A DNA stretch of 64,000 bases from Zymoseptoria tritici IPO323 (Eukaryota; Ascomycota; Dothideomycetes; Mycosphaerellales; Mycosphaerellaceae), in contig NC_018212.1 of NCBI RefSeq assembly GCF_000219625.1, forward strand, positions 1,302,001 through 1,366,000, read 5' to 3'. Under the pieces are notes generated by a model. The model was not told where the DNA came from. It did not search any database and was given only the letters and a program-made list of their open reading frames with translations. How positions within the stretch are numbered: position 1 is the first letter of the stretch; each line of letters starts with the position of its first letter. This document shows positions 1 to 64,000 of the stretch, one piece after another. The position numbers and the translations under genes were made by a program.

Positions 1-490
1 ACTCGACTCGAGCTTTATGTCTACGCAGTCTTTAGGCTTAGAAAGCGACTCGGACGACTTATTTATTAAAGAAAGTAGTATACTTGCTTCTACTAATATA
101 AACGAAGTAGATACTTATCTAGCCGAGCCGCGATCTATTAGAAAAACGCGAATAGACGAGTATTGGAGATTAGTACAGAATAAATACCCTATTCTATTTT
201 AAATAGCGCGAGACTATCTAGCTATAATACCTACCTCGGCTCCGGCCGAAAGAGTATTCTCTAGAGTAGGAGATATAGTTACTAAGAAGCGTAATTGACT
301 TAGGCCGGATACTATTAAAAAGCTTATTATATTAAAGTGTTTAGGAGTAGTTCCCGACGAAGAGAGTACTATAAACGACTTCGATTATACCGAAGACGAT
401 ATAGATATTAATAGTACTTTAAATAAGGGAAAAGAGAAGGTTATAGAGTATTTAGATTCTAGCGAGGACGAAAACTCGGAGAGTACTTAG
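1..490 (+). pseudogene. hAT-family transposase C-terminal relic
   Basis: One frame from about position 17 to the TAG at 488-490 reads as the hAT C-terminal dimerisation domain: a W...YP segment, then IARDYLAIIPTSAPAERVFS, then a VTKKRN/LRPDTIKK helix and an acidic tail. Two in-frame stops break it, TAA at 200-202 and TGA at 296-298. The TGA falls where hAT proteins usually have Arg (KRNRL..), so a CGA to TGA transition explains it; the TAA could come from CAA. Both are C-to-T changes, as expected of repeat-induced point mutation. The codons are rich in TA. The 5' part of the element lies outside the window. It is non-functional as read. Confidence 0.85.
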
Positions 491-2338
491 TTAGAGTATA
501 TATAATAGTATATACTATATAGAATATATTTAAAGTTAGGCCGGCGACGAGGAACACCTGTACGCGGTGCCGGCTACGAACCTGCGATACTATCGCAGAG
601 CCAAGTTTCCTCAGGAGGATTGGAGAGGCCGTCGATCCCTCTTCCCTTACAACAATAACCGACCTGGAGGCACGCCTCCCCTCGAAGATACAAGCTACAG
701 AACGACAGTACGATTCGAACGAACAGCTCTCTACGCTACGAACGAGAAGAAGAAGAAGAAGAAGAGGCAGTCCACTCTGTCCTATACGCGCACCTCCTCG
801 AAATCCGAATCGAAATCGCATGTCCCTTCTCTAGTAGAGACGTCGTCGCCCTCGAAAGGAAGCATACATGCACTTCAAAGAGCTAGAACTCGGTGGAATC
901 TACAACTCTACGATTAACCTGCGTTGTCGTAGATAGAACTGCTACTACGATACTACAAAGGCATATTAAGGACAAGAGAAGACAGCGAGTTAGATAGCTG
1001 CTTGCGCATCTGCGCATTTGCGCATCTGCGTCGCTCCTGCACTGCTTTTTGCACTGCAATGCATTTCCTCTCTCTTTCGAATTCGCAGCGTGTGTGCGAA
1101 GCGGAAGGATCCGCTAAAAATTCTACAAAAAGCTTAGCGCGAAAATTCTGCAGCCCCGGCTGTAGACAACGACACTCGTTTGATTTCCTTTGTCTTGCGC
1201 TGTTTTAAAGTCCTTCGGCAGATTCTGCTTGCAGGTCCTGCCTTAGGCACGGGGTCTCCCCTAAGGTCAAAGAATACCGAAAAATCTAATTGTAACTAGA
1301 TCTACTGCTTTGCCTTTATGGCAAAGCCGTCCTACATAGTCTTGGACTCCGAAAGGACGTAAATGGAACAAACAAACAAACAAACAAACAAACATATTTA
1401 AAGTTAACCTATAATTATACTTAGCTAGAGATATTATAATATATATATCTATTTCTATAGAATATATTACTTATATATATAAATATTAAGGTATAACTAT
1501 ATATTATAGGTATTATAAGGCTATAGACAAGGAATATATAGCTATATAGTATATATCTAGTTTTTGTATCTAAATATTATTATTATTACTATTACTATCT
1601 ACTATTCGCTCTTACTATTACTATTACTATTAATATTTTTTTTAAAAAATTATTACTATTACTATTACTATTAGTACGCGATTTTTTAGTAATAGTAAGG
1701 AGTAAATAGGGTACAATTTACTATTATTATTACTATGTACAACACTGCTTCTGCCTGTCCGGGAACAGGCATCGCAAGAGACTATTGAACTTTCGTTGGA
1801 GCAGGATCTTCCAGGCATGATCCCCGGAGTTGACAGCATTCAACCGCCCCTTGAGCAATGATTCCGACGATTCCGAACGTCGATTGTCGTGAGCCTTGCT
1901 TGATCAATGATGGTAGCAGAGTGCAACATTCATGATATCGGACCAGGGATGCGTTCTTTCACAGTGAGTAGTATCCACTCATTACGCCCTCTTCGATAGA
2001 CCAGAGACGATATTCTACGCCGTCTTGTCAATGAATTTTTCGCGGCCCGCAGTGAAAGATTGTCCCGACGCCGCAATGAAATCGTTTGTCAGACTTGTTC
2101 TCCGACGTTACGACGTTGCGCTGTCCATGAAAACCGCGCCTTCCACATCCCGGCTGTCAGGGAACGACCGGTGTTGCTGCTCCGGGCCTGAATCGGGCCT
2201 GTTTGCTCCCTTTTGCGTCCCTTCGTTTCACTCGGTAGGCAATATAGACATTCGTCTACAGACTGCTTACACGTGTTGGTTGCTACCTGGTTACACTACC
2301 CTCACACCGGCTCCCGAATTCTCATCAAGGCCATGACT
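491..2338. other. gene-free transposon margin
   Basis: No credible gene is seen. The stretch holds a GAA triplet run near 746-766, the microsatellite block at 1366-1735, and from about 1740 DNA of normal composition without a recognisable product. The last part is the 3' flank of the minus-strand lysine gene that ends at 2339. Confidence 0.6.
1366..1735. repeat. AT-rich low-complexity block with microsatellites
   Basis: An AAAC tetranucleotide run at about 1366-1393 is followed by roughly 170 bp of almost pure A/T (TATATA-type) and then by ATT/ACT triplet runs to about 1735. No coding frame is apparent. The base composition differs sharply from the gene-rich DNA that starts near 1740, as in an AT-rich transposon-relic island. 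Confidence 0.8.
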
Positions 2339-3746
2339 CTAGTACGAACCCTTCGGCAGACTAGCCACCTTGTCCTCGAACAACTTCTCCGCCTGCCTCC
2401 ACACCCGCGCCGTCTTCCTCTCCTTCAACTCCAACAAACTCGGCAACAATGCCTCGCTGAATGCCTCGCTCGCCTCTCTCGGCAACAAACTCGGCAAGTG
2501 GTCGATGCTAATCACACTCAACGGCACATCGTTCGCCTCTGAGGACAGTTCCACAGGCACGGTGGGCTTGTCAAACGTCGTATTGATGGAGTAAATCGGA
2601 ATCGGATTGTGTGGATTCGTGGTGTCGCAGGAGACGTCACAGACGACGCTGAGTTTGCGGGTCGGGGAGGCGAGGGAAGGTGCGTCGATGAATGGAGGGA
2701 TTTTGGCGGAGAGGTAGATGCAGTTTACAAAGACGTCGGACTCGATGATTTCTTGGTAGGGGCCTGGTTTGGCTTTGGTCTCTTGCAGGTCCCATTTCTA
2801 GAAAGACGGTCAGTGAAATGTTCGAGTTTGTGAACGAGGAAAACGCAACGTACGAGGATGTCTTGCAGACCAGCTTTGACGCAGAGGTCGACGGCTCCAC
2901 GGCCACAACGTCCGAGAGCGCCGATGACCAGAACTCGCGGAAGGTGGCCGGCGATCGACTTGCCCTTCTCGACGGCTTTCTTCACGTCGTTGACGAGGAG
3001 TGTTTCGTTCTCGTAGGCGGTGACTCCAGGCACGGGCTTGGAGGTGCCGTGCTCGAGTTGCCAGGCCCATGTGATGAGGGAGAGAGCTGCTCCTGCGAAT
3101 CCGGCGTGCTTGAAGAACGTCAGTCATAGCATTTGAGGAGTGTGGACGGTAGTCATACGTAGCCGAAAGCCGCAACTCGTCGTCCTTGCTCTGAGAGTAT
3201 GTCAGCACACGTTAGTTCAAGTCGTAAACTTGACAAACATACCATCTTCGAGGAACTCCAAGTCAAGCAGCGTCCCTCCACCTCTCGGGAATCGACTCAA
3301 GACTTTCTCCCATCCGCCCTGATTCTTATAGCCTATAAACCTCATCAGTTCCGACTCTAGCCTTCCATAGTCCTCGTTCCAACAACGTACAATGTGCGAA
3401 CTGAACATGCTACACACACAACATCGTCAGCACATAGTTCTTACCCCATCAATCTGACTGATCAACAACATACCGTATGCACCAACGCGAAATCCTCCTC
3501 CGGCAACTCCTTCAATCCCACAACGATATGGTCCTTGGGTGCTTCCGTCCAAGAACCAGTCGGCACAAGCGTAGCTCCTGTTCCTTCGTACTCGTTGTCC
3601 GGGAAGATGCTCAATGGACTCCGCTCGACGTTGACCACGTAACCCGCCTCGACAAGTTTCCTCGCAACCTTGGGCGGAACAGCGGTGCGATGTTCGAGGG
3701 GCTTGGTTTCCGCGCGGATGTGCAAAGTTAGTGGTGAAGAAGACAT
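2339..3746 (-). CDS. lys1: saccharopine dehydrogenase (NAD+, L-lysine-forming)
   Basis: Last step of the fungal alpha-aminoadipate lysine pathway: saccharopine + NAD+ gives lysine + 2-oxoglutarate. Six exons join in frame: 3746-3474, 3409-3391, 3332-3243, 3190-3159, 3108-2854 and 2797-2339, giving 375 aa, the usual Lys1 length. Family landmarks are the N-terminal LHIRAETKPLEHR, the HVQFAHCYKNQGGW core assembled across the 19-nt exon, FGYHAGFAGAA, the nucleotide-binding VLVIGALGRCGRGAVD, and VVCDVSCDT. Donors GTATGT and GTACGT and matching acceptors are all visible. The C terminus is -KGSY, so I see no PTS1-type peroxisomal signal like that of the yeast enzyme. The identification is secure; exon 2 rests on frame and family fit. 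Confidence 0.95.
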
Positions 3747-4205
3747 CTTGGGCGAAGTTGTCTTTGATGCGTTTCCGGATGATGGTTATTCTTGAAGAAG
3801 TGAGATCTGGATATGAGTGTTTTATGGCATTGGAAGGTGCGTCACAGCATCGACAGGGACATATTTTTTGGCTGGGGGCGGATGTCGCCGTAAGCTGGAT
3901 GAGGTTTAGTGTCAGGGACTTTGAACTTTGTCCCTCACACAAGAGGAGAGTTGAAAAACCGTCCAGAGAGATGCAGGTCACGTTCGCCATGGACATTGAA
4001 AAAGAGGATTGATGATGGAAGTGCTGATTGGAAAGACTCATCATCTGACTCGATCAGACCTGCTTCCTGTTGTACTACACGCGAAATCTCTATGATGCTC
4101 TCCGGCTTTTGGATATTCAGTCCCCTCGATATTGTATACAACATTCGCTTTTTGCCAAATCGTGACTTTTACCACCCGCAATACTCTATCCTCAACACCC
4201 GACAT
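3747..4205. other. intergenic, lys1 promoter side
   Basis: 459 bp between the lys1 start and the end of the next minus-strand gene. Nothing beyond ordinary 5' and 3' flanks is seen. Confidence 0.5.
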
Positions 4206-5567
4206 CTACCTGGCCTTATTCCGCCTTCTCGCATCCTGATTCTCATGCCCTGTGCGTGTCGCCGCTTTCCTCAAGGTCTGCACGTCCTGCGGCTCTTCCT
4301 CCTCTTCCTCGTCCTCGAGCACCTCATGTAGAACATAGCCGCTTGTTTGGCGACCCAATACACGGCCCAGAGACACGTTGTACAGGAACACGGGAAGGCG
4401 GACGAGGACGGTATCGTAGATCGTTGGCGCGGGGACTTCTTCCGGCTGTGATGTATGTCAGTGATGGCCTCGATGCAGTGTAGGGAGAAATGCGTGGCTT
4501 ACGTCGAGGAGGAAGTTCTTCCTCTCACCCTCCTCGGTTTCCTCTTCCAGGAACACATTGCCGACGGAGTCCACGATCAACACCTTTCCATTCTCCGCCA
4601 CAGTCCGCTTCTTCGCACCCACAGGTCCATCGACAGGGCTGGCAGGTGCCTCGACAGGAGAGGAAATACCATCCGTCTTCGCCTTCTCCACCGCCTTGGG
4701 ACTCTTGAAACCCGGCTTACCCTCCTTCTTCTTCTGCTTCTCCATTTCGCGCTTTTGTCTGCGGTTCCACTGCATGCTCTCGTCTCCACTGCCGGCGGCA
4801 GGTGACGCAGAGCCATTCGTGTCTCCTCCCAACCCAGGAATCGAGCTCAGAGAGCCGTCCTGACCCCAGGCCATTCTCCGTGCGTGAGAAATGTAGCGCT
4901 CCACAAACTCCCGCTGCCGTTTCCATCCAACCCACAGAGCGGCGTAGTGAACAGCTCCACCACCGAAGATGAACAGACCGATGAGAACTGTTCCCAAACC
5001 AGGGCGGAAACGCTCGTAGTAGTATCCCGTCCCTCTCCACGCAGGGAAGCCATTCCTCAAAAAGTGATCATATCTCGACCTCTCTGGCCCACGCAGGACA
5101 TTCGTCACAAGCGACAATCTTTCAAATCGAGCTGTAGCCTTTTGGTGGAACTTCTTCAATTCCGACTCGGATGGTTTCTTGTTCTTGCTGACGATCGGTT
5201 TCGAGGCTTTGCCGTCCGTGCTGGACTTGGCGATGGGCGGAGGAGCATTGTAGGACGCGATGTAGGCGCTCCGGGCTTTGTCGGGGTGCAGGGTGCGGGA
5301 GAGTTTGCGGTAGGCTCGGTTGATGTCGTCGTTGTTGGCGGATGGTGGGATGGCGAGGAAGGAGTAGAAAGTGGCATTGGGGCCTTCGGATTTTTGTACC
5401 TCATCGCGGAGGCGGAAGATTTCGTGGTCCTGTGGAGGGAGAGTGTGTTAGTGTGAAGTGGAGACGGGTATTGAGACAGCATTGGTACATACCTCTTTCG
5501 ACCAGCCAGCGACCAAGACGGTCAAGGTGGTGAAGAGCAGCAATGCTGCCCGAGTGAGGTGTCGCAT
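4206..5567 (-). CDS. erj5: ER membrane DnaJ protein, Erj5-like
   Basis: J-domain co-chaperone expected in the ER membrane, supporting Hsp70-dependent folding. Three exons (5567-5493, 5429-4503, 4445-4206) give 413 aa. The N terminus (MRHLTRAALLLFTTLTVLVAG) is a signal or anchor segment. The J domain follows directly (residues about 30-150, interrupted by an Ala/Pro/Ser/Lys insert), with the diagnostic HPD in RTLHPDKA and ERLSLVTNVLRGPERSRYDHFL as its last helix. A second hydrophobic segment (GLGTVLIGLFIFGGGAVHYA) lies near residue 185. The rest is Lys/Glu-rich with a Glu run near the end. The split J domain followed by a transmembrane segment matches fungal Erj5. It is divergent from the PRA1 gene. 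Confidence 0.88.
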
Positions 5568-6421
5568 GGTGATAGGACAGGGTTGTGATATGGAGGTGTA
5601 GGGGAGAGAGTCGACGGGTGTGGAGTGCAGATGGAGGTGTGAGGTGGCAGAAAGTCGCTAGTGGGGATTGATTGAGTGGTACTGTGGTAGAGACAAGAAA
5701 GGACAGCGCGACACTTCCTTGGTTGACGAGCAATCCCTACGTGCACTCCTCTCACCGTAAGATTGTCGGAGAAGACGTGCTGGAATTGCATTTTACAGCA
5801 CTCGGTGAAAGTGGACGTGCCGTGCTGCATGCGGCCATGGCAATAGTTCTAGTTCAGTTCTCAGGGTAGTTCTAGCTGCAGCTGTCGACGTGTAGGTTTC
5901 AAGACATCCGCGGATCCCCCCTCTCGAGTCTTCTTTTCTATCCATCCTTCTTCTTCTTCTCGACATCAACATTATTGTGCGATTTTATTCCTTCACACTA
6001 ACTGCAAGTCCGTGAAAGGGGCATGAATCCGGGTTGATTCAGAATCCAGGTCACTGGTCAGGCATGGCGGACGGGAAATGCGATCCTCGGGCCTAGCCGC
6101 TCTCACCAAATTTATTCCGCCCCCTGTCCCCTCGACCGAAGTGCTACACGTCTTTTGGAGGGAACGGCGCCCGAGAAGGAAACATTGCTGTCTCCACGCG
6201 CCCCGTACAACGACCAGACTCTCCCGACAATCAACCGCTGACGAGATACATCATCCATTGTCGACCATCAGACATTCACGTGCGTCGAGCCTTCTTCTCC
6301 ACCTCCGGCTGCTTGACTGACATTCAGCTGAACAGGCAGAGACAATCTGTTTGCGCCAACACAACTCCCTCGACAGTAGCACGCGAACTCACCTCGACGA
6401 CATCCTCCAACAACCGTTATC
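5568..6421. other. divergent promoter region (erj5 / PRA1)
   Basis: 854 bp between two divergently transcribed genes. A CTT-rich pyrimidine tract lies near 5945-5962 and more pyrimidine-rich DNA precedes the PRA1 ATG. No gene is seen. Confidence 0.5.
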
Positions 6422-7093
6422 ATGGCACGCATCAACATCCCTCTCGGTGCTCTGACCGACCGTCTCAAGTGAGTCTCACCGTCCTGGACACCCCCGCGAC
6501 ACCACTCCAGCACAACTTGCATCCAACCTCTCGACATCACACTAACCAACAATGTCAGCCTCTCCGGTCGCTTCGACTCTGTCCGCGGACAATCCATCAC
6601 CTCACGATTCGCCAATCTACGACCCATCACCGAATTCTTCGACGTCAAGCGACTGTCCAAACCCGCAGACTTCGCCATGGTGCAAAACCGCGTCAACTAC
6701 AACCTGTCCTACTTCTCCTCCAACTACGCCGCCCTCTTCGTCATGCTCAGCATCTACAGTCTCTTGACGAACTTAGTCCTGTTCTTCGTCATTGTCTTCG
6801 TCATTGGTGGTATGTGGGGCATTGGGAAACTGGAAGGAAGAGATTTGGATGTCGGATTCGCAAAAGCGTCGGTCAGCCAATTGTACACTGGACTGTTCGT
6901 CATTGCGACGGTGAGTTTCGTCCACGGCTGTTGTCGGCCCTCATACACTGACACCTCCTAGCCACTCTTCTTCTGGGCGAGTCCTTTCTCCTCCATGCTC
7001 TGGCTGATCGGAGCCTCTGGTGTGACCATCCTCGGCCACGCCGCTTTCATGGAAAAAGACGTTGCAGCCAGTTTCTCCGAGGAGGCGGTCTAG
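6422..7093 (+). CDS. PRA1 family protein (Yip3-like)
   Basis: Small membrane protein of the prenylated-Rab-acceptor family, acting in ER-Golgi vesicle trafficking. Exons 6422-6468, 6559-6910 and 6962-7093 give 176 aa. Seen: the conserved FDVKRLSKPADFAMVQNRVN start of the domain, two long paired hydrophobic stretches (LFVMLSIYSLLTNLVLFFVI and LFFWASPFSSMLWLIGASGV) with a short hydrophilic loop between, and a charged tail ending EEAV. Donors GTGAGT and acceptors CAG/TAG are clean and length suits the family. Its stop lies 70 bp upstream of the ATG of the next plus-strand frame, an unusually short gap. Confidence 0.9.
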
Positions 7094-7163
7094 GTGGTCG
7101 GCCGCGCAAACTTCGCCCTATGAACAGGGAAGACCGCCCGGAGCTTCGAGGGGTGGGGTGGGA

Positions 7164-8849
7164 ATGGATAATTTTAATCCTGTCAACAACAATAGGCGAA
7201 GAAGACTTGCACATCAACAATCACCGTTTCCCTATTCCAACCATCCCTACCACGCCCAACCGCCGCAAGACTGGGAGCTCCGTGATCGCTATGATGAGCG
7301 AGAACACCAACATTTATTACAGCAGCAACACGATGAAGGAGGAGGGTATTATGTGGAAGAGTTGGACAGTCATGAGGAGGACGAAAGTGGAGGAGACGAT
7401 AGAAATAGGAACATGTCCCGCCACAACCGACGTTCAACCTATGGAGGACTGGACAACGACCGTCTCTATTTCGCGGATGAAATTCAGCCTCAGAGGAGGC
7501 TTTTCTCGGACCAACAACAATTGCAGACATACCCGATCCCACCTGTTCTTTCCAGCCGAGAGGAACTCCTCATTCAATCCGCCTACGAACGAATCGCCTT
7601 GGCCCGATCGCAAGGCCGGACGAATGTCGATCTCACTCCAGAAGAGATCGCAGCGCTAGAGCTCCAACGTGCCGGACACCTTCCGATCCTCTCTCCCAAT
7701 AATCGTCGCGTCGATCCGGCCAGCACAGCATCTCTCGCTTCTCCTCCCGCTACCCCCAAAGCCACAAAGTCTGCCACGGCAGCAACCGCATCCTCGAAAT
7801 CCAAGATAAAGACGGGCAGTCGATCCAGCAGCGCCGCGAGCTTGGCTGGTCAGCAGTCGACCGTCAAACCCAAGAAAAAGACCACATTCTTCGGCGGGTC
7901 CTCGTCTCCAACCAAATCAAAATCTCGTCATACCTCACGGAAGAACTCTCTGCAATTGGATGCTGCCCCATCTCTGCCATCACCGGAAACGAACCGCGTT
8001 CCTCTCTCCCAGTACCACGGCATGGGCACAAACTTTCCACCCGGGTCAAACGCTCGCTACGCAACCAATTCTCGCCCTCGCTCCAATTCACGATACGCAG
8101 TAAGTCCAGGCGGCGGAGTATCGAACACTCACCGCGTCGCTTCCTCGCCCGAATCGTCCCGACCTCGGGGTCTCAACCCGAGAGAGCGCCCTCGCAGTGG
8201 CAATGGACAGGACCCCGCGCGAGAGAGCCAGGACCACGTTCAACGTGGTCCATTCTACACCTCTCGCTATGAATACGATACATACACCGATGACTACGAC
8301 CGCGACTACGCTTATCCAACTCTTCCATCACGCTACCGAGTCGACGATCAGGATACTGACGACTACTACGCCACCGTCAGACCAGGCACCTCAGCCGCCC
8401 AACCTCCAGATCTCAGACGCGTCCGCCGCTCTGGTCCTGCCGAGGTTCCACTCCGCGACTACGCTCGTCCAAATAGCCGAGAAACAGCTGGAAGCCCAGT
8501 CGAGAACATCCGCTACGCGAATGTTCGCCGCAATGTGCCGTCTGCTTCCCCGATCGGTAGGTCGAGGAGTCCGCTTCCGAGAGATGGCAGAGATGTCCCT
8601 CTCCATCCTGGGTTTGACCGTGTGCGCTCGAATGAGAGTTATGGGTCTACACCGGAGGAAGAGGATGAAGACAGCGAGGGCAGCAGCGACGATCAAGGCG
8701 TGAGGATTGAAGTCGGGCTGGATGGGAGCGTGGCGCGGAGAGATGAGCGCGGTGTGAGTGGTGAAGCTTCCGCAGGGAAGAAGGGTAAAGGTGTGGTTGG
8801 TGCTGGGAGTGGAGCGAAGAAGAGGAAGGGCGGAGGAGCGCGGAGATGA
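7164..8849 (+). CDS. uncharacterised disordered protein
   Basis: A single open frame, 561 aa if ATG 7164 is used. The frame stays open upstream to 7062, inside the last PRA1 exon, so the start is uncertain. The product is low complexity: Gln/His-rich at the start, an acidic patch (about residues 75-90), a short predicted helix (SSREELLIQSAYERIALARS) that is the only ordered-looking part, a Ser/Ala/Lys block, a Tyr/Asp/Arg-rich segment (about 370-430) and a Glu/Asp then Lys/Gly/Arg-rich C terminus. I recognise no domain. The length of the open frame supports coding. It could be transcribed with PRA1 or from a promoter inside it. Confidence 0.65.
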   Translation: MDNFNPVNNNRRRRLAHQQSPFPYSNHPYHAQPPQDWELRDRYDEREHQHLLQQQHDEGGGYYVEELDSHEEDESGGDDRNRNMSRHNRRSTYGGLDNDRLYFADEIQPQRRLFSDQQQLQTYPIPPVLSSREELLIQSAYERIALARSQGRTNVDLTPEEIAALELQRAGHLPILSPNNRRVDPASTASLASPPATPKATKSATAATASSKSKIKTGSRSSSAASLAGQQSTVKPKKKTTFFGGSSSPTKSKSRHTSRKNSLQLDAAPSLPSPETNRVPLSQYHGMGTNFPPGSNARYATNSRPRSNSRYAVSPGGGVSNTHRVASSPESSRPRGLNPRERPRSGNGQDPARESQDHVQRGPFYTSRYEYDTYTDDYDRDYAYPTLPSRYRVDDQDTDDYYATVRPGTSAAQPPDLRRVRRSGPAEVPLRDYARPNSRETAGSPVENIRYANVRRNVPSASPIGRSRSPLPRDGRDVPLHPGFDRVRSNESYGSTPEEEDEDSEGSSDDQGVRIEVGLDGSVARRDERGVSGEASAGKKGKGVVGAGSGAKKRKGGGARR

Positions 8850-9369
8850 ATACGTCGTGAGTTTTGTTCTATGCGCTGGGTTTCGGAGGCGTTGGTTGCA
8901 TTTTGGATATATGATACCTCGATGTATTTGATGCATTTGAGATTGGGGTGGGCTTTGGCTGGGCGTGAAACACCAGTGCGGATACACTTAGCCCTCGCTA
9001 TTTGGGGGGTTCATGCGAGATCTGCCAGACAGTACAGACGCATCCTAGACTTTTCCTCTGAGCAAATGATTTTTGGCTGTACAAAGCACTTCCATGAAAT
9101 TCCCTGACAACGTCGTCCACGGCTTTTAAGCATTCCCCTTTCCAATGCCGGCACGCACTGCCTGCCTCCGCAAACCATCAACTCACGGCTTTTATCCTCT
9201 CCTATTGGCTCTCTCGCTTCCAGCTACCAGGCCTCAGCTCCTTCACCCATTGTTCGCAACCAGAAATGCCGTATCGAAATCGCGATGCTTCTTCCAGTCC
9301 CGTCCGCTCCCATGCATTCAGAAAGAAATGTGTCCCTCCCGTAAAGTTTCGCGCTCCCTGTCCGGTTGT
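8850..9369. other. convergent intergenic region
   Basis: 520 bp of 3' flank between convergent genes. No feature is seen. Confidence 0.5.
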
Positions 9370-9835
9370 CTAGAACAGACCTCCAGCACCGGATAGGATC
9401 AACCGTACGAGCTCGAACACCAGACCTCCGCAGACGACGAAGAGGAGAAGATCTATCCAAGCCACATCGTTAGCAATCCCTCACCAGTGTTCCAATGTCT
9501 CTCCTCTATCCCAGCTGGGTATCGAGTCTCCCTAATCCTCCTCTTTCTCTTGCATCCTCCGACATGACCCTCAAGCCACGACCCTCTCAACCATCCACGG
9601 AGTATAGCCAGAAGCACACAGAGACTTACACAACCACCCGGCACTAATCGGCGCTTTTTGGACCTTCTCCTTTTTGGCCACGACGGGAGTATCGCTCGGT
9701 GCGCGGCCCATTTTCTTCTCTTGGGTACGGGCGAAGGCGATGTTCGCTTTGCGTTGTTGAGGGGTTTGGACCTGTGCACACAAAATGGGGTTAGCTGGAG
9801 ATAGGCACGCGGTGGACTCGAGGGAGACGTGCCAT
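9370..9835 (-). CDS. RAMP4/SERP1-like ER protein (Ysy6)
   Basis: Tiny tail-anchored ER protein that associates with the Sec61 translocon. Two exons are clear: 9771-9630, encoding VQTPQQRKANIAFARTQEKK through APISAGWL, and 9452-9370, encoding a transmembrane helix (LLLFVVCGGLVFELVRLIL) and stop. They are joined by a GTAAGT intron with a TGCTAACG branch site. The TPQQRKAN..F motif plus one C-terminal helix is diagnostic. The start is uncertain. The first exon begins after a good CAG acceptor with a CTAAC branch site, and the only nearby ATG (9835-9833) would need a GC..AG intron directly after it (ATG|GCACGT). The start and first intron are therefore tentative; the family is firm. Confidence 0.82.
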
Positions 9836-10316
9836 TGTGTCTGATTGTGGAAGGGGTTGTCGCGTATGCGAAGGAGATGGATTGGAGGTGGTACTTGGAG
9901 GGCGGGTGAAGGGCTTATTAGCTGGTCGTGGTGAGCTTTTCGTGTGGTTGGCAGAAGATCAGGTGTGCAAGGAGAGAGGCAACGAAAGTCGAGGTCAATG
10001 GACAGGTTGCATTCGAGACGGAGACGCGGAGCTGCACGGACTTAAGCTTTGGAGATCGCGTGGGGTCGGAACGACGATTCGGATCAGTCAGCAGCCGTTT
10101 TCGTGGACGTCAGGTTGGATATTTGGAGATGATGAAGTAAAGACAGAAGTAAAGACAACAATTTCGCGATATTGGCTGGATATCGTGGAACGGCACTTCG
10201 CGAACTGACCACACCAAGACCAAACAAGGACCTCACTGCCATAACACATTCCGACTTCGAAAAAGCTGCACAAAATGATGTGGTAGCAACGAGCAAAAGA
10301 CTTCATATCAAACGCC
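9836..10316. other. divergent promoter region (Ysy6-like / mdm20)
   Basis: 481 bp between divergently transcribed genes. No gene or strong motif is seen. Confidence 0.5.
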
Positions 10317-12608
10317 ATGGCACGATATCCGACCTTTGAGGAATATGCCTCTCGCAATGCACACAAGGAAGGAATCTCCCGATGCAATACCCTGCTTTCC
10401 AAAAACCCGAAGGATGTAAATCTCCTGATCACAAAACTCCAGCTCCTCTGCGACAGCAATCAGGAATACGCTGCCACGCTGGACCAAATCGTTGCTCACA
10501 CTCCGCCGATACAGGACATCCAAAGTCTGGTCAACGTCGAGGCTTCCGTGATCCTTGCGCAGAAGAACGCCTTCCCGATACCGCTCACTTCAGGGCCTCA
10601 AGTTTCCGCATTGTGGACAGCAGCGTTCAAATCTGCCAACACATCATATCTCAAACTTGACATCTTGAGTGTACGCTTCTCTCAAGCCGTCATCGACAAT
10701 CGACTACAAGATGCGCAGCAGACCCTGATTGCATGGAAAGCTTTCCAACCCAAGAATCGAAGCATTTACATGGCGCATGCGGCGTATACGCAGCTATTGT
10801 CGACTTCGAACGAGGATTTGCAGGCAAGGTTGGCGGTGATGTTGGCGAAGAAGGCGGTGAAGGAGAATTTTGACGATGAGAAGGATTTGGACTGTAGAGT
10901 TGTTGGTCAAATACTTGCGAGGCAGGGGATGAAGGAAGATCTGGAGGGTATTCGGGAGAGGCCATTCCGGGAGAGCAGGGAGGTGTATGAGGCGTTGGGT
11001 TTGAGCGAAAAGGTGGTGTTGCCGACTGCGAATACGACAAATAATGCCGCGGGACCATCGCCAAGAGACAAGCTGGAAACGAACGTTGCGAGATTGAAGG
11101 AGTCTTTTTCTGGAAGCGTGAAGAACTCCGCGCCTGAGGAAGACTTTGTCAAGCTCGCAGAGGAGACCATTCGGCTCTTCCACAATGCGATCTCAGATCA
11201 GGACCTCGCTCGATCTCGCGGTCCTGCCGACGCCGCCTTTCTCGCCATCTCCTCCTTGGTCCATGTCTTCACCACCAGCGGCTCTCAAATTCCGCTCCTC
11301 CAAGCAGCCTTCGTTGCCGAAACCCTGCTATCTCACAACCCGCACATACACGAAGCCAGGCTAATCCTCGTTTACCTCTATATGCGCCTACGGCTTGGCA
11401 CCCTGGCCGCCCACTTTTACAACTCCCTCGAGATCAAAGAGGTCCAGAATGACACCGTCGGCCATGTCCTATTTACCCGCCTATCCCTAACACAGCCCTT
11501 CCGCTCCACATCATCGACATCTCAGGACGTCCTCGACCCACACGAACGCTCTGCGAAAGCTCTTCAAATCTATCCGCGCCACGAGTCTCGCCTGGCAGAT
11601 ACAGAAGCCGGAGTACCAGATCACGGTCAGAGCGGGATGATCTTCGACTTGCAAGCTCTTCGCACGACGTTACGGACGAGTCTGCCGAGGCGAATGCTTC
11701 TTCTGGAACACCGCCGCATCGCTCGAATGACGGGCAAGGCAGGGAGCAAAAGTGCGGTGGATGCATTGGGACCCAGAGTACTGGCAAACTGGCGTAATTG
11801 CAACGACTCGAGAGACTTCCACGCGGCTTTTGAGTACGGTTTCAATGTTGAAGAGGCCTTATACGGAGATGGCAAGATAGGCAAGGTCGACGAGAGGTGG
11901 ATGTTGCTGATATTGGCGGCCGATGTTGCGGCTTCTCTCGCCAATGGACAGGTGCCGCTGATCGAAGATTCACAGACCTTGCTGCAGCTTCTGGAACAAC
12001 AATTGACAGACAGCAAAGAGTCGAAGGGTGTAAACGAAGTCGAGGAGAAATGCGCAGAAATCACAAGAAGAACGCTACAGCTTCTCTTGTCCTTCCCACG
12101 CACATCGACTACGTCCGATGACGAGGCCGGAGAGAAGGCCCGCAGCGATGCTCTCACAGCTTTGTCGGCTTGCGTCAAAGATCTCCCGCTCAACGACATT
12201 CTGTCAGACCCAGCTTCGGCCGACAACCTGGCCGAAAAGCTTCAGACTCACTACGCGCTCCTGGACGTCTTCCGCACCATCCTCGTCACCTGCCGCCGAC
12301 TCCTCACTCCTCCCAAGCATGCTTCCGTATCAGATGACCTCAAAGCTGGCCTGTCTGACCTCAGATCATTGGTCGAAGACCTCGTTCGAGAAGTCATGGC
12401 ATCGGCGAGGAGAGGACGAGATGCTCTATCAGTGCGAAACTTGCGAGATCAGATATCAAGCGGGACTGCTGGGAACGAGGGGCGAGGAAAGGATGTTTGG
12501 CAACTGTTAGAGTGCAGTGGCACGGGAATGGAGGGATTCGTGAATGCCGTTGTGGCAAGCGCGAGGGAGGGATGGGAAGGTGTGGAGAAAGTTGGCCGGT
12601 TGCCGTGA
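10317..12608 (+). CDS. mdm20: NatB auxiliary subunit Mdm20/Naa25
   Basis: Auxiliary, ribosome-anchoring subunit of N-terminal acetyltransferase B, which acetylates proteins starting Met-Asp/Glu/Asn and supports actin and mitochondrial inheritance. One uninterrupted frame of 763 aa from an ATG with no in-frame upstream competitor. The N-terminal 200 residues are TPR-like helical pairs (ISRCNTLLSKNPKDVNLLIT.., AQQTLIAWKAFQPKNRSIYM), the middle carries the family segment ARLILVYLYMRLRLGTLAAHFYN, and the C-terminal third is helical. It is convergent with the tautomerase-like gene, 68 bp apart. Recognition is by overall pattern rather than catalytic residues, since this subunit has none. Confidence 0.85.
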   Translation: MARYPTFEEYASRNAHKEGISRCNTLLSKNPKDVNLLITKLQLLCDSNQEYAATLDQIVAHTPPIQDIQSLVNVEASVILAQKNAFPIPLTSGPQVSALWTAAFKSANTSYLKLDILSVRFSQAVIDNRLQDAQQTLIAWKAFQPKNRSIYMAHAAYTQLLSTSNEDLQARLAVMLAKKAVKENFDDEKDLDCRVVGQILARQGMKEDLEGIRERPFRESREVYEALGLSEKVVLPTANTTNNAAGPSPRDKLETNVARLKESFSGSVKNSAPEEDFVKLAEETIRLFHNAISDQDLARSRGPADAAFLAISSLVHVFTTSGSQIPLLQAAFVAETLLSHNPHIHEARLILVYLYMRLRLGTLAAHFYNSLEIKEVQNDTVGHVLFTRLSLTQPFRSTSSTSQDVLDPHERSAKALQIYPRHESRLADTEAGVPDHGQSGMIFDLQALRTTLRTSLPRRMLLLEHRRIARMTGKAGSKSAVDALGPRVLANWRNCNDSRDFHAAFEYGFNVEEALYGDGKIGKVDERWMLLILAADVAASLANGQVPLIEDSQTLLQLLEQQLTDSKESKGVNEVEEKCAEITRRTLQLLLSFPRTSTTSDDEAGEKARSDALTALSACVKDLPLNDILSDPASADNLAEKLQTHYALLDVFRTILVTCRRLLTPPKHASVSDDLKAGLSDLRSLVEDLVREVMASARRGRDALSVRNLRDQISSGTAGNEGRGKDVWQLLECSGTGMEGFVNAVVASAREGWEGVEKVGRLP

Positions 12609-12676
12609 TACAATCCTTCAGACATTCTGCCAATTTCACACGACTCTCCCCAGCACCTCGTAAGCCACAACTCCTT

Positions 12677-13138
12677 CTACTTACCCCCCACCCCCAACTC
12701 AAGCTCCGCCAACCGCTTCCGACTAATCTCCGCCTTCTCCTCCTCCCCCTCCCCAAAACTCTCCGGCGGATCGATCCCATTAATCCTCCACAACCAAGCC
12801 GGCGCATCAATAATATTATACTCCAACTTCAATCCTCGATCCAACGTGTACGGCCTCAGAATCCCATCAAACGTGTCCATCATACCCTTCGATCGAGCCT
12901 TGTTGTTCGGATCCTGATGGCGTGCAATGTGGATGATTTCGATGAGCACTTTGTCGGCATTGCTGGTTCCGGCGGTGTAGAAGTCCTCGACGGGGAGTTT
13001 GTAGAAGGTCACGTTGACGTAGTAGTCGGGCAGCTTCGCCGTGTTGACGTACCAGTCTGTGATTTCACGGGCGAGGGAGGCTTTTTCGGAGGGGTCGGTG
13101 AAGACGGTGGAGGAGTGGGAGATTTTCCAGATGGGCAT
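12677..13138 (-). CDS. tautomerase-superfamily protein (cis-CaaD-like)
   Basis: Intronless, 153 aa. The ATG at 13138-13136 was chosen because it yields Met-Pro-Ile-Trp, placing the catalytic Pro as residue 1 after Met removal, the hallmark of the tautomerase fold. Family members include fungal proteins related to cis-3-chloroacrylic acid dehalogenase. IARHQDPNNKARSKGMMDTF carries Arg residues of the kind that bind carboxylates, and the C-terminal half (LEYNIIDAPAWLWRINGIDPP) fits a fungal Tautomerase_3-type protein. The natural substrate is unknown; real dehalogenase activity is not implied. Confidence 0.8.
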   Translation of the reverse strand: MPIWKISHSSTVFTDPSEKASLAREITDWYVNTAKLPDYYVNVTFYKLPVEDFYTAGTSNADKVLIEIIHIARHQDPNNKARSKGMMDTFDGILRPYTLDRGLKLEYNIIDAPAWLWRINGIDPPESFGEGEEEKAEISRKRLAELELGVGGK

Positions 13139-13690
13139 TTTGAAGGTGCGTGGAGGTGAGGTATTGGTTTGGAGTTGAGCTTTAGTGTCGTGGATCTTGA
13201 GGCATGGTATTGATGTTGTGTTTGCGAATCTATAGCATCCGTCCTTCTCAGTGATTAGTATTCCAATGACGAGCTGATCAGTAATCAAATATGGCACTGA
13301 GGATAGAACGTAGATCCTGAATGCTGTCATCGAAATTCAAGCTTCAAATCGATAGAAAGCAAGAAGGCACTAGTATTTGCAGGTATTACAAGAATGCATG
13401 CATTCTCAAGGTAACTCAACTGAAGCTTAGATTCTGTGTGCTAGGAGAGCCATCACGCAGATTCACATGTACAGATTCAGCCTTGAGGGAGGTCGATCGC
13501 TCGCCATCAGAGCACACTCAACGCATTTGAGGTTCCACATAGAGACAATGGCGTTGAATCCTCATTCTCCTTGCAGACCACGACCACAGCCTCCATCGGG
13601 TGCATGGGAACGAAGCCTGATTTTGATGAGATGATGTGACAAATCGCAATCGCATGATCCCCATTCGCCTCTCCCCGTATGCGCAAACAT
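13139..13690. other. intergenic, nothing recognised
   Basis: 552 bp between the tautomerase start and the end of the M3 peptidase gene. No coding signal or repeat is seen. Confidence 0.5.
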
Positions 13691-16084
13691 TTACGGACAT
13701 GCATCCTGGTTTGCTCCAAGCCACGCCAGGTACGGTGCTGAACTCGGTTCATGACCCAGGTAATCGATCAACGTCTTCATCTCCGGCTGTGTTCCACCCA
13801 TGCAGAGTACCAGTTCCCGATACCTCCTCCCGTTCTCTCTGCTCAAGACATCACCGGCGAACCCAGCCTCAAAGATATTGATAGCGAACAGACGACCCCT
13901 ACATCTCGTCAGTAATCCCAACGCTGGACTTGATCGCTCGTCATCACTTACAAGATGTAAGCATAGTACCCAGCATCATACTTCCCGTTAATAGCGCGGA
14001 ACACCGACTGGCCTTGACAATACTCCCATCCTTCCAGGTCCTCGCCTCCGTGCATGCAAAAGATCTCACATCGCAATTTGTTGTAGAGCATGGCCAAGTT
14101 TGTCTGTTCAAGCTCGTCGTGCGAGGCGGGGCTATGGACCTGCATGTCGTACATCGCATAGAAAAGCTCGTTCAGTGACGTACGCACTCGCCTACTGGTC
14201 TCGTTCGACCCCAGTAAGATGGCACGTTGGCGGCTGATCTTGCGTGGAGCTTCTCCAGTGCCGGCGTCGTCTGCCTTGCCATGTCGCTGAGCTCTGGGAG
14301 TGGCAAGCCATGCTTCCTTCATGGTGGGACTAATATACGAGTAGTGAAGCGACACATCCTCGATGACCTGTGGATCCCAGAAGAATTGCTCTAGCATCAT
14401 GCTGTGATGACGTCGGGTGATAGAATCAGCGATTGCTCACCAAAGAAATATCAACACGAGAGATATTTGCGAGCTCGACAACAGACTTCTGCCCATTGGA
14501 CTTACCTAGGAGTTTCCACGAAGTCGCTGCTGACTGCGTGAAGCCTTGAGTATCGGGATCGACTGAGCAAGTTGTGGTACATATGCCCTAATTCATGGAA
14601 CAGACTTCGTACATCGTTGAGATCTAGTAGAGTGGGCTTCGTAGGGGTAGGCTTCAGGTAGTTCATTACCAAGCACGAACAAGGATGAAACCAGCTCCCG
14701 TCTGGCTTCTGGAACCTCTGTGGATCTAGTCAGCAAACATACATCTTGAGGATCCGAAGAAAGGAATGCGCACTTTTTGCAGGGTGTACTGGCCAGCGTG
14801 CGTAAACTTTCCTTCACGAGGGAAGAAGTCGAAGTATGCGTATCCCAGGAAGTCGGGCTCGGAGTCCACTGCCCATGCGGAGAACATTTGAACATCTTCA
14901 TGCCAGATACTAGCAGCGGTTTCAACTGGGACCAGCCTCACGCCCAATATATGGACGTACATCTGAAGAAGCTTGGCCAGAGTCGAGTTGAGCTCGAAGT
15001 ACTCTGACACGGGGATTCCATGACCATCGGTTCCGTTCCGCTTCAGATCAGCTTGCTTCTCGAAGTAGGCCTTGTCCCAGAAGTAAAGCTTGATCTCATC
15101 AGTTGAGTCGTTGTCACTGTCTGCGAGCGCTTGTTCAACTTTGGAAGCCCGTAACTCATCGGCAGCCCGCTCGGCAACCGGTCGGAGAGCCGTACGAACC
15201 TCTGACAGCAGCCGATGCACCGCTTCAGTCTTGACCATCTTTCGTGAGGTCTTGGAAGCGAAGTGATTAGACCAGCCTAACAATTGGGCTGTTTCATCTC
15301 GAAGGAGAACAAGTTCTCGGTGTAGCGGGACATTGTCTGGCATGCGATTCATCACTGCATAATACATCTTCTTCCGAGTGGCCTCCTCCGTGGCAGATTC
15401 AAGTACACGCGAGCTGTACGCATTTTTAGTGGGCACCCACACATGCTCGGCATACTCATCATGGCCGTGCCTCAGCTGCGCTACAAAGGATCTGGGCACG
15501 CCACGTAACTCGCTCCGTGTAAGCCACAACCCAGTCGTCTCGTTCGCGAGATTCTTCCTACAACTCTTGGCCAGCTCAATAGCTCGTTTCTTCTTTGCGA
15601 CGAATTCTTGTCGGCGGGCAGCATCAGTAATCCCGCAACCTCCGTCTATGAAGGCTTCATGCAGCTTGCTCAGATAGTGGAAAGATTCGTCCGTACCACT
15701 TGGACCGAGGGAACGGGCGGCCTGGAATTGCTGCCAGACACGGTGGACAAGGGCGAACAATTTCGTTTGCGAAAAGAACTCGGCTTCGGCGTTGCTGAAC
15801 ATTTCAGCTGCCGCGTAGGAGGCATCTCGGAGCTCTTTCACCGGGTGAGTCGAGGCGTAGAATCTAAGGTGATTCTCTTTCTCTGATCTCGAGTTTTCAT
15901 CCTCTGCGATTGGCTGGATGACATTCGAGAAAGTGGCGTCGTCGAGATCAATGTGGACGAGTCGATGACACAAAGCCGTGGTATGTTTGGTGACAGCTTC
16001 GGCGTCCGCAAGTATTGCAACAGCCGTGGTGTCGAATGACGGCGCTTTCTTCAGCTGGAACGGGTCAGAGTAACCCGGCGGCAT
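13691..16084 (-). CDS. M3 zinc oligopeptidase (thimet/saccharolysin type)
   Basis: Zinc metallopeptidase cutting short peptides. Four exons (16084-14774, 14717-14506, 14401-13952, 13898-13691) give 726 aa, normal for family M3. The active site is intact: HELGH at about residues 478-482 (LFHELGHMYH) and the third ligand Glu at about 505 in SSDFVETPS, followed by MMLEQFFW. The C-terminal part has the usual YNKLRCEIF and FEAGFAGDVLSRENG..Y segments. The segment before the active site is Cys-containing (FHPCSCLVMNY), unlike most relatives, which have ALVCNF. It is divergent from the UstYa gene at 16633 across 548 bp, so shared control is plausible. It may trim the RiPP peptide, or be a housekeeping cytosolic enzyme that marks the cluster edge. 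Confidence 0.9.
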
Positions 16085-16632
16085 CGCGGAGAAGGCGAGG
16101 GAGAGAGTTGCATGTTGATGAAGGTAGGACTAAAAGTCGTGTGGAAAGGATGTCCAGCGACTTGATCCGACTGAGGTGCCCTCCAGCCCGGGTCACGTGT
16201 TTGGTTGCTTACTCAGCTCAGCCTTTCGCCGTTTCGGGTAAGGTACCTTACCTTACCGGGGGCAGGGAACGGCGGCTATGCCTCGGAGGCAAAAGACTTC
16301 ACTGTCCATACTCACGGGCAGGCAACCGTCGGCCTTGTCAGAATTCGACGGTTACATACCTCAAGGTAGGAAGGAGTAGGAAGATGAGCGTGTCCTCTGT
16401 CCGCGATTGCAGAACGCTTCTGACCGGCTCATTATTGGACGGCTCACCGTTCGAACCACGACTTGCAGACGATCGATCGGACCAGGCGAGTATCAGAGCA
16501 CCCATGTCCTTGCAGATCCTAGAGGTGGCCATATCGACGTGCTTGCCACTCGCTGTAAGCAGTATGTCAGTCACACTGCGCTCTCTTTTCCCTACCTTTC
16601 TTTCCTTATGCACCGGAAAAGACGGCCAAGAC
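16085..16632. promoter_or_regulatory. divergent promoter with 16-bp palindrome
   Basis: Shared 5' region of the M3 peptidase and the first UstYa-like gene. At 16237-16252 lies a perfect palindrome, GGTAAGGTACCTTACC, followed by another CTTACC copy. It lies about 150 bp from the peptidase ATG and 380 bp from the UstYa ATG. A regulatory role is inferred only from position and symmetry. Confidence 0.4.
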
Positions 16633-17700
16633 ATGGACTCTGCGAAGGGAAAGTACTCACCACTCGCGTCGGAACCTGGGATTGAGCTTCAAACATGCTT
16701 CGAGCCGGAGAAACGGCGCAGAATCAGCATCAACGTCTTCCTCGCAGCGACTATCCTCCTGGGCACTTACCTCTTTGGCATTGCGACAACGTTCGTCTTG
16801 ACCAGCGCATCTTGCGATCTGGGCACACAGCAAATCCACCCTACCGACTACCTACCCGCGGCAAAGGCTGTTGAACTAGAGGTGAGCACTGATGTGTACA
16901 AGACCTACAAGCAATCCTAGACTTTGCCGGCTCCTGTCTGCCTGCAGGTCTCGTGCGGCATCAATGCCGCGTTACCTCGGCCACCGCTGACCTGTACACT
17001 TGGACTGCCCAGACCGTTCATTTCATCAACGGGCCATGGTTCGACGAGCGAGGGGATCCATTCTTTCACAGCGGCCAAGACGATACGGAGTACTTTGGGA
17101 AAGACGGTGACGAAGTCGATCGTGCGTGGAGCGAGCTGCTTATAAATCGCTACTTCCTCATCTCCGACGATGAAGCGCTGCAGGCTTGGGGTCCGGATTA
17201 CAAGAAATACTACAAGTACCCGGGTGACAACGAAACCACAGCCGGGTACGTTGCTGGGATAGACGTGCTCCATCAGTTGCATTGTTTGGACCACCTTCGC
17301 AAGGTCCTCAATCCAGCACGCTACAACTCGACCATGTCCAAGACATTCCAAAGCTATCATACCGGTAAGCTCTTCTACCTTCTCTTGATGCGATGCTTCT
17401 TCGTTCGCTGACCGCAAAGACCACTGCATCGACCTGATCCGTCAGTCGATTCAATGCCAATCGGACATCACGCTCAATCCAACCCGCTGGTGGCCCGCAT
17501 TAGGCGGTACGGGCAGGAACTTCATCGACACCGACAGACCGCATACGTGCCGCAACTTCGGCAAGATTCGAGAGTGGGCACATGGACGTTATGAGCAGTG
17601 GCATCGAAATACCAACCAGCATCTGCCGCCCGTGGAAGAGGCAGCGTTGCACATGGAAGACGTAATGGAGTATAAGCACAAGCAGGACACATCTTCATAA
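16633..17700 (+). CDS. UstYa-family (DUF3328) oxidase, copy 1
   Basis: UstYa-type proteins are membrane-bound, secretory-pathway oxidases that cyclise or crosslink fungal RiPP peptides. Exons 16633-16881, 17013-17364 and 17420-17700 give 293 aa. The start was chosen so that a short hydrophilic leader (YSPLASEPG) precedes one transmembrane helix at about residues 36-57. Both signature motifs are intact: HQLHC at about 170-174 in VLHQLHCLDHLRK, and HC at 202-203 in DHCIDLIRQSIQC. The conserved late Cys (PHTCRNFGKIREW) is present. Intron 1 is 131 bp with a GCTGAC branch site. The frame stays open upstream of 16633, so a longer N terminus is possible. With its neighbours it supports a RiPP pathway. 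Confidence 0.88.
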
Positions 17701-18361
17701 AGAGATAGCGGCGAGCAACGTTCGGTGATCTCGGTGATCTCAATGTCAGACGATTTCCAAGTTTCAAATCGATTGGTGCCATCAGCATCCCGGCGGCGGG
17801 GGACCAGACCTCACGCACGGTCAAAGGGAAAACACCGCCGCGAAACGCCCTCAGTCACTCATAACAATCGTCTGTCAAGCGGTCAAAGAAGGACTGCAGC
17901 ATCAAAAAGTCAAAGGATCAACATGCTAACTCGAGACTTGACAGCACCGCCACATTGTTTGAGGCACCATTTCCAACGTTTGCGCCACTGCCGCTTTGAA
18001 CTCATGTTATGCGGGCGGCTGCATGTCACCGAACTCACTTGGCTACCAACCTAGTATTAAGCCATATGGTAAACAGCTCGGCAGAAGCGAGTTATACAAC
18101 AGAAAGACGCTCGAATCTCTGATAGTGATCAATAGGGCAAAACCACGGAAAAGCAACGCTGGGTTTGGTCGGTGCAAACACTGCCGACTCGATTTGATCG
18201 GACGAATAATGCAAGTGGAAAAAGCCATTGCAATTTGACCAATCATCCTACTTCTCAATGGAACCCTCCAGACTACTCTCCGACGGTGTTGTAACGAGCC
18301 TTGACAGTCGATAGCTTTGCCACCTGTTGCCCTCAAAGCACTTCACTTGATCGACGTCGAC
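17701..18361. other. convergent 3' flanks of UstYa-1 and precursor
   Basis: 661 bp between convergent genes. No gene or clear repeat is seen. Confidence 0.5.
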
Positions 18362-18936
18362 CTACTCGTGCGTGATCTTCCACTCGACATCGGGCTCATC
18401 ACGCTTGATCTTATCCTTCCACTCGACGTCGCCCTCGTAGCGCTTGGTCTTGTCCTTCCACTCGACGTCGCCCTCGTAGCGCTTGATCTTGTCCTTCCAC
18501 TCGACGTCGCCCTCGTAGCGCTTGGTCTTATCCTTCCACTCGACGTCGCCCTCGTAGCGCTTGGTCTTGTCCTTCCACTCGACGTCGCCCTCGTAGCGCT
18601 TGGTCTTGTCCTTCCACTCGACGTCGCCCTCGTAGCGCTTGGTCTTGTCCTTCCACTCGACGTCGCCCTCGTAGCGCTTGGTCTTGTCCTTCCACTCGAC
18701 GTCGCCCTCGTAGCGCTTGGTCTTGCCCTTCCATTCGACGTCGCCTTCGTAACGCTTGATCTTGTCCTGGCCGTTGCGTTCGTTCAAGTCGAAGACCTGG
18801 ACTGCGTTTGGAGCTATAATTCAATGAGCAGGTGTGAAATGTCGTGGTCATAGGTACACCGACCGGCGTGGGGAATTGAGAGTGCCGAGACGCAAGTCAC
18901 GGCCACGAGGCCGAGCAAGAGATTGAGTAACTTCAT
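18362..18936 (-). CDS. repeat-containing RiPP precursor (dikaritin-like, Kex2-processed)
   Basis: Two exons (18936-18858 and 18813-18362, intron 44 bp, donor GTACCT) give 176 aa. Residues 1-20 (MKLLNLLLGLVAVTCVSALS) are a secretion signal. A spacer ending DKIKR leads into nine tandem 13-residue units: YEGDVEWK, then Asp (Gly once), Lys, Thr (Ile twice), Lys-Arg. A tenth, degenerate unit lacks the Tyr and the dibasic site (DEPDVEWK) and ends the protein. Signal peptide plus tandem cores separated by Lys-Arg is the architecture of UstA/GigA-type precursors cut by Kex2. UstYa-family genes on both sides support the call. The donor is the weakest point: GTCGGT, 7 nt upstream and in another phase, would give a different junction. 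The product structure is unknown. Confidence 0.85.
18401..18751 (-). repeat. nine 39-bp tandem repeats encoding RiPP cores
   Basis: Nine head-to-tail 39-bp units, nearly identical even at synonymous sites, each encoding Tyr-first YEGDVEWK plus a Lys-rich linker ending Lys-Arg. Differences are few: one Asp/Gly change, two Thr/Ile changes and scattered silent changes at the array ends. A diverged tenth unit occupies 18365-18400. High DNA identity suggests recent expansion or gene conversion. Confidence 0.95.
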
Positions 18937-19321
18937 TTCGGAACCCCGCTTGTATGGCGCTGCAAAGTTGAAATCGTTCAAGTTGAACAATTGTACATCT
19001 TACTTCAATCTCGCGACGAGGGCACTATATGCAACCTCTCTCGTGCTTGCAGGGATGGCGACAGGAATGGCGCTTACTGTCCAGAACCACCCCTTTGCCC
19101 CCTCCGAGCTTCCATCGACAATTTCTCGACTTTGCATTGGCTCGGGATTATCGGTCTCATGCCCAACGTGCGAGACTCGCTCGATTCGTGCTTCCACTCG
19201 GCCAGGTTCTGACCAAAAAGTAAAGATCAGCGCATCTCCTGGTAGGGCGGTGAACCAGTCCAAATGTCACGATCCGTCGAACGCCGATTGTACGGGAACG
19301 TAGCTAGGGTACATCATGTAC

Positions 19322-19461
19322 AGCGTCTGAGCACATCGGAGGGACTTGCGGTGGGCGTCCAGGGGGCAAATCAAGGGTCGGATTGGCCAATTGCCTCGTG
19401 TTCCGGCCATTCACCTGTGGACAAGGATTGGCCGGTGATCCCTCCGATGTGCTGAGACGCT
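19322..19461. repeat. inverted repeat, 23-bp arms
   Basis: The left arm 19322-19344 (AGCGTCTGAGCACATCGGAG plus GGA) is the reverse complement of 19439-19461 with one mismatch, around a 94-bp spacer. It resembles a decayed MITE or hairpin element. Part of the arm sequence (ACATCGGAG) recurs in modified form (GCATCGGAG) in the arm at 20151. Confidence 0.7.
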
Positions 19462-19816
19462 AGAGCGTTTCTGCAGCCCTTGCCATGAGTGCATGCAACG
19501 CAATGCAACAACCTGTCTGTGTACAGTAACGCTCGGCTTACATAACCACCCAAACAGGCAATGGTTACATGATCAGTAGCTATGGCCGCTCGACCGGTGG
19601 AGCGGCCATGGCAAGCAACATAGCAAGCTGTTCTTGGCCTAGTATCTATCGCTTTCGGCTTAGCCGTCGTCAGCAATAGCTAGACCGGCCGTTCAGCGCG
19701 AGCGCGACACGTCTTACGCATCTTAAAAACCACTTCCGCAGACAGCCGAATACGGACCGTCTCCTTGCCTTACATTGCGTTGCATGCTGTTATGGCAAGG
19801 GCTACAGAAACGCTCT
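19462..19816. repeat. inverted repeat, 44-bp arms
   Basis: The left arm 19462-19505 (starts AGAGCGTTTCTGCAGCCC) matches the reverse complement of 19773-19816 with about four or five differences. The spacer of about 267 bp contains a further small palindrome. It directly abuts the preceding inverted repeat, as if elements had nested. Confidence 0.7.
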
Positions 19817-20150
19817 GCTGTACAGTGGACATCGTGCACCGGAAAAGCGCCGGGATCGTCCAGCGAATGCGAGCAATGACCCGAGCATCACTTTAGTGGA
19901 GACTGCGACTGTCATTAGCTTGTTTTGAGTTTGCTGGATCCGCGGTATTCTCGGATGCATGAGCACCTCTGTATCAGCAAGCTTTACAGTCCATATCCTG
20001 CATACGGGAAGCAGCGCTAGCTTCCGGAGACCTTGTCGCTGCCTTTTTCAGGCAAGTATCGACGTTTTTCCAAGATGAGATTGGTTCGGAGTCGCCGGTT
20101 TGACCGCCAGGGAATGGGCACTACTTCTTGCTTTTGGTCCAGAGTCGGTA

Positions 20151-20312
20151 GTACAGCAGGTGGACGCATCGGAGTGCACGCCCCCCTTGTAGGCTTCATG
20201 GGCCAAGTCCAGGGTAAACCGTGATTGATGAGAATCAGGCCAATCCGGCCCTGACCATATCCCCCTGCCGACGACAAGGAGGTGTCCACTCCGATGCGTC
20301 CACACGCCGTAC
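20151..20312. repeat. inverted repeat, about 39-bp arms
   Basis: The left arm 20151-20190 (GTACAGCAGGTGGACGCATC..) pairs with 20274-20312 at roughly 80-85 percent identity around an 83-bp spacer. It could be a MITE-like remnant related to the element at 19322, since both begin near TACAGC and share CATCGGAG. Confidence 0.65.
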
Positions 20313-21546
20313 AGCATCTGACAGCATCATAGCGTCGAAGACTCGAAGGGACTCCTGTTCTTGCAGGCTCTAGGGTGTGACCCGGTCGACCGCTCGTATA
20401 TCGGCTATTTGCTATCAAGTCGACAACAGTTTCTTGCGCTGTCGAAGAGGTCATCCTGGCTCTCGTCCTTGAGATGCCGGCAAAGCTGGATTGTCTGTGT
20501 CTTCAAATTCGAGAGCCGCTGGAATCCGATAGGATATTACCCTGCTAGTAGACTTCAGGTCCAAGACTGGGATGAGGAGGTTAATAACCACTTCGACGCG
20601 CTTCTCCGCTTTGGAGCGGTGCTGTGGTACGATTTCCTACAAATGCTTCAGTGCAAGGAGTCAGTTCCTGATGTCGACAACCCTGCACACTCCCGCCATT
20701 CCTTCGAATGTCGGTGTGATGCTCAAGGACCACCTTTTTTGGCCTTGATGTCAGCAGGCGTAGCAAGACGTGCTTGTGACTTGTGGGGACCTTGGAGGTC
20801 CCTTGCAAAGAAATGGTTCGACTCACTCCCACTGGCAAGGAGGTGAGGTCCACGGGTCGGATTTGATAACGTCATCGGTCGGTCAATGGCCGGGTCTTCG
20901 TCGGAGCGTGAGAGTGAGTGCATATGAGAAATCCCTTTCGGAGTGTAATATCAATGCGTGTCTGAACTTGCGAAGCGCGCGGCTTACCCAACGCGTCGGA
21001 TCCATGCGTGCGAGCTGGCCGGGGCCGCGAAGCTAACGTAGCGCACGCAAAACTGCTTGTCGATGGTGGAATGATCGTGCTCAGTCGATGACGAGAACCA
21101 TGTAGCACCGAACGGACTGCCGGCCCATGGATCACAATGGTCGGTCGGCGGTGTGAATGCCACCAATGGTCAACGCCGATCTATGCGATGCCGCGGAGGT
21201 GTGTCGTCACTGGTGCCCCAGTATCGGTATGCCATTGTCAAGGAGCTCAGGACGGCGAGGGTCGAGCGGGAGTCTCTACGATGCACTTGCAACCCGCTCA
21301 ATCCGGGGATGGTTTCTGCAGGGAGGTAGACGAATTTTCAATGGAATTGCTGGCCCGGTAATGGGAAGCGTACAGGTCTCGGGAATGCATCGAATCACGA
21401 TTTCAATTCCTGGGTTATTGTAGCACTCTCTGCCGACGTTATGGTCCTGGAGTTGCACCTGTTTGTGGCATAAGTTTATGCTCTGAGAGCGAAAGTCCAG
21501 ACCTCTCAGCAGGCTGCCTGACCGAGAGGTAATTCGAACTCACGAC

Positions 21547-23037
21547 ATGTCCTCCTTCCTCACATCGCGCGCTGTCTTTCCAAGCATGGAAGCAGACCTG
21601 GCTGAACAAAGACTCCTTGATGGACAAGATCTGGAGACTGCCGGCAGCTCTCGACACAGCACGCGGACTAGTTGGTCTGGCGCCTGGAACCCACGGCTGA
21701 CATCGGCCTTTCACAGCCATATACTGCCATGCATTTTGCCCTCTTGGTTGCTGCCCAGCAGGATCCAATCGCCAGATCTCGCAGTATCGCCAAGATCAAC
21801 CGCCTACCTGGACGGTATGCGAGGTCTTGTTGCTCTTCTCGTCTTTGTTCGCCACTTTTCACTACCGTGGCAGCCACATCTGGACTATGGATACGGCCAG
21901 TATGGCTCCTACCATGGACTTCTTCGCTTACCGTTCCTCCGGATCTTGTTCGCGGGACCATGGGTACCAATGATGTTTGTGGTCTCTGGATACGTCTTGT
22001 CGGCAAAGCCGCTAAAGCTCGCTCGAAACGAAGCATGGCAGGGTCTCTTCCTTTCGATGGCGAGCTCGACCTTCCGACGGGCCATTCGGTTGTTTTTACC
22101 GCCGGTCGTTTCGACATGTGCAGTCATGCTGATTGTGCATCTCGGCGGTTTTAGCTTCGATTATGAACTGATGCCTGGTCGAAACCCCGAACATCCTGCA
22201 GCTCTGGATTCCGTTGGCGCTCAACTTGGGGACTGGTGTCACTTCGTGCTCTACGAGCTCACCAATCCTTGGGATTGGCACCAGCGGCAGCTTATGGCGT
22301 ATGGTCCTCACCTTTGGACCATTCCTATCGCATTTCAGGGAACGCTCGTCGTTTTTCTGGCGTGTCTTGGCCTTGCCCGAACTAGACCTCGGATGAGGGC
22401 AGTGTCCTTGGGCTTGGGCATTGTATGGAGCGAACTATGCGGCAGAAAATACATCGCACCATTTCTTGGCGGCACGTTGATTCGCGAGTTGAGCTTCTCC
22501 AAACAGGCCGCCAGCGGACCAGGTGGAGCCAAGGAGCATACAACAGGTTCGATGGTCAGGTCCTCGTTCGCATATATCGGACTCATGTTCGGCCTCTTTT
22601 TGGGATCCTTTCCGCGGTTCAATGACCATGGCCGAGCTTGCACATTTGGGTGGAAGCTACTATGCGATATCACCCCGAATTATCGCTTCTGGCACGGAAT
22701 TGCTGCCTTCTGTGTCTTGCTTGCGATTGATCAGGATCGCACGCTGCAACGACCTTTCGAACATCGGATTATTCAGTACATGGGAACTATCTCATTCTCG
22801 TTCTACATCGTGCACGAGCCGTTCCTTCACGTGGTAGCGTTTTACCTACCTGGGTTTTTCTGGACCTGGATTGGTCAGGAGGGTTGGCTAAGGTATCAAT
22901 GTGGGTTCGCAATGGGAATGCTTGCCAGTCTTTTCATTTTGGTATGGATTGCCGATGTGTTCAAGTCAAACGTGGAAGACCGTTGCGCAGTCCTTGCCGA
23001 AAGAATAGAGGCTCTTTGCTTTACGCATACAACATAG
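21547..23037 (+). CDS. acyltransferase-3 family membrane protein
   Basis: Multi-span membrane acyltransferase of the OafA/YrhL-like Acyl_transf_3 family. Single exon, 496 aa. The hydrophilic N-terminal 80 residues are followed by the family start YLDGMRGLVALLVFVRHFSL, which carries the expected Arg and His near the first helix. Later come VPMMFVVSGYVLSAK (family motif F..SG[FY]), a long loop ending HLWTIPIAFQGTLVV, and a C-terminal ISFSFYIVHEPFLH helix. About ten hydrophobic segments are visible. Such enzymes acylate small molecules or glycans. Inside a RiPP-like cluster, acylation of the peptide product is the natural inference; the substrate is not shown by sequence. Confidence 0.85.
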   Translation: MSSFLTSRAVFPSMEADLAEQRLLDGQDLETAGSSRHSTRTSWSGAWNPRLTSAFHSHILPCILPSWLLPSRIQSPDLAVSPRSTAYLDGMRGLVALLVFVRHFSLPWQPHLDYGYGQYGSYHGLLRLPFLRILFAGPWVPMMFVVSGYVLSAKPLKLARNEAWQGLFLSMASSTFRRAIRLFLPPVVSTCAVMLIVHLGGFSFDYELMPGRNPEHPAALDSVGAQLGDWCHFVLYELTNPWDWHQRQLMAYGPHLWTIPIAFQGTLVVFLACLGLARTRPRMRAVSLGLGIVWSELCGRKYIAPFLGGTLIRELSFSKQAASGPGGAKEHTTGSMVRSSFAYIGLMFGLFLGSFPRFNDHGRACTFGWKLLCDITPNYRFWHGIAAFCVLLAIDQDRTLQRPFEHRIIQYMGTISFSFYIVHEPFLHVVAFYLPGFFWTWIGQEGWLRYQCGFAMGMLASLFILVWIADVFKSNVEDRCAVLAERIEALCFTHTT

Positions 23038-23837
23038 ACAGTCTTTACATAAGACGGTGCATTCATTCTAACGCGCTCGCCTGGGACCAATGCCGTTGAA
23101 CGAAAGCAACCTCCCTCCCGAGGCAGATCACGATCGAATTGCATTGTAGATTCTGCCCTGCGTGGCTTTTCGTCGTTGCTTAATTGCGTGTCGAGATTCG
23201 GAAGGGTCAAATAGCAATGAATCTACTCCGTACAGTCTGTGGACTGCATACGGGAGGTAGTGCTTATGTCGATATTTCAATCGATGCGACAAATTTTCCA
23301 TATCCGTAATGGTCTGGAGCGGTCGATATCGTCTTATTAAGGGCATGGATGCAACTTCTCATTTTTGGTCCAAACTCTGTACCTTGCCCTTGCAGGTCTT
23401 ACTCGCTACTCCCTACCCTTGGTTAATCCGCTCCAGTCCGGTCCAAGGCTGTTGGCAATGGAACTCTGACATGGTCCTTGACTTTGCCAATGCGGTCCGT
23501 CATCGGACGCATATACTCGGGTCCACTACTGCTGCAGTGCAAGGCGGCCGCGTACATACCCCTCGTCTGTCATACAAGCGCATGGTGACATGAACACGGG
23601 TGGAGATGCGGTCAGAGCGTGCGGTCCACTGGACCGACTCTCGATCGTGAGGTGACATTGCTCGAGCGACCGTCAGAGGTTTTGATCGAACGGGCATTGA
23701 TCGACGTTTCATTCGCCTGATCAGGCAGCAAATCAGGCACCACGCTGTCGAACTCATGCGCTGTCGTTCACTACCCTAAATAGCCCAACCATTACTCACC
23801 TTTTACTGGAAGAGCCAAGTTATCAGGAGCCAACACG
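23038..23837. other. intergenic, UstYa-2 promoter region
   Basis: 800 bp without a recognisable gene. It includes the palindrome at 23622-23636. Confidence 0.5.
23622..23636. promoter_or_regulatory. CGG-N9-CCG palindrome upstream of UstYa-2
   Basis: CGGTCCACTGGACCG is a perfect inverted repeat around a central base, about 200 bp upstream of the ATG at 23838. Inverted CGG triplets are the usual half-sites of Zn2Cys6 regulators. I did not find the same site before the other cluster genes. Confidence 0.35.
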
Positions 23838-24756
23838 ATGCATGCCGGAGATTTGGAAAAGCTCGAGCAGCAAGCGCCCTTCTTGCCACCGGATGCTGAT
23901 GATATCGATCTCACATCAGACTCAACATTCGAAACGGGGCCGAATCGAACATGGCCGACGTGGCCAACCATCATCTCAGGCTTTCTGTTTGTCGCCTCCT
24001 TGGTTATAATCCTCGTTTCAGCGTTGATACCTCCGACGGACTCTCAGTGTGTTCGGGCTATGCATGCATGGTGTAAGTGAAGTGGCTCTTGGGACGAATC
24101 CGACACTAATACCCACTCAAGCGCCAATGCTCGAGGCACTTGAATACCATCAATCAGACGACGCCTATCAATCTCGGGGTCTTTATATGGGCCAACCCAC
24201 AGATGTGCTGGAGGACGCCTGGGAAGTCTTTTGGAAAGGTATCTCCGCCCACAGTGCACTGCTGATTGCATATTCTGACAGGTCCAGGCGGCTCGCTGGG
24301 TATTCCCGAGGATAAACTACCTTTGTTCAACAAGTCCTCAAACGAGAGAGACTGGCATCACCTCCCCGATGATGTGGGAGGAGGCATACAAGCATTCTTT
24401 GAAGGATTCCATGATTTACATTGTCTTGTACGTTGTGAATGCTATGCATTTTTTTCCAAACACCAACTGACAATTTTGATACGCAGAACCTGGTCCGTCA
24501 GTACACGTATCGAAATGACTGGAACTACACCAATCACTTCTTTACAAGTGAAAGGATACCAGTCCTATTTCATGCCGAGCACTGTTTGGAGATGCTGAGA
24601 GCAAAACTGATGTGTGATGCTGATACCACACCTTACCTGATTGTGAATGACCCAGAGCGAGGAGAGGTAGTGGATGTGAGGACTCGCCGTACATGCCACA
24701 ACATACCTGCTATCAGGCAATGGACAAAGGAGCACATAGTGGTCTTGGACACTTGA
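23838..24756 (+). CDS. UstYa-family (DUF3328) oxidase, copy 2
   Basis: Second membrane-bound UstYa-type peptide oxidase. Exons 23838-24072, 24122-24238, 24282-24427 and 24487-24756 give 255 aa. The hydrophilic acidic N terminus is followed by a transmembrane helix at about residues 44-66 (TIISGFLFVASLVIILVSAL) and the family segment SPMLEALEYH. Motif 1 is HDLHC at 161-165, directly followed across an intron by NLVRQY. Motif 2 is HC at 198-199 in HAEHCLEMLRAKLMC. The late Cys (RTCHNIPAIRQW) is kept. All introns have good donors (GTAAGT, GTATCT, GTACGT). It is tail-to-tail with copy 3, 63 bp apart. Two different intact UstYa proteins in one locus is usual for dikaritin pathways. Confidence 0.88.
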
Positions 24757-24819
24757 AATACTTGTCATGTCAAATATTGAAGCATTTGACTGTACAGCTG
24801 ATTCTGGCCGGCGACCATT

Positions 24820-25665
24820 TCAAAGATCCAGCTCTACGAACGTCTTCAATGCCCGACCATCCTTCACGAAGTTATCGCTTGCCCACCTGACGATTTTGTC
24901 GTAATCTCTGCAAACGTGTGCAGATTTCACGTGCGCACCAACTCCGTGGGCGGTGGTACTCTTGTTCGAATTGACTTCGAGAAAGAGCGTAGGTTCGAAG
25001 GCGCACAAGAAGTCTTGTCGTAACTTTTCGATGCATTGATCAAGTACTTTCCGTGACGGCAGCGTATATAGGGCTGGATCCGGTTGTTCATAGAAGGCCC
25101 GGCGAATCATCTTCTGCGATGCCGTCAGTAAGTGGTCGCAGACTCAAGGTGACTATCGGTCTCATCTCACCAGACAGGTCATCTGGAGGGAGACTCCCGG
25201 AATTACCAATGGCTCGTTCTCCTGAGTGGTCGGCGTTGAAGTGGGTCTCCTACTCGAAGTAGGTATCTGGTCGGCAACAACAGCGCCATCTGATCAATCG
25301 GTCGTCAGAAAGGGATCGATATAAAATGTTTCCGAGGTCGAGTTGCTGCTTACATGGACTGATCAAATCCCACGCCTCCTCCCGACCAGCCGTGGGCGAA
25401 CCTTTATAGACGTGTGTAACCGCATGAAATTCCCAGGAGTTTTTCCAGGAGTAATCGATTGCTGTTCTTCCAAGCACTGGTCCCACAGTCAGCACTGCCT
25501 GATGTTGGAGAACTCGAACCGCATACAATTAGGGAACAGCTTATCGATACACGCCGCCGGTGGAGGTGCTCTTCCTCTTGTGAAGATGAAGAAAACCAGA
25601 GACGCGGCAAAAGAGATGATTGAAAGTCTCAGACGCCAGAGGGCGTGATGATTCTCCTTGACCAT
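24820..25665 (-). CDS. UstYa-like protein lacking the signature histidines, copy 3
   Basis: Exons 25665-25527, 25476-25354, 25289-25171 and 25113-24820 join in frame to 224 aa. Architecture follows DUF3328: a transmembrane helix near residues 14-28, an AIDYSWK..W segment, YKGSPTAGREEAWDLI (family .YKGPP...D.AWD.L), then GVSLQMTCLKMIRRAFY where active relatives have G.D..HQLHCLN.LR. Motif 1 is therefore LQMTC (122-126), with both His replaced, and motif 2 is DQC (152-154) in LDQCIEKLRQDFLC, with His replaced by Gln. The cysteines and the late HVCRDYDKI block remain. Frame and splice sites are intact, so it looks like a maintained pseudoenzyme rather than a wreck. The start is uncertain: the N terminus is shorter than usual. 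Confidence 0.78.
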
Positions 25666-26458
25666 GCTTCTGTCGAACTCCACTTGAGCGTAGAGGGGAG
25701 CTGCTGAAAGAAGTGGTGGGCATGAAATCCTCGCAAGCCGGCAAGACCAACTACCTGGGAAAAAGCCGCCAAAATGTGCCAGCACACTTGCTGGAGAAAT
25801 GGTGGCCAGATGGTACCGCCCCTTCCGTGATGTTCAGATCGAGACTGCGTTCTGTACCCAGGACCGAATGGCGCTTACTTCTGGCAACTCTATCGATCCC
25901 CGGGAATTGACGGTTACTCGAGCTCACGTTGTCCCGGAAGCATTGGCATGTCTTGAAAGAAGCAAGGTCTTCATTGCAGGGTGCACGGTGTGAACGAAAT
26001 CCCGGGATGTTACCGAAAGGACATGGGTGAACAGATCGAACGCACTGACCGCATGACTTTGCCCGCCACAAGGACCGTCCGAGACATCCACGTACCGGTG
26101 GGTGGAAGATGCCGCGGAGATGCCTTCACCGCCGGAGTGGACGATGATGGGTGTTTTTTATCCGCCCTGCAGGAGCAGAAGCCCTTGGCTTCCCAGGACG
26201 GCAGCAGAATGTCTAGGATTCATCCATCGGAGTGTTTCTGTATCGCGTCTCGTTTTTGAAAATGTCTACAGCGCCTAGAACCATGATTTCCAAATCAGCG
26301 AATTGAATTATCCGTGGATATCTACTGGACAATTCGACGGTGCATGCTACTCCGCCCTCGCCCAAGTCTCGACCTAAGATACCCATCTGCGAACTCACCA
26401 GGCTCATTTTCGAGGGCAACCCGAGGGATACCTTGGTTACTTCGCCCAAGAAGAACAC
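25666..26458. other. intergenic, UstYa-3 / MFS divergent region
   Basis: 793 bp between divergent genes. Short open frames exist on both strands, including a minus-strand frame of about 93 codons at 26213-26494 that overlaps the MFS start, but I recognise none of them. It may hold a gene remnant. Confidence 0.4.
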
Positions 26459-27832
26459 ATGGCGTGCGAAAACCAGGGCACCGGCACCCGACACGCTTCC
26501 GTGAGAAAGATTCCCTTGATGATGGCCGCAGCAAGCTCGTCCGTGTCATTGCCCTCGAAGCATGGAGCAGCATCGCTACATGCTAGGTGGAGCGCTCGCA
26601 AAATCTCCATGGCGGGTGCCTGTGCTCTACTGGTCTTCACAGCGTGCGGCATCAACTTTTCGTTCGGAGTCTACCAGGAACACTATGACACTCTCGGAGG
26701 ACCGTTCCGTGATGCCACTTCAGGTCAAATCAGTGTTATCGGGACTCTGGCATCCTCCATGATGATGATTGGCGCACCTGCGGTCGATCCACTGGTGAGA
26801 TGGTACGGCACTCCGGCCGCTGTGACGCTTAGTGGTATACTCTTCGTGGTATCGGGACTTGCAGCGTCTTTCGGAACCCATCTTTGGCACTTTCAGCTCG
26901 CTCAAGGATTTCTTCAAGGTTGCGCTGCTTGTCTAGCTTATATTCCGGCTGTCGTGATCGCTCCGCGTCTTTTCCCGGCCCACCGTGGTTTAGCAACAGG
27001 AGTGGTCACAAGTGGTACTGGACTTGGGGGAGTGATGTGGGCGCCACTACTTCGGCATGCTCTCACAAGGCTCGGCTACCGAACGACTTTGGTCTTTGCT
27101 GGCTTGTTTGCAGGTGTATTGATATTCTCTGCGGCGACCGCTCTGCTAAGAGTTGACACTTTGCCTTTGAATCAAGAGCACTCGAACCGGTCAAACAACG
27201 ATGAATGTCCACAGTCAACGGAAATCCAACAACCTCGAATCTTGCTGGCACATGTGATGGCAAGCTCCTTCCAGTCGGCCGCATACTTCACGCCCATATA
27301 CTTCATGTCATCACTGGCCCGGAGCCTTGGATTTTCCGAAATCTCAGGGGCGAACATCATTGCTCTGTGCAATCTTTGCAATTGCGCTGGCAAAATTCTT
27401 GTTGGCCACGCTGCAGACAAGGTAGGACGACTGAAGCTCCTAAGCATCTCAACTACGGTCAGTGCGCTGGCTACGTTCGGCATTGCTGCCGCTGCGACCT
27501 CTCCACTACCGCTCAGTGCACAAAGAACATCGTTGTTGCTATATGCTGTGACATATGGCTCGTCAGCTGGAGCGTACGTTGCATTGTTACCAACGGCGAT
27601 GATCGATCAATTTGGAGTCAGCGGCTTCGCAAAGATCAACGGCACACTGTATATGTATCGTGGTATTGGAGCGCTGGCTGGAACGTTCATTGCGGGTTCA
27701 TTAATGGTTGCGCCCGGAGATGTTGAAGGACATGTAGCCTGGGACTTTGTCAGGACGCTGGCCTTCACAGCAGCATGCCTGTGCGTAGCTGCGTCTTTTC
27801 TCTTGTGGATACGGAGGGTCTGCGATCAATAG
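26459..27832 (+). CDS. MFS transporter, monocarboxylate-porter type
   Basis: Single exon, 457 aa. After a hydrophilic N terminus of about 50 residues, twelve hydrophobic helices can be followed. The first is ACALLVFTACGINFSFGVYQ, where the G..FSFGVYQ pattern is typical of fungal MCT-like (MCH) transporters. Other landmarks are FLQGCAACLAYIPAVVIAP, FPAHRGLATGVVTSGTGLGG (the MCT signature after helix 4), a hydrophilic central loop (about residues 225-260) and NCAGKILVGHAADKVGRLK. A downstream ATG near 26519 is an alternative start. Inside the cluster it could export the peptide product or give self-protection; that is inferred from position only. Confidence 0.88.
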   Translation: MACENQGTGTRHASVRKIPLMMAAASSSVSLPSKHGAASLHARWSARKISMAGACALLVFTACGINFSFGVYQEHYDTLGGPFRDATSGQISVIGTLASSMMMIGAPAVDPLVRWYGTPAAVTLSGILFVVSGLAASFGTHLWHFQLAQGFLQGCAACLAYIPAVVIAPRLFPAHRGLATGVVTSGTGLGGVMWAPLLRHALTRLGYRTTLVFAGLFAGVLIFSAATALLRVDTLPLNQEHSNRSNNDECPQSTEIQQPRILLAHVMASSFQSAAYFTPIYFMSSLARSLGFSEISGANIIALCNLCNCAGKILVGHAADKVGRLKLLSISTTVSALATFGIAAAATSPLPLSAQRTSLLLYAVTYGSSAGAYVALLPTAMIDQFGVSGFAKINGTLYMYRGIGALAGTFIAGSLMVAPGDVEGHVAWDFVRTLAFTAACLCVAASFLLWIRRVCDQ

Positions 27833-27928
27833 CTGTTTCGGGAACGATCGAGGCACTCGCCAAGTCAAGTACAACAGTAACTGTTCGTAACGCACGTATA
27901 TAAGCCCGACTTATGGCGAAGGTTCGAA

Positions 27929-28723
27929 ATGGATCGTAATAATCTGGCGATGCCTATATACGTCTCGCGAGATCCAGAGACTCGTCCCAATCACAGAAAT
28001 CTACAGCATTCATCGCGAGTGGGCAATGCATCCATGCTCTCCCGCGCGGGCCTTAGAGACTGCCCACTTTCAAGTCGTTCATGGCCCATCACCATGTCAT
28101 CACAGGTCCTGTCCCAGAGTAAGAATCAGCGTCCATTCCCTGACGATGATAACGGCGACGCCCAACCAACGCCAACGCCCAATAATGTTCTTGGTATCCT
28201 GCCGAAGTGTGCCCCACACGGCAAGGACATGGTCTTCGGAAGCCAAGCCACCGCCAAATACCGCTTTCACGGGACAGTCTTTTCAACTGACTTGGTGTCA
28301 CACAGCCTGTCCATGCACGAGCAAGGTACCTATAAGCGTTTCCATTGCATCATTCTCGCACCTCTACTTGCTCGATCCTCACGCCATGCTCATTCCCCGA
28401 ACCTGTTCCGCCGAGATCGATGCGACTTCCTTCGAGAGCTCATGCTGTACGACTCGCGACCCCTGCTCACATCTATGCTTACTCGAGATCATGGAACTTT
28501 CTCAACGAGGAACATTGAGCCGGGGAGAGGCTGGAGTCGACGCTCGGAGCCTACAAGGCGACATCAAAGCCTCACTCGGAATGACGACTTAGCCGGAAAG
28601 ACGGAGTCGACTCATGCTAGGTACTGGGTATGCGAACCATCAATCAGTCGAATTTCAGTAACCCTGACGATTAGTAAACAGCACCCAAACCATTGCAACG
28701 ACCTACTGCTGAGCTCGTCCTGA
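27929..28723 (+). other. orphan open frame, 264 codons, doubtful gene
   Basis: An uninterrupted frame between the MFS and oxygenase genes. A TATATAA lies about 30 bp before the ATG. The product is Ser/Arg/His-rich without helices, domains or signal peptide, and a second frame (28026-28592) is open over the same DNA. I see neither a zinc-cluster motif nor any cluster-type enzyme. It may be noncoding, a degraded gene, or an undetected spliced gene. Confidence 0.2.
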
Positions 28724-28815
28724 GTGCCTGTTGGCTCTCCTATTCTTCCCACCAGCGGACGCGCACGATCCATCACTGGAAGGTCATTCCCATCGAAACG
28801 TTTCTCATCACTCCG

Positions 28816-29916
28816 ATGACGATTCCGCTGAAGGAGGTGTCCATCGCTCCATTGCCGACGATCGACTATGACCTACTGTTGGCTCGAGATCGATTCGAGA
28901 TTGCACGTCTCGTGGACATTTGCAGAACTCACGGTTTCTTCTATCTGAAATTCGCGGGCTCACAGGCCGAACGTCTTCTGTCCAATTCGGACGATGTCGT
29001 GGATTTGATGCGAGACTACTTCCAACAACCTCTGGAGACCAAGCTCAAAGATGTCAGAGGGACCGTCACGCATGGGTAAAAGTGCACCCTCCCAACATTC
29101 CGACGAAAGACACTTATGCTATGATCACAGCTATTGCCCGACAGGGAGGTACACCGGCGCGAAAAGAGGCGAAAGAGATTGCTACGAGACTTTGAAAGTA
29201 TGTGCTTGGTTTGACCATTCTGTTGTCCTTGATATCTTACTGATGACCCGCAATGGTAGATTTCGGAGGCTGAGATGGACGCTAGAGCGCCGCAACTCCC
29301 CAATGTGGTGCATCAACATACCGAGCTCTTCAGCGACTTCATCTCGGGATCACACGCAGCATTGATCACAGTCCTGAAGTGTCTATCCATTGGCATGAAT
29401 CTGGATGAGACCGAGCGCTTTGAGAACAAACACCGGCCAAATGAACCCGCATGTACCACAATGGTGCTCTTTCGTTACCCAAGACAGGTAGTAGATGGCG
29501 AAGGTATCGGCCACAATGTGCACACGGACATTGGTAGCCTGACCCTGCTTTACTGTCAAGACTGGGGATTGCAACTGCTGAGTCCAGAGAATAACGAGTG
29601 GGGTTTTGTCGAACCACGTCCTGGGCACACCATCATCAATGTTGGAGATTCGCTGCGCTTCCTGTCGAATAACCAACTACGATCTTGTGTCCATCGAGTG
29701 ATTCCGCTTACGGAGCGGCAAGAAACCGACAGGTACTCAATTGCCTACTTTCTTCGCGCTGAGGATCAGTCGGTCTTTGTGGACAGCAAGAAAAGGGAGC
29801 TTTCGGCACGTTCGTGGCACGATGAGAAGTACGAAGTTTTCAGACAGCCTCACGAGGTGCAGGAGATTGATATGGTGTTGACGGGTGGAATGGAGAAGCA
29901 GGGCCGCTTGTGCTAA
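28816..29916 (+). CDS. 2-oxoglutarate/Fe(II) oxygenase, IPNS-like
   Basis: Member of the isopenicillin-N-synthase/flavanone-hydroxylase-like dioxygenases. Exons 28816-29075, 29131-29197 and 29260-29916 give 327 aa. The N-terminal DIOX_N part has VSIAPLPTIDYDLLLARD and THGFFYLKF. The iron site is complete: HTD at about 197-199 (HNVHTDIGSLTLL) with distal His at about 254 (LRSCVHRVIP). The 2-oxoglutarate-binding R-x-S is RYS at 267-269. The HGYCPTGRYTG block formed across intron 1 matches the family. It likely hydroxylates, desaturates or cyclises a cluster product; the substrate is unknown. The gene is the last plus-strand member before the adhesin. Confidence 0.88.
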
Positions 29917-30240
29917 GTTACCATCGAACAATTTACCTTGCCAACTTACACGTGCGCTTATCTGCGTGTCTCGTCACGCGGCTATCTTACCTGCACGACT
30001 GTGTAGCATGTTCTGCTGATGTTTATCTACGGCCCTCAAGCACGCCTTGTCCACTCATCTTCGAGCTTTTTGGCATGTCTTCGTACGCTTAGTTCCATGT
30101 CCTGCTGAGTTACCTGTACGACTCAAACCATGCCGTGCTGTTTTACTCGTACGACTGTCTACGACTGTCTAGCGCATCTTGCCAAACTTCTGTACGACTA
30201 CATCAATCTACTAATACACAGTTTTGACTCCCCCCAGACG
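29917..30240. other. intergenic with imperfect short repeats
   Basis: 324 bp between convergent genes. The motif TACCTGYACGACT / TACTCGTACGACTG recurs about five times between 29988 and 30200, with CATGTCCTGCTG-like segments between copies, suggesting a decayed tandem repeat. Confidence 0.5.
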
Positions 30241-33200
30241 CTAAATCTCTTGCCCAAAATCGTAATTATACGGCGGCGCCTGTCCGTCACATGAAAATCG
30301 TACCAGATACGGCGATGACACGGTTCTCGTATCCAACGCCACAGCACCGCTTGGGTCTGTGATGTTGAGATTGAATCCTGCACCGCCCACGGCTTGTCCA
30401 AAGACGACTCGTACTGGGAGGTACGTCCCAGCAGTCAATGTCAGACTGACGCTTCCGCGACCATTTCCTGGTCCATATGTGAACCAGCTCGAAATGTCCG
30501 AATTTGCCTTTGTCCAGCCTTTCCGAGCGAACCAACCACCCCAGAAAATGAACGCATCATCCACCAACGTGGCCGTGAATGTCCAGACTCCGGTGGCGTA
30601 TATATAGAAATATCCACGATGGTTGAGAGAGAATTGCTGGCAGGAGTACGGGGTCGGGCTGTTGTAGAAGGTAACGTTCGAGGCGGCATTGTTGGGACAA
30701 GTCGTGACAAATCCGGCGAAGGTGGTGTGAGTGCCGATGTTGTATATCCGTTGGTTGGTTCCGCCTTGAGAAGTGGCTTTGAGGTATGCCGGGTTGTAGG
30801 CGGTGTATGCGTTGTTGACATGTCCTGGCTGATCGTTGACGACCGCTTCGTATTGTACGCCCTGATTGTCACACGTCGTGAACGGCGCCGGGCGACCAAG
30901 GAAGACGTTGTCTACATACAAATAGCCTTCGTAGGTTCCAGCTGCGAAGTTGCACTGCCAGCGGAAGTCCAAGACTTTGTCTGGGCCCAAGATAATGCCG
31001 TCTATAACCTCCGGAATCTTTCGAGTACCGTAGCCTTGAGGATCGGCAGAGGTATAGGTGCGTGTCCTGACCACATCGCCACCGAATAAGGTGGTGAGGG
31101 TGCAAGTGGTGCCATTGGCAGCACCTTCCATGTAGAATAGATCGGTGAAGTACGTTAGTCGAACATTGTCGCCTGGGGGTGCGTAGCTGGTTGATTGAGA
31201 GAGCACCAAGGTAGGGCCGACACCGCCAGCAGTGTCGTTCTTGCGGCACTGCATGGAGCTGTACCACTATTAGCGCGCGGGTTCCCTTGGAGCATGGCAA
31301 CGTTTGGGAGCGATGCAAACTTACGCGACTGTAATACCATCATACGCGATTGGAAAGATAGTGGTTGACTGGGCACTTAATCTCGAAATACCATCCACAG
31401 TCTTCGACCAGCCGTCGAATTCTGCCTCGAAACCTCTCCCTGTGAAGTTCTCGAAGCTATAGTTGCGCATGATGTTCTGTCCGGTTGTTGGTGTTGGAAG
31501 GTTAGTCACTCGTGTGGTGGTTACGCTCTGTGTCGGCCCGGTTGCGGTGGTTGTAACAATGATCGAAGTGGTCGGTCCCGGCGCCGTGGAGACTGAGACT
31601 GTGCGTTCGGTTGTTGTGCGCTCAATCGTGGTGGGCGGCTGCGTGAATGTAATGGTCGAAGCGCTTTGTGTTGTTCTCTCCGTTGACACTATCGTGCTGG
31701 CTGGTAGCTGGGACGTTACCGTACTTGCGGGTAGTGTAGTCCGAGCAGTGGTTCTTTCAGTGCTAACAATCGTGCTAGCCGGTAGCTGGGATGTAACAGT
31801 AGGCCCCGATGCGGTTGTAACATACGTACTAGCTGGCTGCGTAGTCGTCACGTCTCTGGTCGATATAAGTGTGCTTGTGACGTCTCTGGTCGAAGCCGGT
31901 AGCTGAGATGTTACAGTCGGTCCTGATGCTGTTGTGACCAATGTGCTAGCTGGAAGCGTAGTCCGATCGGTGCTGACCAAAGTCGAGACGATCGTTGGTC
32001 CAGAAGCTGTTGTAACATACGTACTAGCTGGCTGCGTAGTTGTCACGTCCCTGGTCGATACGAGTGTGCTTGTGACGTCTCTAGTTGAAGCTGGTTGGAT
32101 TGATAAGCTTGTACTGACAGCAGTTGTGGTCCTCTCGATAGTCTGTGTCTGGGCAGGTTGAATGGAGAGACTTGTGCTAGTCACCGTAGTTCCGTCCCTT
32201 ACGGATGTGACGAGAACGGTTGTAGTGCTCGCCGGAAGTACCGAAGTTTGGGTCTGTGTCCGTTCCAACGTGGAAACGAGTGTCGATGTCCGTTCGAGGG
32301 TAGAAGTCACGTCCCTCGTAGAAGCCGGTTGAATGGATAAGCTCGTGCTGACAGCAGTTGTGGTCCTTTCGAGGGTCTGTGTCTGCGCCGGTTGGATAGA
32401 GAGGCTTGTGCTGGTCACTGTAGTTCCGTCCCGGACAGAGGTTAGAAGAACAGTGGTAGTGCTAGCCGGAAGTACAGATGTTGCCGTCTGGGTCCTCTCC
32501 AATGTCGAGACAATCGTAGATGTTCTTTCCAAGGTCGAGACGATCACGGACGTTCTTTCGACGGTCGATGTAGCAGCTGGTTGAATAGAGAGGCTGGTGC
32601 TGACGGCTGTTGTGGTCCTCTCGATAGTCTGGGTTTGAGCCGGTTGAATAGAAAGGCTGGTGCTCACGATTGTGCTGCCATCGCATGTTGTGGTCAGGAG
32701 TAATGTTGTGGTACTGGCAGGAAGTACCGATGTTTCCGTTCGCGTTCTTTCCAAAGTTGATATCAAGGTCGAAGTGACGTCCCGAGTGGATTCCGGGCGA
32801 ATGCTTAAGCTCAGGCTGACAGTGGTCGCCGTTGCTGTCTCCCTGAGCGTTGAAGTCTGCCCGGGAGCAGAGCTTGTCGTCGTCTCTCGTAGGGTTGACA
32901 CATAGGTCTGCGTCACGGTGCGGTCGCTCACAACGGTTTCCCGCAGAGTGGTGATAACTCTTTCGGTTGATGCTGGAGCTGTTGTCGTTTGACGCTCAGT
33001 TGATGTTTGGCCCGGAGCAGAGCTGATGAGGGTAGCTGTCTCGGTGGGGAATCTCAAAGTCGAAGTCACATCTCTCGTGACAGTGTAGGTAATCTCGCTG
33101 ACCACTGTGGATGCGGGCGCTGTGGTGGTCGAAGTGACTGTAGCTGTGCTGGCACTTTGTGTTGTCACGAAGGTTGTACCTGGAGCGGTAGTTGTGAATG

Positions 33201-35848
33201 TGGATGCAGGGTACGTAGTCTCATACGTGGTCGTCTGCGATCAGCGTTAGCATCTTCAAGGGGCCAAAGTGGAGCTACCGTGAATCGAGAAGCTAGAGAC
33301 TTACGTAGGTACTCGCAGGCAGTGCACTGTATACCGTGCTGACAGAAATGGAGACAGTCGTTTCCCGCGCCGTCGTCGTTTCCCTAACGGTCGATAGTAG
33401 TGTTTGTGTAATGGTCCGGTCGCTGACAACAGTCTCCCTCAAAGTGGTAACCACCCGTTGTGTTTGTGTCTCCGGAGGTACTGAGCTGATAATGGTCTCC
33501 CTAGCCGTGGTCGTCAATCCCGGTGCGGATGAAGTTGTGGTTTCCCGAAGTGTTGATACAAGTGTCTGGGTGACTGTTCGATCGCTGACAATCGTCTCCC
33601 TCAAAGTAGTGAATACGGTTTCTCCAGGTGCCGTAGATACTTCCCTCCGAGTCTGCGTCTCCGTGGGGAACCGAAGAGTGGACACATCTGTTCGGGTAAC
33701 GGTACGATCGCTGACGATAGTTTCTCTTAAAGTGGTGAATACGGTCTCTGCAGGTGCAGAACTGACGAGAGTTTCCGTGGGACCTCGCTGCGTGGAAACT
33801 TCTGTTTGGGTAATGGTACGATCGCTAACGACAGTTTCTCTTAGTGTGGTGACCACCGTCTCTCCAGGCGCAGTACTGATACGCGTTTCGGTCGGCCCGC
33901 GCTGCGTTGAGACTTCCCTCTGCGTCGTCGTATCTCGCTGAGTCTGGGTCTCCGTGGGAAAACGAAGGGTCGAGGTGATGGTCTGCGATATGGTTCGGTC
34001 GCTCACAACTGTTTCTCTGACAGTGGTGAAGAGAGATTCTGTTTGTGTTGGACCAGACAGCGTGGAAGTCTCTCTTAATGTTGTAGAAATCGTCTCGGTG
34101 GCTGTAGTTGCGGTAAGAGTGTAGTAGACGGTGGAGTAGATGGTGGAGAGGTAGGTCGAGACAGAGGTTTGGCCAGGGAGTGAGGAGAAGACGGTACTGT
34201 AGATAGTCGAAGCTGGAGCGGTAGACACAGTCACCCGTTCGGTCGTTATTGTCGAAGCTCCGAGCGTTTCCGTGGCTGTCGTAGTATATGTGTAGCTACT
34301 GGCAGACTGGACGAGCGTGGTAACGTAGGCCGATGGCGAAGGCGTTTCTGTCACGGTCCTGATCTCTGTGATGGTCGATACTGGCACCAGAGATGGCGAT
34401 ATAGTGGGTCCTGAAACGCTGCTGTCCGGCGCACCACTTGATGGATCGACTGTGCCCGGAATGCTCGTCGCAGATGGCGATGAGAGGATCGTCGACGTCC
34501 CTGAGCTGGCAGTGAGACTGCCGGTCTCAACTGTCGAGGTAGTCACATCGTCAGCCCGTTGGACAGCCCGCAGTCGAAGGCCAGAAAGTGCAGGGTATGG
34601 CCAAGGCCTCTGAGCGTTGACTTCGCTGTAGAACACACACTGCTCTTGCGTGTTCGAATATCCGACGCAGTTGACCATACTCAAACACTGCGCCCTGCAC
34701 TCCTGTGGCGTCGCTCGCTTCAAAATTGAATCCCTTCGTCGATCAGAGTACGGGATGATGGTCCCGTTGTAGATGACGCCGCAGGCCACCAAAGTCTCCA
34801 CGTTAGATACGTTCAAATACCGTCCATTATAGCCGGGACAGACACCAATGACAGCATCTGCAACGTTGGCGACAGGGGAAGCAGTGGCGACCTCAACTGC
34901 AGTACTGGTCCTGCCTCCAAAGGTGTATGACGTGGTAAAGCCGCCCTCGACAAACGTCGTTGGCTCGCCATCGACTTCGACCACTCGAGTGGCACCGCCT
35001 ATAACTGTGGTATTGACAGTGCCCCCAGAAATGTAGTATCGAGTGATGAGCGATGCGGCGCTTGTGGTCGATGAAGTGGTGACAGATGTTGTCGAAAGCG
35101 AGACGACCGTGACAACAGGCGGAGCTGAAGATGGCGATGAAAGAGCTGCTGACGATCCGACCAACGATCCTGCCGATAGACCTGCTGTGGATAGCGCTGT
35201 AGATACTGCTGATGATGCCGAGGATCCTGCTGATGATACTGCTGCAGAGACAGTGCTCGATATCTGCTGATCCAAGGTTGAGATTGGGCTTCGCAAAGAG
35301 CTCGCCGGTTGTATCGTATAGCTCGAGGCCAGGCCCAGGACTGCAGAAGATTCTGTGCTGCCTGAAGATGGCTCAATCGGCTCGAGAGATGGTGTTTCCG
35401 ATGCGGATATGGTACTAGTGGGCAACGACACCTCTCCTCCATCTCTCGAGGTGAAAGAAGAGCTTATAGCTGAGGATATTGCTGTCAGGACAGCTGAGGC
35501 ATCAACGTTCGAGACCAATGTGCCAGATCCAGAAGAAGCGAATGATGACTGTCCGTCTGATCTCGTAAGACTATCTTCCGCGAAAGTGTACGTGCTAGGC
35601 GACCGTGTTCCGGGCGTGGTTGTATCGATGGCGAAAGATTCATTTTGTTGCAGTGTAGTAGCCAGAGGATATCCCATCGTCGTGCCGTTCGTGACGATCC
35701 ACCCAGACTCGGGAAGCGGCCATTGTGCGATGCTATTGCAGACTGTCACTGTCTCGGTAATCACACGGGGAGTGGCCGAGCTGGCGCCATGCACGAAGTG
35801 ATGCGAATGAGAAACAATAAAGGCCAGCACGCCGTGGACGAGCCTCAT
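30241..35848 (-). CDS. giant secreted GLEYA adhesin with Ser/Thr repeats
   Basis: Three exons (35848-33305, 33234-31325, 31258-30241) give 1823 aa. ATG 35848 was chosen because it starts a signal peptide (MRLVHGVLAFIVSHSHHFVHG); the frame is open further upstream. Order: Ser-rich region; a Cys-containing PAN/apple-like module at about residues 380-470 (CPGYNGRYLN.. QECRAQCLSMVNC); some 900 residues of Ser/Thr repeats built on TLRETVVSDRTVTQT, SAPGETV, LPASTTTVL and SLSIQPA units; a jelly-roll CBM-like domain (IMRNYSFENFTGRGF.. DGW); and a C-terminal GLEYA lectin domain of about 170 residues (GYFYIYATGVWTFTATLVDD, FIFWGG). There is no C-terminal hydrophobic GPI signal. The usual yeast order has the lectin domain at the N terminus; here it is C-terminal. 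It probably works in cell-wall or surface adhesion. Confidence 0.85.
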
Positions 35849-36882
35849 GTTGAGAGCATAGATCTGTGGTGCGACGGTAAAATCGTCGTAGCGAGGTACA
35901 TCCTTCTGTTGACTGGCCAAGCACAGTCCATTCTTGTTGTTGAGCCGCATTCCTTTCATTCCGGGAACGGATAGCATGCCAGGTGGGTCACTGCAGTTAT
36001 TCGATGAACACATTCATCCCTCACCATGTCATTAAATCGCCATAGGCCTCGTTGCTGGCCTCTCGATTTGTGCTGCCGCCGTGCTACTGCCGTGCAACCG
36101 GAGGTCGAAGACTTACTCTTGCTCAATTTCCGCTCACGGCTTGATCGAAGCCTTTCATACCTCTCACTCAGGTCTCTGACGGCGGGTCACGCCAGCCACC
36201 GCCGAGAAGGCGCACTGAGCTGCTGGACGCTACCATCTCAACGCAGAGCTGTTGACCCGTCAATGCCCGTGGGCGAGAATCAGCAGCTCGTTCACCCAGG
36301 CGTGCGGCGGTCATGGAGATGAAGCAAGGCGTGCCCAAAGACTCAAATCAAGTCCCATGGATCCATTGCCAAAGAACTCAGCGAGACCTAGGAATCGACA
36401 AGCGTCTGGGCCATAGTTTGTCGAGGTCCTGCAGACCAACACGAGTGATGTATAAAGAGATGTCTGGGCGACGTTGCTGTTTGGCTTCCCGCCAAGGCGT
36501 GGGCGGCAGAACCTCGGAAGAGAAGCAACATTTCCCTCTTCGCATGACACAACGCCTAGATCATTTCAAGACGATCGTCGTGCTGTATGCGAAAGGTTGG
36601 TAGAGCAAATCCATTCATTCTCTCATCTGCTCGCCCTCGCCAGCAACCCGTCCACAGCACCTCCATTCCCAGCTCCGTAAACGATTGCTTGAGCCAGGTC
36701 AGAGAAGACACCGTCGACGCAATCCCAGCAGAGGGTCGCTCACTCATATCAGCAAGGGTATCTGATCAAACCATCTGCTCCCATCATCTCATCTATCCTG
36801 CTCCATATCCATAGCATCTCTGAAACTGTACAATCCGCTGTCTCTGCCACCTTCTGTCCCACCTCCCTATTCATCCTCCGGA
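35849..36882. other. intergenic, adhesin promoter side
   Basis: About 1 kb between the adhesin start and the end of the C2H2 gene. No gene is recognised. The adhesin frame stays open to about 36013, so a longer 5' exon cannot be excluded. Confidence 0.5.
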
Positions 36883-38970
36883 TCAATACCCCCTACCGCC
36901 TCCCATCTCACTACTATAACTTCCCCCTCCACCAACTCCACCCTGCACCTGACCTCTCAGGGTAGCCACCTCCTCCCTCAAATTCGAAATCCTCAACTCG
37001 TACTCGTCCTGCATCCTCGAGAACCTACCCTCCAATTGCCTCACATACGCCCACAAATCTCCTTCTCCCATGCCTCCTCCTGCGCCTCCAGCCATCATAT
37101 CCCGAATGCTACTCCCGGAGCTACGGCCATGCGAGGAATGACTGCCTGGTTGACTCGCCTGCGCTTGATTCTGCGGATTTCCAGGATACGAAACTGCAGA
37201 CTGCCCTTGTCCGCCGAGCTGGCTTGGCAAATGCATGTTCGGTAGCAACGGACCCGTCGTCATTGCTGGTTGCATCACTGTGGTCCTTTGGGGTTGCTGA
37301 GCAGGCGTCTGGCTACTCGCGCTCAGCGGCGGCAGCTGGATGTTATGCTGCTGTTGCGTCTGCTGGTTCGCGCCGCCGCCAAACTGCGTCGTCGGAGGTG
37401 GCGGACTCCTCGTACCGGAAGGAATACTTCCTCTTCCAAAGTGCGCTTGCTGAAATTGTGTTGTCAGACTCGTCGATCGGTTCCGGCCGATCATGCCGCT
37501 GCCTTCTACGCTCAAACGATGTTGGTCGTGGTGAGGTTGGCCGCCAGGGGAGAGAGGTTTCGGCGAGGAAGTCATCATGCCGGGTTCGGCAAAGACTTGG
37601 CCTGGGCCGTAGTAGGACCCCGGAGCGGGACTGTGTCCGGACATTTCATGTGGTGAAGTGGCGGTGCTAGAAGATCCAGGGTGAATCACCTGTGGCGGAC
37701 CCATACTGCCTTGACCTTGCATATTCCTCGTCGGGGCCGGAGGATAGGTACTGGAGTGTTGTCGGTACACCTCGCGATTTGGATCTTGTGGTGTCTCCAA
37801 TTGTTGACGCTTGCGATTCGGCTCGCTGATACGTCGCGCAGATTGGCCGTCATCTTGGTCATCACCCTCGTATTCGACACCCTCCATTCCTTCACCATCT
37901 CCATAATCATCCTCGCCGCCGAAGCTCGACCTCCGCCCTGCGCAACCACCGGGACCCTTGTTATGCCGTGCCAGTGCATCACCACGAGCGAACTGCCGTC
38001 CACACTTGTCACATTTGTGTGGCCTTTCACCAGTATGTAACTTGGTATGTCTCTTCAAATCGTGTAGTCGACGGAAGCGTGCTTGACATGTTTGACAAAC
38101 GTATGGCTTCTCCTGGCTGTGCGTCAAGAGATGACTCTTCAAGTTGTGGTGTCGCGTGAAATCGGTCGAGCAATATGGACATTTGTGTCGCTTGCTTGTC
38201 GATGCTGGAGATTTCGGACTGCCTTGACCATATCCAGGCAGGCTCATCCCTCGTGAAGGTCCGCCATCCTGCTGATCTGACGGCGGTCCTGGATATGAAA
38301 ATGCTTTGTTCCCATCCTGCTCTTGCACTGCCAGATGTCCATTGTTCTCCGGATATGACGCGCCATCCGCCATCTGTGCTGGCTCAGCCACGAATTGCTG
38401 GTTGTGGTCATTCGCTGTGGCTGTCATCGCGCTTCCCGTAGCTGTGCTCTCTGCCGTGCCAAAGCTGCCCAGACTGACAGGACTGACTTGCTCCGACCCA
38501 TTTTGATTCGCAGATGCTGTTGGCACTGTTATCTTCTCGGCCGCCCTCCGCATTGGCTCGCTCAATTTGTCTGCCGCCGGCGCATCAGTTGGTCTGCTCA
38601 TTCCTCCCGCGCCCATCAACGAATGCATGGCCTGGACTGCCGGATTTGGACTTGTCTGTCGCGAGTCTTGCACTCCATTCGACTGGACTTTGTTCCTCCG
38701 CTTCAACTCCGCCATCGCGGCCGCACCGGTCAGTGGGAGTGCCGAAGCAGTCCGCGGGGAGAGACCGCGAGTACTGCTTTTTGGAGGTGTGGGCGTGGAC
38801 TTTTGCGCGATCGAGCGAGCGAGGGTTGGAAGTTCGAGGATCGGGTTCGGTGTGGTATTCGCAGCGGTCGCGCCAGTCAATTTCGCCGTCGCAGGACTGT
38901 TGTTCGCGCCCTCGAGCGTCGGAAACGGTTCGGCAGGTGGTGATGTGGCTTTGCGCGTTATCGAAGCCAT
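36883..38970 (-). CDS. C2H2 zinc-finger transcription factor
   Basis: Single exon, 695 aa from ATG 38970. Three adjacent fingers at about residues 260-345: HKCPYCSTDFTRHHNLKSHLLTH, YVCQTCQARFRRLHDLKRHTKLH, and a third ending in Cys rather than His (HKCDKCGRQFARGDALARHN, then GPGGC). Linkers are TGERPHK-like. The long N terminus is Ser/Pro/Ala/Thr-rich. After the fingers come an acidic patch (EDDYGDGEGMEGVEYEGDD), a Gln/Pro/Ser-rich region and a final predicted coiled coil (LWAYVRQLEGRFSRMQDEYE.. LREEVATLRGQV). It is a nuclear DNA-binding regulator; targets are unknown. The third-finger pattern recurs in a conserved filamentous-fungal family I cannot name with certainty. Confidence 0.88.
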   Translation of the reverse strand: MASITRKATSPPAEPFPTLEGANNSPATAKLTGATAANTTPNPILELPTLARSIAQKSTPTPPKSSTRGLSPRTASALPLTGAAAMAELKRRNKVQSNGVQDSRQTSPNPAVQAMHSLMGAGGMSRPTDAPAADKLSEPMRRAAEKITVPTASANQNGSEQVSPVSLGSFGTAESTATGSAMTATANDHNQQFVAEPAQMADGASYPENNGHLAVQEQDGNKAFSYPGPPSDQQDGGPSRGMSLPGYGQGSPKSPASTSKRHKCPYCSTDFTRHHNLKSHLLTHSQEKPYVCQTCQARFRRLHDLKRHTKLHTGERPHKCDKCGRQFARGDALARHNKGPGGCAGRRSSFGGEDDYGDGEGMEGVEYEGDDQDDGQSARRISEPNRKRQQLETPQDPNREVYRQHSSTYPPAPTRNMQGQGSMGPPQVIHPGSSSTATSPHEMSGHSPAPGSYYGPGQVFAEPGMMTSSPKPLSPGGQPHHDQHRLSVEGSGMIGRNRSTSLTTQFQQAHFGRGSIPSGTRSPPPPTTQFGGGANQQTQQQHNIQLPPLSASSQTPAQQPQRTTVMQPAMTTGPLLPNMHLPSQLGGQGQSAVSYPGNPQNQAQASQPGSHSSHGRSSGSSIRDMMAGGAGGGMGEGDLWAYVRQLEGRFSRMQDEYELRISNLREEVATLRGQVQGGVGGGGSYSSEMGGGRGY

Positions 38971-41900
38971 GTGGCTCACACGTCACTCACTCTTCGAGGA
39001 ACGGTCTATGCGCGCGCATCAGCTATTGACAGTCCGAGCGCAGAGAACAAGAGTCATGTGTGGGGTTATGATGGAGTGAATGCGAGTTGCTCAACATGCT
39101 GGGAGTGGGCGTGGAAAGTGCAGGGACAAGCAAGAAAGCATCGCAGTCGAGAGAGCAGGGCAAAACGTACTGACGAAGTGTAATCCTCCAAGAATCCTCC
39201 ACGCGGCTCCACGATGCTGCACTCCAGGGGTTCTGCGGCTCCTGGTCGAGCTGGGATCGCATTGCCCGGACGCGAAAGTTCGTGTGGGATTGCAGTGCTC
39301 GGATTCGTCCAGTCGCAACGATGTGTGGAATAAGGCTCGATTATGTTGAAGTCGTATGCGACGCGAAATCTGGAGCTCTGTCTATCCAGCGAGTTTCTGC
39401 AAAGTCCGGCGAGAGTAATTGCGAATTACAATAAGCGAAGAGTCGTCTGGACGAGGTCGTGTAGTGTCGTCGCGAGCTGATTGAGCGACAGGTGATATTG
39501 TACAGTGAAGCCCAGAGCAAGTCGAGAGATCGAGAACACAGCCGCAGTAGGCGTAGTCGAAGGACGCCTTGTTTTGTGGTGACGACGGAGCTGAGTCGAA
39601 CCAAGATGCGAGAGACAGAGAGTGGCGGCGAACCGGCTGACTGGGAGTGCTGGAAGTGGTGCGATGGGCGGTGCGCCGGTGTTGTGTGCAGAGTTCAGCC
39701 TCTCTTGGATAGAAAAGTGGCGATAGTGGTGGCGGTGGAGAGAGTCGAGTCGAGCGTTGGATGAGACTCGACGTCAAACAGATCCACGGTCAACACACGA
39801 AGACCCTGAGGTTCCAAGACGACAAAGGATCCGATTTGAAGGGCACCAAGAACGACCAGAGGGTGGAACGGTATGTTTCCGACCGAGGGATGTGCTGGGT
39901 TCAAGTGTCCGGGTTTGGATTTACCGTACCGCTTGAGGGTTGGGGGAAAGAGCACGACAACCAAGGCGAGGCGCAGTTCTCATTCCTTCAGCCGGGCAGC
40001 GTCAGCGTCACTTTCTGTATAATCGTCTTGGCAGAACGACCAGATCGCAGTCGACTAATCCCTGGTCGGGTCGATATTCTATGCCAACGCGGATCGTCCT
40101 CGGACACTTCAGTGCTATCGCCATACTAATTCTCGATCTGAGCCTCATCCCACAAGCCACCAGTTCCGTTCAATGTGCGAGCCACTCGGCTGCTTTCCTT
40201 CCGTCTTCTGGCGCTCTTCCCGTCGCTCGTCCAACTATTTTGCCAGACCAACAGACTACAATGCGGTCATGCAGCCTTCACGCTGTGATGGACTACCTTA
40301 CGATCGATCCTTGTCGTCTTCACACCGACAGCTTACAGGTACATTCCTTCCGTGCTCTTCATCAGGCTACATACTACCTGCAAAGATCACTCAAGGCCAA
40401 AGAGCCTCCGAAAAGCCGACAACGTCAATGCGAACCGCTCGCTCGTGGCGCGTTCCTACGTCAGCTCGCGGGCGAAGGTTCATCGGCGTGGAGATTGAGT
40501 TTGCAGCCGCAACGGCGACGCCTCACACTTCCTTCTAGCCTATATTGTTACCCTACAACCGCAACCAACATCGTCGCCAGCGCCGACAGAATCGCGCGCG
40601 AGAGAAAGCTGTGTACGCTCGCTCTACAGCGCTGCTCATGGCATGACCCTGGGACTACTCCGGCGGTCAAGTCAAGCGAGGATACGAACAGAACAGGTTA
40701 TGCACACTCGGCAAAGCAGAATCGAAGACTACCTTTAGACCTCGAAGATGACATCATTTTCAATATATGATGCGACAGACAGAACAGTCTTCGAAAAACA
40801 AGGACGAGAGAACAGGTTGACAGGCCACGCGAGGAACGACAGAATCGATTGACGAGCCACAGCGCAGTCCCAACAACGTGGAGGCGAAACCGTGCATCTG
40901 GTGGTGTGGCAGCATCCTCGTCATGTCGTCCCACAGAAACCGGTTCTCTTCGCGAGGATGTTGGCCTTGTGGCCTTGTTTTGCTGACACTACTAGACTCT
41001 CAACTACACATGAGACAACCTGTACCATTCAACTTGCCTGGTGTAGGCAATGAAGACCTTTTCGCCCAGGTCGGAGCAGAGCGTTTCGAAGACTACATGC
41101 CTCAGGCACGAACTCTTCTATTGCACCGCCGCCACCACCGCCCGCTCCCGGCGAACGGTCTCATTCCGCGACAATGTGAACAAACCGGATGAACCGCATC
41201 TACCGAACGTAACGCAGGACCACAGAACCGCGGAATCAAAAGTCGGCATGTCGAAACCACGAAGATCATTGTCGCTGAGGGGTCCAGGTCTCGGAAGTGG
41301 AACCTCCGTCTCTCCACAAGCCTGACAGCTCTTCTTGGCGGAGGTCGATCCGGACTCGAAGTCTCTCAAGGCACTTCACTTCTTGGTCTTCCGGCATCGA
41401 GCTAAGCGATTCAATTGAGGCTGAAAGTGCTTGCCATGTTTTCCACTGGAGCCAAGGAGATGTCAAAGCTCTTGGTACTGAGTAAGTATGGCTGAGCAGG
41501 TGGCGAAGCTCACATCCCGGAGGTGCTTCACTTTGACACGAGGTTTGAAACGGGAACGACTTACTGTGACTACAGTTCATGCCAGGTTTTCGGTGGCTGG
41601 TGCTCTTGTCAGAGTTCCATGCTGTTGCTCCTTCGAAGCAGCCCAGATGGAAGAATGGACAGACGAAGAGTGAGATGCTGGTTTTCTAGCGACTTCAGTC
41701 TCCAGAAGAGCCGGATTCGGTGCCCGCTCCACGAAGCTTTGCAGGCCAGCATGAGATGACGAAGGTGTCGATGCTTACCTAGAGGGCACATCGATGGTTT
41801 TCGACGCCGAGCGACTGTCCCTGGACGCAGTATACGATCTGGAAGACCTGACCATGTCCATGCTCATTATGATACGATCTGCGGACTAAATGCAAGACTT

Positions 41901-42442
41901 ATTTCCAGCAGACGGTCAACCAATATGCCTCATCGGACTCGGATCTACAGGCTGTAGACTGGCTACGGGAACTATACGTCGGCTCTCTTCGGGCAGGCAC
42001 AACTTACTGGTAATGTTTCGATGTTGCATTGGCTCGGAATCGTCGGCATTGCGACATGGTCTCCAGGGAGCAGACACTACGTCTATCGTTCCTTATGGGA
42101 ATCTTGGTGGGACGTACTGGCCCAACAACTGGAACTGCTGCTCCGACGGTAAATGTCACAAAAAGGAGTATAGCTAGTCGCAGTAAGTCGTTGTCCGTCG
42201 GTCCATACTGCGAAACGTGTACTGATTGCCTTCTAGCAGATACCGAAGCGAATAGACTCGTGGGCAGAACGGAAGGCGGCAAGGGCGGTTTGGAGGTGGA
42301 GGCACTGTTGCACACGGATTGTACTTGTCATCGTCGTGGAGGACATAGAACCGTCGGTATGCAATGCCCGCATTTATGCTCAAATGAGGTTCTTTTGACC
42401 ACGTCCAACGTGTCATCTTTCACCACCACCATCTGCTCACAA
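38971..42442. other. 3.5-kb gene-poor gap
   Basis: Between the C2H2 start and the carboxylesterase end. Short overlapping frames occur on both strands, but none has a domain, signal peptide or family motif I can support. The first few hundred bases are likely a long 5' leader and promoter of the C2H2 gene. The rest may hold unrecognised non-coding RNA or small genes. Confidence 0.5.
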
Positions 42443-44653
42443 TCAGATCCCTCCATCAACATAATACTCAACTCCATATCCCAACCAAGCACACTGCTCC
42501 ATCTCTTCCCACCCTGCCAACCGACTCTTCGCATCCAATCTCATTCCTGGGCCCATTTTTCCGCTTACAACGTCCCAGCTGCCGCTTCCTTCTGCGGCCT
42601 CCAGTTCCTCTGTGTACCCTCTGGCCTGCAAGTACGCTACATCAGCATTCGGATCTCCAGTCTTGGCGAATTGCGCAAAATATCCTGAGATGAGCTGGCT
42701 GGCCATCAAATCCTGCGCGTCCCGAAGTGGAGCTTGGTTGCCGTATGCGAATCCAAGATCCGCGCCGTGGAGGCGGAAGTATGCTGCCTCAGGATTACCG
42801 GATGGAAACGCCGAAGATATGGGTCCGCTAGACAGACCGGAGAGACCGAGGTTGTTCGGATCGTAACTGCTCGCGAGGTAAGCATTGGTTTTAGTGAAAG
42901 CAATTTAGGATATCGAGGGGGAGGAAACATGGACTCACCCGGCCCAAGTACGCTCAATGGTATAGTAATACGCTTTCTCGAACACCCCTGATATGGCTCC
43001 AGCATACACGGTGGCTTCGTCGATGCAGCGGAATGTCGTGTCCGTCGCTACCCGCTGGCTGACGTTGAACGCGTCGAGAGTTAGGTTGCCCGTGTCGTAG
43101 AATGGAAAGAGTCCACTGTCAATGACGCTCTGAGCGTACGCTTCGCTGATCCCAAGAGCTTGCTGAATACCTTCGTTTTCGGAGGTGATGTTGGCGGCTG
43201 GGTAAGTGGAGAAGCTCGCGCCGTCATTGGCGGTGATGCCGAAGATGACGGGAATATGCGCTGTTGTGCCGTTCGAGGTGACGACGTTGAGGTTGCGGCG
43301 GGTCACAATTTCTCCGTCTTGCAGGACGAAGCGGGCGACATTCTGCTGCTTGACTAGTTCGTCCGCGGGAATGGTACGAAGACAGTCGACTTGTTCTTCC
43401 AGAGTGCCGTTCGCGCACCCCGCCTCGACTGCAACTTTGGATCCTTGCTGTTGCCATCCTTCTTCAGTGGTCTTCCACTCGCTGAACTCCGTGCCGTAGT
43501 TACCCTGTAGCCCCAACGTCCTACCACCTCCAAGGTTACTCATCGCCACCGCGCCTTGTACCAATCCTTGAGCCACAACCTCCGGCGCACCAAGCAATGC
43601 CCGCACACTCCCGGCTCCAGCACTCTCACCCATGATAGTCACCTTGCTCGGATCACCGCCAAAAGCAGCGATGTTGGCACGAACCCATTTCAGCGCGGAG
43701 ACCTGATCGCCGAGACCGAAGTTACCACGGATAGCAGTACCAGGTACGGCGAGAAATCCGAGCGTCGACAAGCGATAGTTGATGGAGACCATTACGATAT
43801 CGTGGCGGGAAGAGAGATCGGAGCCATCTAGGGAGTTGCTGGAGCCGCCAGTGAAGCCGCCACCGTGAATGTTCAGGAGAACTGGACGTAGCTTGCGGGC
43901 GGTATGAGGGGAGGAAGAGGGGATGTAGGGCGTCTGGATATTGAGGAAGAGGCAGTCTTCGATACTTGAGTTGGAGCCTGTTTGCGGGCAGGCGGGACCG
44001 TAAGTCGTCGCATTGAAGTGTGTACCCGTCACGGTATTGGGAGTTGAATATGTCCATCGCGGTGTCGGCATGTTCGTGTACGGGATACCAAGGAAGCGAA
44101 ATGATTTCAGATTGCGGTAGCCGACGTAGGTGTTTTTGGTCGCAGGATCGCTGATGGTGATTTGGTTGGCAGAGCTGGCGGAGGAAGTGGACGGTGTGTC
44201 GGAGCGGGAAGATTGGGTACAGAGAACGGGATAGCGGCGCTTGTTGGAGGGGCGTGGGGAGAGTGGGGAGAAGCTGAGGCAAGAGGTGTCGGAGGCAAGA
44301 GTAAGGAGGGCATCGGCGACGAGGATGGGAGAGTTGGGCGGAATGGAAGAGGAGAAGAGGAGGTAGTTGATGATAGGAACGAAGTCGGCAGTATAGTTTT
44401 CGAGGGTGGCCCTGGTGAGGAGGGTCTCTCCAAAGAGGGCACATCTCGCTGCTGCACCGCTTGGGGTGGTGGGGTCCAACAGTAGAGCTCCAATGTGGTT
44501 GACATCGTCCGAGGCATTGAGGTTGTTCTGGTAGAGCAGAGTAAGCGAGGTCTGATCATTGTGGCTTGGATTTGGGCCTGGGTATCTTGAGGTTGAGAGT
44601 GCAACGTTCGTGCACAATGCAACGACGGCGATAGAAATACAGGCGACCTTCAT
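42443..44653 (-). CDS. secreted type-B carboxylesterase/lipase
   Basis: Exons 44653-42939 and 42866-42443 give 712 aa. The ATG was chosen for its signal peptide (MKVACISIAVVALCTNVALS). The alpha/beta-hydrolase core has the oxyanion-hole LLNIHGGGFTGGSSNS, NYRLSTLGFLAVPG, GNFGLGDQVSALKWVRANIA with AFGGDPSKVTIMGESAGAGS (nucleophile Ser about 344), an acidic residue in GITANDGASF, and the His region RLHGADLGFAYGN in exon 2. Several N-glycosylation sequons are present. About 150 residues lie between the signal and the esterase core (NNLNASDDVNHIGALLL..), longer than in most members. The function is extracellular ester hydrolysis; the substrate is unknown. Confidence 0.9.
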
Positions 44654-44993
44654 CTTTGCTGGCGTTCGGACAGATACCAAGTTGCGGAGGCCGCTGTTAT
44701 TGTAGTCTTTACTTAGCCGTCAATGTATGCCCTCCGCTTTTCAAGTATACTCACGGCAGCCCAGTCTGGCGACAATTCATGGTACCGACATGAAAGAGGC
44801 GGCGGAAGTTCGGCATGTCTCATGTGCGGTGATCACTTTATCGTCTCGAAGAGGAAGCTGGAGGTCGATGCACAATTTAGCCGACTTCATATGCAGCTTT
44901 TCAGCCGGATGATAGCCTAAGCTTCCACAACCAAGTATCCCTGGAGCTTTTGATTTAGCATGTATTTCTCTATCGATCAACTCGTTCGTCACC
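44654..44993. other. intergenic
   Basis: 340 bp between two minus-strand genes. Nothing is recognised. Confidence 0.5.
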
Positions 44994-46009
44994 TCAATCA
45001 ACGTCATGATCGTCTCCGTGGAAGAATCTCAAAATTGCCGCCGCGACGACCTGTGCATCGTTAGTAAAATTGCCTGATCGAGCGATGTGCTTTTGCGATA
45101 AATTTCAGCCTGTCTCCTACCTCTCCATCGTGCTTCATATGAGCAGTCTCGTCCGCGTACGCAACTTCTTTCGCATCATCATCATCAATGGCGCCGCTAG
45201 CAATTCTGGCTTCAATCTGTCCTCGGACCATATCCTCGTCGAAGCCTAGGTGTCCTTGAGATGTGAAGAGTCGGTCTCGGACATACAATCCTTGGATTCG
45301 TGTGTGCTCAGTGGAAGCCCAGACGTGGACTTTGGCATTCGGCGCCAACAAGTCAGTCGTATCCAAAGATGGTACCGTGGTGACGTGATCCTGATGCATT
45401 TGATGGACTGCAAGTTGCCTGTCCTCGGTTCTGAACAATTTCTGGCCCACTGGAGTAAGATCCAACGACGTGTGCGCCAATTCCCATCTCTCTCCACGAG
45501 CCGACTCGACTTTGGCGCCCAATGCTCTAGCAAGAAGTTGATGCCCGAAGCATACCTGCGACGTGTCAGCTCATGAGGTCCAGATCTGGACTGGAAGTCA
45601 CGTACGCCACTGAAATACATGTCGGGCCGTGTTCGCCACAATTCTTCGACGAGCAGACGAAGCTCCATTACCCATTGCATGCTTTCGTCATGGGCATCAT
45701 AAGTCGAGCCTGTGATCAATATCGCATTGAAGGATTTCGGGATCTCGAATGCCTTGGGTACGTGTCCATGCAGGCCTTTGTCCTTGCACTTCGTTAGCAG
45801 GTATGGCGTAACTCCAGGAAATGCCTACACACTGGATCGTCCACCACAAAATGCATATCAAGCTCGACACCCAATGGAGGCTCATGGCTGCGTCCGGCCG
45901 TCTGGAATAGATCGCGAAAGACATCGCCGAATCCTCCGTGCTTCTTCTTCGTCCGTGGATCTGTCTCGTCCGTCTCTAGGACTAGGATTTTGACAGTTTC
46001 TCGCAGCAT
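44994..46009 (-). CDS. class I glutamine amidotransferase domain protein
   Basis: Exons 46009-45833, 45782-45606, 45555-45121 and 45050-44994 give 281 aa. The nucleophile elbow is formed across intron 2 as SGVCFGHQLLARALG, with Cys as the catalytic residue. ITGSTYDAHDE and AVHQMHQDHV are typical GATase1 segments, the latter near the expected catalytic His region. It resembles stand-alone fungal class I amidotransferases (YLR126C-like), which lack an attached synthase domain. The acceptor of exon 2 could be six bases upstream (adding Cys-Lys). The reaction is glutamine hydrolysis or a related gamma-glutamyl activity; the partner is unknown. Confidence 0.85.
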
Positions 46010-46827
46010 GTTGTATTGAAAGAATGCAGACTGATGGAGAAGCGACTTTGCGAGATTGAGAAGGAAACGGTGCTGCTCTGCGTATCGATGAAATGGCCTG
46101 GTCGCTCTGACCCTTTGTTCGAAAATCGCGCTGTCAATGCCAATTTTTGCTTTGATCATAACTCACGCTGACGACATATTTTTCACTGCACTCGTCACCA
46201 ACCTTGCATACCAAGCAACTCCACGTGGAGACCGAGACAATGACCCGGACTAGCAGCAGCGACTGTCAGTCTCGATCCTGATGGCCGAAGATGCATCTTG
46301 TTGCTTGACATGGCCGGCGTAGCTATTGTCGGACTCCAGTCACCGTGTGTGGAGGTGCTCGCGGGGTTCTGCGGATGGCTCGGAACAACGCTCATGCCTG
46401 AGTGAATACGCGGAGGGAAGCTCGATGGTCTTGACGGCGTTCGTCCGGTAGATCATCTTCATCTTTCGACATCGTTCATCCCATAGTGACAACAGAGAAG
46501 ATTGAAGAGATGAAACGCCTGTCCGAAGTGAGAAAGAGCTGCCCTCTTATCGTTACCTTATCTGCCCTCCCCTGCCGCATGTCTTGATGACCAAGGCATC
46601 ACCCTCGACTCGACCTAACCTGGAACATTTGAAACGTCGGGTCGGAGCTCGCCGCAGTCCTGCCCGGAATCTATTGCATCCATTCTCTGTACTCATAACA
46701 CTCCTCTTGACCACTATTATCATCTGTGCCAAATGAGCCGCTCGACCTGGCAGCTTTCCAGCATCTCGTTCTGGGAGGATCACGGATGAGCGGCGACAGC
46801 CAGATATACTGAACAATTTCCTCCACC
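46010..46827. other. divergent promoter region (GATase / MOCOS)
   Basis: 818 bp between divergent genes. A minus-strand frame of 66 codons at 46195-46395 has no recognisable homology and may be leader sequence. Confidence 0.45.
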
Positions 46828-49209
46828 ATGGCCGCCACCATGGACCTTCACGAATACGATGCCTATATCTCGCAAATGAGAGAGGCGGAGTATCCTATGC
46901 TAAAAGGCTCACTATACTTGGATCATGCTGGAACCACTCTTTACAGCAAAACTCTGATGGACCGGTTTCATGCAGACATGATGGCCAATCTTTACGGCAA
47001 TCCTCATTCTGGGGCTCCATCAAGTCAACGATCTACAGCGGAGATCGAAGCTGTTCGTATTCAGGCTTTGGAATACTTCGGTGCCGACCCAGACGACTTC
47101 GATCTGGTCTTCACGGCGAACACGACTGCAGCTATCAAGCTAATCATGGAGGCTTTCCGACAGCAAAGGCATGGATTCTGGTATGGCTACCATGTCGATT
47201 CACATACAAGCCTTATTGGCGTACGGGAGTCTGCGAAAGATCAACGGTGCTTCGAATCGGATTTGGAAGTGGAGAAGTGGATTCATAATGAGTCTGAGAT
47301 GGACGAAGCTGCACTGCCGAGACTATTCGGGTATCCGGCGCAGTCCAACATGAATGGTCGTCGTCTACCTTTAGACTGGGACGCCAAAAGTCGCTCAGGT
47401 TCCAGACGCCGCAAAGTATACACACTATGCGATGCAGCCGCATACGCTGCCACCACGCCACTCCGCCTGAACGAGCTCGAAAGGGCGCCCGACTTTACAG
47501 TGTTGAGCTTTTCGAAGATTTTCGGCTTCCCAGACTTGGGTGCTTTGATCGTTCGAAAGGATGTCGCTCACCTGTTCTCGGGTCGACGTTATTTCGGCGG
47601 AGGCACTGTGGACATGGTCGTTTGTGTCAAGGAGCAATGGCATGCCATGAAATCAGGCTCGCTACATGAGCAGCTCGAGGACGGGACATTGCCAGTCCAC
47701 AGCATCATTGCGCTCAAATCTGCCATGTCGACACTCAAGGCACTGTTTCGCTCGCTTGACCATATCGCTGAGCATACGTTGGCTTTGGCGTTACAGCTTC
47801 ACCAAGACTTGAAATCGCTGCAACATGCAAACGGCACGACCGCATGCGAGATCTATCGAGGCGATGGGTCCACGTACGAAAATGCCGCCACCCAAGGACC
47901 TACAATAGCTTTCAACATCCGCAATAGTCAAGGTCAATATGTTAGCAACGCTGAAATTGAGAAACTTGCTGCGATCAAGAACATTCATCTACGAACTGGC
48001 GGACTATGCAATCCAGGAGGAGTCGTGAAACATCTGAAGCTGGACCCATGGGAAATGCGTGAGAATTTCTCGGCTGGTTTCCGATGCGGCAGCGAGAACG
48101 ACATTCTCAATGGCAAACCGACTGGCATGCTTCGTGTCAGCTTCGGAGCGATGAGCACGCGCGCTGATGCGACACGATTTGCAGATTTCGTCAAGGAGTT
48201 CTTCATCGAGCGCGGTCTTCCCAGCTCAAGTCCATCCTCGCCGCTCATGATTGATGACGGCATGTCCTCGCGGCTACATGTCGAGAGTCTCACGGTATAC
48301 CCCATCAAGAGCTGTGGCGGCTGGAGGATTCCCTACGGCACTCCATGGGACATACGTCCCGAAGGTCTGGCCTGGGATCGAGAATGGTGTCTCGTTAAGC
48401 AAGGCAATGGTGTAGTCTTGAGCCAGAAAGGCCACCCTCGCATGGCGCTGATAAGACCACAGCTTGAATTCGCGGCCGGCTACTTGCGAATCTCTATTTC
48501 TGGGAGCACACAGCAGATCACCGTGCCTCTGTCAAAAGACCCATCCTACTTCGCCACACCAGACTTTCGGGATTGCAGTGCGAATGTCTGTGGTGATACG
48601 GTCCAGGCCAGGATCTACACATCAAAAGCCATTGCCGACTTCTTCACCCGAGCAATCGGAATACCTTGCACTCTCGCTCGCTTCCCAGCTGCTAGTTCGA
48701 GCTCTCCATCGATCAGGCACAGCAAGACTCATCTGCAACAAATCGGACTGCTGAGCAGCACGCCACGCCCAATACTTCTTAGCAACGAGTCTCCCATACT
48801 GACGATCTCGCGATCCTCACTCAACCGTCTGAACGAAGGCATCAAGGCAAGCGGCGGCAAGGCAGCACATCCAGCCGTCTTTCGGGCGAATATCGTCCTG
48901 GCGGGAAGCCCGATTCTCCCACCCGGACAGGAGCAGCCTTGGGCTGAAGATTCGTGGTCGAGCATGCGAATCGGAGGCGAAGGAGGAGCGATGTTTGACC
49001 TTCTGGGAGGATGCAGAAGATGCCAGATGGTGTGTATCGACCAGGAGAGTGGCGAGAAGAACCAGGAGCCGTTTGTCACGCTGGCGAAGACGAGGCGGTT
49101 TAACGGGAGGGTGCTTTTTGGTGTGCATACTGCTTTGGCAAATGGCGGAAACTCGGGAGGTCTTAGCATCAAGGCTGGCGATGAGGTGCAGACTTGGTTG
49201 GAGCCATGA
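46828..49209 (+). CDS. hxB: molybdenum cofactor sulfurase
   Basis: Adds the terminal sulfur to Moco of xanthine dehydrogenase and aldehyde oxidase-type enzymes. Single exon, 793 aa, ATG in good context (CCACCATGG). The N-terminal NifS-like aminotransferase domain (1-450) shows YLDHAGTTLYS, NPHSGAPSS, a DAAAYAAT Asp, and the PLP lysine in VLSFSKIFGFPDLGALIV. TGGLCNPGG is the cysteine loop that carries the persulfide. The C-terminal MOSC part (from about residue 480, SLTVYPIKSCGGW) ends in GGCRRCQMVCID and KTRRFNGRVLFGVHTAL. Length and domain order match fungal HxB/MOCOS, and the enzyme looks intact. Confidence 0.95.
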   Translation: MAATMDLHEYDAYISQMREAEYPMLKGSLYLDHAGTTLYSKTLMDRFHADMMANLYGNPHSGAPSSQRSTAEIEAVRIQALEYFGADPDDFDLVFTANTTAAIKLIMEAFRQQRHGFWYGYHVDSHTSLIGVRESAKDQRCFESDLEVEKWIHNESEMDEAALPRLFGYPAQSNMNGRRLPLDWDAKSRSGSRRRKVYTLCDAAAYAATTPLRLNELERAPDFTVLSFSKIFGFPDLGALIVRKDVAHLFSGRRYFGGGTVDMVVCVKEQWHAMKSGSLHEQLEDGTLPVHSIIALKSAMSTLKALFRSLDHIAEHTLALALQLHQDLKSLQHANGTTACEIYRGDGSTYENAATQGPTIAFNIRNSQGQYVSNAEIEKLAAIKNIHLRTGGLCNPGGVVKHLKLDPWEMRENFSAGFRCGSENDILNGKPTGMLRVSFGAMSTRADATRFADFVKEFFIERGLPSSSPSSPLMIDDGMSSRLHVESLTVYPIKSCGGWRIPYGTPWDIRPEGLAWDREWCLVKQGNGVVLSQKGHPRMALIRPQLEFAAGYLRISISGSTQQITVPLSKDPSYFATPDFRDCSANVCGDTVQARIYTSKAIADFFTRAIGIPCTLARFPAASSSSPSIRHSKTHLQQIGLLSSTPRPILLSNESPILTISRSSLNRLNEGIKASGGKAAHPAVFRANIVLAGSPILPPGQEQPWAEDSWSSMRIGGEGGAMFDLLGGCRRCQMVCIDQESGEKNQEPFVTLAKTRRFNGRVLFGVHTALANGGNSGGLSIKAGDEVQTWLEP

Positions 49210-50866
49210 AGGTTGGTGGAATATTCCGGCAAGAAAACTGTGAACAATCTTCCGCGCCTCACTCCCCCAATCTCTCAGAGCGCCCTACGACGTATCTGCT
49301 CTGTTGCCAGACACAAAGGATCGCCGACACCATCCATAACACACCCGACTCCAACGCTATATGCCCTGTCGTCTGGTGTACCACCACAAGCACTTAGCAA
49401 AGTGCATTTCCCGGCACATCTCAGTTGTACTGCCACTGTTGCAAAGCGTTAGGGCAGCCCTAAACAGAGTCGGAAACGAGCGCCAGCAAGACCTGCCAGG
49501 CCGGAAGCCTTCTGCACTTTAATATGCTTACCGGGTTGCCGAATGGAATTTATAAGGCGAGCGCTGTAAGGGTGGAACAGATCTTGTCATCGAGATTCGA
49601 GGCGACACTCAACTGTGAACTGTAGCAAATCACAAGGGACATCGCCAAGGTCTCCATCGTGGCCTACGCAGTAGCCGTGGTTACCGCCGGTGTTGCAGCA
49701 AAAAAAAAAAAAACCGCTGATGTGTGTTGAAGGTTTTCACATGCTCGCATTCGTTCGGCTTTTGCTGCAAGTCTGAATTGGATTGCCGTCAGGCTGCTCC
49801 AAGGAGATCGCAGCGCCGAGCATTCGCACACACTGTTGCTGTCGTTGACCAGTTCATCGGCGTACACAGGATCCCCAAGGGCACAATTCCGGAGGTCTTG
49901 GCAGCCCGCCAAAATTAATCCAACACACACTTTTCTCACAAAATCGAGAATGACTTCAAAACTTCAAAAAGAGATGAATACAAAGTCTTACAGACCTTAT
50001 ACACTTCAGTTTGGTGAACAGAATGGGATTCGAACTGCTTTTGGTTAGGACGTGGCACGAGGAAAGACAAGTTGGAGATGCACATACCCCATGCCCTTTC
50101 GGACCAGCGATTAACATCTTCCATGAAGTGGAAACCTTAAGCTGGCGCCTTAGACCGCTCGGCCTGGGATTGCGTTAGCAGACGGACGAGGAAGAACGTG
50201 GAGGCAGGTAACTCACCATCTGTCCTGTGATTGGTTGAGCTCCTTTTCGCAGCCAAGGTATATGTAAGCAGCAAATCCGCTTTGAGAAGAGCCGAGATCT
50301 TCCGATATGGTGGGACCTTCGAGCGACTACACGGCGGTGCCTCGCAAGTGCCAAGTACTTCCGGGCCCGCGTTGAGTGCACCGCGGTGACACGGACAACA
50401 AGCCTGAGCCGGGTGCACGTATACGCCGAGTGTCAAGCATCTATCCAAAAGTCGTTATGCAGATATTCGAGTTCTGGGTGTATTGAAATCTGGTGCTCGC
50501 AACTGACGCCGGCAAGAAAGCGAACAGCTTCACTCCCACGGTCCCCGAGAATGCCTCGAATACAGATTTTGTATATTCTTGTGCGACCGTATTCGCGAGA
50601 TCCACCAAATGTCACGGGCTCAAAAAAGAGGACAAGTCCAAATCCGGATGCAAGTCATGCAACATGTATGAGATGCCACTTACGCACCATCCGCCCGGCA
50701 ATGCAACAGAAACTTGACAGGAATGCAGAATCGGTCTCCTCGGAAGAGACTCGCAAGTTCAATGTTGCCGAAAGCGAACGATAGACCCAGGTGTCGAAGT
50801 CGATCCATGAAGGGGACGAAATATCGGCTGCTGCCCTGCCGAGCCCTTTTGGCATGGATAGATGTA
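49210..50866. other. gene-poor gap
   Basis: About 1.7 kb without a recognisable gene. An A run of 13 bases lies near 49691-49703. Confidence 0.5.
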
Positions 50867-51394
50867 TCAAGTCTTGCACTGCTCGGTCTGACCGTGAGCG
50901 AGGATATAGCCATAGTCTCGAGGACCATGGAGCAGATCGCCCATGACCAAAGACTCTTGGCCGCAGTAGATTGTGTCTCCACTGCCGCCTCCTGGTTCGG
51001 TTGAAGCAGCCGAGTCCGTGTCATCGTCTTTCGTCTCGAAAACCGGATCAAGAGAGAATGGATCCACGCCTTCTAGCTCGCAATCAGGGATGGGCCTCAA
51101 CTGCACTTTCCTCTCGAAGATCTTTTCGTCGAATTTGAGCATGATGCGAAGAGGTCTTTGACTGGCTCTCTGATGTGCGCCGCTGAGACGATATGGCAGC
51201 TGCTCGGGGTGGTCGTAGTAGTATGCAATTGCTCCGTCCACCTGTTCTTCAGGAACCAACTCGAAGATCGATGGCTGCGAGGTGTCAAGAGGCTTATCAG
51301 CGCGGGTAGCCCCTCGTTGGCGTTTTCGAGGTCGTGGTTTGTTCGTGGACGTGCGGCCTTGGACTTTGGTGTTGTTGGCCATCATGGTGTTCAT
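50867..51394 (-). CDS. small hypothetical protein
   Basis: A 175-codon intronless frame from ATG 51394. The N terminus is basic (KPRPRKRQRGATR, possible nuclear signal), followed by a more ordered middle (IFELVPEEQVDGAIAYYYDH and LRIMLKFDEKIFERKVQL) and an acidic, Ser/Gly-rich end. I recognise no family. The mixed, non-repetitive composition suggests a real protein, but there is no independent support. Confidence 0.4.
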   Translation of the reverse strand: MNTMMANNTKVQGRTSTNKPRPRKRQRGATRADKPLDTSQPSIFELVPEEQVDGAIAYYYDHPEQLPYRLSGAHQRASQRPLRIMLKFDEKIFERKVQLRPIPDCELEGVDPFSLDPVFETKDDDTDSAASTEPGGGSGDTIYCGQESLVMGDLLHGPRDYGYILAHGQTEQCKT

Positions 51395-52341
51395 GGACGG
51401 CTACTCGAGGATTGGTTCGGTGGTTGTTGCAGATGTTCGCTTGGTCGAATCCGACTTCGTATTGGGTTAGACGATGGGATGAGTCGTCTGAGCAAAGCCG
51501 CATGTTGATCGCTCGGGCGTAGAGGCCGTGTGACGACAAGAGTCCTTCAGCATCGTGACTGGCAACACATTGCCTCCAAGCCGCGTGTGGGCGCAGCAGG
51601 GCAGTGCCATGGACGCAAGCATACAGTCACGCTGACAGATTGTAGGTGAATCAATCATACCGGTCTTGCTCCTTTCACGATGCGTGCTGGTCACAGGACA
51701 TCTCACGAGGTCTGCAAATGTATCAGTTGCCGCGAAGAGAGCAAACCTGCCCAGTGTTCCCCTGTATATGTTCGTCTTCGTGCGTCTTGTGTTGCTCTGG
51801 AAGCGGATGATTCGAGCGACTCCAGAGCCCAACAGCAGTCGGATCTTCTGCAATGTTGAGTGCACTCGTGCGTAGGAGCCTGACGGGCTCTCTCCAGGGC
51901 CGAGAGGCTCGATAACGCACAGAGCGAGGCAGCAAGACTCTCATCGTCTTGTGCCATGTTTGTTGGAAGATTGTAATCGATGTCTTCACGATAAAGCAAT
52001 ACTCAAGCCTTCAATGTTCTTCGCTTCAGACGCTGATGCATCTTTTCTTCTGCGGCATAGGCCTGCTTCGGAGAGTTTTATGCTCATATTCCGAGACATG
52101 CCTGGTCGAGACAGCGGACAATAGCAGAGAGCGGTATGGGTGCGTTTGACGAGGAGGAAAGGAGACGAACATCTCGTCAACAACTCCCTTAGGGGGAGAC
52201 CCCTTGCTAGCGGCAAACCCAATCGTCATGGGTACCTAGCTCTTGGCGATTTCAGATCGCGTCTTCCCCGCACCACCGCGTTTCTCTTCTTCAATCTCAA
52301 GACCACACTCCCAGCATGCTTACTACCGTATAGCTCATTCA
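51395..52341. other. intergenic, mgs1 promoter side
   Basis: 947 bp with no recognisable gene. Confidence 0.45.
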
Positions 52342-54381
52342 ATGGTTGCGTGTCCGATCTGCAACAAGCCCGTCAAGGAAGCCGACATCAACCGCCATAT
52401 CGACTCGGAATGCAAAAACTTTATCGATGAGCCTTCGCCGCCAGCAACACAGGGCACGCAGTCGCAAGCCAATGGAGCGAAGGCGAAGAGCGCGCTCAGC
52501 AAGCCCGCTTCGGGCTTCTTCACGCCGGCGCCGAAGAGAAATGTAAGCTTCAGACTCGACGAGGCTTCGTCGCCTGCACCCGCGTTGCCGAGCACCCAGA
52601 AGCCTGCGGTAAAGCCTTCGCTGGTCCTAGCCAGAGACACGGTACCAGTGAAGCGAGAAAGAGCAGAGGACGAGGAACATGCTGGACCAGGACATGAGAG
52701 ATCGGAACAAACTGGGCCTGTGATGAAGAAGGCGAAGAATGCGCATGCACCTTTGGCAGAGCGAATGCGACCACAGACGCTGGATGAAGTCGCTGGTCAG
52801 GATCTTGTTGGAGCAAATGGAGTGCTACGGAACCTGATTGTGACGGATAGGGTACCTTCGATGATACTTTGGGGAGGTCCTGGAACTGGAAAAACGACGA
52901 TTGCTCGCTTGATAGCGCAGACGGCTGGCACAAGGTTCGTGGAGATAAATAGCACTTCGAGTGGAGTGGCGGAGTGCAAGAAACTGTTCTCCGAGGCGAA
53001 GAACGAGCTCGGCTTGACTGGCAGGAAGACCATCATATTCTGTGACGAGGTATGAGGCGTCATCCATTGTAGATGAATGAGCACTGCACTCGCTGATATC
53101 CAGCAGATCCACCGCTTTTCCAAATCACAGCAGGACGTATTCCTCGGCCCGGTCGAAGCTGGCCAGGTCACCCTCATTGGAGCCACAACCGAGAACCCAT
53201 CTTTCAAGGTCGCCAATGCCTTACTGAGCAGATGCAGAACGTTCACGTTGGCGAAGCTGACGGATGATGGCATCTTTGACATTCTCAAGCGAGCACTAAT
53301 TCGTGAAGTGCCTGGTCTGCCAACCCCGTCCTCGAGTCCATCGTCCGAAGATCAGCCAGAGCCGGCAGGAGATGAAGATTTACCCACAAGCTCCACAAGC
53401 TACAATCTCCTTACAGACGACAACTACTCTCTCGTCCGCTACCTCGCCGCCTTCGCAGATGGAGATGCTCGCACAGGTCTCAATCTCCTCGAACTGGCCC
53501 TCGACTTATGCAAACGACCCGGAGTCACTATGAACGACATCAAGCAAAGTCTGACACAAACTCTTGTCTACGACAGGGCCGGTGATCAACACTATGATAC
53601 CATTTCGGCTTTCCACAAATCCATCCGCGGAAGCAATGCGGATGCAGCTCTGTACTACCTCGCTAGAATGCTCCAGTCCGGTGAAGATCCTCTCTTCATC
53701 GCACGGCGCATGGTAGTCATGGCGAGCGAGGTGAGTACTAAAGTGTATAAGGCCTGCAGGTTCCCGAGACTGTTCCACGGAGACGCCAGCAGGTCTTACC
53801 CTGCGTCAAATCCTCATTGTCTGACCATAGCTAACTTATACACTTCAAAAGGAGATCGGCACAGCTGACAACACCATACTCTCACTCGCGACCGCAACGT
53901 ACACCGCTGCTGAGCGAATTGGCATGCCGGAGTGTCGGATCAATCTGGCTCACTGCGCAGTGGCTCTCAGCAGTGCTCCAAAGTCTGTCAGAGCTTATCG
54001 CGGGCTGAACGCCGCGTATGCAGCATTGAAGGAGCCTGGCATAGCTGGTCTTCCAGTTCCGGTACATCTTCGGAACGCTCCCACGAAGTTGATGAAGGAG
54101 CTTGGATATGGCAAGGAATACGTGAGTCCAGATGACATCTGCGGCACGAGGATTTCATTTGCTGACATTTGTTTACCTCGCAGAAATACAATCCTGATTA
54201 TGCCGACGGAAGAGTCGTCCAGGACTATCTGCCGGAGAAGCTGGAAGGACGCTCGTTCCTTGCGTCGAAGGACCTTGGCGACAAGATTGATCCTGAGGTC
54301 ACCGAGCTTGACGAGCAGTCGAGGTTTGCAGAAGAGTTCGAACGTGGCGAAGAGTTGCTGCTCAATCCGGACGGCGATTGA
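52342..54381 (+). CDS. mgs1: Mgs1/WRNIP1 AAA+ ATPase
   Basis: Replication-fork maintenance ATPase of the RarA/WRNIP1 clade. Exons 52342-53049, 53107-53730, 53852-54121 and 54184-54381 give 599 aa. The N-terminal UBZ-type ubiquitin-binding finger is CPICNKPVKEADINRHIDSEC. A disordered linker precedes the AAA core: LAERMRPQTLDEVAGQ, Walker A GGPGTGKTT, Walker B IIFCDE followed across intron 1 by IHRFSKSQQD, sensor-1 LIGATTENPSF and NALLSRCRTF. The C-terminal RarA-type domain has PGVTMNDIKQSL, DRAGDQHYDTISAFHKSIRG and EIGTADN..L.LA. The acceptor of exon 3 may lie three bases later. It is convergent with the Zn2Cys6 gene, 81 bp apart. Confidence 0.95.
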
Positions 54382-54462
54382 ACTCCGATGAGGCTCGTCT
54401 CAGACCTCGGATGCAACCTTTGAGTCTCAATGTACCTGCAATGATTGTGCCACACCTCACAT

Positions 54463-56103
54463 TCAGCCCACAGCTGGAGGCGAAGCTGAGCTACTCGGAG
54501 ATCTGGACGAGGAGGTGGCCTGCGCAGCTTCGATTGCTCTGGCGCTGGGAGGGTGCATGCCCTTGACAAAGACGTTGTCTTTGACCGCGCCGACCCACTT
54601 CAAATAGGTCCAATTCCCGCGCGTCGTGAAATATATCGCGGCGGTCCGCATCGGGAGAAAGATTCCAATCTGGCCGGTCGATGAACTCATGGGCTCGCAG
54701 AAGTATGCGAAACATCGGCACATGTTCATGACGTACTCAAGCAGTTCTTCCTCGACCACCATTTCTCCCGATTCAGGGTACCAGTCGTGGTCGATTCTGT
54801 GCCGAGCCATGTGCAGCTTCTGAATCGTGGTCCGGAGGAAATGCATGAGGTCCCAATAGACACACACCAAATAGGCGATCATGAAGTTGGGGAACGCGAA
54901 GAACTCGGTGATGGTCCTGTCGGACACCAGACCAGCGAACGTCGAGAAACAATCGACATCAGCCAAAGACCACAGCATAATCCCTCCAATCTCGGCACCT
55001 CTCTGGAATTCCAGAAACCAGTTTCTCATCTCCGCCTCCAATCTTCTCGAGTGCTCCAACAATGCGTCAATCTCCTCGAGCGGCTTATCCGCTTGGGCTT
55101 CCAATGCATCGAACCTCTCCAATATGGCCGGTATCTGTAATCCCGAATCATACAAGAGTGTTGAATTGTCCACCACTGGCACACGATACGCCACCGCTCT
55201 CCACTCCGGCGTTCCCAAAAAGCACGCTTTCCTCGCAATCAAGGCGTGACTCAAGGCTCCGTGCCGCATATTCAGGAACAGCAACAGCGCCAATCGACTC
55301 TGGATAGACTCCGGTCCCCTGGCCTTCAACAACTGCTGTGATCCTTGTATGTGATGCGACCATCCACTTCCCATCTGCGCAATCTCATCGAAGAACTCGC
55401 ACGACGCCAGCAAGTTCACCGTTGCCAGCACGTAATCGTCGTTCAGCGCATTCTCGCCTTTGCCAATTGTGCGAACCAGTCCCGTCAACGCGAAGCTATA
55501 CGATTTCACTGCCGAGCGTAGAAGTCCGGGATCCTTGAACGTGAACCCGACTTGCACCATACTCAGTGCGTCCAACGCGGTCGTGACTTCGGGCCGGAGA
55601 TTCGGAGTGGAGAGAATGTGTGAGAGAAAACTGAAATGCGCGTCCTGTGCGCCGATCCGCTTGGGTAAATACGTATCGATAAACTTGCTGTAGATTTGCG
55701 ACTTCTCCAGCGCGGGACTGGGAATGTAATTGGGCGTAGGATAGACGGAAGCGAAGTCGAGGGGATTCCCTCCATTATTGGCAGGATGGAGGAACAGCGC
55801 GCTCATGTCAATCTCCTGTTCCACCGTGTTGAGCACGTCCGGAGAGGAAGACCATGAAATGATCGACGAACCCTTCCCGCTGTCGGCGGATAGTCGTCGA
55901 CCTTGACTTGCTCCCCTTCCTCCGCCGTATTGCATTACGATCCCGTGCGTCTCATCGTGGAACTTGACCTCGCCGGGTGCGGGTGTACGATAGCCTGGAC
56001 AAGGCACGCCGTGGGTTTTGCAGCGGTTGCATTTTGGGCGGGTCTCGTCGCAGCGGATTTTGCGTTTGCGACAGGTTGCGCAGCCGGTGGATTTGATGGG
56101 CAT
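54463..56103 (-). CDS. Zn2Cys6 transcription factor
   Basis: Single exon, 546 aa. The binuclear zinc cluster sits at residues 8-35 with spacing C-x2-C-x6-C-x6-C-x2-C-x6-C (GCATCRKRKIRCDETRPKCN..). The rest is a helical regulatory region of the Fungal_trans_2 / DUF3468 kind: SKFIDTYLPKRIGAQDAHF, GLVRTIGKGENALNDDYVLA, WSHHIQGSQQLLKARGPES. The C terminus is Ser-rich. It is a nuclear regulator whose targets cannot be read from sequence. It lies 25 kb from the RiPP-like cluster among housekeeping genes, so a link to it is not suggested. Confidence 0.92.
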   Translation of the reverse strand: MPIKSTGCATCRKRKIRCDETRPKCNRCKTHGVPCPGYRTPAPGEVKFHDETHGIVMQYGGGRGASQGRRLSADSGKGSSIISWSSSPDVLNTVEQEIDMSALFLHPANNGGNPLDFASVYPTPNYIPSPALEKSQIYSKFIDTYLPKRIGAQDAHFSFLSHILSTPNLRPEVTTALDALSMVQVGFTFKDPGLLRSAVKSYSFALTGLVRTIGKGENALNDDYVLATVNLLASCEFFDEIAQMGSGWSHHIQGSQQLLKARGPESIQSRLALLLFLNMRHGALSHALIARKACFLGTPEWRAVAYRVPVVDNSTLLYDSGLQIPAILERFDALEAQADKPLEEIDALLEHSRRLEAEMRNWFLEFQRGAEIGGIMLWSLADVDCFSTFAGLVSDRTITEFFAFPNFMIAYLVCVYWDLMHFLRTTIQKLHMARHRIDHDWYPESGEMVVEEELLEYVMNMCRCFAYFCEPMSSSTGQIGIFLPMRTAAIYFTTRGNWTYLKWVGAVKDNVFVKGMHPPSARAIEAAQATSSSRSPSSSASPPAVG

Positions 56104-56701
56104 GGTTGATTGAGGACTTAGGTTCTGTTCCTCCTGGGTCTCTCGGTGGAGGTGGCGTGAACAAAGTGTACCTCGTGCTGTGGTCCGGTGTACGCCTTGT
56201 GTTCTAGCTTCAGGTTTGCTTGCTGTATTTCACTTCATCCTTGATATTCCCTCCTCGAGATCATGGTCGCTGGCCGCCTGGGGAAAACCATGCAAATGTA
56301 CATTATTAGTAGTGCTGCAGTCAGACGACGATGTGTGAAGGAGTTCCAACTTCCGTTTCGAGGAGATGTGCAAGGATGTCAAAGACGCGAAGGATGCGAC
56401 GAATTGGAGTGATGACGTGTACGGCTACGACAGCGCATTTTGCAATCTTCACATTGCTATCGTGATGTTCGATGATCGTGGCTATGGGAAACTAGCTGTG
56501 CTTCTTCTGTGCAGTGTCCTGTGGTGGTGTGGTATACATCCCATCTGTCTGGTCGCTCTCTTCGAGCTCGCGCCACGAGCAAAGCGACTTCCTCGACAAC
56601 ACGCCTTGCCTGCATGAGATTCTCTCTAACCCAGTACTGTATGCTCGCTCATGAAATCAGTCCTTGAAAATCATCTGACAACCTTCCAGCTCTTCAACCC
56701 T
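56104..56701. other. intergenic
   Basis: 598 bp with no recognised gene; promoter side of the Zn2Cys6 gene. Confidence 0.45.
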
Positions 56702-58898
56702 CTATTGGCCACCGGCGATCGTTTCCTGCTGAATTGTGTCACCTGGATACCGACTGCCTTGCGTATCGTCGAACAGCGTCTGATCACCTCGACCACCCAT
56801 CTCAATGAACTCCTTCGGGTTCCTCGCCGCGTCAGGAGCAGGCTCAACAGTGTCCTCGACGTGATGCTTCACCTGGGACTGGCCATTCGTCTTCGACTTG
56901 GTCTGCTGCTGGCTCGCAGGACGCTGAGTGTGGAATCTAGGACCGCTGTTCTTGTCCCAGACTTTGACCGGAGGACCGTCCGGCTGACCGATTACACGCT
57001 CGACCTTCACCTCATTGATGCTGGACAGCAATGTGCGCTCTCGCTGAATCTTGCGGCGTGTGAAGTCTAGCCCGGCGAGAGCGCCTGTCAAGCCATCGGT
57101 ACTATCCGTAAGGCTGACGTTTCGCTGCGTTACCCAAGGGTGTTCCAGACATTCGTCAATGGTGATGCGCTTTTCGACATCAACTGTGAGCATGCGGTCG
57201 ATGAGGTCCAAAGCTGGATCGCCTACTGAGTCCCAGTATGGCGATGGGTAGTCGAAGCGACCCATCTTGATCTGCTGACTGAGAGTGTAGGGGTTTTCTG
57301 CAGAGTAGAGCTCGTCGGAGAATGGCGGAAAGCCACACAGGCAGATGTAGAGGACCACACCAAGACTCCAGACATCTACTGCTCGTGTGTACCGTCTCCG
57401 GTTGGTTTGTTCGAGGATCTCGGGAGCGACGTATGAGGGCGTGCCGCAAAGTGTGGTTGTGAATGACTCCTCGCCAATGATCTTGGCCAGGCCGAAATCT
57501 GCCACCTTGACGTTGAGCTCCTTGTCAAGGAGCAGGATGTTCTCCGGCTTGATGTCGCGATGGACGATGTTGCGCTCGTGCTAAGCTGGGTCAGTAACAT
57601 GCGTTCGTAAGATACAACGCAGCAAACTCACCAGATACTTCAATCCTTGAAACAGCTGGACGAAGATCTTCCGTGTCTCCGTCTCCGACAGCTTCTGCTT
57701 CATGACAATCCAATTGAAGAGCTCGCCTTCAGGCGCTAGCTCCAGTACCAAGTAGACGCCGTCAGACTCGTCAAACGTATCCTTGAGGCAAAGCATATTG
57801 GGATGGCTGACTCCCATGAGCACTGCGATCTCCTGCTGTAGACCGTCGACCTTGCTTCGCTCACCCGGACCGCTTCGCTTTTCAAACTTCTTGACAGCAT
57901 ACCGGATTCCAGTGCTCTTCTCCAGCGCCAAATACACAGTCGCGAAGTGCCCTTTGCCGAGTTGTCCGTGTATGCTGTACTGTTGACGAAAGCCATTTGT
58001 GTCTCGCTTTCGCGGATATCTGAAGATGAAGCGAGCTTCGTCCACAATCGAGATCTCGTCACCATCCTCGAGCTCCCGTCTCTTGTTACGACCTAGAATG
58101 GCATCGTTGACGTATGTGCCATTGCCACTCAGATCTTCGAGCATAGCGATCGAGTCACCATTCTTGTTCTCCGCAAAGATGAGACAATGCCGATTGCTGA
58201 CCGTCGGCGAGTGAATCTGGCGGTCACACTCTGGATGTCGACCAACCAGATAGCCACCTGCAGGCGTTCCATGTAGGTCCTTTGCAATCTCGTATTTCTC
58301 CTCTTGCTTCTTGTAGTCCTTCTTTCCAACACGCAGGTTCCCGTTCTGCTGGCCGTTGGAGCCATTGTTGAGTGTGACCGGACAAGCCGCTCTCTTTCGC
58401 AGGACGAGAGCGTTGCTGGCCCCCTCTGTTGGCACAAGATATCCCCAGACACCCTCTTCCTCCTCGTTCTCTACTTCGTACGACACGGGCGGAGGTGGCA
58501 GGAATTGTGAATACGGCTGGGTGTCGGCAGGAGGCGAGGAGAGGCCAGGATTGCGTAGTGAAGACGGAGGTGGACTCGAAATCGGTGTTGGATGTCGCGC
58601 CTCTTCCGCCTCTGGCTTCTCAGTCTCTGGAGACGCGGTCTTGTCCTTGCCATCGTGAGTACCATTCGTGCTGTCTTTGCCAGTGACCGGTGAAGGTAGT
58701 TGGCTGTTCTTCAGCGCCTCAACTTTGTCATCGCCGACATTCGAAAAGCGGTTTGATCTCCTAGGCTTCTTGTTCTCGGTGTCATCGGCGGTCGAGCCCT
58801 GTGGAGGGCATCAGTGTCGTGTCAACGTGAGCTTGGTCATGGCATGATGTCCTCACCCTCGCGCGCTTCAAAGAGCTCTTCTCCGCTGCTGGCGCCAT
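56702..58898 (-). CDS. Rad53/Chk2-type checkpoint kinase with FHA domain
   Basis: DNA-damage/replication checkpoint Ser/Thr kinase. Exons 58898-58857, 58798-57632 and 57580-56702 give 695 aa. A disordered N terminus with SP/TP sites precedes one FHA domain (about 185-265: GGYLVGRHPECD, SNRHCLIF, LEDLSGNGTYVN). The kinase domain (about 285-560) has LGKGHFATVYLA, the lysine in RYAVKKFEK, HRDIKPEN (410-417), DFGLAK (431-436) and a GTPSYVAPE activation segment. The C-terminal tail is unstructured, without a second FHA such as yeast Rad53 has. Single N-terminal FHA plus kinase is the Chk2/Cds1 layout. Confidence 0.94.
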
Positions 58899-59369
58899 GT
58901 TGTCTGCCTTCGGTCGACGAGGAGTGCTTTGCGACGTTGAGGTCCGTAGGAGGCCGGCTCCAGTGCGAGCGTGAGGAGTTGGGAAAATGAGTGACGATCG
59001 CTCAAATGCTCATCGCAAGGAAGGTGTGGTTGTTTTCAGAGGAAGCGCCGTACGTCAACAGCAATATTGACACCTCTTGACACAACGCAAGAAAGCCGAG
59101 TCCGATGGGTTGAGGATGAGAGGTTGATGCCTTGAATGTTTCGATGGGGTCGGTCAAGAGTCAGGCACAAACTATGAGACGTACTGTCAGCATCCCTACC
59201 CGTACACCTCAGCCCGAGCTCCGCCATCCCCACGGATGTTCGCGGCACCGAGTCACCGATCCAGACCACGAAAATTGATCCGGAATTCTGCCGTGACGTT
59301 GTGAGGGTGAGATACAACTCTGTAGTGACACTGGAGTGCAGATCTGAAGGTTGTGGTCACTTCAAATCG
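58899..59369. other. divergent promoter (checkpoint kinase / histidinol-phosphatase)
   Basis: 471 bp between divergently transcribed genes. No motif stands out. Confidence 0.5.
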
Positions 59370-60352
59370 ATGCCTTTCTCCCACCACTCCCATTCAGGCC
59401 AGTTCTGCGGGCATGCAGCGAACACTCTGGAAGAAGTTGTCCAGACCGCGATAAGCAAAAGAGTCTCAACGTTCTGCTTGACGGAACATATCCCGAGAGA
59501 GGAAATCGACTTCTACCCTGAAGAGGAGAAAGTTCACACGCAAGCAAGCCTCACGCAACTGTTCGATGACTACTACCACGAAGCTCGACGTCTGCAAAAG
59601 ACGTACGCAGATCAGATCCAAATCTTGATCGGCTTTGAAGGCGAATGGATCCGGCCGGGCTCGCTGGGTATCATCCAGGACATCTTGGAGAAGTATCCTG
59701 TGGACCTCTTCGTAGGTAGCGTGCACCATGTACACACCGTGCCCATCGACTTCGACACGCCGATGTATCACCAAGCCCGCGAGATCGCCGGAGGTACCGA
59801 CGAGGATATCTTCGGCGACTACTTCGACTCGCAGTTCGAAATGCTCACCGCACTGAGGCCGCCGCTGGTGGGACACTTTGATCTCATTCGATTGAAGGGC
59901 GATGAGCCAGACCGAAGCTTTCGGACTTGGCCGAGGATCTGGGAGAAGATCGAGCGGAATTTGAACTTCATCGCAGGCTATGGTGGAGTGCTGGAGTTGA
60001 ATACAAGCAGTCTGAGAAAGGGCATGAGCGAAGCGTATCCTCAAAGTGAGATCTGTAAAGTGAGTTCGCTGAGATATCCTTCTCTTCGTGACCTAGTTGA
60101 CAAGAGTGACAGGAGTTCAGGAAAATGGGCGGACGCTTCACCTTGTCGGACGACAGCCACGGGGTTGAGCAAGTGGCACTCAGCTATAACCGAGCTTGGA
60201 GCAACAATGTACTACGAGCGGGTATCACCGAGCTGTATCATCTCGAGCCCACCACAGACGAGTCAAAACTTCACGACAAGCGGTTCCCGAACGTTTACTG
60301 GAAAAGTACTCCTGTCGCCGAGCTGGAAGCACATGCATTCTTCAAGCCTTGA
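59370..60352 (+). CDS. his2: histidinol-phosphatase, PHP type
   Basis: Penultimate step of histidine synthesis: histidinol phosphate to histidinol. Exons 59370-60059 and 60113-60352 give 309 aa. ATG 59370 begins MPFSHHSHSGQFCGHA, in which the HSHSG metal-binding motif of the PHP domain is expected near the N terminus. Further metal sites: LTEHIPR, FEGEWIRPGS, VGSVHHVHTVPIDFD, LVGHFDLIR and, in exon 2, FTLSDDSHGVEQV. All expected His/Glu/Asp ligands are present. Intron donor GTGAGT, acceptor GACAG. Length matches fungal His2-type enzymes. The symbol follows S. cerevisiae usage. Confidence 0.93.
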
Positions 60353-61219
60353 TCCGACAGCTTTGCGCTACTCGAATGCCGTAATACGATAACCGATCCG
60401 ACCATTCTGGGATCTTCTGCTGCGAATTGCGACGATCTTCGACAGCGGACCGCACTCCATCTAGTGGTTGAACGAGTGTCAACTTGTTGTCTGTGGTAAC
60501 AGTACATGGACTGTACGCATATTCTCCATGGAGCGCCTGGTATGGAGCAGACCTTTGAAGATCCTGTGGGTATATGAAATTTTCCTCGCCGCATTCGACC
60601 CAACACATAGGCAGCGCAGAACATGCGAGCCAAAGCTGGTGTTTCGCTTGCTTCCAGATCTTGACTTTGCGGCCTCATCACTGTCATTGATCTCTCATCC
60701 TCCCCTGCAAGGTTCTTTGGCCCTTGGTAACTGCGCCTTGCTGCAGGGTCCAGGAACACGTATCGGCGTCCTGCAGGTGCAAAGCTCTCTGTATGGTATG
60801 GCGCAAGAGATGCACAGATTACGCTCACTGCAATTGCTTCACACGCTATAGCCTTCGCACTTGAAAGGCAGCAACAATGATAGTACAGTAGAGCTTATAG
60901 CAAAGTAGAACATGACCCCTGAAACACCACAAGAAACACCCATCTGAACCATCGTCACGCTGTCTCGATTTCCAGGACCCTGAAAATCCCGCCATGATGT
61001 CTTCAAAGTGGGGCCTTCTCGCCAGTGGCCCCAGTGGGTGGGTTCCTGCTTACCTCATGCAGCCAACCACCAAACCCACGTCGCCTACCTTAAAGAACCA
61101 AACCTCACCTTCTGCTCCTGCACCTCCCCTCTTCTTCAATGCTCTCTCGACTCTCCTCACCCACCACCAAACGTCTCTTCACAAACTAACTCAGAACTTT
61201 CTCCATCACAACCGCCAGA
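60353..61219. other. intergenic, fpr1 promoter
   Basis: 867 bp; the last part is pyrimidine-rich (CCTCCCCTCTTCTTC-like tracts before the FKBP ATG), typical of a strong fungal promoter and leader. No gene is seen. Confidence 0.5.
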
Positions 61220-61778
61220 ATGGGTGTCACCAAGGAACTCATCTCCGCCGGCGACGGCCAGACTCGTGCCCAGAAGGGCGACACCATCACCATGGAGTAC
61301 ACCGGTACCCTCGAGTCCGGCAAGCAGTACGTCCGACGAATCTCACAAGCGCCTTTCCGGAATCATGTACAGTATACTGAGGGACAATGCTCACTAGATT
61401 CGACTCCTCCGTCGGTCGCGGCGACTTCAAGACCAAGATCGGCGTCGGCCAGGTCATCAAGGGCTGGGACGAGGGCGTCCTCTCCACCGAAGGCGGCATG
61501 ACGCTCGGCGAGAAGGCTAGGTTAACCATCACTGGGTACGTTTGTCTCGTTCTGCCACGCCTCCATCACTTCACGCCACTTTGTGGTATCATACTGACTT
61601 GACCTCTGCGCAGTGACTACGCGTACGGACAGCAGGGCTACCCGGGTCTCATCCCGCCGAATGCTACTCTCATCTTGTGAGTACTACTCTGAGAATGCTC
61701 TCCGAATCAAATTCAGGACTGACGCAGTTCCCTCCTAGCGATGTCCAGCTCAAGGCCATCAACGGCAAGACGGCCTAG
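61220..61778 (+). CDS. fpr1: FKBP12 peptidyl-prolyl isomerase
   Basis: Cytosolic FK506/rapamycin-binding prolyl isomerase. Four exons (61220-61326, 61398-61535, 61614-61676, 61739-61778) give 115 aa, the usual single-domain size. Active-site residues are visible: YTGTLESG, FDSS (Asp of the pocket), VGQVIKGWDEGV (Val-Ile and Trp of the floor), GDYAYG (Tyr) and the closing strand LIFDVQLKAING. It starts at MGVTKELISAGDG in good context (AGAATGGG). All junctions keep frame. Confidence 0.96.
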
Positions 61779-62592
61779 ATCGGCTCTTCTTCAGCCACGG
61801 TCGAGGTCACGATGTCATGACAATCGTCGAGCATATGAGATGCAGGCCACCAGTTTGAACTGCGAGCAGTCGTCATAGCGTAGCATTATGCACTCTCGCT
61901 CTTTCGGCATTGTCCAGATTCACCTGTCCTTGTCACTGCTTCATGTGTTGTGTCGACTGCTACGACACCACAACTGTTGGCCATTGCACACGGAATCGTG
62001 TATCATCATTGTCTTTGTGAGATCGCACCTGAGCAAGACCGGGACGAGCAATCTGAAATGCGGAACAAACGACTTCAAGCAGACTAACGTACATTCCTGC
62101 CTCCGAACATTGTTGTACAGCAATCTGTGGTCGTTCAGTGCATTCGCCCCTCGTCGTCCGCTCATCCATCCACCATCAAACGAGTGACCACCATCGTACC
62201 AAAAACGAACGATTCCATCCTCCATCCTCCGTCTTCTTCTCCATCTTCTTCTCCTTCGCTGTATTGACCCAACCTAAATCAACCAAAAAGTCCCATGCCG
62301 ATAAATGTCCTTTCCATGCATAATCCATATCACCTAATCATCATACCATGCCAGCGTAGTATCATAATATCGTAGATATTCTCTCATAAGTCAATCCCAT
62401 GCCTCCGTCCACAAATCATCGTGTTCGTCCAAACTCCGAAGCGTAGCCGGGAGAAATTACCATTAGTCCGATCGCGGCAGACGAAAAGCTGAAGCGAGCG
62501 TTGGTGCGACAAGTAGTGTCGTAGCTCCATGCCGAGTATCGTTGCTGGAAATCATGTCCTGGAAAACATGCAGTGCGGCTCTCGATGCGACG
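61779..62592. other. convergent 3' region
   Basis: 814 bp between two convergent genes. No gene is recognised. Confidence 0.5.
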
Positions 62593-64000
62593 TCAGTTCT
62601 CGCTGTTCTCAGCCGACAGTGTGACCTCGTCATCCTCCTTGAAGACGACTTCAGCATCTTCCTTGAAGAAGACCGGAGCATTGGACTCGGTCGCGTTGAC
62701 AGTGAAGTTCAAGTCCGAACCAGCCAACAAGCTCATGTCGGTGTTGCTGAAGCCGAACATGTTGTTGTCCCATGCAGCGACGTTTTGCTGATGCGGCTGC
62801 GTGAACATAGTATTCTCATTCTGCGGCATGTGTTGGGGTTGGGCTTGGACATAGTTGGCGTATTGCTGCTGGAACTGCAACGGCCCGTGGTGACTCTGAT
62901 GGCTGAGGTTGTTTGGTGCAGCCAGACCCTGGTTCATGAGCTGCCCGAAACTGGCAAAGTTGATGTTGCTGTTGCTCAGATTAGGCATATGGGCTGATGG
63001 TCGGAAGCCGCCATTGAGCTGTCCCCAAACGTCGGACTGTCGGAACTGATTGCGAGGGCGATAGCCATCAGATTGCAATGCATTGGCATTGTGATCCAGG
63101 GGTGCAAGTGGTTGTCGGTGACGTGCACTTTGACGACCAGTATTAGGGAAGCCGGTGGTCAGGTAGTGCATCTGTGCAGGGTTGTTGAAGGTAATATCTG
63201 GACCGCTGTTGTCTCTGTGGATGCTGAGGCCTGCACGCTTCCGTGGCTGCGGCTTGCCGTACGTGATGTCATCGTCGTTGTCATCTTCAATCTTCACCAC
63301 GTCGTAGTAGGGACTCCGCTTGCGTGAGACTGGCGGGTGGTGGGAGTCTCCACGGTTGCGGAGGATACGGCCAGAGTTGGTGTCCTTCTCGACAAGTGCT
63401 GGCCTCGGTGCCTTGCGTCGTGCACGCTTCTTCTCGGGAACCTCGGGCTCAGGAGATGACTCGCCTTCAATAAGGCTGTCGCTCGACTCTGGATTGCCAG
63501 TGATGGTACGCTGTTTCTCGAGGTTGAAATCGCGGAAGACAAATTCCACCGGTTCAGTTTCCTCACTTGTAGCCTGCAGTTGAATGAGCACTGAACCATG
63601 CTTCTTCTGGTTTCTCTTTCTCTGCATCTCCGCGGTGGCAGAATCGAAGATGGACATGCCTGGCCACACGATACCCTTCAATTTGCTGTTGTCATTGGCG
63701 GCGATCTCTTGCTCAAAGTCGTCGTCCATCACGGACGGGAGAGAGTCTCGCTGACGATGACCAGCACGGCGGAGTGGAGCACGGCGAGGCAGGGGATCGA
63801 AGGTGTCGTCATCGCTGTAGTCACTGTCGAGACTCTCTTGCTTGATGGGCGAATTGAAGAGCGAGGCATCGGGCGCCCAGTTGTGCAACGGTGGTGCCAG
63901 GCCACTCCCACGGCTGTAGAAGGAATCGAGGGCGTAGCCATTGGAAGGCGTGACGGAGCGAGAAACATGAGGTTGTCTGTGCCTGTTGTGGTTGTTCAGT
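62593..64000 (-). CDS. uncharacterised disordered protein, 5' end outside window
   Basis: The frame ends at 62593 and is open to the window edge, so at least 469 codons are visible and the start is missing. It contains a compact conserved-looking block (KLKGIVWPGMSIFDSATAEM.. RKRNQKKHGSVLIQLQAT) with a following FVFRDFNLEKQRTITG. Around it are Arg/Lys-rich nuclear-signal-like stretches (KKRARRKAPRP, RKRSPYY, QPRKRAG) and a Gln/Asn/His-rich C terminus ending in acidic KEDAEVVFKEDDEV. Composition suggests a nuclear protein, perhaps a regulator. I cannot name the family. Confidence 0.75.
   Translation of the reverse strand, partial: LNNHNRHRQPHVSRSVTPSNGYALDSFYSRGSGLAPPLHNWAPDASLFNSPIKQESLDSDYSDDDTFDPLPRRAPLRRAGHRQRDSLPSVMDDDFEQEIAANDNSKLKGIVWPGMSIFDSATAEMQRKRNQKKHGSVLIQLQATSEETEPVEFVFRDFNLEKQRTITGNPESSDSLIEGESSPEPEVPEKKRARRKAPRPALVEKDTNSGRILRNRGDSHHPPVSRKRSPYYDVVKIEDDNDDDITYGKPQPRKRAGLSIHRDNSGPDITFNNPAQMHYLTTGFPNTGRQSARHRQPLAPLDHNANALQSDGYRPRNQFRQSDVWGQLNGGFRPSAHMPNLSNSNINFASFGQLMNQGLAAPNNLSHQSHHGPLQFQQQYANYVQAQPQHMPQNENTMFTQPHQQNVAAWDNNMFGFSNTDMSLLAGSDLNFTVNATESNAPVFFKEDAEVVFKEDDEVTLSAENSEN

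What the first reader, a model, noticed from the sequence alone, without database searches (positions are those of the whole stretch)
13691..29916. Candidate undescribed dikaritin-type RiPP gene cluster
A Kex2-type repeat precursor, three UstYa/DUF3328 genes, an M3 peptidase, an acyltransferase-3 protein, an MFS transporter and a 2OG/Fe(II) oxygenase sit within about 16 kb. Known dikaritin loci (ustiloxin, phomopsin, asperipin, epichloecyclin) combine a repeat precursor with UstYa-type oxidases. This set lacks a recognisable tyrosinase, P450, FMO or S41 peptidase and adds an acyltransferase and an IPNS-like oxygenase, so the product should differ from those families. Core and tailoring chemistry are inferred.
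Basis: partly seen in the sequence, partly recalled or inferred. Interest (0 to 1): 0.93.

Follow-up and report, generated by a model that had tools for sequence, protein, structure and literature searches.

The report
Fungal cyclic-peptide cluster with odd oxidase
A fungus whose genome matches the wheat pathogen Zymoseptoria tritici carries a gene cluster that probably cuts ten short peptides from one secreted protein and then oxidatively cross-links them; the cluster type is known, but its core peptide, its tailoring genes and one oxidase that has lost its predicted copper-binding residues are unusual.

Summary
At 18362-18936 (minus strand) a two-exon gene encodes a signal-peptide-like segment and ten Kex2 repeats (nine YEGDVEWK cores, one DEPDVEWK). 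Within 16 kb lie three UstYa/DUF3328 genes, an M3 peptidase, an acyltransferase-3 protein, an MFS transporter and a 2OG/Fe(II) oxygenase. Genome searches put no tyrosinase, P450, FMO or S41 hit in the window. The genome fits Z. tritici IPO323 (partly recalled). Best reading: an asperipin-like RiPP cluster, a dikaritin only in the broad, DUF3328-defined sense. A locus on C6 also pairs a Kex2-repeat gene, a UstYa gene and an M3 gene, the last truncated. New point: UstYa-3 keeps its cysteines and membrane helix but none of the four copper-ligand histidines; of 41 UstYa gene groups it is the only one above the Pfam cut-off whose motifs are truly missing (one other has a motif split by an intron). 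I read it as a pseudo-oxidase partner subunit (inferred). Expression, product and conservation in relatives were not testable. 1,758 such loci are published (PMC7329392), so: new member of a known kind.

The parts
18362..18936 (-). RiPP precursor (KEP) gene: exon 1 18936-18864 (or -18858), exon 2 18813-18362; signal-like segment, then 9 x YEGDVEWK and 1 x DEPDVEWK, each unit after KR
13691..16084 (-). M3 peptidase, 4 exons, 726 aa; HELGH at 478-482 and a downstream DFVETPS segment; no hydrophobic segment over the threshold used; nearest solved relatives thimet oligopeptidase and neurolysin
16633..17700 (+). UstYa-1, 3 exons, 293 aa, one membrane-type helix, HQLHC and HTDHC motifs; shares a 548-bp divergent intergenic region with the M3 gene
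21547..23037 (+). Acyltransferase-3 protein, single exon, 496 aa
23838..24756 (+). UstYa-2, 4 exons, 255 aa, HDLHC and HAEHC motifs
24820..25665 (-). UstYa-3, 4 exons, 219 aa: matches UstYa profile positions 21-220, cysteines kept, all four motif histidines replaced (LQMTC, VLDQC); tail-to-tail with UstYa-2
26459..27832 (+). MFS transporter, single exon, 457 aa; resembles monocarboxylate/lactate transporters below their curated cut-offs
28816..29916 (+). 2OG/Fe(II) oxygenase, 3 exons, 321 aa, HTD at 191 and a distal H and RxS by eye

Best explanation
A fungal RiPP cluster of the Kex2-repeat/UstYa kind. The precursor enters the secretory pathway through its signal peptide; Kex2 cuts after each KR and frees nine 13-mers that begin with Tyr (YEGDVEWK-xKx-KR) and a Tyr-less C-terminal piece. 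UstYa-1 and/or UstYa-2, membrane-anchored binuclear copper oxidases, oxidise the peptide, most likely joining the Tyr (possibly Trp) side chain to a nearby residue to make a ring. UstYa-3 keeps the fold and cysteines but not the copper ligands, and most likely serves as a non-catalytic dimer partner. The M3 oligopeptidase trims the follower residues, the 2OG oxygenase and the acyltransferase decorate the core, and the MFS protein exports it. Shown here by sequence: gene content, repeat structure, signal-like segment, intact or lost active-site residues. Inferred: every reaction, the order of steps, the dimer-partner role, the membership of the right-hand genes and the existence of a product.
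For: Precursor anatomy. Three UstYa proteins at 154, 143 and 61 bits against PF11807. In print, 1758 of 7878 KEP genes (22%) have DUF3328 neighbours and the DUF3328 count peaks next to the KEP gene (PMC7329392, section 7 read). KexB (the Kex2 orthologue) is needed for normal ustiloxin B production (PMC4740483, passages). The core has Tyr directly after KR; cross-linking of an N-terminal Tyr is described for ustiloxins and phomopsins (PMC9233826, passages). Among the nine Tyr units the core is invariant in protein although two of its codons vary synonymously, while two spacer positions vary in protein. A second locus in the same genome pairs a KEP (DPEAQRGGIMDYIKR repeats), a UstYa gene and an M3 gene within 3 kb. 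Catalytic residues are intact in M3 (HELGH), 2OG (HTD), UstYa-1 and UstYa-2 (HxxHC pairs). The DUF3328 protein CctR is a copper-dependent dimer (PMC12435403, abstract and passages). One 7-mer, AATTCGA, occurs in 5 of 6 cluster promoter regions (5 copies, 0.39 expected), but it is the best of all 7-mers tested and uncorrected.
Against: No transcript, peptide or mutant evidence. No transcription-factor domain was found among the ORFs scanned between 13.7 and 29.9 kb. No 8-mer is shared by 4 or more of the 6 promoter regions and the best 10-mer by only 3. M3 and 2OG proteins show no signal-like or membrane segment, so if cytosolic they would meet the peptide only outside the secretory lumen. The M3-UstYa and AT3-UstYa co-location (2 of 18 M3 and 2 of 14 AT3 groups within 5 kb of a UstYa group; binomial P 0.013 and 0.008; at 10 kb 0.035 and 0.022) counts the window itself, so independent support is one other locus each. 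The C6 M3 copy is truncated and no HExxH was found on its strand. No homologue of the precursor or of UstYa-3 reached E <= 0.001 in the protein database (the search needs shared exact 5-residue words).
Confidence: 0.78

Rival explanations
1. Two neighbouring systems. The left part (precursor, UstYa-1, M3 peptidase) is the RiPP cluster; the right part (acyltransferase, UstYa-2, UstYa-3, MFS, 2OG oxygenase) makes or modifies a different small molecule, since UstYa-type oxidases also act on other products.
For: A gap of 2.6 kb with MITE-like repeats separates the precursor from the acyltransferase. The DUF3328 protein CctR modifies the cyclic peptide cyclochlorotine (PMC12435403), by recall a non-ribosomal one. 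An acyltransferase-3 gene also lies about 4.3 kb from a UstYa gene on C2; my repeat scan flagged no KEP in the 10-kb locus L046 there, which covers the UstYa side only.
Against: The genes lie together between a NatB subunit gene and tautomerase gene on the left and a GLEYA-domain gene on the right (the tautomerase could itself belong). Three DUF3328 genes with one precursor is within the published range of one to five (PMC7329392).
Confidence: 0.3
2. A linear secreted peptide (pheromone- or signal-like KEP) that merely lies near UstYa genes.
For: Most published KEP genes (6120 of 7878) have no DUF3328 neighbour (PMC7329392); the core is strongly charged.
Against: Three UstYa genes within 7 kb of the precursor; 65.6% of repeats in DUF3328-linked KEPs contain Tyr against 38.2% otherwise (PMC7329392), and nine of ten cores here contain Tyr; [quoted passage not shown]
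Confidence: 0.12
3. A decaying cluster: UstYa-3 is a dying copy and the locus is silent.
For: UstYa-3 lost all motif histidines; MITE-like repeats lie upstream of the precursor; the C6 sister locus has a truncated M3 gene.
Against: UstYa-3 reads through four exons with GT-AG introns and no internal stop, scores 61 bits over profile positions 21-220 and keeps the cysteines; the other gene models have no internal stops.
Confidence: 0.15

Closest known systems
Asperipin-2a cluster (aprA, aprY, aprT, aprR; as described in PMC6514808, passages)
   Same: Repeat precursor, DUF3328 oxidase and transporter; no tyrosinase among the four genes listed
   Different: Core FYYTGY against YEGDVEW(K); one DUF3328 protein against three; a reductase instead of M3 peptidase, acyltransferase and 2OG oxygenase
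Ustiloxin and phomopsin (dikaritin) clusters (PMC6514808, PMC12048977, PMC9233826; passages)
   Same: Core starting with Tyr; several DUF3328 proteins; Kex2-type repeat precursor; peptidase or transporter
   Different: No tyrosinase, S41 peptidase, P450 or FMO hit in the window; core is not Y-x-I-G/P; has M3, AT3 and 2OG genes
Sister locus C6:722-725 kb in the same genome
   Same: Kex2-repeat gene, UstYa gene and M3 peptidase gene together
   Different: Repeats of DPEAQRGGIMDYIKR type; M3 truncated, no HExxH found; AT-richer on one side
CctR-type copper DUF3328 oxidases (PMC12435403, abstract and passages)
   Same: Same protein family; UstYa-1 and UstYa-2 carry the HxxHC pair
   Different: CctR is a homodimer with all ligands; UstYa-3 has none of the four histidines

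Membership tests
KEP (Kex2-processed repeat protein) precursor | N-terminal secretion signal | tested here: met
   hydrophobic segment at residues 3-21 by hydropathy; no signal-peptide predictor was run
KEP (Kex2-processed repeat protein) precursor | repeats separated by KR sites | tested here: met
   ten units after KR
Dikaritin, broad (DUF3328 as class-defining enzyme, as recounted in PMC12048977) | DUF3328 protein with two HxxHC motifs, here next to a repeat precursor | tested here: met
   UstYa-1 and UstYa-2; UstYa-3 does not meet it
Dikaritin, narrow (five-gene definition of Ding et al., as recounted in PMC12048977) | tyrosinase gene in the cluster | tested here: not met
   PF00264 on the whole genome: nearest listed hit on C7 is about 0.84 Mb from the cluster
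Dikaritin, narrow (five-gene definition of Ding et al., as recounted in PMC12048977) | methyltransferase gene in the cluster | tested here: inconclusive
   none seen by Pfam in 33 of the 45 frames (some trimmed) and in the gene models or pieces scanned; no dedicated genome search
Dikaritin, narrow (five-gene definition of Ding et al., as recounted in PMC12048977) | transporter or peptidase | tested here: met
   MFS and M3
Active UstYa/DUF3328 copper oxidase (for UstYa-3) | HxxHC(x)nHxxHC copper ligands | tested here: not met
   LQMTC and VLDQC
RiPP | modified peptide product derived from the precursor | not testable with these tools
   needs LC-MS/MS

The most novel reading that the evidence does not exclude
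UstYa-3 is a dedicated pseudo-oxidase: a DUF3328 protein that has lost every copper-ligand histidine but keeps the cysteines and membrane helix, and pairs with UstYa-2 or UstYa-1 to form a one-active-site heterodimer that positions or selects the repeat peptide. That would be a regulatory or scaffold subunit for this copper-oxidase family, and would suggest why RiPP clusters often carry several UstYa genes.
Probability: 0.3. Interest if true: 0.72.

Novelty: new member of a known kind. Interest (0 to 1): 0.5.

Why it matters
If the cluster is active it adds an unexplored peptide to the chemistry of what looks like a major wheat pathogen, with tailoring genes (thimet-type M3 peptidase, acyltransferase-3, 2OG oxygenase) that do not appear in the descriptions of the ustiloxin, phomopsin and asperipin clusters that I read (passages only). 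The more general point is testable: the DUF3328 enzyme CctR was shown in 2025 to be a copper-dependent dimer (PMC12435403), and UstYa-3 is a natural example with the ligands gone and the scaffold kept, which bears on why clusters carry multiple UstYa proteins. My two paper searches on DUF3328, HxxHC, heterodimer, pseudoenzyme and inactive forms listed no report of such a partner; the lists were capped at 25 and 15 rows.

Tried and rejected
Chance repeat or coding artefact: rejected, because the array is in frame with KR at every boundary and follows a signal-like exon. A hidden tyrosinase, P450, FMO or S41 gene in the window: no listed hit. Alternative splicing that would restore the UstYa-3 histidines: I read the region by eye and saw none; UstYa-1 shows that an intron can split a motif, and so does the C7:642-kb paralogue, whose annotated homologue P0001 has both motifs. 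The PF20844 match on the precursor is under its cut-off (41.4 against 43 bits) and I take it for low-complexity similarity. A shared promoter motif: nothing I would rely on (see evidence). The C14 hits to the precursor are 22-23% identity with 9, 10 and 11 stops inside, so not precursors. The YVIP precursor reported for Zymoseptoria (PMC7329392): no repeated YVIP in the loci fetched by then; the whole genome was not searched for it. Structure prediction was not attempted: the stated rule admits proteins read letter for letter from the DNA, and the UstYa models are spliced by hand. An ancestry question (is UstYa-1 or its C7:642-kb paralogue the orthologue of the Cercospora proteins?) stayed open: identities are 46-47% and 48-50%.
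Full report
IDENTITY OF THE GENOME. The window is C7:1302001-1366000 of a 39,686,251-base genome in 21 contigs. The size matches Zymoseptoria tritici IPO323 as I recall it; that IPO323 has 21 chromosomes is in an abstract shown in the listing (PMC13059725). The best UstYa-1 relative in the protein database is from Z. tritici ST99CH_1A5, and it closely resembles the locus C7:642 kb of this genome. I treat the organism as Z. tritici, not proven.

THE PRECURSOR. TRF finds a 39-nt unit, 10.1 copies, 94% matches, at 18377-18768. On the minus strand exon 2 (18813-18362) gives APNAVQVFDLNERNGQDKIKR (with the 50-nt intron) and then ten units: nine YEGDVEWK units with spacers GKT, DKT or DKI, and a last DEPDVEWKITHE. 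Exon 1 (ATG at 18936) gives MKLLNLLLGLVAVTCVSALSIPHA, with a hydrophobic segment at residues 3-21. Two donor sites keep the frame (introns of 50 or 44 nt). Across the nine Tyr units the core is identical in protein although two codons vary synonymously (both in the first unit), whereas spacer positions 9 and 11 vary in protein; with so few differences this hints at constraint on the core, no more. A protein search gave no hit at E <= 0.001 among 6614 candidates, and no paper in the held library contains YEGDVEW.

THE ENZYMES. The hand gene models use GT-AG introns (the acceptor of 2OG intron 1 was chosen because it joins the frame). Pfam: M3 on two exon pieces (105 and 36 bits), Acyl_transf_3 (64), MFS_1 (99), 2OG-FeII_Oxy (64) with DIOX_N (40), and UstYa at 154, 143 and 61 bits for UstYa-1, -2, -3. 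The M3 protein is closest in the PDB to thimet oligopeptidase and neurolysin (E about 1e-58) and has HELGH at 478 and a downstream DFVETPS segment. By recall such enzymes cut short peptides, which would suit trimming of 13-mers. The 2OG protein has HTD at 191; in the PDB it matches a broad set of 2OG oxygenases, best 3oox, with isopenicillin N synthase far down the list (2e-5 against 3e-15), so 'IPNS-like' is right only at superfamily level. The MFS protein resembles lactate, oxalate/formate and monocarboxylate transporters, all below their curated cut-offs.

THE THIRD UstYa. CctR, a characterised DUF3328 enzyme, is a membrane-associated homodimer whose two HxxHC motifs form a binuclear copper site; alanine replacement of the conserved His and Cys abolished activity, and loss of two disulfide cysteines largely abolished dimer formation (PMC12435403, abstract and passages). 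UstYa-1 (HQLHC, HTDHC) and UstYa-2 (HDLHC, HAEHC) have both motifs. UstYa-3 aligns through the same region as LQMTC and VLDQC: both motif cysteines and the two further cysteines shared with UstYa-1 and -2 remain, all four histidines are gone. It has one N-terminal hydrophobic helix, reads through four exons without a stop, and matches PF11807 over profile positions 21-220. How rare is this? PF11807 gives 61 exon-level matches in the genome, 59 over the cut-off (a lower bound by the tool's own note), which I grouped into 41 gene groups. At least one uninterrupted H..HC was found near 38 of 41 (37 examined, of which 3 had none; the other 4, all positive). The three without are UstYa-3; C6:1989371, a sub-threshold N-terminal match of 24.2 bits; and C7:642419, whose first motif is interrupted by an intron and whose second lies at an exon border, with both motifs present in the annotated homologue P0001. 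I did not check the second motif of groups where one was found, and a pattern search within 500 bases can also pick up a chance match. Of the 38 database homologues of UstYa-1, 37 have both motifs and one (P0038, 164 aa) has one. The database search with UstYa-3 found nothing at E <= 0.001 among 82 candidates; it needs shared exact words, so this says little. I read UstYa-3 as a pseudo-oxidase kept for a structural role; decay is the alternative.

SISTER LOCI IN THE SAME GENOME. C6:722-725 kb holds a Kex2-repeat gene (DPEAQRGGIMDYIKR units), a UstYa gene and an M3 gene; the M3 copy covers only profile positions 307-455 and no HExxH was found on its strand in the 10-kb locus L050. C2:1043-1048 kb holds another Kex2-repeat gene (TDDGDDAAVYAYAPSKR), UstYa genes and an S41 hit. 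C4:1682-1692 kb holds three UstYa groups with an S41 hit and a tyrosinase hit, which is closer to the classical dikaritin complement. Within 5 kb of a UstYa group lie 2 of 18 hand-grouped M3 genes and 2 of 14 acyltransferase-3 genes (binomial P 0.013 and 0.008; at 10 kb 0.035 and 0.022). That test used 40 of the 41 UstYa groups (the sub-threshold C6:1989371 was left out) and includes the window that prompted it, so it is suggestive only.

BOUNDARIES. Left: a NatB subunit gene (10287-12605) and a Tautomerase_3 gene (12677-13336); the tautomerase could belong, I have no evidence either way. Right: a GLEYA-domain frame from 30244, then a C2H2 zinc-finger protein and a carboxylesterase and further genes that look unrelated, among them a Zn2Cys6 protein at 54466-56229. 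Of 45 non-overlapping frames of 140 aa or more, 33 were scanned with Pfam, some trimmed to the start codon; 12 were not.

LITERATURE. Umemura 2020 (PMC7329392; abstract, section 6 part 1, section 7 and passages) found 7878 Kex2-repeat proteins, 1758 with DUF3328 neighbours; Zymoseptoria is named there for a YVIP core, not this one. Le Marquer et al. 2019 (PMC6339444; passages) list Z. tritici among species with ustiloxin/phomopsin-type repeats. Hassani et al. 2022 (PMC8939313; passages) list fungal RiPPs among the cluster classes predicted in three Z. tritici isolates including IPO323, and a 7-gene cluster BGF_11 with 10% similarity to ustiloxin, six of whose genes rise during infection stages B and C; I could not tell whether BGF_11 is this locus or another. 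Cairns and Meyer 2017 (PMC5561558; term counts and passages) has no 'RiPP' or 'ustiloxin' in its main text. The pangenome paper (PMC7014611; passages) names no RiPP class among its 39 clusters, eight being unclassified. Supplements were not available.

A CAUTION ON THE DATABASE. The UstYa-1 search returned a Z. tritici paralogue at 53% identity but no near-identical Z. tritici protein; with the empty precursor and UstYa-3 searches this could mean that these genes are unannotated, absent from the strains held, or not shown to me. I had no search left for a control.

JUDGEMENT. It is a new member of a published kind; the histidine-free UstYa-3 is the part worth a specialist's time.

Noticed in passing
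window 19316-19816: MITE-like dispersed repeats upstream of the precursor: about 145 bp at 19317-19461 with 23-nt inverted ends and partial matches of 71-93% at about ten other places in the genome, and a second element with 47-nt inverted arms (19462-19508 / 19770-19816), part of which matches C9:1262292.
   Followed up: partly
window 16237-16252: Perfect 16-bp palindrome GGTAAGGTACCTTACC in the divergent M3/UstYa-1 intergenic region; its 11-base half GGTAAGGTACC occurs nowhere else in the window.
   Followed up: partly
L015, L049, L050 (C6:722163-725030): Second Kex2-repeat gene with a UstYa gene and a truncated M3 gene, beside an AT-richer stretch with a retroelement-like ORF (reading by eye).
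   Followed up: partly
L039 (C2:1040000-1049999): Third Kex2-repeat gene (TDDGDDAAVYAYAPSKR units) with UstYa genes and an S41 peptidase hit.
   Followed up: no
C4:1682555-1691926 (L051, L052): Three UstYa gene groups with a tyrosinase hit and an S41 hit; no direct repeat of 30 nt or more was found in the 20 kb fetched.
   Followed up: no
C6:755440-757462 (L041): A tyrosinase hit directly beside a UstYa gene.
   Followed up: no
C7:642419-643272 (L042): Closest UstYa-1 paralogue (homologue P0001, 53%), with relatives in Cercospora and Septoria linicola.
   Followed up: partly
C2:3313836-3319417: Another acyltransferase-3 gene about 4.3 kb from a UstYa gene.
   Followed up: no
window 30241-36013: GLEYA-domain frame next to two long Ser/Thr-rich repetitive frames on the minus strand.
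   Followed up: no
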